Below, in pieces: positions 1-64,000 of a stretch of 64,000 nucleotides of DNA. The translations under genes and the position numbers were made by a program. The DNA is taken from assembly GCA_027382625.1 (NCBI GenBank), contig JAJKFJ010020752.1, forward strand, positions 248,001 to 312,000. The letters run 5' to 3'. Source of the stretch: Tetmemena sp. SeJ-2015 (lineage: Eukaryota > Ciliophora > Spirotrichea > Sporadotrichida > Oxytrichidae). How positions within the stretch are numbered: position 1 is the stretch's first letter; each line of letters starts with the position of its first letter. The notes beneath the pieces were generated by a model that worked only from the letters and a program-made list of their open reading frames with translations, did no database searches and had not been told where the DNA came from.

Positions 1-318
1 AATTGTCCCACGCAGGGACATTGGGCCGTACCATGTGATTTCAATGGCTTGCCAGACGGGGATTCACAGATTCTTAACCTCTGCGCCCTGGCTTGGGCGA
101 TCACGAAAACCTCACGCCGATCTCCCGCGCCATCGCGGCGGATCAAGCCTAGCGGAGGGGGATTTCGCGACTCGCGCCGCGGCGCTAGCTTCTGCCTCGC
201 ACGGAACAGAGCCTGCCGGACGGTCGCGCCAAGATGCCAGACCGCCGACGCGAACAGGCCCGGCGTCCCGTGCAGGAGGAAGGCCGGTCAGGCCGCGCGC
301 CACCGGCCCCGTTTCGGG
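1..318. other. No recognisable gene at left edge
   Basis: GC-rich sequence with short open frames on both strands, none of which resembles a known family or has a convincing start. It is probably the upstream region of the small DUF1344 gene that follows, possibly with error-damaged remains of a gene that continues off the left edge. Nothing else was recognised. Confidence 0.4.
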
Positions 319-586
319 ATGAACTTCATGAAAACCCGCATGTTTGCCGCCCTGGCCCTGGCCGGGCTGACCGCCACTGCCGCGCTGGCCGCCGGCACGC
401 AGGTGACAGGGGCGATCAAGGCGATCGATCCCGCCGCCATGACGATCACGCTGGCCGATGGTTCGGTCTATGTGCTGCCCCAAGGGCGACAAGGCGGATC
501 AGTTCAAGGTCGGCGAGAAGGTGACTCTGACCTGGACGATGGTCGGCACCCAGCATCAGGTGGATACGATCGCGCCCGCTTCGTGA
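319..586 (+). CDS. DUF1344-type small periplasmic protein (one frameshift)
   Basis: Small secreted protein. The start has a signal peptide (MNFMKTRMFAALALAGL..., cleavage near ALAAG), followed by a short beta-rich domain of the DUF1344 kind (TGAIKAIDPAAMTITLADGS, then YVLPKG). The frame breaks in a run of four C near base 480. With one C fewer, the reading continues through KVGEKVTLTWTM to a stop at 584-586. ATG at 319 and ATG at 328 are both possible starts. The function of the family is unknown. The frameshift is most likely a sequencing error, because the coding downstream is conserved. Confidence 0.65.
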
Positions 587-607
587 TGCCATGCGGCTTT
601 ATCGGGA

Positions 608-631
608 AAGGGGGCCTCCGGGCCCCTTTTT
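608..631. terminator. Rho-independent terminator
   Basis: A GC-rich hairpin (AAAGGGG...CCCCTTTT, loop around TCC) followed by a T-run lies between the DUF1344 gene and the convergent acetyltransferase gene. It can serve both strands. Confidence 0.7.
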
Positions 632-638
632 CATCGGT

Positions 639-1080
639 TCAGAGATCCATGCGGTAGCGGATATGGTCATCGTTTTCGACATAGCTGTCATAGAGGCGCC
701 GCGCCCGGGTGTTGTCCTGCGCGGTGTGCAATACAGCCGCTGCCAGCCCGCGCGCGGGCCAGCGCCATCAGATCGTCGATCAGCGCCCGGCCCAGGCCCG
801 ATCCGCGCAGCGCGGGATCGACGAAAAGGTCTTCCAGATAGCAGTCGTCGCCCGTGACCCAGGTCGAGGCGTGTTGACATGCAACGCGAAAGCCCGCGAC
901 CCGGCCGTCCCGCAGCGCCACCCGCCCGGCCAGCGCCGAGCCGGGATCGAGCAGCCGCTGCCAGGTCGCCTCGGTCACCTCCGGCGCAAGGGTGACGCCG
1001 TAGAAATCGAGATATTGCTGCCAGAGGGTCAGGAAGGCGGGCTTGTCGCCCGCCGCGATCCAGCGGATGCCGGTTTCCAT
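639..1080 (-). CDS. GNAT family N-acetyltransferase (frameshifted near C-terminus)
   Basis: Acetyl-CoA-dependent N-acetyltransferase with unknown substrate. The start METGIRWIAAGDK is followed by the GNAT core, with the strand before motif A (DCYLEDLFVDP) and the acetyl-CoA-binding loop RGSGLGRALIDDL. Two indels near bases 735-760 (an extra G, then a missing G) scramble a short stretch. Correct coding resumes and gives RRLYDSY and a stop at 639-641, so the gene is about 147 codons, normal for the family. It lies 16 bp downstream of the M20 peptidase on the same strand, so the two are probably co-transcribed. Confidence 0.75.
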
Positions 1081-1096
1081 CTTGCGGTCCTTAGCC

Positions 1097-2482
1097 TCAG
1101 GCGATGCGCGCCAGCACGCGCGCCCAGCTGCGGATGCCGTGATGGAAGCTGGCCAGATCGTATTTCTCGTTCGGCGAATGGATCTGGTCATCGTCACGGC
1201 CAAAGCCGATCAGCATCGCATCCATCCCGAGATAGGTCTTGAAATAGCCCGCGATCGGAATCGATCCGCCCGATCCGACAAAGGCCGCCGGACGGCCCCA
1301 TTCGTCGCTCAGGGCCTGACGCGCCGCCTCGAAGGCCGGGTCGGAGATTTCCATCACAGAGGCGGGCGCGCCCTCGACCCCGTCATGCCAGGTGATCTCG
1401 ACGTCCTCCGGCATCTGCGCCTCGGCCCAGGCGCGAAAGGCGGTCAGCACCTTGGCCGGGTCTTGTGCCGAGACCAGCCGGAAACTCACCTTGGCATGGG
1501 CCTCGGCGGGCAGCACGGTCTTGAACCCCGCGCCATTATAGCCGCCCCATAGGCCGTTCACCTCGGCTGTCGGGCGCGACCAGATCATTTCCAGCGGCGT
1601 GCGGTCCGCTTCCCCCGCAGGCACCGACAGGCCGACATCGCCCAGATAGCGGCCATGGTCGAAGGCCAGGGCCTGCCATTGGGCGCGCAAGGATTCGGGC
1701 AGTTCCGCCACATCGTCATAGAACCCCGGCACCTGCACGCGGCCCGTATCATCATGCAGCCCCGCCAGCAGCCTGGCCATAACGTGCAGCGGGTTGCGGG
1801 CAAGGCCGCCATACATGCCCGAATGCAGGTCGCGGCTGGCGGCGCGGAGGGTGAATTCGGCCTTGCAGAGGCCGCGCAACATGGTGGTGATGGCGGGCAC
1901 GGCGCTGTCGAAGAGGCCCGTGTCGCAGATCAGGGCGAGATCGCAGGACAGTTCGTCCTTGTTGGCCTGAAGAAAGGGGATCAGCGAGGGCGAACCCGAT
2001 TCCTCCTCGCCCTCCAGAAACATCGTCAGCTTGCAGGGCAGGGTGCCATGCACCGCCTTCCACGCGCGGCAGGCCTCGATAAAGGTCATCAACTGCCCCT
2101 TGTCGTCCGAAGCGCCACGGGCGCGGATGATCTTGCCCCTGGGGCCATCCTCGATGGCGGGATCAAAGGGATCGCGCGTCCACAGCGACAGCGGATCGAC
2201 CGGCTGCACATCGTAATGGCCGTAGAACAGGATATGGCGCCGGCCTTCGCCGCCATGGGCCACGACCATCGGATGGCCAGGTGTCGCGGCGGCGCGGGCG
2301 TCGAAGCCCAGGCCCTTCAGGTCTTCGACCAGCCAGTCGGCGGCACGGGCGCAATCGGGCTTGTAGGCCGGATCGGTCGAGATCGAGGGGATGCGCAGCA
2401 GGTCCATCAGCCGGTCCAGCGCCTGGGGCAGGTCGGCGTCGATGCGGGCAAGGACGGGGTCGAGTTGCGGGTCGGCGGCCAT
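1097..2482 (-). CDS. M20 family metallodipeptidase
   Basis: Intact zinc aminoacylase/carboxypeptidase of the M20/M25/M40 family, 461 residues, normal length. Metal-binding and catalytic motifs are visible: GHYDVQP near residue 93, GASDDKG near 122 and the catalytic EGEEESGS near 156. A dimerisation-domain segment (RDLHSGMYGG) follows. It is predicted to be a cytoplasmic peptidase of short peptides, of the group often called carnosinase-like dipeptidase. It is the first gene of a minus-strand pair with the acetyltransferase. This is one of the few undamaged genes in the left half. Confidence 0.88.
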   Translation of the reverse strand: MAADPQLDPVLARIDADLPQALDRLMDLLRIPSISTDPAYKPDCARAADWLVEDLKGLGFDARAAATPGHPMVVAHGGEGRRHILFYGHYDVQPVDPLSLWTRDPFDPAIEDGPRGKIIRARGASDDKGQLMTFIEACRAWKAVHGTLPCKLTMFLEGEEESGSPSLIPFLQANKDELSCDLALICDTGLFDSAVPAITTMLRGLCKAEFTLRAASRDLHSGMYGGLARNPLHVMARLLAGLHDDTGRVQVPGFYDDVAELPESLRAQWQALAFDHGRYLGDVGLSVPAGEADRTPLEMIWSRPTAEVNGLWGGYNGAGFKTVLPAEAHAKVSFRLVSAQDPAKVLTAFRAWAEAQMPEDVEITWHDGVEGAPASVMEISDPAFEAARQALSDEWGRPAAFVGSGGSIPIAGYFKTYLGMDAMLIGFGRDDDQIHSPNEKYDLASFHHGIRSWARVLARIA

Positions 2483-2591
2483 GCGCGCTCTCCATCTTGT
2501 TATGCGGGGGTCAGCCTAGCAGGCGGCCGGGGACTGTCCAGAGCGGGCAACTTGGGGTAGGGAAGGGGCGGAACGGCACGGAGGATTTCAG

Positions 2592-2959
2592 ATGCGGGCA
2601 ATTCTGGCGATGGGCGCGTTTGGCGTGATGGCGATGGCGGCGCAGGCGCAGGAGGTTCCGGTCGAGACCGGCGCTCTGGGCGGATCGGCGATCAAGCTGC
2701 ATGTCCAGCCTTTCCTGACCCCAGAGGAGTTGACGACCCTGCGGCTGGTGATGACCAATGAGCAGGCTCTGGCAATCTTTGTCCCGATGCCGCCAAGGGC
2801 TTTGCCTCGATGGCCGCGGCACCGGATGAGGGGTTCATCCGCGACGGCAAGCCGGTGGCCTCGGCCGTGGCGATCGCCGGGCTTGCCAGCGCGGCAGGGG
2901 CCCAAGACGCGGCGCTGAAGGGATGCGAGGCGGCGCGCAAGGCGGTGCCGCCTGCGTGA
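2592..2959 (+). CDS. Hypothetical secreted protein upstream of hemA (frameshifted)
   Basis: Small exported protein of unknown function. A signal peptide (MRAILAMGAFGVMAMAAQAQ) is followed by a mature part with VETGALGGSAIKLHVQPFL. The frame breaks near base 2783. In the next frame the coding continues as DAAKGFASMAAAPDEGF to CEAARKAVPPA and a stop at 2957-2959, about 122 codons in all. Similar short periplasmic proteins sit just upstream of hemA in Rhodobacteraceae. No catalytic motif is visible. Confidence 0.55.
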
Positions 2960-3005
2960 CCGTGCTTGAGATTGCCCCTGCGCCCTGACAGGGGGTAAAA
3001 GGGCA

Positions 3006-3027
3006 AGGGGGTGACAATTCGCCCCCT
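3006..3027. terminator. Hairpin between the small gene and hemA
   Basis: AGGGGG and CCCCCT form a 6-bp stem around a 10-nt loop, without a strong U-tract. It may terminate the upstream gene. The site is just upstream of the FNR box. Confidence 0.35.
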
Positions 3028-3043
3028 GCCTTCGCAGCCGGAT

Positions 3044-3057
3044 TTGATGCATATCAA
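3044..3057. promoter_or_regulatory. FNR/FnrL box upstream of hemA
   Basis: The sequence TTGATGCATATCAA is a perfect match to the FNR consensus TTGAT-N4-ATCAA and is centred about 66 bp upstream of the hemA start. In Rhodobacter, FnrL is known to regulate tetrapyrrole genes including hemA in response to oxygen. Direct control of this hemA is inferred from the site and its position. Confidence 0.75.
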
Positions 3058-3116
3058 GGGCGCGAATGGACGGAAGGGCTAGGTCAGCCCAAGCGGATAC
3101 GCCAGGAGACGACCGG

Positions 3117-4330
3117 ATGAATTACGAGGCCCAGCTTGATCTTGCGCTGAACCGGCTGCACGAGGAAGGACGCTACCGCACCTTCATCGACATCGAGCGC
3201 CGCCAGGGCCAGTTCCCCCATGCGGTCTGGACCCGTCCGGACGGGACGAGACGGACATCACCGTCTGGTGCGGCAACGACTACCTCGGCATGGGCCAGCA
3301 CCCCGAGGTTCTGGCCGCCATGCACGAAGCGCTCGACGCCACCGGCGCAGGCTCGGGCGGCACGCGCAACATTTCCGGCACCACCGTCTATCACAAACGG
3401 CTCGAGGCCGAACTGGCCGACCTGCACGGCAAGGATGCGGCGCTGGTGTTTTCCAGCGCCTACATCGCCAACGATGCCACGCTCTCGACCCTGCGCGCCA
3501 TCTTTCCGGGCCTGATCATCTATTCCGACGCGCTGAACCACGCCTCGATGATCGAAGGCGTGCGCCGTGGCGGTGGCCCCAAGCGCATCTTCCGCCACAA
3601 CGATGTGGCCCACCTGCGCGAGTTGCTCGCCGCCGACGACCCCGCAGCGCCCAAGCTGATCGCCTTTGAATCGATCTATTCGATGGACGGCGATTTCGGC
3701 CCGATCAAGGACATCTGCGATCTGGCCGAGGAATTCGCGCCGCTGACCTATTCGACGAGAGTCATGCCGTGGGCATGTACGGCCCGCGCGGCGCGGCGTG
3801 CCGAGCGCGACGAGCAGATGCAGCGGATCGACTGATCAACGCCACGTTGGCGAAAGGCCGTTCGGCGTGTTCGGCGGCTATATGCGCGCGCGACAGATGA
3901 TGCGTCGACGGATCCGTGCTATGCGCCGGCTTCATCTTCACCACCTCGCTCCGCCCTCGTCGCGCGGTGGGCGCGCGCCTCGGTCGGTCTCAAGGCGAGT
4001 GGCGCGCCCTGCGCGAGCAGCATCAACCCAGGCCAAGATCCTGAAGCTGCGGCTGCAAGGGCTGGGCCTGCCGATCATCGAACGCAGTTCGCATATTGTG
4101 CCGGTTCATGTCGGCGACCCATCCATTGCAAGATGCTGTCCGACATGCTGCTCGACCGCTACGGAATCTACGTCCAGCCGATCAATTTCCCGACCGTTCC
4201 GCGCGGCACCGAACGCCTGCGGTTCACCCCGTCGCCGGTGCATGGTCCGCAAGAGATCGAGGCGCTGGTGAAAGCGATGGACGCACTTTGGCGCCATTGT
4301 GCGCTAAATCGCGCCGAGGCCTCTGCCTAA
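3117..4330 (+). CDS. hemA: 5-aminolevulinate synthase (several frameshifts)
   Basis: PLP enzyme condensing glycine and succinyl-CoA to 5-aminolevulinate, the first step of the Shemin heme pathway in alphaproteobacteria. The start MNYEAQLDLALNRLHEEGRY follows a GGAG ribosome site. Family blocks appear in order across frames: WCGNDYLGMGQHP, GSGGTRNISGT, LNHASMIEG, FESIYSMDGDFG, then VHVGD, the C-terminal QPINFPTVPRGTERLRFTPS and stop. Frame changes are needed near 3240, 3755, 3800-4010 and 4120. The PLP-lysine block (normally TLAKAFG) is in the worst-damaged part near 3845. Total length fits the 400-residue family, so this looks like a real gene with read errors. Confidence 0.85.
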
Positions 4331-4464
4331 GGCTTCTCGCATGTGCAAAGGGCCTTGCCCTGTGCTAGCGTAACCGCAATACCAAGCCCGGGTGAGTCGC
4401 CTCTGCGGCGGCTCGTGCCAAATGACGGGCCACAAAAACAGGCGCCAAGGGGACAGGGTTTCGG

Positions 4465-5664
4465 ATGATCGGCTGGAGGTCCAAACCTCACGCAACGGAA
4501 GAGGAGAAGCCAAAGGGCTTTGACGATTTCGATCTGCGCCTTGGCGACCTCATGCGGGGCGAACGCGCCACGCTGGGAAAATCGCTGCTCGACGTGCAGC
4601 GCGAACTCAAGATCAAAGCCACCTATATCGCCGCCATCGAAAACGCCGATGTCTCGGCTTTTGAAACGCAGGGCTTCGTTGCGGGCTATATCCGCTCATA
4701 CGCCCGCTATCTTGGCATGGACCCCGACTGGGCCTTCGCCCGCTTCTGCAATGAGGCCATTTCACCGTCGCCCATGGCATGGCGCCGCCGCATCGCCGCA
4801 GCGGGTGCGCGAGGCGCGGGCCGGGTGGAATTCGCCGATCCGCTGGCCAATCCGAACGCGCCTTCGTGCCGCGCGGCGAAAGCTGGCTGAGCCGATCGAG
4901 CCTGCCGCCGTCGGTTCGCTGCGGTTCTGGCCGTGCTGGTCGGCGCCCTGGGCTATGGCGGCTGGTCGATCCTGCGCGAAGTGCAGCGCGTCCAGCTTGC
5001 CCCGGTCGACGAGGCCCCGGTCGTCGTGGCCGAGATCGTCCCCTGACCCCGGCCACCGCGCCGCGCGCCGCGACGCCCGCGACCGAGGGCCAGACCGAAG
5101 AAAAGCTGGCCGATGCAACGGCGCAGAATGGCGATCTGATGGACCGGCTGTACCGTCCGCAGGCGCTTGACGTGCCGGTTCTGGTGTCGCGCGATGGTCC
5201 GATCGCCGCGATCAAGCCCGACCGTGGCCCCGCTGCGACCTCGACCGACGCTTCGGGCGAAGGCGCGATCGATGCGGCCTTGGCCGAGGCGCTGGGAACC
5301 GATGTGCAGGTCGTGGCCGATGCCAGGCCGGGCGTCGAGGTTCTGGCCGTGCGCCCGTCCTGGGTGCGGGTCACTTCCGCCGATGGCACGGTCCTGTTCG
5401 AAAAGATCCTCGACGCGGGCGAACGCTATGCCGTGCCGCCACTGGAAACCGCCGCCGTCTTCCGCACCGGCAATTCCGGCTCGGTCTATTTCGTCGTGAA
5501 TGGCCAGACCTATGCCCCGCGGCGCCCGGCGCGCAGGTGGTCAAGGACATTGCCCTGTCGCCCGAGGCGCTGTCGGAAAAATTCGCCTTGGCCGATATGG
5601 CCAAGGACGGCGATCTGGCGACCTATATGACCGCGATGCCTCGGCCGGAACCGCCGCGCCCTGA
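4465..5664 (+). CDS. Helix-turn-helix/DUF4115 membrane protein, RodZ-like (frameshifted)
   Basis: Single-pass membrane protein with a cytoplasmic HTH domain. The N-terminal part (LGDLMRGERATLGKSLLDVQ...YIAAIENADVSAFETQGFVAGYIRSYARYLGMD, residues about 27-88) is the RodZ-type HTH_25. A hydrophobic segment follows in another frame near 4925-4980. The C-terminal DUF4115 domain (VLAVRPSWVRVTSADGTVLFEKIL...YAVPP...RTGNSGSVYFVVNGQTY) is at 5335-5520. Frames shift near 4780-4880, 4990-5050, 5520 and 5640. The likely stop is TGA at 5662-5664, while the uncorrected frame runs to 5731. RodZ acts in cell-shape control, but in these bacteria the role is not established. Confidence 0.65.
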
Positions 5665-5693
5665 TCTGCCGCCGCTGGTTGGACCGATCCCCC

Positions 5694-5708
5694 GGGGCGC
5701 TTCGCCCC
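5694..5708. terminator. GC hairpin before ispG with Rhodobacteraceae-type tail
   Basis: GGGGCG/CGCCCC hairpin with loop CTT, followed by GGATATTTTGACCAAGATGA. This hairpin-plus-tail arrangement recurs between genes in Rhodobacter and Paracoccus genomes and probably acts as a terminator. Only one copy was noticed in this window. Confidence 0.5.
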
Positions 5709-5843
5709 CCCGGACGCCCCGGATATTTTGACCAAGATGAAGGGCAGAAGCAGGGTCACCTTTTGCTGACCCGCCGCCCCCCGGTTGCCGTTGCCGGGCC
5801 GCAGGATTATGGTCCGCGCAGCGTTCCGACGGAGTTCCGCGCC

Positions 5844-6966
5844 ATGACCCACAACCCGATCCGCCCCTGGCGCAACATCGAGCGGCGCAAAGCCGTCAGG
5901 TCATGGTCGGGCGGGTGCCGGTCGGGGGTGATGCGCCGATCTCGGTGCAGACCATGACCAATACCGACACATCGGATGTGAAGGCCACGGTGGCGCAGGT
6001 GCTGCGCATGCCGACGTGGGCTGCGAATATCGTCCGCGTCTCGACGCCCGACGAGGCTTCGACCAAGGCGCTGCGCGAGATCGTGGCCGAAAGCCCCGTG
6101 CCCATCGTGGCCGACATCCATTTCCACTACAAACGCGCCATCGAAGCCGCCGAGGCGGGGGCCGCCTGCCTGCGCATCAACCCCGGCAACATCGGCGATG
6201 CGGCCCGCGTGCGCGAGGTGGTGAAGGCCGCCAAGGACCATGGCTGCTCGATCCGCATCGGGGTGAATGCCGGGTCGCTGGAAAAGCAACTCCTGGAAAA
6301 ATACGGCGAACCTTGCCCGGAAGCGATGGTCGAATCCGGCCTCGACCATATCAAGCTGTTGCAGGACAACGACTTTCACGCCTTCAAGATCAGCTGCAAG
6401 GCGAGCGATGTCTTCCTTGCGGCAGCGGCCTATCAGCAACTCGCGGCAGCGACCGATGCGCCGATCCATCTGGGCATCACCGAGGCCGGCGGGCTGATGG
6501 CAGGCACGGTGAAATCGGCGGTGGGGCTGGGCTCGCTTCTGTGGTTCGGCATCGGCGACACGATCCGGGTCTCGCTGTCGGCGGCGCCCGAGGAAGAGGT
6601 CAAGGTCGGCTACGAGATCCTGAAATCGCTGGGGCTGCGGACGCGCGGGGTGCAGATCATTTCCTGCCCGTCCTGCGCCCGGCAGGGCTTTGACGTGATC
6701 AAGACGGTCGAGGCGCTGGAAAAGCGGCTGGAACACATCAAGACGCCGATGAGCCTGTCGATCATCGGCTGCGTCGTGAACGGCCCCGGCGAGGCGCTGA
6801 TGACCGACATCGGCTTTACCGGGCGGCGGTGCTGGCAAGGCATGTCTATCTGCGGGCAAGCAGGCGCATACGCTGGGCAATGACCGGATGATCGACCATA
6901 TCGTCGAACTGGTCGAGAAGCGGGCGACGGAACTGGCCGGGGCCGAGGCGCAGGCGGCCGAAGTAG
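5844..6966 (+). CDS. ispG: 4-hydroxy-3-methylbut-2-enyl diphosphate synthase (frameshifted at both ends)
   Basis: Iron-sulfur enzyme of the MEP isoprenoid pathway that converts MEcPP to HMBPP. The start [16 protein letters not shown] is followed by one indel near 5890. The long middle part ([22 protein letters not shown] onward, 5903-6820) is clean. The cluster cysteines are visible in [10 protein letters not shown] and [13 protein letters not shown] second indel near 6830 breaks the C-terminus (GGAGK...[22 protein letters not shown]). A third places the stop near 6964-6966, just before the convergent cinA stop. The family normally has about 370 residues, which fits. Confidence 0.87.
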
Positions 6967-6968
6967 CG

Positions 6969-7436
6969 TCAGTCCAGCGCAGCGAGATCAGCCGCAGCGC
7001 GTGTCGCGGGGGGCGCGGCGCACGCCGTCGCGGCCCAGAGCGCCGAAATCGACGGTCTCGTAAAGTCGTGCCGCCTTCGCGGCGAGGCCGAAACAGACCC
7101 TGCCTTCGGGCTTGTGCTCGCTGCCGCCCGCCCCGGGGATTCCGGTGACAGAGATGGCAAGGCCGACACCGGCGGCAGCCCGCGCGCCTTCGGGCCATTT
7201 CGCGGGCGACCTGCTCCGAGACCGCGCCCAAGGGCGGCAAGGGTTTCGGGCGGACGCCCAGCATCCGGGTCTTGGGGCGTTGAATAGGTGACGAAGCCGC
7301 GGTCGAACATGTCGGACGCGCCGGGCGTTCGGTCAGGGCGCGGCGATCATCCCGGCAGTGCAGCTTTCCGCCGTGGCAAGGCGCAGCCCCGCGCACGGCG
7401 CGCGGAGGATCTGTTCGGCAGGGTCAGCCCAGCCAT
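6969..7436 (-). CDS. CinA C-terminal-type nicotinamide-nucleotide amidase (frameshifted)
   Basis: Stand-alone CinA C-terminal domain (PncC-like), predicted to deamidate nicotinamide mononucleotide to nicotinate mononucleotide in pyridine-nucleotide salvage. The recovered blocks in three frames are ATAESCT-like near 7370, DMFDRGFVTYST at 7265-7310, GVRPETLAALGAVSEQVAREMA, and a C-terminus ending AALD. Damage lies near 7050-7260 and 7310-7380. The ATG at 7436 overlaps the end of pgpA by 13 bp, which suggests translational coupling. Length is about 155 codons, normal for the domain. Confidence 0.65.
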
Positions 7437-7931
7437 GGCTGGATCAGGCCGTGATAAAGGCCCGCAAGCGCGTGGAGCACAGGCCCGCGAACAGCCCGGC
7501 CCAAAGATCGTCAAGCATGACGCCCGCCGCATCGTGGCGACGGTCGGCGCGGCCCACGAGCCACGGCTTCCAGATGTCGAAACAGCCGGAACAGGAGGAA
7601 AGGGCACGACCCAGCCGGGCCAGGCGGCAAGGGGCCCAAGTCAGCGACGCCATGGCGCCAGAGCGGATGACGGTGAAGCTCAGGGCCAGCAACTGGCCCG
7701 CCACTTCGTCAATCACCACTTCCGACGGGTCGGTCTCGGAGCGGCTGGACAGGTAGCGCGGCACGGGCCCGAAGCCGGCAACGGTTGCGGCAAGGAGGCC
7801 ACGGGCACCAGCAGCGCAGCACCCGCCTGATAGGCGGCAACGGCGAGCGCGACCGTGATCAGCGAGGCCCAGGTGCCCGGGGCCGGGCGCAGATGGCCCG
7901 CGCCGAAGAAGGTGGCAATTGCCGCGCTCAT
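7424..7931 (-). CDS. pgpA: Phosphatidylglycerophosphatase A (frameshifted)
   Basis: Integral membrane lipid phosphatase that makes phosphatidylglycerol from its phosphate. The N-terminus [24 protein letters not shown] carries the family's GxGxxxxAPGTxGS-type start. The signature [17 protein letters not shown] is at about 7680-7730, with [14 protein letters not shown] and a C-terminal segment ending LIQPWLG. Frame changes are needed near 7780 and 7490. The start ATG overlaps the ispDF stop as ATGA (7928-7931), and the stop overlaps the cinA start, giving a tightly coupled ispDF-pgpA-cinA operon. Confidence 0.78.
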
Positions 7932-9030
7932 GCCTTCACCAGCGTTGCAGTGGCAAGGCGGCGATGCCTTCCTCGCGGCCGGTGAAGCCAAGCCGTTCGA
8001 GGTGGTGGCCTTGACGCTGATCCGGTCGCATCAAGCCCCATGATCGCGCCAGCCCCGCCTGCATTCGCGGCATGGGGCCGATCTTGGGGCGTTCGCAGAC
8101 CAGCGTCACGTCGCAATTCGAGTGCGGAACCCCTGTCCCCGGCAAGTTCGACCGCATGGCGCAGGAAGATATGCGACGCGGCGCCTTTCCATTGCGGGTC
8201 GCTGGGGGGGAAGTGGCGGCCGATGTCGCCCTGCGCCAAGGCGCCGTAGATCGCGTCGGTCAGGGCGTGCATGCCGACATCGGCGTCGGAATGGCCCAGA
8301 AGTGCCTTGTCGTGCGGGATTTTCACGCCGCAAAGCCAGACGTGATCGCCTGTCGTAAAGGCGTGGACGTCATAGCCGTTGCCAAGGCGATATCCACGTC
8401 GCGGCCTTTCAGGATCCCTCGCGCGGCGAAATCGCCGGGGAAGGTCAGTTTCAGATTGTCTTCCTCGCCCTCGACGATCTGGACGTCAAGCCCTGCGGCG
8501 CGGGCGACCTGGACATCATCCGCCGCCCCGCCGGGATGGGCGCGATGCGCGGCAAGGATCTCGGCCAGGCGGGAAGGCCTGCGGGTCTGAGCCCGGTAGA
8601 GGCCTTCGCGCGGCTGCGTGCCGGTGACCTGGTCGCGTTCCCGCGCCAGAGCGCGTCGGTGACGGGCAGGGCGGGCGGCGGCGGGGGCGTGGTCCAGCGC
8701 CGCGATCAGGCGGTCGATCAGCGCGCGGGACAAAGGGGCCGCGCGCCGTCGTGGATCAGCACGCGGTCGCATCGCTGCCACCAGCGCCTCGAGCGCGGCG
8801 CGACCGAGTCGGCCCGCTGCCGCCGCCGGTGACCAGCCGCGCCCGGGCGCCAGCGCGCGGGCGCGCGCCATGTCATCGGGGTGGACGACCAGCGTGACCG
8901 GCAGGCCCGCGAAAGGCCGCAACGTGTGGGCCAGAACCGGTTTTCCGGCAAGGATCTGCCATTGCTTCGGCAGATCGCCCCCGGCGCGGCTGCCGCGTCC
9001 TGCGGCGACGATGACGACATGAGTGCTCAT
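7928..9030 (-). CDS. ispDF: Bifunctional IspD-IspF (frameshifted)
   Basis: Fused 2-C-methyl-D-erythritol 4-phosphate cytidylyltransferase (IspD, N-terminal) and MEcPP synthase (IspF, C-terminal) of the MEP pathway. This fusion is usual in alphaproteobacteria. IspD blocks: [20 protein letters not shown] at the start and [28 protein letters not shown] near 8440-8500. IspF blocks: GNGYDVHAF across a frame break near 8360, then [33 protein letters not shown] (8215-8310), which contains the metal-binding and active-site residues. The C-terminus ends TATLVKA. Several indels lie in 8020-8200 and 8640-8830. It heads the operon with pgpA and cinA. Confidence 0.83.
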
Positions 9031-9214
9031 GCCCTCTTCCTAGGCCAGCCCTGCGCGGCTGACAATCTGTCCAGAAATTGCCCATGAATGCGTAAAATTT
9101 GTGCATGTGCTGCAAATCGGCCAGAATACCGGCAGGTGCAGATGGCAGGACGCCAAGGCAACGGCTAGCTGTTAGGCCTGCGCACAATGAAGCGGCAGTT
9201 GAGGCAAGAATTTC

Positions 9215-10192
9215 GTGGCTTTCCGCCTTGGTCCCGTCACCGTCGACCCACCCGTCCTGCTGGCCCCGCTGGCCGGAATCACCGACCTGCCGTTCCGCAG
9301 GCTGGTGTCGCGCTTTGGCGCCGGGCTGGTGGTGAGCGAAATGGTCGCCAGTGACGAGGTTCTGCGCGCCCGGCCCGAAGCGCGGGCGCGGGCGGAACTG
9401 GGCTTTGGCGAGGGCGCGACCTCGGTGCAGTTGGCCGGGCGCGAGCCCGCGCTCATGGCCGAGGCCGCGCGCTGGTGCGAAGGGCAGGGCGCGGCGCTGA
9501 TCGACATCAACATGGGCTGCCCGTCCAAGCGGGTGACCACGGGCCTCTGCGGTTCGGCCCTGCTGCGTGATCTGGACCTGGCGCTGGAGCTGGTCGAGGC
9601 GGTGGTGGGCGCGGTCAAGGTGCCGGTCACGCTCAAGACCCGGCTGGGCTGGGATGACACGCTGCACAATGCGCCAGACCTGGCGCGGCGGGCCGAAGGG
9701 GCAGGGGTGCGGATGGTGGTGATCCACGGGCGCACGCGGTGCCAGTTCTACAAGGGCAATGCCGATTGGGCGGCCATCCGTGCGGTCAAGGATGCGGTGT
9801 CCATTCCTGTCGTGGCGAATGGCGACATCGTCGATGCCGAAACCGCCCAGGCCGCCCTGGCGGCGAGCGGCGGCGATGGGGTTATGGTCGGGCGCGGGGC
9901 GCAGGGCGCGCCGTGGCGGCTGGCGCAGATCGCGGCGCGGCTGCATGGCCGGCCAGAGCCGGACATCCCGCAGGGCCTGGATCTGGCCGGGATGATCGTG
10001 GCGCATTACGAGGATATGCTGGGCTTTTACGGGCGGGAACTGGGCCTGCGCTGCGCCCGCAAACATCTGGGCTGGTATCTTGAGGAAGCCGGGCTGGAAC
10101 AGGCGCGCGACGCGATCCTGACCTCGACCGATCCGGCGCAGGTGATCCGCCTGATCCATGAGGCCTTTGCCGAGGCGGAGGTCGCGGCATGA
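9215..10192 (+). CDS. dusB: tRNA-dihydrouridine synthase B
   Basis: FMN-dependent enzyme reducing specific uridines in tRNA. Intact, 325 residues, GTG start at 9215. Visible blocks: [24 protein letters not shown], the catalytic-cysteine block [20 protein letters not shown] near residue 100, the FMN-site VIHGRTR and VVANGDI, and [11 protein letters not shown]. In Rhodobacter this gene is known as nifR3 and is the first gene of the operon with ntrB and ntrC, as here (its stop overlaps the ntrB start by 4 bp). The upstream gap of 184 bp to ispDF should hold the operon promoter. Confidence 0.93.
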
Positions 10193-11297
10193 ACAAGGGC
10201 TATCGCTCGCCCTATCCGGTGCCCGGTGTGATCTGGGCCTCTCTGCCGCTGCCATCGCTTCTGGTTGACGAATCCGGGCTGATCCTTGAGGCCAATCCGG
10301 CGGCCGAAGCCTTTCTGAACACATCCGCCAAGGCCTTGTTGCGCCACCCCGTGCTGGACCGCCTGTCGATCAACGCTCCGATGGAAGAGGCGCTGTCCCG
10401 CGCCCGCGCCAACCAGTCGGCGTTGAACATCAACGACGTCGATGTGACCACGGGTGAACGCGCGCCGGTGCAATGCACGATCCATGTCGCGCCCATGCAT
10501 GACAATCCGGGCGTGATCCTGCTGATCCTCTCGCCGCGCGAGATCGCCGACCGGCTGGGCCGCAGCCTGGGCGCCAAATCGGCGGCGCGGTCAGCCATCG
10601 GCATGGCCGAGATGCTGGCGCATGAAATCAAGAACCCGCTGGCGGGAATTTCGGGGGCGGCGCAACTGCTGGCGATGGGGCTGTCGCCCGAGGATCGGGA
10701 GCTGGCCGATCTGATCGTCGAGGAAACGCGGCGGATCGTCAAACTGCTGGAACAGGTCGAGCAATTCGGCAATGTCCGCCCGCCGGAGCGCCGCGCGGTG
10801 AACCTGCATGACGCGCTGGACCGCGCGCGCAAATCGGCCATGGTCGGCTTTGCCGCCCATATGACCATCGTCGAGGATTACGACCCCTCGTTGCCGCCGA
10901 CCTTTGCCGATCCCGACCAGTTGATGCAGGTGTTCCTGAACCTGATCAAGAACGCCGCCGAGGCCTGCCAGCGGCCGGGCCAGGGGACGGCACCATCCGG
11001 CTGCGGACATTCTACGACCTGTCGCTGCGCCTGCGCCGCAAGGATGGCACGCCCGCCGCCCTGCCGCTGCAAATCGAGATCATCGACGATGGCCCCGGCC
11101 TGCCGCCCGATATTGCCGCCGAAGTGTTCGAACCCTTTGTTTCGGGGCGCGAGAATGGCACGGGGCTTGGCCTCGCGCTGGTCTCGAAAATCATTTCCGA
11201 CCATGAGGGCTGGATTTCCGTGGATTCGGTGCCGGGGCGCACCGCTTTCCGCATCTCGCTGCCCATGGCGCCCAAGGAAAAACGGAAGGAGTGCTAG
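10189..11297 (+). CDS. ntrB: Nitrogen regulation histidine kinase NtrB (frameshift near 10985)
   Basis: Cytoplasmic sensor kinase that, with PII protein, controls NtrC phosphorylation in response to nitrogen. N-terminal PAS-like domain ([23 protein letters not shown]), HisKA box with the phospho-histidine in [15 protein letters not shown] near residue 145, N box ([16 protein letters not shown]) near residue 248, then an extra base near 10985. In the restored frame the ATPase G boxes follow ([21 protein letters not shown]), and the gene ends RKEC with TAG at 11295-11297. The uncorrected frame falsely runs on into NtrC. Spacing to the ntrC ATG is 1 bp. Confidence 0.9.
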
Positions 11298-11298
11298 G

Positions 11299-12645
11299 AT
11301 GGACGGAACCGTTCTTGTCGCCGATGACGACCGGACGATCCGGACGGTGCTGACGCAGGCGCTGACGCGGGCGGGGTGCAAGGTGCATGCGACCAGCAGC
11401 CTGATGACGCTGATGCGCTGGGTCGAAGAGGGCAAGGGCGATCTGGTCATCTCGGACGTGATCATGCCGGACGGAAACGGGCTGGATGCCCTGCCGCGCA
11501 TCGGCAAGATGCGACCCGGCCTGCCGGTGATCGTGATTTCGGCGCAGAACACCATCATGACGGCGATTCAGGCCGCCGAGGCCGAGGCTTTCGACTATCT
11601 GCCGAAACCGTTCGACCTGCCCGATCTGATGAAACGTTCGGCCCGTGCGCTGGAACAGAAGCGGCGCGCACCGGCCAAGGTGGTCGTGGCGCGCGAGGCG
11701 GGCGACGATCTGCCGCTGGTGGGGCGCACGGCGGCGATGCAGGCGCTGTACCGGCTGGTGGCGCGGGTGATGAACACCGATCTGGCCGTGCTGATCACGG
11801 GGGAATCGGGCACCGGCAAAAGCCTGATCGCCAAGGCGATCCATGATTTTTCCGACCGGCGCAGCCTGCCTTTCATCCTGGCCCAGGCCGCGGATCTGCA
11901 AGGGGTGGACGGGCCGGCCAGCCTGATTGCGCGGGCGCGCGGCGGCTCGGTCGTTTTTGATGAAGTGGCGGATTACGACGAGGACCGGGCAGGCCCGCGG
12001 GTGCGGCCGCTCGGGTGGGACGGCCGGCGTCGGGCACCAGCCGGTCATCTGGACGCCATGGAATCGGGGGCGTTCCGGCAGGACCTGTTTTACCGGCTGT
12101 CGGGTGTGACGCTGCATGTGCCGAGCCTGCGCGAAAGGGTCGATGACATTCCGCTGCTGGCCGAGCATTTCCTGACCAAGGGCGAGCGCGATTTCGGCAC
12201 GCTGCGGCGGCTGTCGGGCGAGGCGCTTGAAATAGTGCGCAGCTATTCCTGGCCGGGCAATGTGCGGCAGCTTGAAAACACGATCCGGCGGCTTCTGGTC
12301 ACCTCGGCCGAGGCCGAGATCGCCAAGCCCGAAATCGAGCAGATTCTGGGCAACCAGCCTGCCGCTGAACCGCTGAGGGGCGGCCATGAAAGCGAGAAGC
12401 TGTCGGCATCCGTCGCGCGGCATCTGAAACGGTATTTCGATCTGCATGGCGGACAACTGCCGCCTGCGGGGGTTTACCAACGGATCCTGCGCGAGGTGGA
12501 AATGCCCCTGATCGAGATCGCGTTGGATGCCACGGCAGGAAATCAGGCGAAATGCGCCGATCTGCTGGGCATCAATCGCAATACTTTGCGCAAGAAGATC
12601 ACCGACCTCGATATCCGCGTGACACGCCGCCGCAAACTGATGTAA
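11299..12645 (+). CDS. ntrC: Nitrogen response regulator NtrC without GAFTGA loop
   Basis: Response regulator and AAA+ activator of nitrogen-assimilation genes. Receiver domain with phospho-acceptor in [13 protein letters not shown] near residue 54. The AAA+ domain has Walker [10 protein letters not shown] near residue 166 and Walker B-like [13 protein letters not shown]. The C-terminal Fis-type HTH ends [20 protein letters not shown]. The GAFTGA sigma-54 contact loop, expected between Walker A and B, is absent. This fits Rhodobacter capsulatus NtrC, which is known to activate sigma-70 promoters. A pair of compensating indels near 11985-12045 garbles about 20 residues. It follows ntrB directly. 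Confidence 0.9.
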
Positions 12646-12649
12646 AACC

Positions 12650-12703
12650 GCAACATCAAGCGTGGCGAACGGGGGACAACCCCCAAAGACCACAAGATGT
12701 TGC
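12650..12703 (+). other. Long interrupted hairpin between ntrC and ntrY
   Basis: Five bases after the ntrC stop is a nested inverted repeat: GCAACATC (12650-12657) pairs with GATGTTGC (12696-12703), GTGG (12662-12665) with CCAC (12690-12693), and GGGGG (12671-12675) with CCCCC (12680-12684) around loop ACAA. There is no T-run, so it may be an RNA-processing or mRNA-stability element or a leaky terminator separating ntrBC from ntrYX. Confidence 0.6.
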
Positions 12704-12709
12704 AGGTTG

Positions 12710-14979
12710 ATGACAGCGCTGGATCGCACACTTAGGCGGGATGTCTGGTCAGGTTTTCGCGCCTGCGCCGCCAGAGGCGGTGCAGACCGCGACGACGCTG
12801 GGCCTTGTTTCCTGGGTCCGGTTCTGGTTGTGGCAACCTTTCTGGCGCTTGGTCCCCTTGCGCAGGGCGCGGCCTCGCCGCTGCTGCGGCTGATCCTTCT
12901 GGCCGATCTGGTCTATGTGCTGCTGATCGCGGCGCTGGTGCTGGCGCGGGTGGCGCGTGGTGGCGGACCGCCGCAGCCAATCGGCCGGATCGCGCCTTCA
13001 CCTGCGCCTGTCGGGCGTGTTTGCCGGGTGGCGCGGTGCCGACGGTTCTGGTTGCCGTCTTTGCGGTTCTTTCGGTCAATCTGGGGCTGGAGGGCTGGTT
13101 CTCGGATCGGGTGCGCTCGGTCGTGGGATCGTCTCTGGCGGCGGCCCAGGCCTATGAGGACGAGCAGCGCCATGATCTGACCGAGGATGCCCAGGCGCTG
13201 GCCGCCTATCTGAACCTTGCCAAGCAGAAGACCTTCTTCCTGCGTGACGACCAGTTGCGCCCCTTGCTGAGCCAGGGCCAGGATGTCATCCAGCGCGGCT
13301 TGAAAGAGGCCTATCTGGTCGATGGCACCGGCACGCTGAAGACCAGGGGCGACCGGTCCTACCTGTTCGGATTTGAAGCCGTGCCGCCCGAGGATCTGCT
13401 GAAGGCACGCGAAGGCGGTGTCGTGCTGATCGAGGATTGGGACAATAACGAATTCCGCGCGCTGGTCCATCTTGACGCCTTTGCCGACCGCTATCTCTAT
13501 GTCAGCCGCACGGTCGATGGCTCGATCCTTTCCTTGCTCGACGAGACGCAGCAGACCGTCCAGCTTTACAACCAGCTCGAATCCGAACGCGGGCGGCTTT
13601 TGCTGAATTTCGGCCTGATTTACCTGGGCTTCGCGATCATTCTTATCCTTGCGGCGATCTGGCTGGGCCTGTGGTTCGCCGAGCGCCTGTCACGGCCTGT
13701 CGGGCGGCTGGCGGGCGCGGCGCAGCTGGTGGGCGGCGGCGATCTGGATGTGCAGGTGCCCGAGGAAGAGGGCGATGACGAGATCGCCACGCTGGGGCGT
13801 CTGTTCAACCAGATGACGCGGCAGCTCAAAGGGCAGCGCGACGCGCTGGTGGTCAGCCACAGCCAGACCGAACGGCGGCGGCGGCTGTTTGATTCGGTGC
13901 TGTCGAACGTCACCGCAGGGGTGATGGGCCTGGATGCGACCGGACAGGTCGATTTCGTCAACCGGGCGGCGATGCGGCTTCTGGATGTGCAGGGCGATCC
14001 GCATGGGCTGGGGCTGGATGCGGTTGTTCCTGAATTTGCCGGACTTTTCCAGAACTTGCGCGCCGATGGTGACACTGCGGCGCAGGAAGAGGTGCGGCTG
14101 ACGCGGCGCGGGCGGCTGGAAAGCCTGCTGGTGCGGATGAGCGTGCGGCGCAGCGAGGATGGCCGGCTGGAAGGCTATGTCGTCGCCTTTGACGATGTGA
14201 CGGAACTGGTCAGCGCGCAGCGCATGGCGGCATGGGGCGATGTGGCGCGGCGCATCGCGCATGAGATCAAGAACCCGCTGACGCCGATTGCCCTGTCGGC
14301 GGAACGGATCAAGCGCAAGTTCCGCGGCGAAGTGCAGGACCCGGTCGAACTGGAGGCGCTGACCGATGTGATCGTGCGTCAGACCAACGACCTGCGGCGC
14401 ATCGTGGACGAGTTTTCCAAATTCGCGCGGATGCCCGAACCCGACCGGCGCGAGGCCGATCTTGTGGCGATCCTGCGCGATGCGGTGACCTTGCAAAAGG
14501 CCGGCCAGCCCGGCGTGACCTTCGTGACCGCGATTCCCGAAGGCGCGGTGATGATGGATCTGGATGCGTCGATGATCGGGCAGGCGCTGACAAACCTGAT
14601 CAAAAACGCCGGAGAAGCGATTGAATCCTTGCAGGAAAAAGGTACTCCGGCGGGGTTTGCGCCGGAAATCCGCATCGCTTTGGTTGAACAGGATGGCGAA
14701 AGCCTGATTACCATTGCCGACAATGGAACCGGCCTGCCGCCGGACCGGACGCGGCTGTTCGAACCCTATGTGACGACGCGGGAAAAGGGCACGGGTCTTG
14801 GCCTGCCCATCGTCAAGAAGATCATCGAGGAACATGGCGGCGCGCTGGCCCTGCTGGATGCGCCGGTGTTCGACGGCAATGACCATGCGGGGGCGATGGC
14901 CGAAATCCGGCTGCCGCGGTTGGCCAAGCGCCGGATGGGCCGCAACATGGGGGCGCAGCCCCAGGGGAGTGAGGCATGA
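12710..14979 (+). CDS. ntrY: Sensor histidine kinase NtrY (frameshifts near N-terminus)
   Basis: Membrane sensor kinase partner of NtrX, linked in alphaproteobacteria to nitrogen, redox and envelope control. The N-terminus holds hydrophobic segments (LVVATFLALGPLA, LLADLVYVLLIAALVLARV), then a frame change near 12960-13040 and a third segment (VLVAVFAVLSVNLGL). A periplasmic sensor region follows, then a TM segment near residue 310 (LIYLGFAIILILAAIWLGLW), HAMP, PAS, HisKA with [19 protein letters not shown], and the HATPase boxes (NLIKNAGEAI, IADNGTGLPP, GTGLGLPIVKKI). The start is uncertain (12710 or 12751). The stop overlaps the ntrX ATG as ATGA. Confidence 0.87.
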
Positions 14980-16461
14980 GCATCCTGATCGTCGACGACG
15001 AGAAAGACATCCGCGAGCTGATCGCGGACATCCTGAAGGACGAAGGCTATGCCGTTCGCCTGGCGGGGAATCCGACGATTGCATGGCCGAGGTCAACACC
15101 GAACCTCCCGCCTGATGATCCTCGACATCTGGCTTAAGGACAGCCGGATGGACGGGATCGACATCCTCAAGGCGACCAAGCGCGACAACCCGGATATCCC
15201 GATCATCATCATCTCGGGGCACGGGAATATTGAGATCGCGGTGGCCGCGATCAAGCAGGGCGCTTACGATTTCATCGAAAAGCCGTTCAACATCGACCAG
15301 TTGATGGTGGTGGTCAGCCGCGCGATGGAAACCAGCCGCCTGCGCCGCGAAAACCACGAATTGCGCCGCCGCGATGTGACCCAGACCGAGATGATCGGTT
15401 CAAGCCCGGCCTTCAAGGCCTTGAAATCGCAGCTCGACAAGGTAACGAAATCGAACGGGCGCGTGATGCTGACCGGGCAACCCGGGTCAGGCAAGGAAAT
15501 GGCCGCGCGGTTCATCCATGCCAATTCCAACCGGGCGGGCGCGGCTTTCGTGACAGTCTCTTCGGCCTCGATCGAGCCGGAACGGATGGAAGAGGTGCTG
15601 TTCGGGCGTGAGACAGCCGAGCGCGGCGTGGAACCCGGTCTTCTGGAACAGGGGCATGGCGGGGTGGTCTATTTCGACGAGGTGGCGGATATGCCGCTTG
15701 GCACCCAGTCGAAAATCCTGCGTGTGCTGACCGAGCAGCAATTCTCGCGGTCCGGCGGGGCCGACAAGGTGCGGGTGGATTTGCGGGTGATTTCGTCGAC
15801 CACGCGCGACCTTGCGGCCGAGATCCGCGCCGGGCGCTTCCGGCAGGAATTGTTCGACCGGCTGAACGTGGTGCCGATTGCCGTGCCGAGCCTTGAGGAA
15901 CGGCGCGAGGATATTCCCGAACTGACGCGGCATTTCATCGACCTGTTCCACCGCAGCCAGGGCCTTCCGGCGCGCGGCTTTTCCTCCGAAGCCGAGGCGA
16001 TGTTGCAGACCATGCCCTGGCCCGGCAATGTCCGGCAATTGAGGAACGTGATCGAACGCGTTCTGATCCTTGGCGATTCCGGCGGCACGATCGATGCGCG
16101 CGAATTGCCCAGCAGCGAGGCCCAGCCCGTGGCGGGCGACGGCATGGTTCTGGGCGGCATGGTCGCCACCCTGCCGCTGCGCGAGGCGCGCGAGGTGTTC
16201 GAGCGCGAATATCTGCTGACCCAGATCAACCGGTTCGGCGGCAATATCAGCCGCACGGCAAGTTTCGTCGGCATGGAACGCTCGGCCCTGCATCGCAAGC
16301 TGAAATCGCTGGGCGTGGTGACCACGGCCAAGGCGGGCGGGCGCATGGCGCGGCTGGACGAGGATTTCGAGGGCATGACAACGAGCCAAGACCCTTGCGC
16401 GCAAGACCTGGCGCGCATCTGCGACACCTTGCGCACGTCAAAGCCGCCGGAGGCGCCATGA
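14976..16461 (+). CDS. ntrX: Response regulator NtrX (frameshift near 15065)
   Basis: Response regulator paired with NtrY. The receiver starts SILIVDDEKDIRELIADILKDEG. A frame change near 15065-15110 leads into LMILDIWLKDSRMDGIDILK with the phospho-acceptor aspartate. The AAA+ domain has a Walker A-like GQPGSGKEMAARFIH and Walker B VVYFDEVADMP. As in other Rhodobacteraceae NtrX, no GAFTGA loop is present. Fis-type HTH near residue 405 (NISRTASFVGMERSALHRKL). The open frame runs to TGA at 16459-16461 over the trkA start. A one-base indel after LDEDFE near 16375 would give an earlier natural stop, so the last 25 or so residues are doubtful. Confidence 0.88.
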
Positions 16462-17823
16462 AGGTGATCATCTGCGGCGCGGGGCAGGTCGGCTGGCAGA
16501 TTGCCCGCCAGCTGTCGGGCGAGAAGAACGACGTGACGCTGGTCGACATGAACGCCGATCTGGTGCGCCGGGCCTCGGACACGCTGGACGTTCAGGGGGT
16601 GGTGGGCTTTGCCAGTTATCCCGACGTGCTGGAACGGGCGGGTGCGCGCGATGCCGACATGATCATCGCCGCCACCCATTCCGACGAGGTGAACATGGTC
16701 TGCTGCCAGATCGCGCAATCGCCTTCAACGTCACACGCAAGATCGCGCGCATCCGCAACCAGAGCTATCTCGAGACCGGCTATTCTGATCTTTACAACCT
16801 GGACCGGCTGGCCATCGACGTGGTGATCAGCCCCGAGCGCGAAGTGGCCGAGGCGGCGCTGCAACGGCTTGCTGCGCCCTCGACCTTCGATACCGAGGTT
16901 TTCATGGGCGGGCGGGCGCAGCTTCTGGGCCTGCATCTCGAGGCGGACTGTCCGGTCCTGAACACGCCGCTGCGCCAGTTGAACGACCTGTTTCCGACGC
17001 TGCGCGCCATCGTGGTGGGGATGCGGCGCGGCGGGCGGCTGATCGCACCCGAAGCGAATGACCAGTTGCTCGAGGAGGACGACATCTATGTCTTCACCCA
17101 TTCCGAAGACGTGAACCGCTGTCTGGAAATCTTTGGAAAGACCAAAAAACAGAACGCGTCGTCATCGTCGGCGGCGGTAATGTCCGGCCTTGCGTGGCCG
17201 CGCGCTGAGGCGCGCACCGACCGCATCCGCCAAGGTGATCGAAAGGACCGCGAAACCGCCGAGCCGCGGCGGACGGGCTGGAACGGACCATCGTCCTGAA
17301 CGGCGACGGGATGGATATGGATATCCTGCTGGAGGCCGCCATCGACCGCGCCGATGCCGTGCTGGCGGTGACCGATGACGACAAGACCAACATTCTTGCC
17401 GCCGTCCGCGCCAAGCAGGCGGGTTGCAAGATGTCGATTGCGCTGGTCAACGACCCGACGCTTGCGCCGCTGATGGGGCCGTTGGACATCGACGCCTATA
17501 TCAACCCGCGCGCCACAACCGTGTCGTCGATCCTGCGCCATATCCGGCATGGCAAAGTGCGGGCGATCTATTCGCTGGGCGACAGCGAGGCCGAGATGAT
17601 CGAGGCGCAGGTGCTGTCGACCTCGCCCCTCGCCGGTCGGCTGGTGCGCGAGGTGGAATTTCCCGAGGGCGTGCTGGTCGGTGCCTTGATGAAGGGCGAG
17701 CGGGTGATGAAGCCGATGGGCGATCTGCGCATCGAGGCAGGCGACGTGGTGGCGATGTTCGCCATGACCAAGGATGTGCCAGAGGTCGAGCGCCTGCTTC
17801 AGGTCTCGATCGACTTCTTCTAG
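16458..17823 (+). CDS. trkA: Trk potassium uptake protein TrkA (two frameshifted regions)
   Basis: Cytoplasmic NAD-binding regulatory subunit of the Trk K+ transporter, with two RCK units in tandem. First Rossmann fold: MKVIICGAGQVGWQIARQL, then VTLVDMNADLV. Break near 16715-16800, then the TrkA-C part (VVISPEREVAEAALQ). The second fold starts around 17155 (VVIVGGGNVG-like) in a damaged stretch to 17310 and recovers at MDMDILLEAAIDRADAVLAVTDDDKTNIL. The clean end is VPEVERLLQVSIDFF. Full size of about 458 codons is normal. It is followed 14 bp later by trkH, with which it forms the transporter. Confidence 0.86.
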
Positions 17824-17837
17824 GGGCGGGGCGGCGG

Positions 17838-19380
17838 ATGGCGCAGCCGGGCGTGGCACCTGCGGGATTAGGGCGGCTGGCGGAGTTTCCGCTGCTGGTG
17901 GTGCTGCTGGGCGCGGTGGGCCTGTCGTCTGGCTGCCTGCGGGCCATGGCGTGATCCTGGGTCATCACCGCGTCGCGCAGAGCTTTTCTACGGTTGCCTG
18001 ACCATCCTGGGACAGCTGCGCCGATGCGCCAGCCGCCATCGGCCGCGCCATGGACGCGGCCAGCTGCGGCGCTGGCCGGCCTATCTCGTGCTGCCGCTGG
18101 CCATGGCGCTGCCGATGGTGCTGGCGATCCGCGACACCAGTGTCGAATGCCTGGTTCGAGATGCTGTCCTGTTCACACCAGGGCGCATGCGTCTATGAGC
18201 CGGGGCGCTGTCGCCGTCGATCCATCTCTGGCGGGCGCTGTGCGGCTGGTTCGGCGGCTTCTTCATCCTGCTTTGCGCCTATGCCGTGCTCGGGCCTTTG
18301 AACCTGGGCGGGGCCGAGGTGATATCGGGCCGGGTGCCGGGCCGGGGCGAGAGCGCTGCGCAGATCACGCGGCTGGCCGATCCGGCACTGCGGCTGGCGC
18401 GCCATACCGGGACGATCCTGCCGGTCTATGCCGGGCTGACGCTGCTGCTTTGGGTCGGCCTGCTGATCGCCGGCGAAGACGGGCTTCTGGCCCTGACCCA
18501 TGCCATGGGCACGATCTCGACCAGCGGAATCACGGCAGGCGCCGGGCTGTCGGTCACCGGCTCGGGCTGGGTGGGCGAGCTGCTCTGTTCGTCTTCCTGC
18601 TCTTTGCCGTCACCCGCCGGGCCTGCCGGTGCGCGGGCCGCATGAAAGCCGGCAGACGATCTGGCGCGACCCGGAACTGCGCCTGGCGCTGGCTTTGGTG
18701 ACGCTGGTTGTGGCGGTTCTCTTGCTGCGGCACGCCCTTTCGGATGCCGATGACACCGATCTCGCCAGCCTGCGCGGCTTCTTCCGGGCCTTCTGGGGCG
18801 CGATGTTCACGTCCTTGTCCTTCCTGACCACGACCGGATATGAAAGCGCCTATGGTCTTCGGCGCGCGACTGGTCTGGCCTTGGCGCGCCGGGCTGGTCC
18901 TGCTGGCGCTGGCCATCATCGGCGGGGCGTGGCGACCACGGCTGGGGGGTCAAGCTGTGCGGGTCTATGCGCTGTTCCGGCATGGCCAGCGCGAGATGGA
19001 GCGTCTGGTGCATCCCAATTCGGTCGGCGGGTCGGGGGCCAGGAACGCGCTGCGCCGAGGGGGCCTATCGCCTGGTTTCTTCATCTCTCGCCTTGCCATC
19101 GGGTGAGCGGCGCTGACGGTGGCGGGCCTGGCTTTCGAGACGGCCCTGCGTGTGGGAATCGCCGCGCTGACCACGACCGGCCCGCTGGCGGGTGTGGCCT
19201 CGCTGGAAACCCTGTCGCTTCGACGACCAGTCAACATCTCGCGCGATGATCCTGGGCGGCTGGAACGGCTGCGCTGTCGCGGCTGCGCCTGGTGGCCTGG
19301 CGGCCCGGGTCGAGCTTTTGGCGATTCTGGTGCTGCTGGCGCCGGACGGGTGGCGCCGCTGGAACCGCTTGTTCGCGCAA
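17838..19380 (+). CDS. trkH: Trk potassium transporter membrane subunit TrkH (many frameshifts)
   Basis: K+-translocating membrane subunit, about 500 residues in the family. Hydrophobic coding is spread over all three frames. Recognisable blocks: LAEFPLLVVLLGAVGL at the start, LVLPLAMALPMVLAI near 18090, SFTTTGASLYEPG-like filter region near 18165-18200 (damaged), CGWFGGFFILLCAYAVLGPLNLGGAEVISGR, THAMGTISTSGITAG (filter near 18500), LTTTGYESAYGL (filter near 18825), and GVATTAGG near 18930. At least eight indels are needed. The C-terminus is near 19340-19380 (LLAPDGWRR), and the exact stop is unclear. Confidence 0.75.
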
Positions 19381-19510
19381 TCGAAAATGGTATTCAGGCG
19401 TGGAAAGCACGCAGCCGTACCATACTTTGACCCTAGGGCTGCTAACCTGAACGAGGGATCAGGGATGCCCGCATCGCGCGACAAGACCAAGAAAAAAGGC
19501 AAAGACAAAA

Positions 19511-19744
19511 ATGGCCGGCGACAAACAAAATTTGCAGGACGCGTTTCTTAACCATGTCCGGAAAGCCAAGGTTCCGGTGACCATCTTCCTGATCAACGGG
19601 GTAAAGTTGCAGGGCGTGATTACCTGGTTCGACAATTTCTGCGTTCTTCTGCGCCGCGACGGGCAATCGCAGCTTGTCTACAAGCATGCGATTTCGACCA
19701 TCATGCCGGGCGCGCCTATCAACCTATATGAAGGCGAAGACTGA
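19511..19744 (+). CDS. hfq: RNA chaperone Hfq
   Basis: Intact 77-residue Hfq, the hexameric Sm-like RNA chaperone for small RNA regulation. Sm1 motif region [20 protein letters not shown]...[21 protein letters not shown] and Sm2 [10 protein letters not shown] are both complete. The length matches Rhodobacter Hfq, which lacks the long C-terminal tail of enterobacterial Hfq. It sits between trkH and hflX, the usual alphaproteobacterial order. A Lys-rich frame starting at 19465 overlaps the start but is in another frame and is probably not coding. Confidence 0.96.
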
Positions 19745-19752
19745 TTACCGAC

Positions 19753-21060
19753 TTGCCCGAAGATGACGACGAACTGCCGCTGATCCCGGACCGGGATGCA
19801 CGGTCAACGGCGCCAGCCACCCGCGCCATCGTCCTGCATCCCGACACCCGCGCCCGGCAAACCGCCGGCTGCCCGAACATGGCCTGGCCGAGGCCGTGTC
19901 GCTGGCCGATGCCCTGCCGGGGCTTGAGGTCCTGTGGGCCGAGGTCGTGCGCCTGCCACGGATGCAGCCGGGGATGCTGTTCGGCTCGGGCAAGGTCGAG
20001 GAACTGGCGGCGCGAATCAAGGCCGACGGGGTGGAACTGGTGCTGGTGGACGGGCCGGTGTCGCCGGTGCAGCAGAGGAACCTTGAAAAGGAATGGGGCG
20101 TCAAGCTTCTGGACCGGACGGGGCTGATCCTTGAAATTTTTGCCGACCGCGCGCGGACGCGCGAAGGGGTGTTGCAGGTCGAACTGGCCGCGCTGTCCTA
20201 TCAGCGCACGCGTCTGGTGCGGGCCTGGACCCACCTTGAACGGCAGCGCGGGGGCTTTGGCTTTGTCGGCGGTCCGGGCGAGACGCAGATCGAAGCGGAC
20301 CGCCGCGCCATCGACGATCAGGTCCTGCGGCTGAAAAGACGGCTGGAACGCGTTGTCCGCTCACGCGAATTGCAGCGGGCGGCACGCGCCAAGGTGCCGT
20401 TTCCGATCGTGGCGCTGGTCGGCTATACCAACGCGGGCAAATCGACGCTGTTCAACCGCATGACGGGGGCGGATGTTCTGGCCAAGGACATGCTGTTTGC
20501 CACGCTCGACCCGACGATGCGGGGGGTGACGCTGCCTTCGGGGCGCAAGATCATCGTCTCGGATACGGTGGGGTTCATTTCCGATCTGCCGACGCAGCTT
20601 GTCGCGGCCTTTCGTGCCACGCTGGAAGAGGTGCTCGAGGCCGATCTGGTCGTGCATGTGCGCGATATCAGCCATCCCGAAAGCGCCGAACAGGGGGCCC
20701 GATGGGGCCAAATCCTAACCCCCGGGGCGTTGGCCGCACGCCGAAATGGGGTTTGGGAACAAGCTGGACTGTGGACCCTGGGGCGCGAGGCCCCTGCGGT
20801 GCAGGCGGACGGGGCCCCGGGGTCGTTTCCGGCCCACGGGCGGGGCGCCCCTCTCGCATCCCGGCCGGGACGAGGGCCCAAACTTCCCCGGGGGGTTTCG
20901 GACCCGCCCTGGTGCGGAAGGGGGGTCGGGGAAAACCCGGGGGCGGGGCTGGGCGCAACGCGCGGACCGGGGGAGGCCACGCCAGGGGGGCGCTTTCCCG
21001 GACCCAAGTCCGCCCCCCCGGCCTCCGCCGGCCCCCGCCGCGCGCGCAGCCTTTGGGACA
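19753..21060 (+). CDS. hflX: GTPase HflX (C-terminal third heavily corrupted)
   Basis: Ribosome-associated GTPase that splits stalled ribosomes under stress. Start probably TTG at 19753 (LPEDDDELPL), 8 bp after hfq. One indel near 19880 precedes the clean core (EVLWAEVVRLPRMQPGMLFGSGKVEEL, VDGPVSPVQQRNLEKEW, RGGFGFVGGPGETQIEADRR). G domain: G1 GYTNAGKST, then GVTLPSG, DTVGFISDLP. After DISHPESAEQ near 20690 every few codons carry extra G or C. The NKLD-like G4 site is still traceable near 20755-20775 (WNKLD). The end is estimated from family length. Confidence 0.82.
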
Positions 21061-21099
21061 CATGCAGCCTTCGCAGTCTGCCCCCCCGGGCGGGGGAGA

Positions 21100-23510
21100 C
21101 CCCGCCTTTTCGACTGGGGGAGTGGGTGATCCCGCCCGCGCCCGCGGCAGGGGGGTCAAGCGACATGGGATATTTTCCCCGCGCCGCCAAACTCCCCAGT
21201 CGTCGTAAGGGCGGACAGCGGGTGGCCGGATTGGCCGGTCGAGATGATGAAAACCGAGGAATGGGGGTCGGCAAAGTCGTTAACCCCGCGATAGCCCGCG
21301 CCATGCACGTTGAGATAGGGGTTGTCGCCTTCGCCCGCCGTGCGGCCGCGCAAAAGCGTGTCATCGCCACCGCTGGTGGTTTGGGGCGGATGTTGAAGTA
21401 GCGCAGGAAGGGGATCTTGCCCAGAACCGGGTGGTCCTGTGCGGCCTGATGCGCATCCCCCCAGCCCCGTTTTCGTTGGGGGCCGTTTTTTTTACGGGCG
21501 CAACGCGCCTCGTCCAGCGCCATGCGGGCGGTGTCGGTGCAGCTTTCGACCGCGGCCGACTGGATCACATCGCACCAGACACCCGCGCCGCCGGTGTTGC
21601 GGAAAACGCGCTCCAGGAAGACCGGGTCGGGATGGGTGAAGCTGTCGGCCAGCGGGCCGAGTTCGTCGCGGATCAGCCGGTCCTGAAGCGCGCGCAGCCA
21701 GGCCTCGGCGATCAGCGGCTCGGGCATATGCTCGTTCATCTCGCCATTCCATTCGGCCCGCAGCTTCAGCGCGCCTGGGGGAAAGGCGGGGGTCCCGGGG
21801 GCCGCGGTCCCCAGTCGGCGCCGACCCGGGGGGCGCGCCGGGCGGGTCACCGTATCGGTCTGCGCTTCGATGAAGCTTTCGCGGGTATGGACCTCGCGGG
21901 TTTTCATCAGCGACAGCCAGCGCTGGATGCGCATCGTGTCGCCCCAGGTGAAGGAAACGTGGCGCGGGAACGGCCGCTCCACCGTCTTGTTGTTGGTGTT
22001 GCCCAGAAGGCCGGTGGGCGGGTTCACGAAACTTGGATTCTCGGCATAGTCGTAGATGCCCTTGAACCCGACCGCCGGATTCCAGCCGGGCGAGGGCAGG
22101 CGGCCCTGCGAGGGATGCGCCTCGTCGCGGATCGGCATCTGGCCGATGACCTGCATGGCGATGCCATCCGGCCCTGCCAGCATCAGGTTCTGCGCCGGCG
22201 CGACATGCAGGCGCCCGGCCTCGATCGCCTGGGCCACGGTCTGCGATTTCATCAGGTGGATCGCGGCGGTCATCGAGGTGTCGCGGCTCGACAGGGCGGT
22301 CCAGGACAGGGCGGCGACATGGCCGGGCGGCGTGATCGTGCCGGTATCGTACAGCTTGGGCGACAGGATCGGGCCGTTCTTGACCAACGCAGCGTCAGGG
22401 TCACCGGCCCTCGTCCTTGACGGTCACAATGGTCTGACGGCTGTCGAAATTGGCCCAAGTGCCGTCGGCAGGGCATATTGCGCGGATTGTCGGGGTTCAG
22501 CTTCTCGATCACCAGATCCTGGTCGTCGAGATAGGCGGTGGTCAGCGCCCAGCCCATCTTCTCGCTGCGGCCGACCATGACGGCGGGAATGCCGGGATCG
22601 TGCGCCGATCACGCCGCCGTGCCCAGTTCCAGCCGCGCGAGATACCAGATCGTCGGGGCGGTAAAGCCAAGGTGCGGGTCGCCGCCAGCAGCGCGCCGCC
22701 AGCAGCCGAACGGGTGGGCGCGGCGGCCCAGGCGTTCGAGGCCCGGCCATGCCGGGCGGCGCGACGGGCGAAAACGGCCCAAGTGCGAAATCGACCGGCC
22801 GCGCGTCCGGCGCGACGCCGGGCACCAGCGCGGCGTAATCGGGCAGGGCGGCGATGGCCTGACCGGGATCGTCGGGCAGGACATCGCAAGACGTTCCGGC
22901 GACAAAAGCAGAGACAGGCGCGCGCGCAGCACCTCGTCCTGCACATGCGAGGATAGTTGCAGCGACATCAATTTGATGATGGCGATGGAATCCGCGGGCG
23001 CCCAGGCGGCGATCTCGGGTTCGAACAGGAAGAACTCGGGCGCCCCCCGGCCCCGCGCCCCGGCATTGACCTGCTCGATCCAGGCGTTCACCCCGGCGGA
23101 ATAGGCGTTCAGCGCCGACAGCGTCTCGGCATCCTGCGCCTTCACCGAGTCGAGCGCGAGGCCGTAAAGATCAAGGCGTCGGATCAGCTCGTCCACTTGC
23201 AGCGTGGCGGGGCCGAACAGTTCTGACAGCCGCCCCTGCGCGGTGCGGCGCAGCATGGTCATCTGCCACAGCCGGTCCTGGGCGTGAACGAAGCCAAGCG
23301 GAAATAGACATCGGATCGGTCTTGCCGAAGATATGCGGCACGGCATCTTGTTGCGCACGATCTCGACCGGGCCGAGATGCCGGAGAGGGTGAAATTCTCA
23401 TTATAGTCGATCAGCGAGCGCGAGACGAACCAGTAGCGATCAGAAGCCCCGCAAGCGCCAGGACGAAAGGCCGGTGATGATGCGGATGTCCAGCGGAAGA
23501 CGGTGAACAT
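21100..23510 (-). CDS. Penicillin acylase family Ntn-hydrolase (many frameshifts)
   Basis: Membrane-anchored or periplasmic amidase of the penicillin/AHL acylase family, about 800 residues. The start MFTVFRW and a hydrophobic segment lead to SRSLIDYNENFTLSGI, then LGFVHAQDRLWQMTMLRRTAQGRLSELFGP. The autoprocessing site with the nucleophile serine reads ASNAWA, with the Ser codon at 22737-22739. The beta chain has IPAVMVGRSEKMGWALT, GYNPAVGFKG-like WNPAVGFKGIYDYAENPSFVNPPTG, and a C-terminal part with HPVLGKIPFLRYFNI and GAGYRGVNDFADP. Substrate unknown. The C-terminal stop is obscured by the GC-rich corrupted stretch shared with hflX. Confidence 0.78.
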
Positions 23511-23588
23511 GAACGGTCCGGCCTGTGCTTGCAAGTCTTGGTGGTTCCTATGCGATCCCGGCATAAGGGCAATTCAACGGAGCGGCAC

Positions 23589-24427
23589 ATGGCGAAGGTG
23601 GCATTTCTGGTCTGGGCGTCATGGGCTTCCCATGGGGGGCATCTGGCGGCCAGGGGCCATGAGGTGACGGTTGAACCGCTCGGCGCCGAGCGGGCGGCCT
23701 GGGTGGCGAAACATGCGGCGCGCAGGCGGCAACCCGCGGACGGCGGCACGGGGGCGGAATTCGTCTGGCCTGCGTCGGCAATGACGATGACCTGCGGGCG
23801 GTCTGCATGGGGCCGGACGGGGCCTTTGCCGGAATGGCGCAAGGGGGCGATCTTTGTGACCATACGACGGTTTCGCGAAGTCACCGCGGCTTGCTGAAAT
23901 CGCTTCGGAAACAGCATCGGCTATGTCGATGCGCCCGTGTCGGGCGGGCAGGCGGGGGCCGAGAATGGCGTGCTGTCGGTGATGTGCGGCGGGGCCGAGG
24001 CGATTATGCGGCGGCCGAGCCGGTCCTGGCGGCCTATGCCCGCATCTGCCGCCGTCTGGGCGATGTGGGCGCGGCCAGATGGCCAAGATGTGCAACCAGA
24101 TCTGCATCGCTGGGCTGATGCAGGGCCTGAGTGAGGCGATGGCTTCGCCAGAAGGCGGGGCTCGACGGACGAGGCGCTGGTGAGATTCGCCAGGCGCGCG
24201 CGGAACTGGCAGATGGTCAACCGGCACAAGACATGCTGAAGGATGAGTTCGATTTCGGCTTTCGCGGTGGACTGGATGCGCAAGGATCTGGGCATCTGCC
24301 TGGACACGGCGGAAGAGATCGGCGCGCGGCGCCGGTCACGGCGCTGGTGGACCAGTTCTACAAGGATGTGCAGCAGATGGGCGGCGGGCGCAACGACACG
24401 TCAAGCCTGATCCGCCGCCTTAAGTAA
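23589..24427 (+). CDS. NAD(P)-dependent beta-hydroxyacid dehydrogenase, GarR/MmsB-like (frameshifted)
   Basis: Dehydrogenase of the 3-hydroxyisobutyrate/tartronate semialdehyde reductase family. The N-terminal Rossmann fold (MAKVAFLVWAS... for an original GLGVMGFPMGGHL-type loop) is damaged at once, with frame changes near 23610, 23745-23800, 23880-23900 and others to 24330. Family blocks survive across frames: YVDAPVSGGQAGAENG near 23925-23970, CGGAE, KMCNQ near 24090, and the C-terminal LVDQFYKDVQQMGGGRNDTSSLIRRL. Length of about 280 codons is normal. The exact substrate cannot be told. Confidence 0.75.
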
Positions 24428-24457
24428 GCCGGTATTGTCCGAAATTTCACGCGATTA

Positions 24458-24482
24458 CGCGCGGAACCCAAGGTTCCGCGCG
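24458..24482. terminator. Perfect 11-bp hairpin between convergent genes
   Basis: CGCGCGGAACC and GGTTCCGCGCG form a perfect stem around a 3-nt loop (CAA), placed between the stops of the dehydrogenase and the YSC84 gene. There is no U-tract, but the symmetric position suggests a bidirectional terminator. Confidence 0.65.
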
Positions 24483-24489
24483 AAGCATT

Positions 24490-25043
24490 TCACGGGATGA
24501 TCCGCGTGTATTTCACACCCGCGAGCGTGGCCCCCGCGATCAGCCCCTGCTGGCCAAAGACAAAGGGAATGACCGGATCGAGTTCGGTCGTCTCCTTGCC
24601 GATGCTGGCGCCCTGTTCGGGCGTGGCATAGCGCAGATCGGCCGCCGCCGCCCAGCCCCGCGCCGGAACTCGGCCAGGGCCTCATCGGTCATGAAGAACA
24701 GCGCATGGGCATATTGCTGCGCGCCGATCTGCAAACCGATGCTGGCCTTGGTCGCGGAATAGTAATCCACCGTCACATCGCGGATGCGCAGCGCGCCGCG
24801 CCCATAGGCCCCGCCATAGAAGAACCCGGCTTCGGTGATCAGCGGCATGTACAGGATGCCGGAAGCGCGCGACGCCAGTTCCTGCGTGCCCGGATAGCGG
24901 CTGAACAGGTAATTCTGCGTCGCATCCACCCGCGCGTCGATCTGGCCCGCGCCGTTCGATCCGACACCATTGGCGCAAGCCGCCGCCGCCAAAACCGTGG
25001 CGCCCGCCCCGGCCAAAAGGCCCCTGCGCGTGATCCTGTCCAT
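24490..25043 (-). CDS. YSC84/SYLF-domain lipoprotein (frameshifted)
   Basis: Exported protein of the YSC84/SYLF (lipid-binding) family. The N-terminus MDRITRRGLLAGAGATVLAAAACANG has a twin-arginine-like start and a lipobox ending in Cys near residue 24, so it is probably a lipoprotein. The SYLF domain follows: YPGTQELASRASGILYMPLITEAGFFYGGAYGRGAL, then YYSATKASIGLQIGAQQYAHALFFM. Indels near 24655-24660 break the frame. The restored C-terminus ends GATLAGVKYTRIIP with the stop at 24490-24492. The cellular role of bacterial members is not known. Confidence 0.75.
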
Positions 25044-25205
25044 CTGCCCGCTCCTCTGCCCAAGCCCCCTGTTGGGGGTCTTTCACCCGTTGGCCCCAAA
25101 TCTAGCGGGTTTCCGCCAGCTTGTCATGCCTCTTGGCGGGGCTTGGCAGGATTCCCCACCCATACGCCCGCGCAGGGACGGGCCCATTCGCCTGCGTAAT
25201 CGCCC

Positions 25206-26205
<1,000 letters not shown>

Positions 26206-26324
26206 GTCACGCTCCTTCTTGGCGCTGCGCCCAAGCGGGGGCTTGCGGGTTGCGCGCTTGCCTGCCATGGAAAGACGCGCGGCTCAAGCGGCAAGACAGC
26301 GCAGCGGCAGGAGAGCAGGCAAGC

Positions 26325-26849
26325 GTGGACATCTACGATCTCGTTCTGGATGTGATCGACCTGCGGTCGTTCTCGAACCTGTGGTACTGGATCGCGCTGG
26401 CGGTGCTGTGGTCTTCGGCCAGCCATTGGATCCTGGGCGTGCCGAATGACCTGATCCTGCGGGCGCGGCGTCAGGGCGGCGAGGCCGAACACGATGTCGA
26501 GATGATCGTGCAGGTCAATATGCGCCGCATCCTGGGCATTGCCCGCACCGCCGCCGTGCCGATTTTCGCCTTTGCGGGCTTTCTGCTGACCATGCTGGTC
26601 CTGATGGGATTCTGGTATGACATCGAATTCGCCCAGGCCGTGTTCTTTCTGGTCGCGCCGATGACCCTCGTCGGCTGGCTGTCGGTCTATACGGCGACCA
26701 GGATCGAGGGCGGCGAGGATCGCAGCGCCGCGCTGTACCGGCGCCTGATGATCCACCGCCGCCTGGTGCAGGTCCTGGGCATGGTGTCGATCTTCATCAC
26801 CGCGCTGTGGGGCATGTACCAGAACCTCAACATCTCGATTCTGAACTAG
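26325..26849 (+). CDS. Small integral membrane protein of Rhodobacteraceae (labelled 'component of SufBCD complex' in relatives)
   Basis: Intact 174-residue protein with a GTG start at 26325 after an AGGAG site. It has an N-terminal amphipathic part (VDIYDLVLDVIDLRSFSNLWYWIALAVLWSSASHW), a charged cytoplasmic loop with RARRQGGEAEHDVE, and two further membrane segments (VPIFAFAGFLLTMLVLMGFWY and AVFFLVAPMTLVGWLSVY). Relatives carry the name 'component of SufBCD complex', but nothing in this sequence or context supports an iron-sulfur role. It ends 3 bp before mfd, so the two are probably co-transcribed. Confidence 0.75.
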   Translation: MDIYDLVLDVIDLRSFSNLWYWIALAVLWSSASHWILGVPNDLILRARRQGGEAEHDVEMIVQVNMRRILGIARTAAVPIFAFAGFLLTMLVLMGFWYDIEFAQAVFFLVAPMTLVGWLSVYTATRIEGGEDRSAALYRRLMIHRRLVQVLGMVSIFITALWGMYQNLNISILN

Positions 26850-26852
26850 GCC

Positions 26853-29800
26853 ATGGCGGAGCGCATTCTTCTGGGCGGCGCCCCCGAGGGCCATGACGCC
26901 TTCCTTCTGGTGAAAGAGCTGGGGCGCGGCCATCCGGTGCTGCATGTCGCGCGCGACGACAAGCGGGCCGAGGCGATGCGCGCCGCGCTGGCGGTGGTGG
27001 CGCCGGATGTGGCCGTGCTGGACTTCCCGGCCTGGGATTGCCTGCCCTATGACCGCGTCTCGCCCAACCCGGAAATCGCCGCGCGCCGCATGGCGACGCT
27101 GGCCGCCCTGGCCGATGGCCTGCCTGGCGCCTTTGTCGTTCTGACCACGCTGAATGCGGTCACCCAGCGCATTCCGGCCCGGTCGGTGGTGCGCGAGGCT
27201 TCGTTCCGCGCCAAGGTCGGCGCAAGGGTCGACGAGTCGCGCCTGCGGGCCTTTCTGGCGCGGATGGGCTTTACCCCAGCCTCGACCGTCGCCGAGCCGG
27301 GCGATTTCGCCATACGGGGCGGTATCGTGGACATCTATCCGCCGGGGCCGGGCGGGCCGGTGCGGCTCGATTTCTTTGGCGATGTGCTGGACGGCGCGCG
27401 CCGCTTCGATCCCGAAACCCAGCGCACCATCGAGAAGCTGAGCCATGTCGAGTTCGCCCCGGTATCCGAGGTGGTGCTGGACGAGGCCGCGATTGCGCGT
27501 TTCCGGCAGAATTACCGGATGGAATTCGGCGCCGGCGGCTCGGGCGATCCCTTGTATGAGGCGGTGAGCGCGGGCCGCAAGCATCAGGGGATGGAACATT
27601 GGCTCCCCTTCTTCCATGAGCGGCTTGAGACCATTCTCGACTATCTGCCCGATGCGGCAGTGATGCTGGACGATCAGGTCCCCGCCATGCGCGGCGCGCG
27701 CTGGGATGTCGTCGAAGACGCCTATGCGGCGCGGTTCGAGGCGATGAATGACCGCGCGCGGCTGGACACGGTCTACAAGCCGGTGCCGGTGGGGCTGCTG
27801 TATCTGGACGAGGCGGGCTGGGAGGCGGCGGTCGCGCCGCATCGGCAAGTGCAGCTTTCCCCCTTGCCGCAACCCCCCGGACCGGGGGTTCTGGATGCGG
27901 GCGGGCGGGTCGGCCGCAATTTCTCGCCCGAACGCCAGCAGGAAAAGGTAAGCCTATTTGCGGCCTTGGCCGATCATGTTCGCGTTTTGCGCAAAGAGAC
28001 GCAGGTGGTGATCGCCTCGTGGTCCGATGGCGCGCGGGAACGCCTGAAGGGGCTGTTGACCGACCAGGATCTGGCGGCGGAGGAGATCGCCGATCTTCGC
28101 GCCGTGCGTCCGGCAAGGGTGGGCTGTTCCTGCTGGTCTGGGCGCTGGAGGCAGGCTTCACCGCGCCCGGCCTGGCAGTGGTGTCGGAACAGGACGTGCT
28201 GGGCGACCGGCTGGTTGCGAAACCCAAAAGCGCAAGAAAAGCCGACAACTTCCTGCGTGAGGTGGATACCCTCTCCCCGGCGATCTGGTGGTGCATGTCG
28301 AACATGGCGTCGGGGCCGCTATCTGGGGCTGGAAACCATCACCGCGCTGGGTGCCCCGCATGCCTGTGTGGCACTGGAATATGCCGAAGGCGCAAAGCTT
28401 TACCTGCCGGTCGAGAATATCGAACTGCTCAGCCGCTATGGCCATGAGGACGGGCTTCTGGACCGGCTGGGCGGCGGGGCGTGGCAGGCCAAGAAGGCCA
28501 AGCTCAAGGAGCGCATCCGCGAGATCGCCGAACGGCTGATGCGGGTGGCCGCCGAACGGTCGCTGCGCGCGGCCCCGGTGCTGGACGCGCCGCATTCGGC
28601 CTGGGAGGCTTTCGCGGCGCGCTTCCCCTATGCCGAGACTGATGACCAGCTGGCGGCGATTGCCGATGTGGTGGCCGATCTGGAAAAGGGCAGCCCAATG
28701 GACCGGCTGGTCGTCGGCGACGTCGGCTTCGGCAAGACCGAGGTTGCGATGCGCGCCGCCTTTGTCGCGGCCCTTGCCGGAATGCAGGTCGCCGTGATCT
28801 GCCCCACAACGCTCCTCGCCCGCCAGCATTACCGCAGCTTCGCCGAACGCTTCCGCGGCTTCCCCATACGGGTGCGTACGCTGTCGCGGTTCGTTTCGGC
28901 CAAGGAGGCGGCGGAAACCCGCAAGGGTCTTGCCGAAGGCGAGGTCGATATCGTCGTCGGCACCCATGCGCTCTTGGCCAAAGGCATCCGCTTCAAATCC
29001 CTCGGCCTGCTCATCATCGACGAGGAACAGCATTTCGGCGTCACCCACAAAGAGCGCCTGAAAGAGATGCGCTCGGAAATCCATGTGCTGACGCTGACCG
29101 CCACCCCCATCCCGCGCACCCTGCAACTCTCTCTGACCGGCGTGCGCGACCTTTCCATCATCGCCACCCCGCCCGTCGACCGCCTCGCCATCCGCACCTA
29201 TGTGTCTGAATTCGATACGGTCACCATCCGCGAGGCCCTGCTGCGCGAACATTATCGCGGCGGACAGAGCTTCTTCGTCACGCCGCGCATCGCAGACCTG
29301 CCCGATATCGAGGCGTTCCTGCCAGACCAGTGCCGAGGTGCGTTACCTGATCGCGCATGGCCAATTGGCGGCGGGGGAACTCGACGACCGGATGAATGCC
29401 TTCTACGACGGGCAATATGACGTGCTGCTGGCCACGACCATCGTGGAATCCGGCCTGGATATCCCGACGGCGAACACGATGATCATCCACCGCGCCGACA
29501 TGTTCGGCCTGTCGCAGCTTTACCAGATACGGGGGCGTGTGGGCCGGTCCAAGACGCGGGCCTATTGCTACCTGACCACCAAGCCGCGGATGCCGCTGAC
29601 GGCCCAGGCCCAGAAACGGCTGAAACTGCTGGGCAGCCTGGACAGCCTGGGTGCCGGTTTCAATTTAGCAAGCCATGACCTTGACTTGCGGGGCGCGGGT
29701 AATCTGTTGGGTGAAGAACAGTCCGGCCATATCCGCGAAGTGGGCTATGAACTGTACCAGCATATGCTGGAAGAGACGATCCAGAAGATCCGCTCGGGCG

Positions 29801-30292
29801 AGTTCGGGGCCTTTCAACGATTTCCGACGATTGGAGCCCGCAGCAAAACCCTGGGCGTCCCGGGTGATGATCCCCGAGGATTATGTCACCGGACCTGGAC
29901 ATACGCCTGGGTCTCTATCGCCGCCTGTCAGGTCTGACCACCAAGGTCGAGCTGGAGGGCTTTTGCCGCCGAGCTGATTCGACCGTTTCGGGGCCGATCC
30001 GAAAGAGGTGAACACGCTTCTGCTGATGGGTTGCGGAATCAAGGCGATGTGAAATGCGCGCGGGAATCTCGGGGCTGGATGCTGGCCGAAAAGGCGCGAC
30101 GATCCAGTTCCACAATGAAAGTTCGCCAATCCGGCCGGGTGGTCCCCTTCCTTAAGGATCAGGGTGGTGGGGCCCAAGGTGCAGGGCACCAAGATCGTGT
30201 GCGGGGCGAGATGCGGTCGACTCCGACCGCATCAAGGGCGCTTCGCCATAGCACGCGACCTGGCGAACGGGCCCCGCGCTGCAAAGCCTTAG
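26853..30292 (+). CDS. mfd: Transcription-repair coupling factor Mfd (frameshifted)
   Basis: DNA translocase that removes stalled RNA polymerase and recruits UvrA. UvrB-like N-terminal module (GGIVDIYPPG near residue 155). RNAP-interacting domain around VHVEHGVGRYLGLETI, broken near 28100 and 28290-28330. Helicase motifs: Walker A GDVGFGKTEVAMRAAF, DEEQHFGV (motif II), TATPIPRTLQLSL, then across a break near 29330 the second RecA fold (DVLLATTIVESGLDIPTANT, QIRGRVGRSK). The TRCF C-terminal domain is in pieces from 29820. The likely stop TAG at 30290-30292 overlaps the stop of the convergent transporter gene. Size of about 1145 codons is normal. Confidence 0.9.
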
Positions 30293-31514
30293 GCGCGTTT
30301 CTCAGCTTGGGCGTCAGGATCAGCGCCAAAGCGATGAACAGTGTCCACCCCATGACCAGCGGCACGGGCGTCCCGTCGAAGGCCTGTCCCACCGGCACGG
30401 CGATCACGATCGACAGCACGGTCGCGACCGAGGCGATGATCGACGAGGAAAAAGCCTGCGATATGGCCCAGAGGCTCCATCGCGATGGCGTTGAGATTGC
30501 CATAGTCAGGCTCATCGTCGAGAAGACCGAGACCTGCCCAGATCAGGTAGCGGGTGAAGAGGAAGGTCCAATCTGCCGGGTTTGAGAGGAGAATGGGCCA
30601 GGAAGACCGCGGTCAGCAGCAGTTCGACCGAAAGGGAGGTCTGGATCAAACCGCAACATGCCGACCTTGACCACCAGCTTCGCGTTCACCAGCGACGCCA
30701 GACTGGACAGTAGGGCGATGCCGCCAAACCAGAAGGGGAAGTGGCTGCCCTGATCGAAGAACTTCTCGAATATCCCCTGGATCGAAGAGATCGTCGAGAA
30801 GATCACCCCGGTCAGCAGGGCCTGCACCAGGATCGAATACAGCGCGATCGGTGTGTTCAGCATGACCTTTCCCGCCGCGACCAGGCCCGAGAAGGACAGG
30901 GGCTTGCGATCCTCGGGATGGATCGTCTCGGGCTGGCGCAGGCCCAGCCAGAGGATCGTGACCAGCGAGAAGACCAGATACATCAGGAAGATGTCGTGCC
31001 AGGACGCGACATAGATCACCGCCTGGCCCAGCATCGGCGCCAGTGCGGGCACCAGCATGAACACCATCATCGCATAGGACATGATGCTGGCCATCTGCCT
31101 TCCACTGTAAAGATCGCGCACCATCGCCAGCGAGACGGTGCGGGGCGCGGCGGCGCCGATGCCCTGGAAGAAGCGGGCCAGAAGCAGCATGTCCAGCGTG
31201 CCGGCGAAATAGCAGGCCACGGCGGCGGCGCAGTAGATCGCGGCCCCGGCCATGATCACCGGCTTGCGGCCGAAGGCATCCGACAAAGGTCCGGTCAGCA
31301 GCGTGCCAAAGCCCATGCAAGGAAGAGTCGCGATGAATCAGTTGCGCCGGTTCGGCGCGTCGGGGTGACGTCGCCTCGAATCTCGGGCGGCGGCCGCGCC
31401 GCTGGGCATCGAGATCGCGATGGTGGCAAACAGCATCGCGACCAGCGCGATGAATTCGCCGCGCGACAAAGGCGGCTTGGCCGAAGGGGAAAGCGTGTCG
31501 GCTTGGGCGGTCAT
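30289..31514 (-). CDS. Bcr/CflA-type multidrug efflux MFS transporter (frameshifted)
   Basis: Proton-driven 12-TM drug efflux protein. Start MTAQADTLSPSAKPPLSRGEFIALVAMLFATIAIS (first TM), then a damaged stretch near 31330-31410. The signature loop G-TLLTGPLSDAFGRKPVIMAGAAIY follows, then RFFQGIGAAAPRTVSLAMVRDLYSGRQMASIMSY, the Bcr/CflA type. Breaks occur near 30600-30660 and 30440-30530. The last TM (PVPLVMGWTLFIALALIL) is followed by a stop at 30289-30291. The start overlaps the stop of the DsbA-like gene as ATGA, suggesting a two-gene operon. Substrate unknown. Confidence 0.83.
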
Positions 31515-32130
31515 CTTGCGGAAAGGTCCTTGATCACGTCACCCCACAGATCGGGCGGCTGCGCGCTGAGACAACATATTGCTGGGCGATCAGAAAAGTC
31601 GGCACGGCGTTGACGCCCTTGTGCCGGGCATCGGCATCGCGCGCCTGGATGTCGCTGGCATCGGCATCGCTGGCCAGAAGGCGGGCGGTGGCTTCGCCAT
31701 CCATGCCGCATTCGGCGGCGACGGGCGGCCAGGACAGCGCGGTCGCCGATATCGCGCCCTTCGCTCCAATAGGCGGTGAAAAGTGCGGTGACGACTTCGG
31801 TCTGGCGGCCCTCGACCCCGGCCCAATGGATCAGGCGATGGGCGTCGAGCGTGTTGGGGATGCGGCGCGGCTTGTCGGGGTCCAGCGCGGCACCCGCCTT
31901 GCGGGCAACCTCGCGCAGCCGTTCATGCACGGCATCGACCTGGGCCTTGCCGCCGAACTTGCCTTCCAGCCAGGCGCGCTTGTCCACGCCTTCGCGCGGC
32001 ATGTCCGGGTTCAGCTGGAAGGGCTGCCAGGATCGCAGAAAGGATGTCGGGGTGGTCCGCCAGCACGGTCAGGTTCGCCTTGCCCACGAAACACAGGGGC
32101 AGGGTCGGAAAAAGACTTTCAAGCCGTCAT
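31511..32130 (-). CDS. DsbA family oxidoreductase, FrnE-like (frameshifted)
   Basis: Thioredoxin-fold protein of the DsbA/2-hydroxychromene-2-carboxylate isomerase superfamily. The N-terminal active-site region near 32060-32110 is damaged, so whether CxxC is present cannot be read with certainty, though CP-C-like codons are there. Helical insert: MPREGVDKRAWLEGKFGGKAQVDAVHERLREVARKAG, then PNTLDAHRLIHWAG and VTALFTAYWSEGRDIGDRAVLAA, typical of FrnE. The C-terminal thioredoxin half (NAVPTFLI, cis-proline) is across breaks at 31620-31720 and ends QPPDLWGDVIKDLSAR. Cytoplasmic, no signal peptide. Confidence 0.75.
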
Positions 32131-32156
32131 CGCCTTTTCGCTTTCTATGACGGTTC

Positions 32157-32985
32157 GGTCTGGTAGGGGCCGTCGAGCGCGCGGCGGTTCACCTGCCGTC
32201 GGCCGCGGGGAATCTCGGCAATGGCAGGACAGGCGCGCGGGCACCTTGTAGCCGCGCCAACCGTTCAGCCGCAAAGGCCTGGGCTGTGCATTTCCGGCAG
32301 AGTCCGCCGCATAGAGGAAACACGCGATTGATGCGTGGTGCCCGGCGCGGGCTCGACCCGCCACTGAGATATCGGTGAAGCGGGCAGGTCTGCAAAGGCT
32401 GCCACCTCGCGCGGCGAGACGACGCCCGCCCGGAATTCATATCTTCATCGGCCGGCCGTTGGTATGGAATCGCGCCGCATGATCCTGATGCACCAGACGC
32501 CGGTCGGGAACCAAGGGCTTGCGGCGCCCGGTGCCCTCATAGGACAGCATCAGGCCGGGATCGCTGTCCCACGGCAAGCTGGCACGGGTTTCTCCGGGGG
32601 TAGGGCCTCAGATCTTCACCAGCAAAACGCGATCCTGCGGCCCGCTGAGATAGGCGGTCGCGCCATCGGGGCGGTATGTCGGGGCAGGAGGAGACGAAAG
32701 GTGGACAATCTCGTCATCCCCAGGCGCCTCATGCACTTCGGCCGGTGCGCGGCCCGCCAGTCGGCGCGCAGGGCGGAGCAGGCTTCCTCCGGCCACAGAC
32801 ATGGCAGACGGGGCAGGCCGGCATATCGGCGCGCAGCAGGCGGCGCAGAAGCGTGAACCGTCCGAAATCGTCGCATCTGCGCGCAGGACCAGCGCAGATG
32901 GTCGGTCTGCACGAGCGCGGGGATCAGCGCGTCGCTCCCTCTCCGTCAGGGTCCATCGCATGGCCTCTGCCACATCCTATTTAGG
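32157..32985 (-). pseudogene. Unidentified coding remains, minus strand
   Basis: The minus strand carries coding-like pieces in several frames that do not join. They include MAEAMRWTLTERE at the right end, TYRPDGATAYLSGPQDRVLLVKI, SLPWDSDPGLMLSYEGTGRR with DRRLVHQDHAARFHTNGRPMKI after it, and LNGWRGYKVPARL near the left end. I do not recognise the family, and there may be more than one gene. The dense frame changes mean sequencing errors are at least as frequent here as in the neighbours. The function should be treated as unknown. Confidence 0.3.
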
Positions 32986-32999
32986 TCTAGTTGAAGGCT

Positions 33000-34629
33000 C
33001 CGGAATCTGCAGCGCTCCGTATGCAGTGTCGTCAATCTCTCCCTAGCTCCTTCTGGCATCATTGCCGCGCCATAATTGGCGCTATGGCATGGCTGCACCT
33101 GGCAAGCGGTGCGTGCTCCGGATTACCGCAGGTCGTATATTCTGACGAGACTTAGTCCCTTCGCTTTCAGCCATCGCCGAATGCAGTGTCGCATGGGCGC
33201 CTTCTGCCTCCCACGCTGGCCAGGTCGGCGCAGTGTCGGGGCCCGGGGCAGGGCGACGGCGGGCCAAGGGACCAGGCCGGGGGTATGGTGGCCGCCATAC
33301 GCTCTTCTCCTTTGTGATTCTCTCGTGCACCGCTGATGCCAGTGGCGAGGTCCCGTTCAACCTGCCCAGCCCTGCCGCCATTTCGCCGCGATAGGCGTTT
33401 GATAGCGGGTATGCCTCATAGGCGCTCAGCGAGCCTGGTCCGCTCGGCCGACAAACCCTTGCGCCATGTGCTTCTAGCGGCTCGGTCACCCCGAACTCTC
33501 GTCGCGGGTTCAGTGCGTTCTTCATCTCCATCGCGTTCTCGTGGGCCGTCAGGTGCAGCACTCAGGCCATGCGCCTACCTTGTCAGTCGTCGCCTGACCC
33601 TGGTCTCTTCCATGACATGGGGCTTTGTCTACTCACGGTTTGAATTCGTTCGGGATTCTCAGAGCCATATGGCCGCCTGCGAATTATCTGGTGCGAGACC
33701 GCCTCCTCGTCATCATAGCCTCGGCGGACGACTTGATTCTGTGTCCGCTGTGCGTATCCGTTGCTCGCATTGTAATCTTGGGCGGAACTCTCAGCGGATG
33801 TTGCGCCTGGAGGCTCGGATTGGTCCTCTCTTGATCGACCATTATCAATGCTCATATCGCGAAGCCATTCTGATGCGGTGCTTGCCTCGACCTGGTAGGC
33901 CGTCGCTATCTGTGCGATCGCTCGATTGGGCTCTCTGATTTGGTGGCATGCTCCCGTTCCGGTTTCGTGTGTCCGGCGTCGTGTCAGTCCCTGCGCGAGA
34001 CTGCGTGCGACGATCTTCGCTTTCCTTGCGTCCGCATCAACCCATGACCACTCATTGCTGCTTATCGCCATGTGCGTGTAATTGAAGAGCATTGTTTCGT
34101 GCAGAACGCCCGTCAACGGCGATGGTTCTGATTCTCTCTGGGCTCAGTTTCTTTGGACCTGGCGTCGAACAAGGTCTTTTTGGCGAACTCCTGCCAGCTG
34201 ACGGTGACCGATGGACGTGACGTCTTGCCTCTTATTACCTCTTGTCCATTTCGCAGCGACTCCGATGCGCTCTCTGGGAATAGAGTAAACTATAGCTTTC
34301 CTCGCAGCGACACCCGGCGCCCGTGCCTCGTTCCGGCCGCGCGGCGCGGTCATCTGTGCGGCATGTCCATGTGCCGCTGCTGGTTGTTTTGCGAGCGCGC
34401 GGGCTAGGTGCTGGTGCGCTTAGGGCTTCCGCTCAGCGGCCCTGACCTCCATCGGCTGTCCTGTATGACTCTCCGCTTTCATGCTGTCGATGGCTTTGCT
34501 CCGGTGATCGTTGCTTTTGCCTGGTTACTGCGCCTAGTCTTCGCTGCGGTCCATGCCATGCCCATGCGGGCTCTTGCTCACTCGCCTGTGCGTCTTGACA
34601 GGTGATGAAATGTTGACCTTCCGCTCCGC
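33000..34629. other. Degenerate sequence without recognisable genes
   Basis: GC is still near 60% at 33.06 kb (38 of 60 bases in the line starting 33,061), but no frame on either strand holds a recognisable domain for more than a few residues. A minus-strand frame at 33,082-33,561 has some natural-looking composition (for example SNAYRGEMAAGLGRLNG) but no identifiable family. It is probably alphaproteobacterial sequence with a very high error rate. No RNA gene, repeat or mobile element was seen. Confidence 0.5.
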
Positions 34630-34724
34630 GTCATGGCTAGATGTCGTTTGCGCCAACGGCGGAAAAGATCAGGGCCGCGGGTCTGCCCGAGGCTTTGGCG
34701 CAACGCCTGATGGCAGGGGAATAG
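34630..34724 (+). pseudogene. C-terminal tail of an unidentified alphaproteobacterial gene
   Basis: A short clean frame reads SFAPTAEKIRAAGLPEALAQ, then RLMAGE and TAG at 34722-34724, four bases before the kinase start. Upstream sequence is unreadable, so the protein cannot be identified. It is likely the gene preceding the kinase in the source genome. Confidence 0.4.
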
Positions 34725-34728
34725 GCCG

Positions 34729-34930
34729 ATGCTGCGACCGCATGAGGGATTGGTGATCGACGGCTTCACCCTGGGCGCACAGCTTCACAAGGGCGGCTTC
34801 GCAACCATCTGGGACGTGACCCATCCCGAGATCACCATGCCCATGGTGATGAAGGTACCGACGATCCTGGATGGTCGGATGACGGGCCTACCATTCGTGT
34901 GTTTCGATCTGGGTCGAGCAGTATGCATCA
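34729..34930 (+). pseudogene. Start of a Rhodobacterales Ser/Thr protein kinase (truncated by unreadable sequence)
   Basis: The frame starting at ATG 34729 reads LRPHEGLVIDGFTLGAQLHKGGFATIW, with a glycine-rich loop, and then MVMKVPTILDG with the invariant lysine of protein kinases. This matches the N-terminus of a Ser/Thr kinase conserved in Rhodobacterales. Similarity fades after about 34,890 and the rest of the kinase domain cannot be found. It is useful because it shows that the left-hand genome continues at least to here. Confidence 0.65.
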
Positions 34931-36149
34931 TGCCTGCGCCTGTGTCGTTATGGCCGCAATGCTGCCGCGGGGTCTATTCGCTGAGCGGCTGCATTTCCAC
35001 TTGTCTCCTCTCCCCTCTCTCTGTTCTATACTCTGCTGACCGAACTGTCATTTCTCAGGTGGCTGTAGGTTCCTTCTTCTAAAGCCTTCCCTGGGTCCGC
35101 TCTCTTGCTCGCTGCGTGACCTGATCGAGATCATGGTCCCGCGTCTATGGTTCGAGTGCTCTCGGTGGTTATCTCTTATTCTTCACCGCCAGTCACGGTT
35201 ACTCTCCATCTGGACTTAAGCCTCGTTGGTGAACTTTCTGCTCAAGGCCTCAGTCGGCGAGTACTGTTGCCCTGGTTCGTATCGGTCTGCTCACTCTCCT
35301 TCTTTGGATGACGCTTCTGTTTGCTCGATCTTTCTGGTCGAGGAACTTCCCAGACTCTCCCGTACTTTGGGCATATCCTTTCTCGCGGCCGAGCTAGTAT
35401 CTGCGCTGCCTGCCTCGACGATTTCGCTGCTGCGACATTTTCGCACTTGTCGCTCCTGATCCTATTGTCCTGGGCCTCGCCGCTTTTTCCTTTGGCAGAC
35501 CCTCGAACAATGCTGTAGCGGGTGTCGTCTGGCGCCGGCTGTTGTCGCTCGATCCTCTCGTGCCCAGCGTCTTGGGCGCTGCTTTGCCTCGGGCATGCTC
35601 GGTACATGCTCGCTTGCAAGTCACCTGAAGTGCGCTGTGACTCTCGGTCGTATCCGCTGCTCGCGCATCCCATCGACAGCTGGCTGACAATGGCTCTCTT
35701 GAATTTTATTTTTTCTTTTTTCGGGATCAATCTCTACGTGTGCGGTGAAGCTGACACGACCGCGCCGCATGCTTTAAGCGGCACAGTCTGTTACAGTGTT
35801 CGATCGCTGTCGCGTGTTCTCTTCTTTGTCGTGCGCGTGCTTTCTTCATCTGATACAGATTAAATTCTACCCTGCCCGAGCACGGTTTCTGCTGCATTCA
35901 TACCGCGGCCCACTTGCGTCTGATCATTATCGTCGTCTCGCTGGTCGATCTTTCCCTCTTGAGGGTGAGCAGCTGGGTCTTCTCAGTGTCGTATCTACAG
36001 CCTTTTCTCGCGCTCAGCGTGTCGGCGCCATGTCGCGCGACCGATGCCCACAGGCCGCATCGCCTCGCTCGGGAACGTGGACTCTAAATAACTGGTCACG
36101 GCACGCAATTGACGCTGCATGGGGAAGGCTGCCTTCCTGCCTAAATCCA
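34931..36149. other. Degenerate sequence of falling GC, no gene recognised
   Basis: No coding similarity was seen on either strand. GC in single 60-base lines falls from about 57% at 35,221 to about 40% at 36,241, with a growing excess of C and T over A and G on the given strand. The gradual change, without any gene boundary, suggests unreliable base calls more than a natural element. Confidence 0.5.
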
Positions 36150-36950
36150 TCTGCAATGTCTTTTCCTTCTTTTCTTCTCTTTTCTCTCCTTCTTTTTTCT
36201 TCTTCTACTTTTGGTCCTCCTCTTATTTGCTTTCTTCTCCATCTTTGCATCTGCTTTTTCTCAATTTCTTTTTCCTCCTTCTCTCTCTTCTTCCTCGCCT
36301 TAGCTTCCTTATCTTTAGCTGCTTGCAATCGCATTTACTTCTCACTGCAGTCCTTCATCTATAGCAGCTCAAATTGTCTCTTTCTCTCTCTTCTCTTTCT
36401 TCTTCTTCTTTCTTTTCTTCTTTTCTCTCTTAAGTATATATTTTGAGACATCATTTATTACTTGAGTCACTTCTTTTCTTTTTCTTGTTGTTCCATTTCT
36501 TTTCTCTTCTTTCATTCATCCTTTTCTTTTTTCTAACATTTGTTATAATTGAGATGTCTTTTTTTCTTCTCTTTTTTTTTTTTCTCTTTCTCTCTTTCTC
36601 TTTCTCCCATAAGATTTAGTTATGGAACGAACTTCTCTTCTCCTCCATTTTCCTTTTTTTTTTTTTTCATTTTTCTTTTTTTTTTTTTCTTTCTTTTTTT
36701 TTCCGAGTCAGCTCCATCTGCTCCTCCATCTATCCTCTCTTTTCTTTCTCTTCTCTTCCTCCAATTCTCTTTCCGTAGATTCGCTTAAATTTTCTCCTTT
36801 CTCTTTTTCTTTCTTTCTTTATTTTCTCTTTTTCTTTTTTCTTTTTCTTATTTTCTTTTTTGTTTTTATTTCTCTCTTTCTCTTTTCTTCTTTTTTCTTT
36901 TTTTTTTTATTCCCTATTAACTCCCGGCTCCACTTCGTTGAATGCCCGAT
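36150..36950 (+). repeat. Long C/T-only-like low-complexity tract
   Basis: About 800 bases made almost wholly of T and C in irregular short runs. The line starting 36,841 has 47 T or C-rich positions with only 1 G, and GC is 20%. There is no fixed repeat unit, so it is not a microsatellite. Open frames here are only stretches of Phe, Ser and Leu. A real polypyrimidine tract this long is not expected in either source genome, and an artefact of low-quality reads is the preferred reading. Confidence 0.6.
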
Positions 36951-36955
36951 CACTT

Positions 36956-36989
36956 TTTTCTCTTCTTTCTTTTTTTCGGTATGATCAAG
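36956..36989. repeat. 34-bp direct repeat, copy 1
   Basis: Identical to 37,294-37,327, 338 bases away. It ends in TCGGTATGATCAAG. This copy lies in the low-complexity zone, while the other is within the lysine/glutamate-rich linker of the isoaspartyl peptidase. On the minus strand both encode DHTEKKKEE. Confidence 0.85.
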
Positions 36990-37023
36990 TGGTTCTTTGA
37001 CTTCTTCTTTTCTTTTTACTTCT

Positions 37024-37162
37024 GTTAATCCGTCTCCTCAGCACTCTGTGACTTTTTATTTGCTACTTCTGTGATCTCTGTTACCTTTCCAACCCATCTT
37101 GGATTTCTTTCCTTTAGTTCGATTGAAATTTGACTTATAAGTAGAGCAAAGTCTGAGTGATC
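37024..37162. other. Sequence replacing the C-terminus of the isoaspartyl peptidase; probable join zone
   Basis: On the minus strand the peptidase frame stays open here for another 46 codons to a stop at 37,025, but the residues (DHSDFALLISQISIELKERN and onward) do not resemble the family. The expected TGG motif and following sheet after NLAAGTS are missing. The break in homology at about 37,163 marks the right-hand edge of the join between unrelated sequences. Confidence 0.6.
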
Positions 37163-37888
37163 AGATGTTCCGGCAGCGAGGTTTCCAAACTGGTCCAGGG
37201 CCACACAACCTACAGTACCGAATTTCTTGCCTTCCACAAACATATTTTCTTCTTCTTTCGAGATCCTTCCTACCTTCTTAGGCACCTCTTTTGTTTTCTC
37301 TTCTTTCTTTTTTTCGGTATGATCAAGCTCTACTTTTTCCTCTTTCAAGGCATTTTGGAGGGCCTTCCAGCGGGTTTCGGTATAAAAATAACTCGGGTCA
37401 ACAATGGTCTCTCCCTGCAGTTTGGCAAACTCCTCCGCCCCTTTTCCAATGAGCATTACATGAACTGATTTATCCATTACTTTTCTGGCCGTAGAAATCG
37501 GGTTTCTGATGGTCGTCACTCCCGCAATTGCCCCGGCTTTCAGGATGGCACCGTCCATGATTGAGGCATCCATTTCGTTTTTTCCTTCGTGGGTAAACAC
37601 CGCTCCTTTGCCCGCATTAAAGAGCGGAGAGTCCTCCATGACATGAATGGCCGCCTCTACGGCATCTAAACTTGTGCCTCCCTTTTGCAGGACCGCATAA
37701 CCCGTTCTCAACGACTCTTCCAGCTTTTCCCTGTAGGCTTTTTCCTTCTCGGGACTCATGTTTTTACGGGTTATTGTACCGGCTCCGCCATGGATAACGA
37801 GGGTGATTTTATCCTTGGCAGATTGCCCGAAAATGCTCTGGGAATAGGTGGCAGTAAAAAACAAAGCCAGTAGGACTAACTTTTTCAT
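37163..37888 (-). CDS. Isoaspartyl peptidase/L-asparaginase, C-terminus lost
   Basis: Secreted Ntn-hydrolase that cleaves isoaspartyl dipeptides and asparagine. Signal peptide MKKLVLLALFFTATYSQSIFGQ, then ITLVIHGGAGTITR, the alpha-subunit blocks SLDAVEAAIHVMEDSPLFNAGKGAVF and EMDASIMDGAILKAGAIAGV, and a Lys/Glu-rich autocleavage linker. The nucleophile threonine is in KFGTVGCVALDQFGNLAAGTS. Homology ends there (residue about 242 of an expected 340 or more), so the beta subunit is missing. The loss is most likely due to the chimeric join and not to natural truncation. Confidence 0.85.
37294..37327. repeat. 34-bp direct repeat, copy 2
   Basis: Copy within the isoaspartyl peptidase gene, identical to 36,956-36,989. 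The pair brackets the point near 37,163 where peptidase homology stops. Confidence 0.85.
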
Positions 37889-37907
37889 TTGGTTTGACGT
37901 TTAGATA

Positions 37908-37939
37908 TTGGTACTAAATTACAAGATACTTTAGTTTCT
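37908..37939 (+). promoter_or_regulatory. Bacteroidota-type promoter of the epimerase gene
   Basis: TTGG (37908-37911), 20-nt spacer, TAGTTTCT (37932-37939) resembles the TTTG/TAnnTTTG promoter of Bacteroidota. The start codon at 37951 is only about 12 nt from its end, so the leader would be very short. Confidence 0.45.
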
Positions 37940-37950
37940 CTAAGCATAAA

Positions 37951-38772
37951 ATGAAAACAATTTCAATATTAGGGTGTGGATGGCTTGGTCTTCCTCTGGC
38001 AAGCTCCCTCACCAGGGCAGGATGGTCCGTCAAAGGCTCAACCACCAGGGCAGAAAAAATACCCGAACTTCTTGAAAACAAGATCGAGCCTTTTCAGATT
38101 ACTTTTAATCCTGATCTGATACCGGGTGAAGGTGCCGGCTTTTTTGACTCTCGGGTTTTACTCGTCAACTTTCCCCCGCGGCTCCGGCAACACAGTGAAG
38201 ATTTTCATTTACAGCAAATTGAGGCTCTTATCCACGAAATAGAAAAAAGCACTGTCCGGGACATTGTTTTTATCAGCTCAACTTCCGTTTACCAGGATCT
38301 GAACAGGGAAATGACTGAAGAAGATGCAGACCCCGACCATGTGATCATCAAGGCAGAAAATAAATTATGGGATTTTGCGACGGGTTCAGAAAGAAGGGTC
38401 ACCATCCTGAGGTGTGGAGGCCTGATGGGGTATGACCGGATTCCATGCAAGTATTATTCAGGAAAGAAAGACCTCACCAACGGGCAGACACCCGTCAATT
38501 ATATTCACCAGGACGATGTGGTTAATGCCATCCTTACGGTAATCATCAAAAATGTCTGGAATGACCGCTTCAACCTGGTTGCTCCGGGGCATCCGGTCAG
38601 AAAAGACGTGATGACAGACTGCTCAGGCAAGACCTTATATACTGCACCGGAATTCATAGAAAGTACAAAACCAGAATCCTTTAAAATCATCAGTTCCGCT
38701 AAGTTTCTGAATGCCACCCAATACAAATTCAAATATCCTGATCCGCTCGGGTTTGAATATTATCTGCAGTAG
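37951..38772 (+). CDS. NAD(P)-dependent epimerase/dehydratase-like protein
   Basis: Intact 273-residue protein of the extended SDR group, of the kind related to YeeF. The N-terminus MKTISILGCGWLGLPLASSL carries the nucleotide-binding glycine motif (GCGWLG). FISSTSVYQDLN resembles the SDR active-site strand with Ser and Tyr. RVTILRCGGLMGYDR and VNYIHQDDVVNAIL are the conserved C-terminal blocks. Cytoplasmic, substrate unknown. It lies in opposite orientation to the peptidase upstream and converges with purB, whose stop is 2 bp away. Confidence 0.8.
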   Translation: MKTISILGCGWLGLPLASSLTRAGWSVKGSTTRAEKIPELLENKIEPFQITFNPDLIPGEGAGFFDSRVLLVNFPPRLRQHSEDFHLQQIEALIHEIEKSTVRDIVFISSTSVYQDLNREMTEEDADPDHVIIKAENKLWDFATGSERRVTILRCGGLMGYDRIPCKYYSGKKDLTNGQTPVNYIHQDDVVNAILTVIIKNVWNDRFNLVAPGHPVRKDVMTDCSGKTLYTAPEFIESTKPESFKIISSAKFLNATQYKFKYPDPLGFEYYLQ

Positions 38773-38773
38773 A

Positions 38774-40117
38774 TCAGATACCCACGTAATTAAACGGCGA
38801 GATTACCCTCAGTTCGGCTTTGATCGCTTCTGAAACATCCAGGGTTTCGATAAAGTCCCTGATGGTTTTTTCGGTGATCTTTTCATTTTTGCGGGTCAGG
38901 GCTTTCAGGGCCTCGTAAGGTTTCGGATAAGCTTCGCGTCTCAGTATTGTCTGGATCGCTTCTGCCACAACAGCCCAGTTTTCATCAAGATCAGCCAGAA
39001 TGGCTTCCTGGTTCAATTCCAGCTTGTTTAAGCCTTTCAATAAAGACTTAAGGGCAATAACCGTATGGGCAAAAGGCACGCCCAGATTCCGAAGTACCGT
39101 GGAGTCGGTCAGGTCCCGCTGAAGTCTCGAAATAGGTAATTTGGCAGCAAAGTGTTCGAAAAGAGCGTTGGCAACACCAAGGTTTCCTTCCGCATTTTCA
39201 AAATCGATGGGATTGACTTTATGAGGCATGGCAGAAGAACCGATTTCTCCTTCCTTGATTTTCTGTTTGAAATAATTCATGGAAACATACTGCCAGACAT
39301 CCCTTGCCAGGTCAATCAGGATGGTATTGATCCTTTTTATATTGTCAGAATAGGCTCCTAAGTTGTCGTAATGTTCTATTTGTGTGGTTTTCTGGCTTCT
39401 GTTCAGACCCAGCGTTTCGTTGACAAATTTATTGCCGAACTCCTGCCAGTTGTATTGCGGATAGGCCACATGGTGAGCGTTGAAATTACCGGTAGCTCCA
39501 CCGAATTTGGCAGAAAAAGGAATGGTTTTCAGCAGGTCAAGTTGCGAAGAAAGTCTTTCTGTAAAGACCTCTATTTCTTTCCCGAGTCTTGTCGGAGAAG
39601 CGGGCTGTCCGTGTGTTTTGGCCAGCATCGGTATGGCCGCCCAGTCGCCGGCTAACTCTACGAGCCTTCCCACCACAGCAAAAAGAACCGGCAAAACTTC
39701 AGCGTCCATCGCTTCTTTCAAAGACAAAGGAATAGATGTATTATTAATGTCTTGTGATGTCAGACCAAAGTGAATGAATTCTGAAAACCCTCCGATGCCG
39801 AGGTCTTCAAACCTCTTCTTGATGAAATACTCCACCGCTTTGACATCATGGTTGGTTGTCTTCTCAATTTCCTTGATTTCCAGGGCATTATCTTCAGAAA
39901 ACTCCGTGTATATTTTTCTTAATTCCGGAAACGCCGAGCTATCGAAGTCCGAAAGCTGCGGAAGCGGCATTTCACATAAAGCTATGAAATATTCTATTTC
40001 GATCCGCACACGGTAATGTATCAAACCGAACTCAGAAAAGTACGGGGCAAGGTTTTCAACCTGACGACGATAGCGGCCATCTATCGGAGAGACGGCATTT
40101 AGAGAATTAAGAGACAT
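38774..40117 (-). CDS. purB: Adenylosuccinate lyase
   Basis: Tetrameric lyase acting twice in purine synthesis (SAICAR to AICAR, adenylosuccinate to AMP). Start MSLNSLNAVSPIDGRYRRQ at 40117; a longer in-frame extension to 40183 crosses the promoter region and is unlikely. Blocks: TSQDINNTS, KTHGQPASPTRLGKE with the general-acid histidine, and the superfamily signature GSSAMPHKVNP near residue 285. 447 residues, normal for the Bacteroidota form. Divergent from the aquaglyceroporin gene. Confidence 0.95.
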   Translation of the reverse strand: MSLNSLNAVSPIDGRYRRQVENLAPYFSEFGLIHYRVRIEIEYFIALCEMPLPQLSDFDSSAFPELRKIYTEFSEDNALEIKEIEKTTNHDVKAVEYFIKKRFEDLGIGGFSEFIHFGLTSQDINNTSIPLSLKEAMDAEVLPVLFAVVGRLVELAGDWAAIPMLAKTHGQPASPTRLGKEIEVFTERLSSQLDLLKTIPFSAKFGGATGNFNAHHVAYPQYNWQEFGNKFVNETLGLNRSQKTTQIEHYDNLGAYSDNIKRINTILIDLARDVWQYVSMNYFKQKIKEGEIGSSAMPHKVNPIDFENAEGNLGVANALFEHFAAKLPISRLQRDLTDSTVLRNLGVPFAHTVIALKSLLKGLNKLELNQEAILADLDENWAVVAEAIQTILRREAYPKPYEALKALTRKNEKITEKTIRDFIETLDVSEAIKAELRVISPFNYVGI

Positions 40118-40135
40118 AATTTGTTTATTAAATCG

Positions 40136-40165
40136 CAAAATTAGTAAATTGCTTTTACAATCAAC
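40136..40165 (-). promoter_or_regulatory. Bacteroidota-type promoter of purB
   Basis: On the minus strand, GTTG (40165-40162), 18-nt spacer, TAATTTTG (40143-40136). The downstream box matches TAnnTTTG fully, and the upstream box is a weak match. It lies 19 nt from the purB start. Confidence 0.45.
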
Positions 40166-40185
40166 CTTATTACGTAAATACAATT

Positions 40186-40884
40186 ATGCAAACTTCGACA
40201 TTTATGGGCGAACTTATGGGGACGCTCGTACTTATTCTTCTTGGTGACGGTGTCGTTGCCAATGTCTTACTAAAAGGAACTAAAGGACACAACGGAGGAC
40301 TTATCGCCATCACCACCGCCTGGGCTTTTGCCGTCGCCATGGGGGTGTTTGTGGCTCAAAAATTCGGAAGTGAAGCCGCACATCTCAACCCCGCATTAAC
40401 CATTGCCTTTGCATTTCAGTCGGGAGACTGGTCCAATGTCCTTCTCTTTATTTCCGCACAGATGACCGGGGCATTTCTCGGAGCTACCATCGTCTGGCTG
40501 TTCTATTTCCCGCACTGGCAGGTAACAGAAGACAAAGCCCTGAAACTGGGCGTATTCTGTACCGCTCCGGCCATCAGGCACATTCCCTCCAACCTCTTTG
40601 GTGAAATCATCGGAACCATCGTTTTATTTGTCGGGGTATCTTCAATTTACGGAGAAACCGGCTCAGGACTTGCTCCCTACCTGGTAGGTGTGCTGGTGTG
40701 GGTCATCGGGCTTTCCCTGGGAGGTACTACCGGTTATGCTATTAATCCGGCCAGAGACCTGGGGCCAAGACTGGCTCATGCCATTTTGCCTATCGCCGGA
40801 AAAGGTGGAAATGACTGGGCTTATTCATGGATTCCTGTGGCGGGCCCCATCATAGGCGGAGTGATCGGAACACTTTTCTTCTGA
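40186..40884 (+). CDS. MIP-family channel (glycerol facilitator/aquaporin)
   Basis: Membrane channel of 232 residues with six helices and two half-helices. Both NPA boxes are present: HLNPALT near residue 67 and AINPARDLGPR near residue 187. The Asp after the second NPA and the long LGPR extension are features of glycerol-type channels, so glycerol or related polyol uptake is likely. Intact and followed by xylA, which has its own promoter. No glycerol kinase is nearby. Confidence 0.87.
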   Translation: MQTSTFMGELMGTLVLILLGDGVVANVLLKGTKGHNGGLIAITTAWAFAVAMGVFVAQKFGSEAAHLNPALTIAFAFQSGDWSNVLLFISAQMTGAFLGATIVWLFYFPHWQVTEDKALKLGVFCTAPAIRHIPSNLFGEIIGTIVLFVGVSSIYGETGSGLAPYLVGVLVWVIGLSLGGTTGYAINPARDLGPRLAHAILPIAGKGGNDWAYSWIPVAGPIIGGVIGTLFF

Positions 40885-40910
40885 TCATTTCTTAATTAAT
40901 TTTAAAAATA

Positions 40911-40942
40911 TTTGCAGAATACTTTTTATAGGTGTACATTTG
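40911..40942 (+). promoter_or_regulatory. Bacteroidota-type promoter of xylA
   Basis: TTTG (40911-40914), 20-nt spacer, TACATTTG (40935-40942). This is a full match to the TTTG-N19-21-TAnnTTTG consensus of the Bacteroidota primary sigma factor, 73 nt before the start codon. Confidence 0.75.
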
Positions 40943-41015
40943 ACACTTATAATTCGAAATGTTCAAGTTTAACTGACAAACAGCATATTCTAAAAATAAA
41001 AAAAACTAAACTCCT

Positions 41016-42356
41016 ATGAGCAAATTAACCGTCACCCTGGGTGAAAAAGAGTATTTCCCGTTCATAAAAGGCCCTGTGGCTTTTGAAGGACGCGAGTCTG
41101 ATAATCCGCTTGCTTTCAAATTTTATGATGCCAACAGACTGGTAGGCGGAAAAAGCATGAGAGACCATCTTCGTTTTGCCATTGCTTACTGGCATACCTT
41201 CTGCGGAACAGGTGGTGATCCTTTTGGTCCGGGAACGAAGGCTTTCCCTTGGGATGCCAACAAAAACCCTTTGCAGGCTGCTCATGATAAAATGGATGCT
41301 GCGTTTGAGTTTTTCACAAAAATTGATGCCGATTACTGGTGTTTCCATGATGTGGACATGTCTCCTGAAGGAAACTCCCTTTCTGAATATGAAAGCAACC
41401 TGAGGAAAATGGTAGACTATGCCAAAGCCAAACAAAATGCTTCAGGTGTAAAATTACTTTGGGGAACAGCCAATTTGTTCTCTAACCCGAGATACATGAA
41501 CGGTGCTTCTACCAACCCTAATTTCCAGGTGGTGGCACATGCCGGTTTACAGGTCAAAAACTGTATCGATGCTACCATCGAACTGGGTGGTGAAGGGTAC
41601 ACTTTCTGGGGTGGTCGTGAAGGGTACATGAGCCTTCTGAACACCAACACCAAAAGAGAACTGGACAACCTGGGTAAATTCCTGAACATTGCCAAGGATT
41701 ACGGTCGTAAAAACGGTTTCAAAGGCAGTTTCTACATTGAACCGAAACCAGCTGAACCATCGAAACACCAATATGACTTTGATGTTCAGACGGTGATCGG
41801 GTTCCTTAACCAACACGGTCTGGAGAAAGATTTCTCTATGAACGTAGAGGTAAACCACGCCACTCTGGCCGGACATACTTTTGCTCACGAGCTTCAGATG
41901 GCTGCTGATGCAGGTATGTTGGGATCTATCGATGCCAACCGCGGAGATTACCAGAACGGATGGGATACCGACCAGTTCCCTGTTGATCTGTATGAATTGA
42001 CTGAAGCTTTATTGGTGATCATTGAGGCGGGCGGATTCAAAACCGGTGGTGTTAACTTTGACGCAAAGACCCGTCGTAACTCGACAGATCTTGAAGATAT
42101 ATTTATTGCTCACATCGGCGGTATGGACGTATTTGCCAGAGCCCTGCTTGTGGCCTATGACATTCTTGAGAAATCACCGTACAAAAAGATGCGTTCCGAC
42201 CGCTACGCTTCTTTTGACAGCGGAAACGGGCTGAAATACACCAAAGGCGAACTAAGCCTTGAAGACCTGGTCAAAATCGCCCATGAAACCGGCGAACCTG
42301 CCCAGATCAGTGGTAAACAGGAAAGATATGAGCAAATTCTGAATCAGTACATCTGA
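41016..42356 (+). CDS. xylA: Xylose isomerase
   Basis: Metal-dependent isomerase of D-xylose and D-xylulose, of the class II (about 440-residue) type. Catalytic motif [13 protein letters not shown] near residue 110, metal-binding [15 protein letters not shown] near 245 and the family signature [15 protein letters not shown], then [17 protein letters not shown]. 446 residues, intact. No xylulose kinase or transporter is adjacent, so this is a stand-alone gene with its own promoter and terminator. Confidence 0.96.
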
Positions 42357-42373
42357 TAAAAGGAATTCTCAGT

Positions 42374-42411
42374 AAAAGCCTCCGCCGGATCACACCGGGG
42401 GAGGCTTTTGC
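42374..42411 (+). terminator. Terminator of xylA
   Basis: AAAAGCCTCC...GGAGGCTTTT hairpin, with CGCCGG/CCGGGG extending the stem, followed by a T-rich stretch. It lies 17 bases after the xylA stop. Confidence 0.8.
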
Positions 42412-42438
42412 TTTTTAAGGCAGATTATACTCCTCCTG

Positions 42439-42469
42439 TTTTCAAAATTCAATAATTCCCTTATTTTTG
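42439..42469 (+). promoter_or_regulatory. Bacteroidota-type promoter of the amidohydrolase gene
   Basis: TTTT (42439-42442), 19-nt spacer, TATTTTTG (42462-42469), close to the TTTG/TAnnTTTG consensus, 24 nt before the ATG at 42494. Confidence 0.5.
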
Positions 42470-42493
42470 ATCAATCAATTCAATACCTGCTTC

Positions 42494-44074
42494 ATGAACA
42501 AAATCTTTACGCTCTTATTATTCATCAGCCTCTCTTCATTCGGCCAGGTTACCAAAGCTCCCAATCGGGCAGAAGGAGACGGGCCTTACAACAAACTCAT
42601 TATCCGTGGGGTAACACTGGTCAACAGCACCGGGGCTCCGCCCATCGGCCCCATCGACATTGTAGTAGAGAAAAACCGCATCAAAGAAATCAGACAGGTA
42701 GGAAATCCGGGTGTACCGATTGATCCCAAAAGAAGACCCAAAGCCGAGGCCGGAGATAAAGAACTGGACTGCACAGGCATGTACCTGATGCCGGGTTTTA
42801 TTGATATGCATGGTCACACAGGCGGGCGGGCACAGGGCACCCCGGCAGAATATGTCTATAAGCTGTGGATGGCTCATGGCATCACCACCATCCGCGAGCC
42901 CTCGTCCATGAATGGCCTCGACTGGACCCTGGAACATAAGAAAAAAAGCAGTCTGAATGAAATCACCGCCCCAAGGATCATGGCTTACACGGCTTTTGGT
43001 ATGGGCTCTGATCAGGCCATTACCACCCCTGAGCAAGCCCGTGAATGGGTGAGAAACAATGCAAAAAAGGGAGCGGACGGCATCAAGTTTTTCGGAGCAG
43101 AGCCGGAAGTTTTCAGAGCGGCTTTGGAAGAAAACAAAAAACTGGGGCTTCGATCTGCCTGTCACCACGCCCAGCTGGAAGTAGCGAGAATGAATGTGCT
43201 GGCCACAGCCAAAGCCGGGCTGACTTCTATGGAACACTGGTATGGATTACCCGAAGCCCTGTTTGACGACAGAACCCTGCAAAATTTCCCGGCCGATTAT
43301 AACTACAACAACGAACAACACCGTTTTGAAGAAGCCGGAAAACTCTGGAAACAAGCCGCTGAGCCGGGCTCTGCCAAGTGGTACCAGGTCATGGACGAAC
43401 TGCTGAAACTTGATTTTACCCTTGACCCGACTTTCAATATCTATGAAGCCAACCGCGACCTGATGATGACCCGCAGGGCTGAATGGCACGATGAATACAC
43501 CTTGCCTTCGCTCTGGAGATTTTATGGACCGAGCCGGATCTCACACGGATCGTACTGGCTCAACTGGGGAACAGAACAGGAAATCCAGTGGAAGGAGAAT
43601 TACAGGATATGGATGCGTTTTGTGAACGAATATAAAAACAAAGGCGGCAGGGTAACTACGGGTTCCGACTCAGGGTTTATTTATCAGCTTTATGGTTTTG
43701 CCTACATCCGTGAACTGGAATTACTGCGTGAAGCGGGGTTCCATCCGCTGGAAGTCATCCGCTCTGCGTCCATCAAAGGAGCTGAGGCCCTGGGATTAGA
43801 CAAAGAAATCGGTTCTGTTGAAATCGGCAAGCTGGCAGATTTTGTAATCACCCAGGAAAACCCTCTCTCTAATTTCAAAACCCTGTATGGCACAGGAGCC
43901 ATTAGTGTTACTGAAAACAATGAGGTGGTCAGAATCGGTGGCGTGAAATACACCGTTAAAGATGGTATCGTTTATGATGCCAAAAAGCTGCTGGAAGACG
44001 TGAAAGTCATGGTGAAAAAAGCCAAGGAAGAAGAGAATTTTCAAATGACACAACCTGGAATGGGCAAAAAATAA
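42494..44074 (+). CDS. Secreted metal-dependent amidohydrolase
   Basis: 526-residue amidohydrolase-superfamily enzyme with signal peptide MNKIFTLLLFISLSSFG. Metal and active-site residues: HGH in GFIDMHGHTGG near residue 103, GIKFFGAE near 197, HHAQ near 219, EHWYG near 245 and the C-terminal aspartate in TTGSDSGF near 398, followed by HPLEVIRSASIKGAEALG of the imidazolonepropionase/prolidase-like subgroup. Substrate unknown. Start at 42494 is chosen for the signal peptide. The next gene starts 2 bp after the stop, so the two form an operon. Confidence 0.87.
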   Translation: MNKIFTLLLFISLSSFGQVTKAPNRAEGDGPYNKLIIRGVTLVNSTGAPPIGPIDIVVEKNRIKEIRQVGNPGVPIDPKRRPKAEAGDKELDCTGMYLMPGFIDMHGHTGGRAQGTPAEYVYKLWMAHGITTIREPSSMNGLDWTLEHKKKSSLNEITAPRIMAYTAFGMGSDQAITTPEQAREWVRNNAKKGADGIKFFGAEPEVFRAALEENKKLGLRSACHHAQLEVARMNVLATAKAGLTSMEHWYGLPEALFDDRTLQNFPADYNYNNEQHRFEEAGKLWKQAAEPGSAKWYQVMDELLKLDFTLDPTFNIYEANRDLMMTRRAEWHDEYTLPSLWRFYGPSRISHGSYWLNWGTEQEIQWKENYRIWMRFVNEYKNKGGRVTTGSDSGFIYQLYGFAYIRELELLREAGFHPLEVIRSASIKGAEALGLDKEIGSVEIGKLADFVITQENPLSNFKTLYGTGAISVTENNEVVRIGGVKYTVKDGIVYDAKKLLEDVKVMVKKAKEEENFQMTQPGMGKK

Positions 44075-44076
44075 TC

Positions 44077-45657
44077 ATGTCAGAACAAATTAAAACATAC
44101 GACGTTGTTATTGCCGGGGCCGGGCATAACGGCCTGGTGGCCGCCTGCTATCTGGCCATGTCCGGCAAGAAGGTGCTGATGCTGGAACGGAACGATTATA
44201 TAGGCGGAGCCACTACTTCTCAGCGGGTCTTTAAGGATTTTGATGCTCATTTGTCGAGATATTCTTACCTGGTCAGTTTGTTCCCGAAAAAAATCATAGA
44301 TGATCTCGGCCTGAACCTGAAACTGAAAAGAAGAAAAACGGCTTCTTACACGCCTTACCATGAAAACGACACGGTGAAAAGTTTGTGGTTGAGTAATGAA
44401 AGCGAAGTCATTTCCAAAGCCTCTGTCCTGAAGCTCGGTTATGGAGAAGCGGAATGGGACGGCTATCAGCTTCTGCTAAAAAAGCAGGCAGATTTTGCAG
44501 CCCTGGTGTGGGATTCATTTCTTGAGCCGCTTAAGTCCGGAGAAGAATGGAAGGCTGTTTTTGCAGAAGCCGGACAAACTGAGCTTTGGGAGGAATTCAC
44601 AGAACGACCTATTGGTGAATTGATCGAAAAACACGTCAAGAGCGATGTACTGAGGGGTGTTTTATTGACGGATGCTAAAATCGGTTCTTTTACCTCCGCT
44701 CATGATGAGAGTCTGTTACAAAACCGGACGTTCATTTACCATGTGATCGGCAACAAAACCGGCGAGTGGCGGGTACCTGAAGGTGGCATGGGAAGCCTGT
44801 CCTCTCAATTAAAAGACAAAGCGATCAGCCTTGGTGTTGAGATCAAAACCCATGCAACTGTTGATAAAATCACAGACAAATACCAGGTTCACTATACCGA
44901 AAACCAGGAATCAAAAACGGTAGCTGCCACTTACATTCTCCTTAACTCCGGCACGTCCGTTTATGATTTTATGGAGGAAACCATTGCCCCAAAACCTTAT
45001 ATCCGCGTCAATGAAGGAACGGCCTTCAAGATCAATGTCCTGCTCACAAAACTGCCGGCACTCAGAGACAAAAGCCTGAGTCCCGAAGATGCTTTTGCCG
45101 GAACGTTTCACGTGAATCAAAATTACGGACAACTTCAGAAGTCGTTTGAAGAGGCGGCTTTTCAAAAGAAGATTCCGGAAATATTCCCTTTTGAGATTTA
45201 TTGCCATACCCTGACAGACCCTTCTATATTATCTTACGACCTACAGCACAAAGGCTTTCATACTTTCACCGCCTTCGGACTGGACATGGCATACGAGCTC
45301 TTTGAAAAGGACAATGAAAACATGAAAGGAATTGCACTCCAAAAATTCTTTGAAGGCATCAATGAGTATCTTGAGGAACCCCTCGAAAGCTGCATAGCCA
45401 GATCAAAAGACGGAAGCCTGTGTATCGAAGCCAAAAGTGCCCTGGATATAGAAACAGCTCTGAACATGCCGAGGGGAAACATCTTTCACAAAGGCCTGAG
45501 CTGGTTCTTTGCCGAAACCCAGGAGACCAACGGAACATGGGGCGTAGAAACCGCCTTCGACAAAATCTATATTTGCGGCTCCTCTGCTCAAAGAGGCGGT
45601 GCTGTAAGCGGCATTCCGGGGAGGAATGCTGCAATAAAGGTATTAGAAAATGATTGA
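44077..45657 (+). CDS. FAD-dependent oxidoreductase, PYROXD2/phytoene-desaturase-like
   Basis: 526-residue flavoprotein. The N-terminal FAD-binding fold DVVIAGAGHNGLVAACYLAMSGKKVLMLERND has the GxGxxG motif and acidic strand end. IGGATTSQRVF and the C-terminal YICGSSAQRGGAVSGIPGRNAA are typical of the PYROXD2/carotene-desaturase-like group. No signal peptide, probably cytoplasmic. No carotenoid genes are nearby, so a role in pigment synthesis is not supported. Coupled to the amidohydrolase, which may supply or use the same compound (inference). Confidence 0.83.
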   Translation: MSEQIKTYDVVIAGAGHNGLVAACYLAMSGKKVLMLERNDYIGGATTSQRVFKDFDAHLSRYSYLVSLFPKKIIDDLGLNLKLKRRKTASYTPYHENDTVKSLWLSNESEVISKASVLKLGYGEAEWDGYQLLLKKQADFAALVWDSFLEPLKSGEEWKAVFAEAGQTELWEEFTERPIGELIEKHVKSDVLRGVLLTDAKIGSFTSAHDESLLQNRTFIYHVIGNKTGEWRVPEGGMGSLSSQLKDKAISLGVEIKTHATVDKITDKYQVHYTENQESKTVAATYILLNSGTSVYDFMEETIAPKPYIRVNEGTAFKINVLLTKLPALRDKSLSPEDAFAGTFHVNQNYGQLQKSFEEAAFQKKIPEIFPFEIYCHTLTDPSILSYDLQHKGFHTFTAFGLDMAYELFEKDNENMKGIALQKFFEGINEYLEEPLESCIARSKDGSLCIEAKSALDIETALNMPRGNIFHKGLSWFFAETQETNGTWGVETAFDKIYICGSSAQRGGAVSGIPGRNAAIKVLEND

Positions 45658-45745
45658 ATCCCCTGATTATCAAAATATTGTACGATAAAACCTTCCTGGT
45701 AAAAAAAACTTCTCACCTGTCTGGTTAAAAAAAATCCCTCAAAAA

Positions 45746-45777
45746 TTTGCGTAGCCAAATAACTACACTTAAATTTG
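45746..45777 (+). promoter_or_regulatory. Promoter of the arsR-SRPBCC-doxX operon
   Basis: TTTG (45746-45749), 20-nt spacer, TAAATTTG (45770-45777), a full match to the Bacteroidota consensus. Transcription should start near 45784, leaving only about a dozen bases before the start codon. Confidence 0.75.
45751..45766. promoter_or_regulatory. ArsR-type operator, copy 1 (inside promoter spacer)
   Basis: GTAGCCAAATAACTAC: arms GTAG/CTAC, identical to copy 2 except one base. It lies wholly between the two promoter boxes. Confidence 0.65.
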
Positions 45778-45792
45778 TAGCCAAATAGCTAC
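45777..45792. promoter_or_regulatory. ArsR-type operator, copy 2 (start site and start codon)
   Basis: GTAGCCAAATAGCTAC: arms GTAGC/GCTAC, extending to TGTAGC/GCTACA. It begins in the last base of the -7 box and ends 3 bases before the ATG. It is 26 bp from copy 1. A repressor bound here would cover the start of transcription. Confidence 0.7.
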
Positions 45793-45795
45793 AGA

Positions 45796-46113
45796 ATGAA
45801 TTTAAGACGAGACGTATTTCAAGCCATATCAGATCCGACGAGAAGGGCCATCCTTCTGCTGGTTGCTTCACAGTCGATGACTGCCGGTGCCATAGCATCC
45901 AACTTTGACACGGCCAGACCGACCGTTTCAAAACACCTGCAGATACTTACTGAGTGTGAATTGCTTGAGCAAAAACAAAATGGCAGGGAGATCAACTATT
46001 ACATCAATGCAAAAAAAATGAAAGAAGTGGCAGACTTTATTGAGCCGTTCCGCCGGATGTGGGATGACAGGTTTAATAAACTGGAAGACATCATGAAACA
46101 ATACAAATCATAA
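45796..46113 (+). CDS. ArsR family transcriptional regulator
   Basis: 105-residue winged-helix repressor. [32 protein letters not shown] is the usual start of the ArsR/SRPBCC-linked group, followed by the recognition helix [21 protein letters not shown] and wing [10 protein letters not shown]. No cysteine pair for metal sensing is seen. It heads an operon with an SRPBCC protein (4-bp gap) and a DoxX protein. Two operators in its own promoter indicate self-repression. Confidence 0.9.
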
Positions 46114-46117
46114 TAAG

Positions 46118-46585
46118 ATGGGACAAAAAACCAAAATAGATGCTGAAGACGGGAAACAGGATTTAGTCATCACCAGGGAGTTCGATCTGCCTGTGGAGTT
46201 ACTTTTCAGAGCCTATGAGGAGCCGGGCATTGTTGAACAATGGATGGGAACCAAAGTGCTGAAACTTGAAAATAAAAAGCACGGCAGTTACCAGTTTGAA
46301 ACAAGCGATCCCAACGGAAACGTGGTGTTCAGGTCTAACGGCACCATCCATGAGTTTAGTCCGAACCAGAAAATCACCCGGACATTCGAAATGGAAAATA
46401 CGCCTTTTCCTATACAGCTGGAGTTCCTGGAATTTGAAAAACTTACAGACGACACCAGCAAACTCACCATGCACATCATATACAAATCAGCGGAATACAG
46501 AGACCAGATACTGCAGATGCCGTTTGCCAAGGGCATCAACATGGCCCATAACCGCTTACAGGAAATCGTAAACCAGTTAAAATAA
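46118..46585 (+). CDS. SRPBCC/AHSA1-domain protein
   Basis: 155-residue START-like hydrophobic-ligand-binding fold of the AHSA1 (activator of Hsp90 ATPase homologue) family. LVITREFDLPVELLFRAYEEPGIVEQWMG at the N-terminus and ITRTFEMENTPFPIQLEFLEFEKL in the middle are characteristic. Such proteins often sit behind ArsR regulators in Bacteroidota and other phyla. The ligand is unknown. Second gene of the operon. Confidence 0.85.
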   Translation: MGQKTKIDAEDGKQDLVITREFDLPVELLFRAYEEPGIVEQWMGTKVLKLENKKHGSYQFETSDPNGNVVFRSNGTIHEFSPNQKITRTFEMENTPFPIQLEFLEFEKLTDDTSKLTMHIIYKSAEYRDQILQMPFAKGINMAHNRLQEIVNQLK

Positions 46586-46592
46586 ACATATT

Positions 46593-46976
46593 ATGACAAA
46601 GAGAAACAAAATTATCTATTGGATTGCCACCCTGTGGTTGTCTTTAGGCATGGTATCAACAGGAATCGTACAGCTCATCAAAATGAAAGAAGAGGTAGAT
46701 AAAATGACGCAGCTGGGCTATCCGGGTTATTTTCTGACCATTTTAGGTGTCTGGAAAATCCTGGGGGTGATCGCCATACTTGTTCCGAAGTTTCCTCTTG
46801 TAAAGGAATGGGCCTATGCCGGTTTCTTTTTTTCTATGTCGGGGGCTGTCTTTACCCATCTGGCTGTAGGAGACGAAGCGATGGAGTATTTCGGACCGGT
46901 ATTGCTGCTGGTGCTGACTGCGGTTTCGTGGTATTTCAGACCTGCGGACAGAAAACTTGTTACTGTTAATCTGTAA
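46593..46976 (+). CDS. DoxX-like membrane protein
   Basis: 127-residue, four-helix membrane protein of the DoxX-like group. The helices are at IIYWIATLWLSLGMVSTGIV, YFLTILGVWKILGVIAILVP, WAYAGFFFSMSGAVFTHLA and YFGPVLLLVLTAVSWYF. The function is unknown, but the family frequently accompanies ArsR and SRPBCC genes. The stop is 4 bp before the next gene. Confidence 0.82.
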   Translation: MTKRNKIIYWIATLWLSLGMVSTGIVQLIKMKEEVDKMTQLGYPGYFLTILGVWKILGVIAILVPKFPLVKEWAYAGFFFSMSGAVFTHLAVGDEAMEYFGPVLLLVLTAVSWYFRPADRKLVTVNL

Positions 46977-46980
46977 TAAA

Positions 46981-47559
46981 ATGAATCCGAAAGTTGATTT
47001 TTACTTCAGCAAAGCCACAAAATGGCAGGAAGAACTGGAGCAGCTGAGAACGATCGTTCTGGAATGCGGACTGACCGAAGAACTGAAGTGGGGCGTTCCT
47101 TCTTATACTTATCAGAAAAACAACATCGTTCTGATCCATGTATTTAAGGAATACTGTGCCCTTCTGTTTTTTAAAGGGGCTTTGTTACATAACGAAAAAG
47201 GCATGCTGATACAACAGACCGAAAACGTACAGGCAGCACGCCAGATCCGGTTTACGAATGTCGGGGAGATTGTTGAAAACAGATCAACACTGAAAGCCTA
47301 TATTTTCGAAGCCATTGAGGTGGAAAAAGCCGGGTTAAAAGTCATACTGAAAAAAACTTCCGACTTTAACATTCCTGAAGAGTTTCAGTCAAAACTGGAC
47401 GAAGTGCCTGGTCTGAAGGCTGCGTTCGAAGCACTGACACCGGGTCGGCAGAGGGCCTACCTTTTTCACTTTTCACAACCGAAACAAGCCAAAACCCGTG
47501 AGTCAAGGGTGGAAAAATACATACCTCAGATTCTTGAAGGAAAAGGACTGGATGACTGA
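46981..47559 (+). CDS. DUF1801/YdeI-OmpD-associated family protein
   Basis: 192-residue cytoplasmic protein with an N-terminal DUF1801 domain (DFYFSKATKWQEELEQLRTIVLEC, ELKWGVPSYTYQKNNIVLIHVFKEYCALLFFKGALL). The C-terminal YdeI-type helical part is ALTPGRQRAYLFHFSQPKQAKTRESRVEKYIPQIL. Exact function unknown. Start ATG 46981 immediately follows the doxX stop, so it belongs to the same operon. Confidence 0.82.
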   Translation: MNPKVDFYFSKATKWQEELEQLRTIVLECGLTEELKWGVPSYTYQKNNIVLIHVFKEYCALLFFKGALLHNEKGMLIQQTENVQAARQIRFTNVGEIVENRSTLKAYIFEAIEVEKAGLKVILKKTSDFNIPEEFQSKLDEVPGLKAAFEALTPGRQRAYLFHFSQPKQAKTRESRVEKYIPQILEGKGLDD

Positions 47560-47572
47560 ACCCTGCCATCTG

Positions 47573-47604
47573 TTGGGATTCTGATCCTGATTTTAGTATC
47601 TTGG
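47573..47604 (+). promoter_or_regulatory. Bacteroidota-type promoter of the DUF4256 gene
   Basis: TTGG (47573-47576), 20-nt spacer, TATCTTGG (47597-47604): one mismatch in each box from the consensus, 40 nt before the start. Confidence 0.45.
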
Positions 47605-47644
47605 TATTTTACCTGTTAAACAGACACCATAAAAGTATAAGATC

Positions 47645-48211
47645 ATGAGTAGTAATAAAAGAGAATTGTCTCCTGAACAACGCGAAGAGTTATTCAAAGT
47701 ACTGAAAACCCGGTTTCAGAAAAACATGAAACGCCACGAAGGCCTGGAATGGGCTGAAGTACAAACCAGGCTTGAAGCTAATCCCGGAAAACTTTGGTCC
47801 CTTGATGAAATGGAACTGACTGAAGGAGAGCCGGATGTGGTGGGATATGATAAAAAAACAGGCGAGTATATTTTTTATGACTGCTCGGCCGAAAGCCCTA
47901 AGGGACGCAGAAGTTTTTGCTATGACCGTAAAGCCCTGGATGCCAGAAAAGAACATAAACCTAAAAACAATGTGCTGGATGCGGCAGCCGACATGGGCAT
48001 TGAGCTGTTAACGGAAGAGCAATACCGGGAATTACAACAACTCGGAAATTTCGATACCAAGACTTCGAGCTGGATCATCACTCCTCCGGATATCAGGAAA
48101 CACGGAGGTGCCCTTTTTGGCGACTACCGCTATGGAACTGTCTTCATTTATCATAACGGGGCAGACTCTTACTATGCCGCCAGGGGATTCCGCGGCTCGC
48201 TCAGGATCTGA
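47645..48211 (+). CDS. DUF4256 protein
   Basis: 188-residue cytoplasmic protein of the DUF4256 family, intact. Diagnostic stretches: RFQKNMKRHEGLEWAEVQTRLEANPGKLWSLDEME, GEPDVVGYDKKTGEYIFYDCSAESPKGRRSFCYD and the C-terminal GTVFIYHNGADSYYAARGFRG. No function is known. It has its own promoter and a terminator, so it is not strictly part of the preceding operon, although these families often cluster. Confidence 0.85.
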   Translation: MSSNKRELSPEQREELFKVLKTRFQKNMKRHEGLEWAEVQTRLEANPGKLWSLDEMELTEGEPDVVGYDKKTGEYIFYDCSAESPKGRRSFCYDRKALDARKEHKPKNNVLDAAADMGIELLTEEQYRELQQLGNFDTKTSSWIITPPDIRKHGGALFGDYRYGTVFIYHNGADSYYAARGFRGSLRI

Positions 48212-48267
48212 TACGTTTAATATTACTACGTCCGGTCAGGGTCTTCATTAAGGATGTGATCACCAAA

Positions 48268-48303
48268 TAAAAAGCCCTTTTAAACATAAGTAAAGGGCTT
48301 TCT
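48268..48303. terminator. Terminator after the DUF4256 gene
   Basis: AAAGCCCTTT and AAAGGGCTTT pair around a 10-nt loop, with A and T runs at the outer sides. Confidence 0.8.
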
Positions 48304-48452
48304 TTATGTCAAAATATTTCTAAATCGTAGGCTGCTTTTCTGCTAAATTAAGAATGCCCCCCGTTTCAGCAGAAGTCCGGGATTAGATTGATCCCAATCC
48401 CCGGCAAACGAAAAAGTTTTCATAATTTTATCTTTTCAAAATCAACCTTAAT
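48304..48452. other. Intergenic region before the ThuA gene
   Basis: AT-rich stretch with TAATTTTA at 48424-48431, 22 bases before the start, which may be part of a promoter. No upstream TTTG at the expected distance and no other feature were seen. Confidence 0.25.
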
Positions 48453-49304
48453 ATGAAAAAACTATTCCGGCTCCTTTTCTTTCTTTTTATGGGTATGTTC
48501 GTGTCCTTTGGTGCTTTGTACGGATATGGCTTGTACCTTACCCGTAAACTTCCCTGGCAACATCCTGTTTTTGATACCGTTGTCCCTGCCGATCCCGGAT
48601 CAATCGGAGAAAAAGGAGTATTGGTGTTTTCAAAAACCAATGGCTTCAGACACGAATCCATTGAAAAAGGCATTGAAGAAATTAAGAAAGCGGGTACAGC
48701 CCGGGGCTGGCATGTGGTCAACACCGAAAACGGGGCCTTCTTTAATGACGATTATCTGAAGAGATTCAAAACGGTGGTTTTCCTATCTACCACCAGCGAC
48801 GTACTGACGCCTGACCAGGAAAAAGCGTTTGAAAAATACGCCGCAAACGGTGGCGGCTATGTAGGCATCCACTCCGCAGCCGATACCGAATATGACTGGA
48901 AGTGGTATGACAACCTGCTGGGAACCCACTTCAAAAATCACAGTATATTTCCCCATACGCCGGAAGGTGAACTGACCACAGAAGTCAGAGATCATCCGAC
49001 TACCCAACACCTGCCGTCAAAATGGAAGAGAAAAGAAGAATGGTATAATTTTAATAAAAGTGTGCGGAAATCAGTCAACTTTAAAGTGCTCGTTTCGGTG
49101 GATGAAAAAACTTACGACACAGGCGAAACCAACGGCATGGGCGGAGATCATCCTATATCCTGGATCCACGATACCGGACAAGGAAGGATGTTTTATACCG
49201 CCCTGGGCCACCACCCGGAAACCTATACCGATCCGAATGCCATGAATCACATCCTGGCGGCCATTGAATGGACCGGGAAAATGAATGAGGTGCCTGTTCC
49301 TTAA
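48453..49304 (+). CDS. ThuA-domain protein, membrane-anchored
   Basis: 283-residue protein with an N-terminal membrane anchor or uncleaved signal (LFRLLFFLFMGMFVSFGALYGYGLYL). The ThuA-type glutamine-amidotransferase-like domain follows (GVLVFSKTNGFRHESIEKGIEEI, VVFLSTTSDVLTPDQEKAFEKYAANGGGYVGIHSAADTEYDW, HPISWIHDTGQGRMFYTALGHHPETYTD). In Bacteroidota such domains are linked to trehalose or sugar metabolism, but catalysis has not been shown for most members. Single gene. Confidence 0.87.
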   Translation: MKKLFRLLFFLFMGMFVSFGALYGYGLYLTRKLPWQHPVFDTVVPADPGSIGEKGVLVFSKTNGFRHESIEKGIEEIKKAGTARGWHVVNTENGAFFNDDYLKRFKTVVFLSTTSDVLTPDQEKAFEKYAANGGGYVGIHSAADTEYDWKWYDNLLGTHFKNHSIFPHTPEGELTTEVRDHPTTQHLPSKWKRKEEWYNFNKSVRKSVNFKVLVSVDEKTYDTGETNGMGGDHPISWIHDTGQGRMFYTALGHHPETYTDPNAMNHILAAIEWTGKMNEVPVP

Positions 49305-49307
49305 CCT

Positions 49308-49853
49308 CTATCTGAACAGGGGTTTTATCACATAAAGGATAGCCGGTCTGACGCCTTTGTAAATCACAAAACCAATGATGGCCAGGACACCGCCAATGAC
49401 TGTGGGCAGTACCGCTCCGAAGGTAAATGTCATGGTGATCACAAAACCAAGCAGACACTCCGCCTTGTAAACAGGACAAAACAAGGAAATAACCAGTATC
49501 GCCTGCAATAAATAGGCAGAAAGGCCATTGTATTTCAATGTAAACAGAATGGACAGGATAATCCCGAAAAACACCGCTCCGGCAAAGCCATAGATAATCT
49601 TCACAGGGAAATCCGAAAAACTCACCTGCTTCAGGTTTTCTCTTTCCTGAATACGATAGCCTGCCAGCCAGCTAAACAATGGAAGTATCAAGCCTCCCCA
49701 CCAATTTGAGATTCCCGGCAAATCTTCCCGGGCCAGGAGATGATGTTTGGGCACCCCTCCATGAAAATAATCCCAGGCCAATAAGCCCCATATGCCCGCT
49801 GAAACAACAAGAGTAATATAAATCCTGACCTTTAAAAAATGATTTTTATTCAT
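49308..49853 (-). CDS. Hypothetical multi-pass membrane protein
   Basis: 181 residues, with about five hydrophobic segments (IYITLVVSAGIWGLLAWDYF, WWGGLILPLFSWLAGY, IIYGFAGAVFFGIILSILF, AYLLQAILVISLFCPVY, LLGFVITMTFTFGAVLPTVIGGVLAIIGFVI). I do not recognise a family. It lies 27 bp downstream of the DUF2306 gene on the same strand, so a functional link with it is possible. Start ATG 49853. Confidence 0.6.
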   Translation of the reverse strand: MNKNHFLKVRIYITLVVSAGIWGLLAWDYFHGGVPKHHLLAREDLPGISNWWGGLILPLFSWLAGYRIQERENLKQVSFSDFPVKIIYGFAGAVFFGIILSILFTLKYNGLSAYLLQAILVISLFCPVYKAECLLGFVITMTFTFGAVLPTVIGGVLAIIGFVIYKGVRPAILYVIKPLFR

Positions 49854-49880
49854 ATAAAATGTTTTATTAATTCCTGCAAT

Positions 49881-50708
49881 TTACATTCTTGGTAACCACA
49901 TGCCCATCGTAGCCCCAAAAATGCCAAGGGCCATGATCAGCGTAAACAACAAGATAACAGCCGAGGTCATATAAGTAAATGTTTGATTCTGAATCTTTTG
50001 TGCATAAAAATACATCTCCAGCAAAATCACAGAAAGTGGAAGGCCATAGCTGAACAAGGACAAAACAGTTAGAAAAGGCCCTGTGAATGTCTCCGGATCA
50101 AAACCGACCGGAGCCTGGTTGACGACCAGCCAGGCCATGAGCCCCACCCTGAAAAACCAGACACCATTGGCTACCATAAAAAGGCGTAAAGTCCAGCGGC
50201 GGTGTTTGTCGAATTGACGTTTCCGGGCATATTTAATAGCCAGAACCGCAAAAACTAAGATATAGATTGCCTGCACGCTGTTGCTTATGTGCATAAAGGT
50301 ATCTCCGACCGTGCCCCGGGTCCAAACCATCACAAAACCCACTAAACTCACGACCACCGCCGTAACAAGGTACGTTCTGCCTAACCAGCGGTGAAAAGTG
50401 CGGAATCGATCACGAATCATCGGTATCAGTTGCAAAGGCCCGCCAATGACTATAATAGCCGCCAGAATCACATGTATTCCGACCATTAAATTTCCTTTCC
50501 AGTCACCCTCCACATAGCCTTTGGGAAGCACTTTATTCCACCTGGCAAAATCTCCGGTAAAAGTAGACGTATAATAGACCGCAATAATATAGCCCCCGAA
50601 AATCCACTGGCCGATGGTGGCGGTAATGAACCAGAACCTGGCTGTAAAATCCAACAGCCTGGGGCTGTAAGTAAGGGACTTCTCTGACGTAAGTACATTT
50701 GTTTCCAT
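49881..50708 (-). CDS. DUF2306 membrane protein
   Basis: 275-residue integral membrane protein with seven or eight segments. VGIHVILAAIIVIGGPLQLIPMIRDRFRTFHRWLGRTYLVTAV is the DUF2306 signature, with conserved His residues (HVIL, HRWLGR, MHISNS, KHRRWTLR) that might bind heme or metal (inference). The function of the family is unknown. The Crp/Fnr regulator upstream on the same strand may control it, an arrangement often seen in Bacteroidota. Confidence 0.8.
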   Translation of the reverse strand: METNVLTSEKSLTYSPRLLDFTARFWFITATIGQWIFGGYIIAVYYTSTFTGDFARWNKVLPKGYVEGDWKGNLMVGIHVILAAIIVIGGPLQLIPMIRDRFRTFHRWLGRTYLVTAVVVSLVGFVMVWTRGTVGDTFMHISNSVQAIYILVFAVLAIKYARKRQFDKHRRWTLRLFMVANGVWFFRVGLMAWLVVNQAPVGFDPETFTGPFLTVLSLFSYGLPLSVILLEMYFYAQKIQNQTFTYMTSAVILLFTLIMALGIFGATMGMWLPRM

Positions 50709-50813
50709 AAAAATAGCTTTTTGATTTCTTCAAAATTACTCAAGCTATTTCCCTGAGGGTTAGACAAATGTCCCATTAGGATGAGTGGTTGTTTTTCTAT
50801 ATGGCCGAAAAGG

Positions 50814-51392
50814 TCAGATTTCTTTTCTCAATCTGCTTAAATGCCTCCGGGTTATACCCAAAAATGAAGCTATGTAACTTAGTGGTACATTCTGTATAAT
50901 ATTAGGGTTCTCTTTTACGAATTTTTCATACCTTTTCTCTGCTGTCAGATTCGCCATATCAAAGGCCCGTTGTTTGTTGACCTCTATCCTTTTATTCAAA
51001 ATCTGAACGGTATAGTCTTTCTGTGTAATGCCCTGGCTTGCCGCAATGTCCACATCGTCCCTGGTTATCTGAAGCAGCTCGCAATCTGAGATAGATTGAA
51101 TGTTTTCATTAGAAACCGTCCGGTTCATAAAATGAAAATAGGACGTAAAAAACCTCGGCCCGTCATTCAGATCATTCGTAATCTCATTGCCGTCGTTGTC
51201 AATATGAAAGTTTCGCATAAAACCCGAAACAATGAAGGTGTGGTGCTTATGAACCGTCCCTGCCGTTTCGATGATCGTATCTTTGGGCACAACAACAGGC
51301 TTGAATAACTGCCGGCAAAGCTCTTTATCTGCTTCGGGCATGATCAGTATTTCGGCTACATAATCGAAGAATTTCTCGTAAAAGTGATCCAT
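50814..51392 (-). CDS. Crp/Fnr family transcriptional regulator
   Basis: 192 residues. The N-terminal cyclic-nucleotide-binding-like beta-barrel (KPVVVPKDTIIETAGTVHKHHTFIVSGFMRNFHIDNDGNEIT) lacks the phosphate-binding residues of true cAMP receptors. The C-terminal HTH (NVPLSYIASFLGITRRHLSRLRKEI) is intact. This is the common Bacteroidota variant whose effector is unknown. It is likely to act on the DUF2306 gene downstream or on itself. Confidence 0.87.
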   Translation of the reverse strand: MDHFYEKFFDYVAEILIMPEADKELCRQLFKPVVVPKDTIIETAGTVHKHHTFIVSGFMRNFHIDNDGNEITNDLNDGPRFFTSYFHFMNRTVSNENIQSISDCELLQITRDDVDIAASQGITQKDYTVQILNKRIEVNKQRAFDMANLTAEKRYEKFVKENPNIIQNVPLSYIASFLGITRRHLSRLRKEI

Positions 51393-51494
51393 TGCTTAAG
51401 CAGAAATTTAGAAATGAATCACAAATGAGGATAAAATACGGGTGTTTTGCAATGTTTTTTTGATAAACGGGCAACTTTCACGCTCAAAAAACAC

Positions 51495-51522
51495 TAAAAT
51501 CGGCCCTGACGGGCCAATTTTA
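51495..51522. terminator. Terminator of the serine hydrolase gene
   Basis: TAAAATCGGCCC and GGGCCAATTTTA form a long stem around TGAC, just past the stop of the hydrolase on the minus strand. Confidence 0.7.
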
Positions 51523-51542
51523 GCATATCCTCCTAAACACCT

Positions 51543-52706
51543 TTAAAACAACAATTCCAGGACCTCTTTGTCATACAATGCCGTTTGCAGTTTTTTGGAA
51601 TAACTGTTTAAAAGGACAGAAACACTTATTTTCTGCTTAGGAAAATAATAGGCAATTCCGTTAAAACATTGCACATTGCCCCCATGGCCGATGGCCTTTT
51701 TGCCGTCTACATCCAGGATAAAAAGCCCCAGACCATAATCCTTGATATAGGTTAATTCTTCCGGGACGTCTGCCTTAACGACGCTCGAAGACTCCATTTC
51801 AGCAATTGATTTTGCGGAAAGTATTTTGCCGGTTTTGAGAGCCTCCATGAAAATGGCCAGGTCATAGGAGTTTGAAATCAATCCTCCATCCAGCATGTCC
51901 TGCCCCCCGACAGCATTATGATCAATTTCCGTCAGGTCTTTCATCAGACCATTGTTGAAAACATCAAAATACCCCCTGGATAAAGAAGCAGGATAATCGG
52001 TTGCCCCATACGTGTTTTTTAATCCCAGCGGTTTAATGATCATTTCGGTTACTGCCTCATAAGCTGTTTTTTTAGTTACGTTTTTAATGATAAGGGCCAG
52101 CAACAGATAGTTTGAATTGGTATAGCTTGACTTTTTACCCACTTCAAACTGGGCCTTTTTGCCAAAAATACTCCTGAGGTTTTCTTCGGCCGAAAGTCTT
52201 TTTACAGATAAATTCTGGATAGCCAGAAGACCCTCTATACCTAAATATTCATGAATTCCGGAAGTATGCTGCAGCAGGTTCCTGATGGTTGACTTGTCAA
52301 GGTTCCTGATGTTTTTAATGTATTCTTCGGGCAGGTATTTGCTGGCCAGGTCATTGACATTCAACTTTCCTTCTTCCTGTAATTTCAGTATAACAGCCGA
52401 CGTAAAAGTCTTCGAGATACTCCCGATCCTGAGCGTATGGCAGGGGCTTAGATCCACATTGCCCGGCAAATCCGCTTTTCCGGAAGCCGAACTCCATACT
52501 CCCTGAGGAGATTTTATGGTCACACTCACGCCTACAGCCCCTGCCTGCATAAATTTGTCAACGATTTTCTGGTATTTAGCGGCATCAGGATGATTTTTAA
52601 CACCCAAATGACAACTGTTTTGAGCTGGGGTCGTTTCCGTTTCTTTTTCACAAGATCCCAGCAACACAGCTGCGGCCAGTATCAATAATTTAATGGTCTT
52701 CTTCAT
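51543..52706 (-). CDS. Serine hydrolase lipoprotein of the beta-lactamase/D-Ala-D-Ala carboxypeptidase superfamily
   Basis: 387 residues. Lipoprotein signal MKKTIKLLILAAAVLLGSC with lipobox Cys near residue 19. Catalytic SxxK in RIGSISKTFTSA near residue 99, a YxN-type motif in SSYTNSNYLLL near 195, and the third motif HGG in AIGHGGNVQCFNG near 345. This is the class C-like fold, and most environmental members are peptidases or esterases of unknown substrate, not antibiotic resistance enzymes. It is followed upstream on the same strand by an outer-membrane protein gene 5 bp away. Confidence 0.85.
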   Translation of the reverse strand: MKKTIKLLILAAAVLLGSCEKETETTPAQNSCHLGVKNHPDAAKYQKIVDKFMQAGAVGVSVTIKSPQGVWSSASGKADLPGNVDLSPCHTLRIGSISKTFTSAVILKLQEEGKLNVNDLASKYLPEEYIKNIRNLDKSTIRNLLQHTSGIHEYLGIEGLLAIQNLSVKRLSAEENLRSIFGKKAQFEVGKKSSYTNSNYLLLALIIKNVTKKTAYEAVTEMIIKPLGLKNTYGATDYPASLSRGYFDVFNNGLMKDLTEIDHNAVGGQDMLDGGLISNSYDLAIFMEALKTGKILSAKSIAEMESSSVVKADVPEELTYIKDYGLGLFILDVDGKKAIGHGGNVQCFNGIAYYFPKQKISVSVLLNSYSKKLQTALYDKEVLELLF

Positions 52707-52711
52707 TTTAC

Positions 52712-53308
52712 TTAATTGTTTTCTAATTTGATTTTAAGGCCTGCCCCCAGGAAAGTATTGAGAGCAAACGGTATGTAGATGTTACCGGACGGGGCGGCCA
52801 GCATCACTTTATAATCAGTGATGACACTGTATTTCTCTGATAACGGATACTCAAGCCCGAGACCCACTTTGGCGTTGGCCATGGGTTTTCCGAAGTGCCG
52901 GGCTTTTTTGTATTCCCCTTCTTTTAATCCGTACTTATCTCCCGGAAGAATCGTGTGTTTGTAACCCAATGCCGTCAGCAGATTGACCTGCAACCCGAAA
53001 TTGAACCTGTACCCCAGGCGGTAAGAAGCATCCAGCATAATGGCGTGTTCGGCCAGACGATGATGGTAATAATAAGCATCTACTCCTACGGCCCTATGCC
53101 AGTGTTTACCGCTTTTTACCCTGAAATCCGCCCCGGCATTAAAGGCCGGGTGAACCGGAAGTTTCAGTAACCTGAACGAGGGTAAACTTGCCATCTCGTT
53201 GGCAAAAGACAAGCGAAGCGTCTTTGGCTTAAACTGGGCATACAACTGTGAATGATTGAGTAGCAGAAGAAGGATCAACACCTTACTGAGGGGTTTGGCT
53301 TTTTTCAT
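52712..53308 (-). CDS. Predicted outer-membrane beta-barrel protein
   Basis: 198 residues with a signal peptide (LSKVLILLLLLNHSQLYAQ). Alternating aromatic/polar strands (HRAVGVDAYYYHHR, YRLGYRFNFGLQVNLLTALGYKH, YSVITDYKVMLAAP, PFALNTFLGAGLKIKLE) and a final strand suggest an eight-stranded barrel. No family was recognised with certainty. It precedes the serine hydrolase in the same transcription unit. Confidence 0.6.
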   Translation of the reverse strand: MKKAKPLSKVLILLLLLNHSQLYAQFKPKTLRLSFANEMASLPSFRLLKLPVHPAFNAGADFRVKSGKHWHRAVGVDAYYYHHRLAEHAIMLDASYRLGYRFNFGLQVNLLTALGYKHTILPGDKYGLKEGEYKKARHFGKPMANAKVGLGLEYPLSEKYSVITDYKVMLAAPSGNIYIPFALNTFLGAGLKIKLENN

Positions 53309-53437
53309 AAAAGTTTAATTTGAAATTGAGATGCAAACTTCCTTCAATAGAAATTGTAAAACGCCCCTGCTTGTAAGGTGACCCCTTTTTATATACAAAT
53401 CAATGACTATCAATGCTTTACTTAATTACTTTTCAAC

Positions 53438-53470
53438 AAAAAAAAGTGCCTTCTCCTGAGAAACGGCACT
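53438..53470. terminator. Terminator of the AraC-type regulator gene
   Basis: On the minus strand AGTGCC and GGCACT close a stem that is extended by TTTCTC/GAGAA, followed by a run of seven T. Confidence 0.75.
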
Positions 53471-53497
53471 CCATTATCATCCAAAAAGGCAGTATTA

Positions 53498-54622
53498 TCA
53501 GACAATACTCTTCAGGTATTCAGATGGGGAAAGGCTGGTTGATTTTTTGAAGAAACGATTGAAAGCCGATTTTGAATTGAACCCGCAATCATAGGCCAGA
53601 GCCAGGAGTGTATATTTCTGATTTTCGGGAATTGAAACCAATCTCTTAAATTCTTCGACCCTTAAAGCGTTGACATAATCATAGAAATTGACGCCCTCTG
53701 ATTCATTAATGACCTGTGATAAATAATTGGGGTGGACAGACAGTCGGCCTGCCAGGTCGGTCAGGGTCAGTTCGGGTTCGGTAAACAATTTCCCGGTATA
53801 CATCACATGCTGTAATTGCAGGTGCAGGTCTTTGGCCGCATCTTCGTTCAGTCCCGATTTTGCATATTTCTTTTTGACTATGCCCGAGTCATAAACGACA
53901 TTTTCAATGACCAACTCCCTGATGGGATCCTCTTCTGTCATTTCAGGAAATCTGTTCGTAAATATACCGGCCTGTTTTATTCCAAAATAACCTATAAAAA
54001 CGATAAACACAGAAGCCATTGAAAATATCCATTCATCGTTTCCTGTAAAAATAATAACTGTCCAAAGGACTCCCATCCCATAAAACAGGAACCTCAGCCA
54101 ATTGAGATTGATCTTTTCCTGGTTTGAAAATTGACCGAGGATACGCCTCTTATGTTTGAAAAGCAAAATGTTGGTAATGACGATATAAACAATTCCCGAA
54201 GTACTTAATAAAACACCCTGGACAAGCGTCAGTGTTTCAAAACCTGCCCAGTCGTTTTTGTAGAGTATGATTCTTTCGTTTTCGGAAAGCAGCATAATGG
54301 GCAGGTCTGAAAACCCGATCAGGACCGGAAGCACAAAATGCAACAACCAACTCTTAGTCCTGAAGTTTTCCGGATTCGTCAGGGCTTCTGTGTAAAGATA
54401 AAGCAGGGGTCCGTGCAGAAAAGCATAAGGGAGATTGAACCACATGATGTCGGGGTACCTGAAAATAATACCTGAAACAAAACTGTAGTACGCAAAAAGG
54501 TGTATTCCGATAACGATCATCCACACCCCTAAAATAATATCAGCAAGATTGCTGCCCTTTTTGGTTAGTATTATGAATGCCAGAAAAAAAGCCAGGAATA
54601 TTCCGGTTGTTAACATCATCAT
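53498..54622 (-). CDS. Membrane-anchored AraC-family transcriptional regulator
   Basis: 374 residues. The N-terminal half has about seven membrane segments (MMMLTTGIFLAFFLAFIILT, ADIILGVWMIVIGIHLFAYY, LLHFVLPVLIGFSDLPIMLL, VLLSTSGIVYIVITNILLF and others). The C-terminal AraC HTH pair is LTDLAGRLSVHPNYLSQVINESEGVNFYDYVNALRVEEFKRL...YTLLALAYDCGFNSKSAFNRFFKK. This 7TM-AraC arrangement is common in Bacteroidota and is thought to sense membrane or extracellular signals. It is divergent from the large heme-protein gene. Confidence 0.87.
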   Translation of the reverse strand: MMMLTTGIFLAFFLAFIILTKKGSNLADIILGVWMIVIGIHLFAYYSFVSGIIFRYPDIMWFNLPYAFLHGPLLYLYTEALTNPENFRTKSWLLHFVLPVLIGFSDLPIMLLSENERIILYKNDWAGFETLTLVQGVLLSTSGIVYIVITNILLFKHKRRILGQFSNQEKINLNWLRFLFYGMGVLWTVIIFTGNDEWIFSMASVFIVFIGYFGIKQAGIFTNRFPEMTEEDPIRELVIENVVYDSGIVKKKYAKSGLNEDAAKDLHLQLQHVMYTGKLFTEPELTLTDLAGRLSVHPNYLSQVINESEGVNFYDYVNALRVEEFKRLVSIPENQKYTLLALAYDCGFNSKSAFNRFFKKSTSLSPSEYLKSIV

Positions 54623-54825
54623 GATAAAGATTTCTTGTTGCTGACATGTATGACAACTCAGAAGGAGGATCCCCTTAATACAACACCCTGCATTTTTAAA
54701 TTTGATTTTTACCAGTACATATGTACGCTTTCCTTTTCAATGAATAAGACAAAAGGCAGGACTTTTATCTGTCAGCAAAGCACGCCGCTCAGTCAGATTT
54801 AACCCGATATTGTTTAACATGTTAT

Positions 54826-54898
54826 ATTCTTTCATGAAATTTAACTATTTTCATGAAAGAATTATTCAACCATTTATACCGACTTAACCTTCATGAAA
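54826..54898. promoter_or_regulatory. Three TTTCATGAAA-type palindromes upstream of and over the start of the heme-protein gene
   Basis: Two copies of the perfect 10-bp palindrome TTTCATGAAA (54830-54839 and 54849-54858) lie in the 14-bp arms of an inverted repeat (ATTCTTTCATGAAA, 9-nt spacer, its complement). A third copy (CTTCATGAAA, 54889-54898) includes the ATG at 54893. Centres are 19 and 40 bp apart. It is a candidate operator for an unknown regulator. Whether the divergent AraC regulator binds here is not known. Confidence 0.5.
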
Positions 54899-57800
54899 CG
54901 TTTCCTCATTTATTTGTCTCTCTTTGTTTTAAGTTTCGGATGGTTGGCATTAAAACCTGCCGACCCTCCTCCGGCAGAAAAGAAAACCAGCCTTTACATT
55001 GTTCAGGATGAAAAAGCCGCCACCATTTCCGTATTCAGACTGAATGGAAAAACACCCATTCTGACGCAAACGGTGAAACCGGATTTCAGACCTTACATTC
55101 ATCCTTTGGTAGCCCCGGACGGTAAAGGTATCCTGACGCAATACAGCCCTGGCCATCATAAACACCAAACCGGAATTTACTGGGGTTTTACGAGGGTCAA
55201 CGGCCGCGATTATTTTCACCACCCCGAAGGTGATTACTGGCGAAAAGTATCCTCAAGGATCATAAAAAGCAAAGGACTGGAAGTCAAATGGGAAACCGTC
55301 TACGACCTCCTTGACGAAAAAGGAGAAACTGTGCTGACAGAGACCCAGACCTGGACCATGCGGGAGCAGGACAATACTTACTTACTTGATCTCGAATGGG
55401 CTGGAGAAGCCAAAACTGATCTCACCATGGGTAAGTATGACTACGGCGGACTCTTTGTCAGAATGCCCTGGAAAGAAGGCGATAAAGCAGAAATCATCAA
55501 TGCTGCCAGGCAGAAAAACGAAAAAGCAGAAGGCCAGCGTGCCATGTGGGCAGATGTCGGCATTCAGCTTGAAGGCCGCAGCGACCCGGCCCATATCGCC
55601 ATTTTCGATCATCCTGAAAACCGGGGTTTTCCGCAATACTGGAGAGTCGACGGTCAGTTTGGCTTAGGACCTGCCCCCGCACGAACCGGGGATTGGTATA
55701 TCAAGAAGGGAAAAGTAGAAGTCATTAAACACCAGCTGGTGGTATATACCGGCACGCTAAATGACGTTAAACTCACCAATATATGGAGCAATTTCAGCGG
55801 ACAGGACATGACTTATGCCCTCTGGGGAATCGCTCAGAAAGAAGGCCTCGATGCCAAGTTCCTGACGCCGGATGAGGCCATTGCGGCCATGACCGTAAAA
55901 GATGGATTTAAAGTAAACACCTGGGCCTCAGAACCCATGATGACCCAGCCTATGGCGTTTTGCTGGGATGACAAAGGTCGTCTGTGGATTGCTGAAAACC
56001 GAGACTATGAATCACGGGGACACGGCTTCTCGAATGCCGGGAATAGTCGCATTCTGATCCTCGAAGACACCGACCACGACGGCATTGCAGACAGCAAAAA
56101 GGTCTTTCTTGAAGGCATCGCATTTCCGTCAGCCATGGCAGTGGGTTTTGACGGCTTGTTTTTAGGAGCTCCGCCTAACCTGCTCTTTGTCCCCGACCGG
56201 AACCATGATGATGTGGCCGATACCGAAAATATAGAAGTGCGGTTAACAGGCTGGGGCATCAGGGATCGCCACGAAACCCTCAACAGTTTTCACTGGGGGC
56301 CAGACGGCTGGTTGTATGGTTGCCAGGGTTTTGCCACACCTTCTAAAGTAAGAAAGCCGGAAGGCAAAGGCAAAATCTATAAACACAAGGACGCATTTCC
56401 GGAGGATATACTCAAAGGCGAAGGAGTTGACATCAACGGCGGCGTCTGGCGGTATCATCCCACCAAAGATATATTCGAGGTCGTTGCCCACGGGTTTTCC
56501 AATCCCTGGGGCATTGACTACGACGCCAAAGGCCAGCTGTTTATCAGTGCCTGCGTCATTCCTCATATGTGGCATGTGATTCCCGGCGGTATTTACCATC
56601 GCCAGGGCGGACAGCATTTCAATCCCTATGTTTACAGTGACATCAGGACCATTGCCGACCATTCTCACCGCTCGGCCCATGGCGGGGCCAGGGTCTATCA
56701 ATCCGATGCTTTCCCCGAAGAACAAAAAGGCCGGATTTTTATGGCCAACATCCATGAACATGGTATTCTTTCCGACATCCTGGATAAAAAAGGCTCCGGT
56801 TTTTCAGCCAGGCACGGCGAAGAACTTATGCTGGCCAACAATGCCCAGTGGGTGGGTTTCAGCACGGAAGTCGGGCCAGATGGTGGATTATATGTACTCG
56901 ACTGGCACGATGCCGATATCTGCGGCAAGGAAGTGCTGAACGGAGAAACCGGGAGGATTTTCCGGATCATGCCCAAAGAAACCCTGGCCAAAGACTGGAA
57001 AGGCCGGTATGAAGACCTTAACTTCCTGTCGGATAAGCAACTCGTTGAACTTCAAAAAAGCCCGAGCGACTGGCATAGCAGAAGGGCAAGGGTCATTTTA
57101 CAGAACCGGGCCGCCAAAGGACAAATTGCTCAGAGTACCCACGAAAACATCCGGGCCATTATCGCCGAAAACGGCAATCCCGACTGGCGTTTGAAAGCGT
57201 TATGGACACTGCACGTCACCGGTGGCCTGTCTCCTGATCAATTGCAGAAGTTCCTAAGTGATTCCGATCCTTATGTCCGGTCATGGGCCATTCAGTTGCT
57301 GTGTGAAGATAAAGCTCCATCTGCAGAAGCCCTGGCTGAGTTTGTTCGCCTGGCTAAAACCGACGCTTCTCCTGTTGTCAGGCTTTACCTGGCTGCTGCT
57401 ATGCAGAGGATTGACCACGAATCTGCCTGGAAAATAGCAGAAAACCTGGCCCTTCACGGAGAAGACAAAGACGATCATAACCTACCCAAAATGATCTGGT
57501 TTGGTCTGGAACCCCTGGTGAGCAAGAATCCGGCAAGGGCTCTGACCCTGGCTTCACAAACCAACATCCCGATGCTGGCCCGTTATGTAGCCCGCCGAAA
57601 TGTGGACGCCAGTGAAACTGAAAAGCTGATCGCCGCTATTGGAAAAACAGCTAAAAATAAGGTAAGCCTGCTGGAAGGTTTAAGGGATGGACTGGAGGGA
57701 AGGTTTGACCTCAAAGCCCCTGCCAACTGGAAACCTGTCTATACCAAACTTATCCAAACCAAAGGTCAGACTGCTCAGCTGGCCCTGCAGGTCTCTCAAA

Positions 57801-58714
57801 GGTTCGGAGATACCGAGGCCACCCAGAAGTCGATGGCTACCCTGAAAAGCAAAACAGCCACCGCTGTTCAGAAACAGCAGGCCCTTGAATCTATGGCCAG
57901 CAGAAAACGGGCGGAGCTGGCAGATGAATTACCTGAATTGCTCAATGACCCTCAACTCAGAATTCATGCCATCAGAGCCATTTCCGAATATGACAAAGAA
58001 CCTTTGGGTAAACTGCTCATCTCAAAGTACAAAGATTTCAACACTGCAGAAAAGCAACAGGCCATTCAGACCTTATCATCCCGGCCGAAGTATGGTTGGC
58101 TGCTGACCCAGGCCCTCAAAAACCAGGTCGTCCCGAAAAGAGATGTCCCTCCTTATTCCGCCCGTCAGTTATTGCGGGTGGTAGGCAGCGGCTTTATCGA
58201 AGTCTGGGGGCCGATTGAGCAGGAGCCCTCTCTCGAAAAATCATACTCGAAATACCAGAGAATGATCACAGAAAAAGCTTTGGAAACCGCCAGCCCGGCC
58301 AAAGGAGAGGCTGTGTTTCAGAGTGTCTGCGGAAGTTGTCATAAGATGTTTGCCAAAGGAGGAAATATCGGGCCGGATCTGACGGGTTCCAACCGGGCCA
58401 ACCTGGACTACCTTTTGTTTAATGTGCTGAATCCAAGCGGAGAGATCCAGGATGATTACAAACTCGTGGTGGTCACGACCCGTGACGGCCGCATTTACTC
58501 CGGCAATATCATTTCAGAAAATGAACGCCAGATAACCCTGAGAGTAGTCGGACAAAGCGACCAGGTGATCAATAAGTCTTCGATACAATCACGCGAGGTG
58601 ATGCCGAGCTCATTGATGCCAGTCGGGCTTTTTGACAATTTACATGAGCAGGAAGTCCTTGACCTGGTCAAATACATGCGAACACTGAGTCCGGCGAAAT
58701 CCGGGCAAAAATAA
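54893..58714 (+). CDS. Secreted multidomain DUF6807 + PVC-type heme protein with HEAT repeats and cytochrome c
   Basis: 1273 residues, intact. Signal peptide FLIYLSLFVLSFGWLALKPA. Residues about 55-325 are a DUF6807 (PmoA-like) domain (YIHPLVAPDGKGILTQYSPG). Residues about 340-700 form a beta-propeller of the membrane-bound dehydrogenase type (GFKVNTWASEPMMTQPMAFCWDDKGRLWIAENRDYE, DTDHDGIADSKK). Residues about 720-1090 are HEAT-like helical repeats. The C-terminal heme domain has CGSCH at 1146-1150 and a possible Met ligand at 1242 (SLMPVGL). Likely a periplasmic sugar- or polysaccharide-linked dehydrogenase passing electrons to the respiratory chain (inferred). ATG 54893 lies inside a palindrome. 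Confidence 0.85.
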   Translation: MKRFLIYLSLFVLSFGWLALKPADPPPAEKKTSLYIVQDEKAATISVFRLNGKTPILTQTVKPDFRPYIHPLVAPDGKGILTQYSPGHHKHQTGIYWGFTRVNGRDYFHHPEGDYWRKVSSRIIKSKGLEVKWETVYDLLDEKGETVLTETQTWTMREQDNTYLLDLEWAGEAKTDLTMGKYDYGGLFVRMPWKEGDKAEIINAARQKNEKAEGQRAMWADVGIQLEGRSDPAHIAIFDHPENRGFPQYWRVDGQFGLGPAPARTGDWYIKKGKVEVIKHQLVVYTGTLNDVKLTNIWSNFSGQDMTYALWGIAQKEGLDAKFLTPDEAIAAMTVKDGFKVNTWASEPMMTQPMAFCWDDKGRLWIAENRDYESRGHGFSNAGNSRILILEDTDHDGIADSKKVFLEGIAFPSAMAVGFDGLFLGAPPNLLFVPDRNHDDVADTENIEVRLTGWGIRDRHETLNSFHWGPDGWLYGCQGFATPSKVRKPEGKGKIYKHKDAFPEDILKGEGVDINGGVWRYHPTKDIFEVVAHGFSNPWGIDYDAKGQLFISACVIPHMWHVIPGGIYHRQGGQHFNPYVYSDIRTIADHSHRSAHGGARVYQSDAFPEEQKGRIFMANIHEHGILSDILDKKGSGFSARHGEELMLANNAQWVGFSTEVGPDGGLYVLDWHDADICGKEVLNGETGRIFRIMPKETLAKDWKGRYEDLNFLSDKQLVELQKSPSDWHSRRARVILQNRAAKGQIAQSTHENIRAIIAENGNPDWRLKALWTLHVTGGLSPDQLQKFLSDSDPYVRSWAIQLLCEDKAPSAEALAEFVRLAKTDASPVVRLYLAAAMQRIDHESAWKIAENLALHGEDKDDHNLPKMIWFGLEPLVSKNPARALTLASQTNIPMLARYVARRNVDASETEKLIAAIGKTAKNKVSLLEGLRDGLEGRFDLKAPANWKPVYTKLIQTKGQTAQLALQVSQRFGDTEATQKSMATLKSKTATAVQKQQALESMASRKRAELADELPELLNDPQLRIHAIRAISEYDKEPLGKLLISKYKDFNTAEKQQAIQTLSSRPKYGWLLTQALKNQVVPKRDVPPYSARQLLRVVGSGFIEVWGPIEQEPSLEKSYSKYQRMITEKALETASPAKGEAVFQSVCGSCHKMFAKGGNIGPDLTGSNRANLDYLLFNVLNPSGEIQDDYKLVVVTTRDGRIYSGNIISENERQITLRVVGQSDQVINKSSIQSREVMPSSLMPVGLFDNLHEQEVLDLVKYMRTLSPAKSGQK

Positions 58715-58721
58715 TCAACAT

Positions 58722-58762
58722 ACCTGATGTCCCGTTTTAATCATCAGATCGGGGCATCAGGT
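58722..58762. terminator. Bidirectional terminator between heme-protein gene and oxyR
   Basis: ACCTGATG and CATCAGGT pair, with TCCCG/CGGG extending the stem, between convergent genes. Followed by a T-run on the plus strand. Confidence 0.75.
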
Positions 58763-59685
58763 TACTTTTTAAATTCTATTGTATTTCCCCTTGCAGATTT
58801 ATACGCTTCGGGTACATGTTCAATGATTTCATTTTTCAGTAACTCTACCAGCCTTTGTTTTACAAAATTGCGGTGGGTAAGAATGCTGATCCTTCTGTTT
58901 GGCTGAGGGGCCGCAAAACGCTTGACACGCAGATGCTCCTCCTCTGAAAAATTCAGCGTCGCCAGTTCAGGCAAAATCGTAATGCCCAGTTGCCGATCCG
59001 CCAGGTTCTTTAATGTTTCAAGACTTCCCGAAGTATATTCTATAGAATTTTCCTGTTGCTTTCTCAACTCACAAAACCGCATGATCTGTGATCTGAAACA
59101 ATGGCCCTCCTCCAGCAGCAGCAAATCACTCACATCTATATCTTCGGCCAGCAGGTATTCCTTTTCAAACTTCCTGGGGGTGTACACCACAAAGGGTTCA
59201 AACAACAAGGGGTATTCATTAAAATTACTGCTGTCGTCAGGACTCACCAGGATGCCGGCGTCCAGATCGCCGTTCTGAAGCTTCTCTAAAATACTTTCAG
59301 TAATCGTTTCTGAAATCCGTAGTTTGACATCAGGATATTTTTCTTTAAAACTCATTAAAAATAACGGCAGCAAATAAGGGGCAATCGTCGGAATGATGCC
59401 CACTTTCAATTCTCCCGAAATAGTATTTTTTGAAGAATTCACAATCTCCGAAAAGCGGCTTACTTCTCTCAAAATTGTCTTGGCCTGCTCTATCAGTTTT
59501 TCACCCGCTTGCGTAGGAATAACCGGCTGCTTGCTCCGGTCAAAGATTTTAACCCCGCATTCCTCTTCCAGCTTGTGAATCATCATACTAAGCGTCGGTT
59601 GAGTCACATGGCAAGACTCTGCAGCACGGGCAAAATGCCTGTGGGTATTCACCGCCATCACATATTCCAGTTGTTGAATATTCAT
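58762..59685 (-). CDS. oxyR: LysR-type hydrogen-peroxide regulator OxyR
   Basis: 307-residue LysR-type regulator. HTH: MNIQQLEYVMAVNTHRHFARAAESCHVTQPTLSMMIHKLEEECGVKIFDR. The effector domain holds the two redox cysteines at about residues 196 and 205 in EEGHCFRSQIMRFCEL, the same nine-residue spacing as E. coli OxyR Cys199 and Cys208. Together with divergent katG this identifies OxyR with good confidence. Oxidation should turn on katG through the site at 59,756. Confidence 0.93.
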   Translation of the reverse strand: MNIQQLEYVMAVNTHRHFARAAESCHVTQPTLSMMIHKLEEECGVKIFDRSKQPVIPTQAGEKLIEQAKTILREVSRFSEIVNSSKNTISGELKVGIIPTIAPYLLPLFLMSFKEKYPDVKLRISETITESILEKLQNGDLDAGILVSPDDSSNFNEYPLLFEPFVVYTPRKFEKEYLLAEDIDVSDLLLLEEGHCFRSQIMRFCELRKQQENSIEYTSGSLETLKNLADRQLGITILPELATLNFSEEEHLRVKRFAAPQPNRRISILTHRNFVKQRLVELLKNEIIEHVPEAYKSARGNTIEFKK

Positions 59686-59702
59686 CCTGTTTTAGTATTA
59701 TT

Positions 59703-59733
59703 TTAAGATATTCCGGTACTTGGTTTCGACAAA
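59703..59733 (-). promoter_or_regulatory. Candidate promoter of oxyR
   Basis: On the minus strand TTTG (59733-59730), 19-nt spacer, TATCTTAA (59710-59703): the first box is complete and the second partial. Confidence 0.4.
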
Positions 59734-59755
59734 GGTGCTGTCATGGCACAAAGAT

Positions 59756-59770
59756 ATAGACAAAATCTAT
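59756..59770. promoter_or_regulatory. Candidate OxyR binding half-site
   Basis: ATAGACAAAATCTAT: perfect ATAGA/TCTAT arms and one mismatch from the known ATAGnTnnnAnCTAT consensus. It lies 20 bp upstream of the katG -33 box, a good position for activation. A second unit at the usual 22-bp offset is not clear. Confidence 0.55.
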
Positions 59771-59790
59771 TGAATCATAAAAACTATCAG

Positions 59791-59822
59791 TTTGACTTAT
59801 TTGGCGACAATGTGTAGTTTTG
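59791..59822 (+). promoter_or_regulatory. Bacteroidota-type promoter of katG
   Basis: TTTG (59791-59794), 20-nt spacer, TAGTTTTG (59815-59822), a full match to the consensus. The expected leader to the ATG at 59947 is about 118 nt. Confidence 0.75.
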
Positions 59823-59925
59823 GGTAAAATCAAAACAACAGCGACCAGAAACGACCTGCCATGCATGAGGATGAGAACCCGGTTGTAAGGAGCTGTTCCG
59901 ACTTATAAATTATTCTTTTTTTTAA

Positions 59926-62229
<2,304 letters not shown>

Positions 62230-62253
62230 TGATGATATGATGTTTAAAAAACC

Positions 62254-62290
62254 AAAGCCCTCTGAAGTCATGTGCTTCAGAGGGCTTTTT
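62254..62290 (+). terminator. Terminator of katG
   Basis: AAAGCCCTCTGAAG and CTTCAGAGGGCTTT form a perfect 14-bp stem around a 7-nt loop, followed by T. Confidence 0.88.
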
Positions 62291-62307
62291 GCTGTCTTAT
62301 ATATTTG

Positions 62308-62787
62308 CTATTTCTTCTTCCTGACAAAAAAGAGGTATTCGTTTTCATTGTACTGCAAACTCAGAAAATCATACAGCCCCGTCGTTTCAACAGAGACATA
62401 ATAACTCATGGCCCCGCGAAAATCCTGCTGGAATTTAGTGTCCTTTTCTGTTTCATAAGGCTTGTTCTGTGGGTTGAATTTCGAGATTTTAATCGTCCCT
62501 TTTGAGTCTTTTCCGGCCTTTTCCATTTCAGAGGTAACATAGTATCCTCCCATAATCAGAAGATTTACTTTACCGGATATCGTCCTGTTTGCGTGAAAAG
62601 TCAGCTTGTATAAGCTTGAGTCATATTTAAACCCAGGACAAACCATACAAATCACGTCCGCACGGTGATCAAAATTGCCCACATAGGCCCATTCGCCCGA
62701 CAACGCGGTGTCTGCCTGAACTTCTTCCCGGCACGCATTCATCAAAACAGCTGCCGCTAAAAATGTGAGGAGCATCAATCTTTTCAT
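62308..62787 (-). CDS. Hypothetical lipoprotein
   Basis: 159 residues with lipoprotein signal MKRLMLLTFLAAAVLMNAC. The mature part (LSGEWAYVGNFDHRADVICMVCPGFKYDSSLYKLTFHANRTISGKVNLL) resembles lipocalin-like or META-like small beta-barrels, with a CxxC in ICMVCPG. I do not recognise a named family. It lies downstream of the cytochrome and molybdoenzyme genes on the same strand, with a 57-bp gap, so it may belong to that transcription unit. Confidence 0.55.
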   Translation of the reverse strand: MKRLMLLTFLAAAVLMNACREEVQADTALSGEWAYVGNFDHRADVICMVCPGFKYDSSLYKLTFHANRTISGKVNLLIMGGYYVTSEMEKAGKDSKGTIKISKFNPQNKPYETEKDTKFQQDFRGAMSYYVSVETTGLYDFLSLQYNENEYLFFVRKKK

Positions 62788-62844
62788 ATTATCAGAGTTT
62801 ATTTTTTATATGGACTTAAAAATCATGTATTTGGTTGTAATAAC

Positions 62845-63243
62845 TCAATTTTCCAAAGGATACCATTTGATATCTTTCAACGGGCTCCTTCTCACATAGC
62901 TTTGTTTAGGAGCATAGTTCTTAGCCAGGTAATCCAATATTTTCGGCTCGGCTTCTCCCAGGTCCCACAGTTTCTGGGTCTTTTGCATCCACCTGATCTT
63001 CTCAAGCCAGCCTTCCCGGTTAGCCTTAAAGTTGGTTACGACTTTGGCCTCGTGACAAGCGGTACAGTGAGCAATCAGCAATTCATAATGCTGATCCAGG
63101 ATAAACCCCGTATTGGGATCTTTCTTTAAGGTATCTGTGGCTATCATCGCCTGAGTCGGGTTCTGAGACTCCATGGACTTCCAGGAACTGAGACCGAAAA
63201 TACCCAATGAGATAAATATAAAAAGCGAAGCAATTTTATTCAT
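62845..63243 (-). CDS. Monoheme cytochrome c, partner of sulfite-oxidase-like enzyme
   Basis: 132 residues with an N-terminal signal (IASLFIFISLGIFGLSSW). Heme motif CTACH in YELLIAHCTACHEAKVV, followed by NREGWLEKIRWMQKTQKLWDLGEAEPKILDYLAKNYAP, which is the pattern of the cytochrome subunit of SorAB-type sulfite dehydrogenases. The final RRSPLKDIKWYPLE may dock on the molybdoenzyme encoded 9 bp upstream. It carries electrons to the respiratory chain. Confidence 0.78.
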   Translation of the reverse strand: MNKIASLFIFISLGIFGLSSWKSMESQNPTQAMIATDTLKKDPNTGFILDQHYELLIAHCTACHEAKVVTNFKANREGWLEKIRWMQKTQKLWDLGEAEPKILDYLAKNYAPKQSYVRRSPLKDIKWYPLEN

Positions 63244-63252
63244 AACCCTTCA

Positions 63253-64000
63253 TTAAACAATTTTGACGGCGATTCTGTGGCAGGAATTATTCAGATAACC
63301 CTTCGGATTCCAGGCGGGCATTACCATGGGTTGTGATCTTCCCTGGTCGTCTGTGGCTTTGGCCCATACCTCATAGTACCCTTTCTGTGGAAAATCAATT
63401 TCTGCTTTCCAATGCTGCCAGGCCAGCCTGTTTTTAGGTTTCGCCAGTTCACATTTCTGCCAGGTCGTTCCAAAGTCAATGGAGACAAACATCTCTTTTA
63501 CCTCGTTATCTCCGGCCCAGGCATGGCCTCTCAATGAGAGCTTTTTCCCGAAATTGATCATCGCCCCTGTTTTCGGATACGTGATAAGTGACTTCACCGG
63601 CATCGATTCGATGATTCTCATGTCTTCCAGTTTTACCTTCGCCCCTGGTTCTATCGGGAACACTGGCACTTTATAGTCATCCCCCTGCATTTTTTCACCA
63701 TCATGCACTTTGTTGCGGACCACGATCCTGTTCAGCCATTTGCCGGATGTTGACCCCGGCCATCCGCCCACCACCAGCCTCAGCGGGTAGCCGTTCATTA
63801 AAGGAATATCCTGTCCGTTCATGGCCCAGGCTATCAGGGTTTCATCTTCCAGTGCCTTTTTCATCGGCACCCCCCTCGAGATCGACGATTTCTTCGGGTC
63901 TCCGCTCAGGTGTAGGTCCTTTCCGTAATACCCTATATAGACAGCGTCGTCTTTTATCCCGGTTTCCTGCAGCAGATCTTTTAGCCTCACCCCTGTCCAT
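63253..64000 (-). CDS. Sulfite-oxidase-family molybdoenzyme (C-terminal part, continues past the window)
   Basis: The window shows the last 249 codons. The molybdenum-cofactor domain part includes RLKDLLQETGIKDDAVYIGYYGKD and the block YPLRLVVGGWPGSTSGKWLNRI with GSTSG. The C-terminal Ig-like dimerisation domain (HAWAGDNEVKEMFVSIDFGTTWQKCELA, HWKAEIDFPQKGYYEVWAKATDDQGRSQP) is complete. The active-site cysteine lies in the missing N-terminal part. With the cytochrome gene it forms a sulfite dehydrogenase-like pair. The substrate is inferred, not shown. Confidence 0.82.
   Translation of the reverse strand, partial: WTGVRLKDLLQETGIKDDAVYIGYYGKDLHLSGDPKKSSISRGVPMKKALEDETLIAWAMNGQDIPLMNGYPLRLVVGGWPGSTSGKWLNRIVVRNKVHDGEKMQGDDYKVPVFPIEPGAKVKLEDMRIIESMPVKSLITYPKTGAMINFGKKLSLRGHAWAGDNEVKEMFVSIDFGTTWQKCELAKPKNRLAWQHWKAEIDFPQKGYYEVWAKATDDQGRSQPMVMPAWNPKGYLNNSCHRIAVKIV

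What the first reader, a model, noticed from the sequence alone, without database searches (positions are those of the whole stretch)
33000..37163. Two unrelated genomes joined in one window
Left of about 34.93 kb every identifiable gene is of Rhodobacteraceae type; right of 37.163 kb every gene and promoter is of Bacteroidota type. The right-most left-genome landmark is the kinase island at 34.73-34.93 kb. The left-most right-genome landmark is the isoaspartyl peptidase, which loses homology in mid-domain at 37,163. Between them there is only unreadable sequence and no integrase, transposase, tRNA or attachment site. Horizontal transfer of whole operons with unchanged codon use on both sides is far less likely than a chimeric assembly.
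Basis: partly seen in the sequence, partly recalled or inferred. Interest (0 to 1): 0.85.

Follow-up and report, generated by a model that had tools for sequence, protein, structure and literature searches.

The report
Chimeric contig patched with host scraps
Two unrelated bacterial genomes are joined in one contaminant contig of a eukaryotic (ciliate-like) genome assembly by badly read sequence patched with short scraps of the host's own DNA, so the join is almost certainly an assembly error and not a biological event.

Summary
The join is really in the record and is almost certainly an assembly artefact. The window is bases 248001-312000 of a 317,930-base contig in a 146-Mb, 5,213-contig assembly whose genes point to a ciliate-type code. 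Left arm: Rhodobacter/Tabrizicola-like, GC 62-71%. Right arm: Bacteroidota, nearest named peptidase relatives Spirosoma/Siphonobacter/Dyadobacter, GC 40-52%. The "unreadable" zone can be read in three parts. (1) 32.1 to about 35.4 kb (weakly 35.7) is mostly Rhodobacter DNA in its proper order but badly read; from 34.8 kb the extra bases relative to relatives are mainly T and C. (2) 36.19-37.16 kb is T/C-rich noise holding ten 37-117 nt pieces found elsewhere in the host assembly and one 34-nt copy of the right-arm gene, several edge to edge; one shuffled control found none. (3) At 37,163/37,164 an otherwise normal peptidase gene begins abruptly, just before its conserved TGG. No tRNA, phage match or confident Pfam domain lies in the zone. 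So three genomes meet here, not two. The step that laid the scraps (short-read polishing or hybrid correction) is inferred; raw reads were not available.

The parts
1..32100 (.). Left arm: Rhodobacter/Tabrizicola-like bacterial DNA with frameshifts (Mfd-type gene 26853-29988 split between two frames near 29.3 kb)
32101..35700 (.). Badly read left-genome DNA, in order with relatives for 32.1-33.3 and 34.2-35.4 kb, weakly to 35.7 kb; no consistent place found for about 33.6-34.2 kb; extra bases mainly T/C from 34.8 kb
34656..34945 (+). Clean island: end of a metallophosphatase-type gene and start of a protein kinase gene, in the collinear place in 5 of 80 relatives' loci
36194..36401 (.). Three abutting pieces found on host contigs C3221 (36194-36244), C1744 (36243-36344) and C1931 (36345-36401)
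36421..36469 (+). 49-nt piece found on host contig C2454, 96% identity
36583..36631 (.). 49-nt piece found on host contigs C4789 and C2680, 100% identity
36681..36811 (.). Pieces found on host contigs C3260 (36681-36738, 90%, a many-copy sequence), C1961 (36722-36774, 100%) and C3722/C3007 (36775-36811, 100%)
36956..36989 (+). 34-nt exact copy of 37294-37327, the Lys/Glu-coding linker of the right-arm peptidase gene
36990..37163 (+). Two overlapping pieces found on host contigs C566 (36990-37054, 100%) and C1736 (37047-37163, 95%), ending exactly where the right arm begins
36402..36955 (.). T/C noise between the pieces: 36402-36420, 36470-36582, 36632-36680, 36812-36955 (85-100% pyrimidine)
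37164..37888 (-). Isoaspartyl peptidase/L-asparaginase gene of the right arm, cut before its conserved TGG; native Lys/Glu-rich linker
37164..64000 (.). Right arm: Bacteroidota DNA (continues to the contig end, 317,930)

Best explanation
A contaminant contig made by assembly error. Shown: left-genome DNA runs on in order to about 35.4-35.7 kb while it becomes badly read; the last kilobase is pyrimidine noise holding short pieces that exist elsewhere in the host assembly; the right arm begins sharply at 37,164. Inferred: one poor long read or read tail carried the left genome into T/C noise; the assembler bridged that noise to the Bacteroidota contig, perhaps through the T/C-rich linker of the peptidase gene (37.29-37.33 kb); short reads, mostly of the host, were then laid on the pyrimidine noise by a polisher or hybrid corrector, which turned it into a patchwork of real scraps. 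I put the chimera at about 0.96 and the short-read patching step at about 0.7.
For: GC step and different relatives of the arms. Collinear decay of the left genome, T or C being 139 of 177 extra bases against L042 in 34801-35699 versus 89 of 151 in 31500-33298. Ten host pieces plus a 34-mer cover 645 of 970 bases of 36194-37163; source and window agree at only 4-13 of 30 bases outside each piece; all ten show their pyrimidine-rich strand although five sources are on each strand. One shuffled control: no match; right-arm DNA: only itself and the 34-mer. Right edge inside a gene. Precedents for chimeric reads in assemblies and for polishing that adds sequence without read support: PMC7500977 (passages).
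Against: No raw reads, coverage or unpolished contig were seen. 33500-36100 has no second copy in the assembly, so patching is shown only for the last kilobase. Non-triplet indels against relatives show no steady rise before 32 kb. In the last block tested (35725-35993 against L039) the window is shorter than the relative and only 14 of 25 extra bases are T/C, against a smooth trend. No source was found for 325 of the 970 bases. T/C enrichment of extra bases is partly expected from the window's own composition there (0.60-0.65 pyrimidine).
Confidence: 0.85

Rival explanations
1. A physical chimera in the tube: DNA of the two bacteria was joined by ligation or whole-genome amplification, or two molecules were read as one, and a single poor read crossed the join; patching followed.
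For: PMC7500977 (passages) reports misassembly from single very long chimeric reads. Decay into noise fits one poor read.
Against: Nothing here separates a chimeric read from a false bridge between two contigs; the pieces still need a later patching step.
Confidence: 0.1
2. Real horizontal transfer or fusion of a large block between Rhodobacteraceae and Bacteroidota.
For: Both arms lie in one contig.
Against: No tRNA, phage match or confident Pfam domain in the zone; host pieces fill the join; the gene at the edge is cut mid-motif; the arms keep different GC.
Confidence: 0.01
3. A real molecule formed in the ciliate: bacterial DNA joined by error-prone end joining with templated insertions of host DNA.
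For: Pieces abut exactly or overlap by 2, 8 or 17 nt, as templated insertions can (recalled).
Against: All ten pieces show their pyrimidine-rich strand and lie in pyrimidine noise, and T/C excess is also seen inside collinear Rhodobacter DNA, which points to a reading problem.
Confidence: 0.02

Closest known systems
Chimeric long-read misassembly (e.g. the Canu cases in PMC7500977, passages seen)
   Same: Two loci that do not belong together are fused in one contig; the join has no biological signature.
   Different: Here the fused parts are two contaminant bacteria, and the join is filled with scraps of a third genome.
Polishing artefact adding unsupported sequence (numt flanks in PMC7500977, passages seen)
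   Same: Sequence not belonging to the locus is written into the consensus.
   Different: There mean 15 nt of mainly A or T; here pieces of 37-117 nt from many host contigs on T/C noise. That a polisher did it here is inferred.
Bacterial contamination of ciliate assemblies (PMC9797194, PMC10901763, passages seen)
   Same: Both papers describe removing bacterial contigs from ciliate assemblies.
   Different: This contig was left in and is itself a fusion; the assembly is not shown to be one of theirs.

Membership tests
Chimeric misassembly | Arms of different organisms | tested here: met
Chimeric misassembly | Join without a biological boundary; gene cut at the edge | tested here: met
Chimeric misassembly | Coverage break, few or no spanning reads | not testable with these tools
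   no raw reads held
Short-read patching of a noisy consensus | Short pieces identical to other contigs, foreign outside their edges | tested here: met
   one shuffled control
Short-read patching of a noisy consensus | Pieces absent from the unpolished contig; clipped reads end at piece edges | not testable with these tools
   no reads or intermediate assembly held
Horizontal transfer by a mobile element | Integrase, transposase, tRNA site or phage sequence at the edge | tested here: not met
   attachment repeats were looked for only in 31-40 kb
Ciliate nuclear code in the host assembly | In-frame TAA/TAG at conserved Gln | tested here: inconclusive
   For: 3 of 5 in-frame TAA/TAG of a beta-tubulin frame align with Gln; one stop of the SAe gene aligns with Gln beside a one-residue gap. 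Not decisive: a tubulin frame on C1854 has no in-frame stop.

The most novel reading that the evidence does not exclude
A real molecule: bacterial DNA taken up by a ciliate was end-joined with at least ten short templated insertions of host DNA, and the T/C-rich stretch is part of that product rather than reading noise.
Probability: 0.02. Interest if true: 0.8.

Novelty: not a real feature. Interest (0 to 1): 0.2.

Why it matters
Such a contig can seed false claims of gene transfer between phyla, or of bacterial genes in a ciliate genome. The patchwork is also a mark one can screen for: short pieces of many other contigs, on their pyrimidine-rich strand, beside a stretch that decays in place.

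Tried and rejected
Comparing 31.0-36.2 kb with the rest of the window, ten sampled stretches of the contig and the fetched host pieces gave 52 mostly weak rows against 33 for the reversed sequence, whose best E-value (7.8e-6) was lower than any of the 52: nothing usable. The own-assembly search with 33.5-36.1 kb found only itself. A tblastn of relatives' frames without composition correction was too noisy, real and reversed zone both giving dozens of rows, and its output was cut; the block alignments were used instead. The idea of an inverted duplicate misread by a nanopore (PMC7229812; abstract and passages seen) was dropped because the decayed part is forward and collinear with relatives; 'pyrimidine', 'thymine' and 'poly-T' do not occur in that paper's held main text. 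The contig ends look clean (300-base steps of the first 3.0 kb and last 2.9 kb: pyrimidine 0.40-0.56). Naming the host failed: 18S rRNA, COX1 (35, 42, 48, 66) and bacterial 16S (70) searches of the own assembly did not complete; a paper search by contig number and size gave 6 unrelated papers. PMC9797194 (passages) reports germline assemblies of 237 Mb/28,446 contigs and 172 Mb/17,655 contigs, so as printed neither is this one. Rfam search of the window and ten host loci: no match.

Full report
What the record is. The window is bases 248001-312000 of contig C1832 (317,930 bases) in an assembly of 146,216,379 bases and 5,213 contigs, so of eukaryote size. Its genes point to a ciliate-type code: a beta-tubulin frame on C3370 has five in-frame TAA/TAG, 3 of 5 aligned with Gln of a solved tubulin, and in the ribosomal SAe gene on C3557 a stop aligns with a Gln of P0124, beside a one-residue gap. 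P0124, the only one of the 120 listed relatives that carries a EukProt label, is 84% identical. A tubulin frame on C1854 has no in-frame stop, so the code is likely, not proved. The species was not found. The window is thus bacterial sequence inside a eukaryotic assembly.

The two arms. GC is 62-71% in every 2-kb step up to 31001-33000 and 40-52% from 36001 on. Nine sampled stretches further left have GC 64-68%, the right end of the contig 42%. The left Mfd-type protein finds Rhodobacter, Tabrizicola and other Rhodobacterales-type loci (80 kept of 578 confirmed; best identity 75%). The right-arm peptidase finds 7,998 relatives; the named ones among the 120 listed are Bacteroidota genera (their phylum is recalled). 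Of ten right-arm proteins scanned, three pass the curated cut-off of an NCBIfam model over nearly their full length: adenylosuccinate lyase, xylose isomerase, catalase/peroxidase. The left arm is poorer: Mfd is split between two frames near 29.3 kb, and 1 to 59 non-triplet indels per kb separate it from six relatives, without a steady trend before 32 kb (some may be real differences).

The decaying part. Sixteen 300-base blocks from 31.5 kb on were aligned to four relatives, each against 20 dinucleotide shuffles. 31500: on line in 3 of 4 (z 26-29; the L039 target began too late). 31800: 4 of 4 (z 30-37). 32100: 4 of 4 on line but weak (z 1.7-4.7). 32400 and 32700: 4 of 4 (z 9.5-19.6). 33000: 3 of 4 on line (L042 z 5.7, the others 1.4 and 1.6). 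33300: L045 alone (z 1.3). 33600-34200: no consistent place. 34200: 4 of 4 near line (z 0.5-5.8). 34500, 34800, 35100: 4 of 4 (z 6.5-26). 35400 and 35700: L042 and L039 on a drifting line (z 4.2, 1.5; 2.8, 2.7), L045 and L041 off it. 36000: none. The clean island 34656-34945 sits in the collinear place in 5 of 80 loci and matches the end of a metallophosphatase-type gene and the start of a kinase gene. Against L042, T and C make up 89 of 151 extra window bases in the six blocks 31500-33298, 15 of 25 in 34520-34800, and 139 of 177 in the three blocks 34801-35699, where the window is also 139 bases longer than the relative. Part of that T/C share is expected from the local composition (pyrimidine 0.60-0.65). 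The next block, 35725-35993 against L039, does not follow the trend (window shorter; 14 of 25 T/C).

The patchwork. DNA 36100-37300 searched in its own assembly gave 42 rows: two on C1832 itself and 40 on other contigs (104 candidates, 40 scored, so a lower bound). I held DNA for 22 of those 40 rows. Local blastn printed 22 rows of at least 35 nt and over 88% identity (weaker rows dropped, five of the 22 are one T/C microsatellite). One source per place gives ten pieces of 51, 102, 57, 49, 49, 58, 53, 37, 65 and 117 nt at 89.7-100% identity. Some abut (36344/36345, 36774/36775), some overlap by 2, 17 or 8 nt. Outside its edges each source agrees with the window at 4-13 of 30 bases. Five sources are on each strand, yet all ten pieces are pyrimidine-rich on the window's + strand (0.62-0.92) and more so than their source locus. 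An eleventh piece, 36956-36989, is an exact copy of 37294-37327 in the right-arm gene and abuts the next piece at 36989/36990. Together they cover 645 of 970 bases; the four gaps are 85-100% pyrimidine. Controls: one dinucleotide shuffle of 36100-37163 found nothing (the tool warns that an empty answer alone shows little); 37164-39000 found only itself and the 34-mer; 33500-36100 only itself. The search skips simple repeats. Several pieces come from sequences with more than one copy in the host. Two of the source loci, L002 and L003, have GC 31% and 36% and no frame over 88 codons in 3.1 kb, unlike either bacterial arm.

The right edge. The peptidase matches P0001 (359 residues, 98% identity over 84% of the query) up to ...NLAAGTS and leaves it before TGG. 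Its Lys/Glu-rich linker, T/C-rich on the + strand, is native, since P0001 has it too. That linker may be what tied the noise to this place; this is inference.

Mechanism. Most likely one poor long read or read tail carried the left genome into T/C noise, the noise was bridged to the Bacteroidota contig, and short reads, mostly of the host, were laid on it by a polisher or hybrid corrector. Pieces of at most 117 nt fit short reads (inference). Shown: loss of quality in place, host scraps, sharp right edge. Inferred: bridging read, tool, platform. Precedents for chimeric reads and for polishing that adds unsupported sequence: PMC7500977 (passages). Searches for chimeric contigs, T/C-rich noise and false short-read correction (listings only) showed no title or abstract start that describes such a patchwork, which is no proof that none is in print.

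Verdict. The zone is not a biological feature. What is added is that most of it can be read, and that a third genome takes part.

Noticed in passing
window 54893-58714: A 1273-residue right-arm frame joins DUF6807, DUF7133, HEAT repeats and a cytochrome c domain.
   Followed up: no
L004 (G000:C3557:288-3503): The host ribosomal SAe gene is interrupted, and residues about 36-75 of its relative have no match between the matched parts; introns, or germline-type interruption as in ciliate micronuclei, are both possible.
   Followed up: partly
L034 (G000:C1917:16600-17050): A host contig holds a natural CTT/TC microsatellite of about 250 bases that resembles the T/C noise.
   Followed up: no
window 29200-29988: The Mfd-type gene of the left arm continues in another frame, a sign of an uncorrected indel.
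   Followed up: partly
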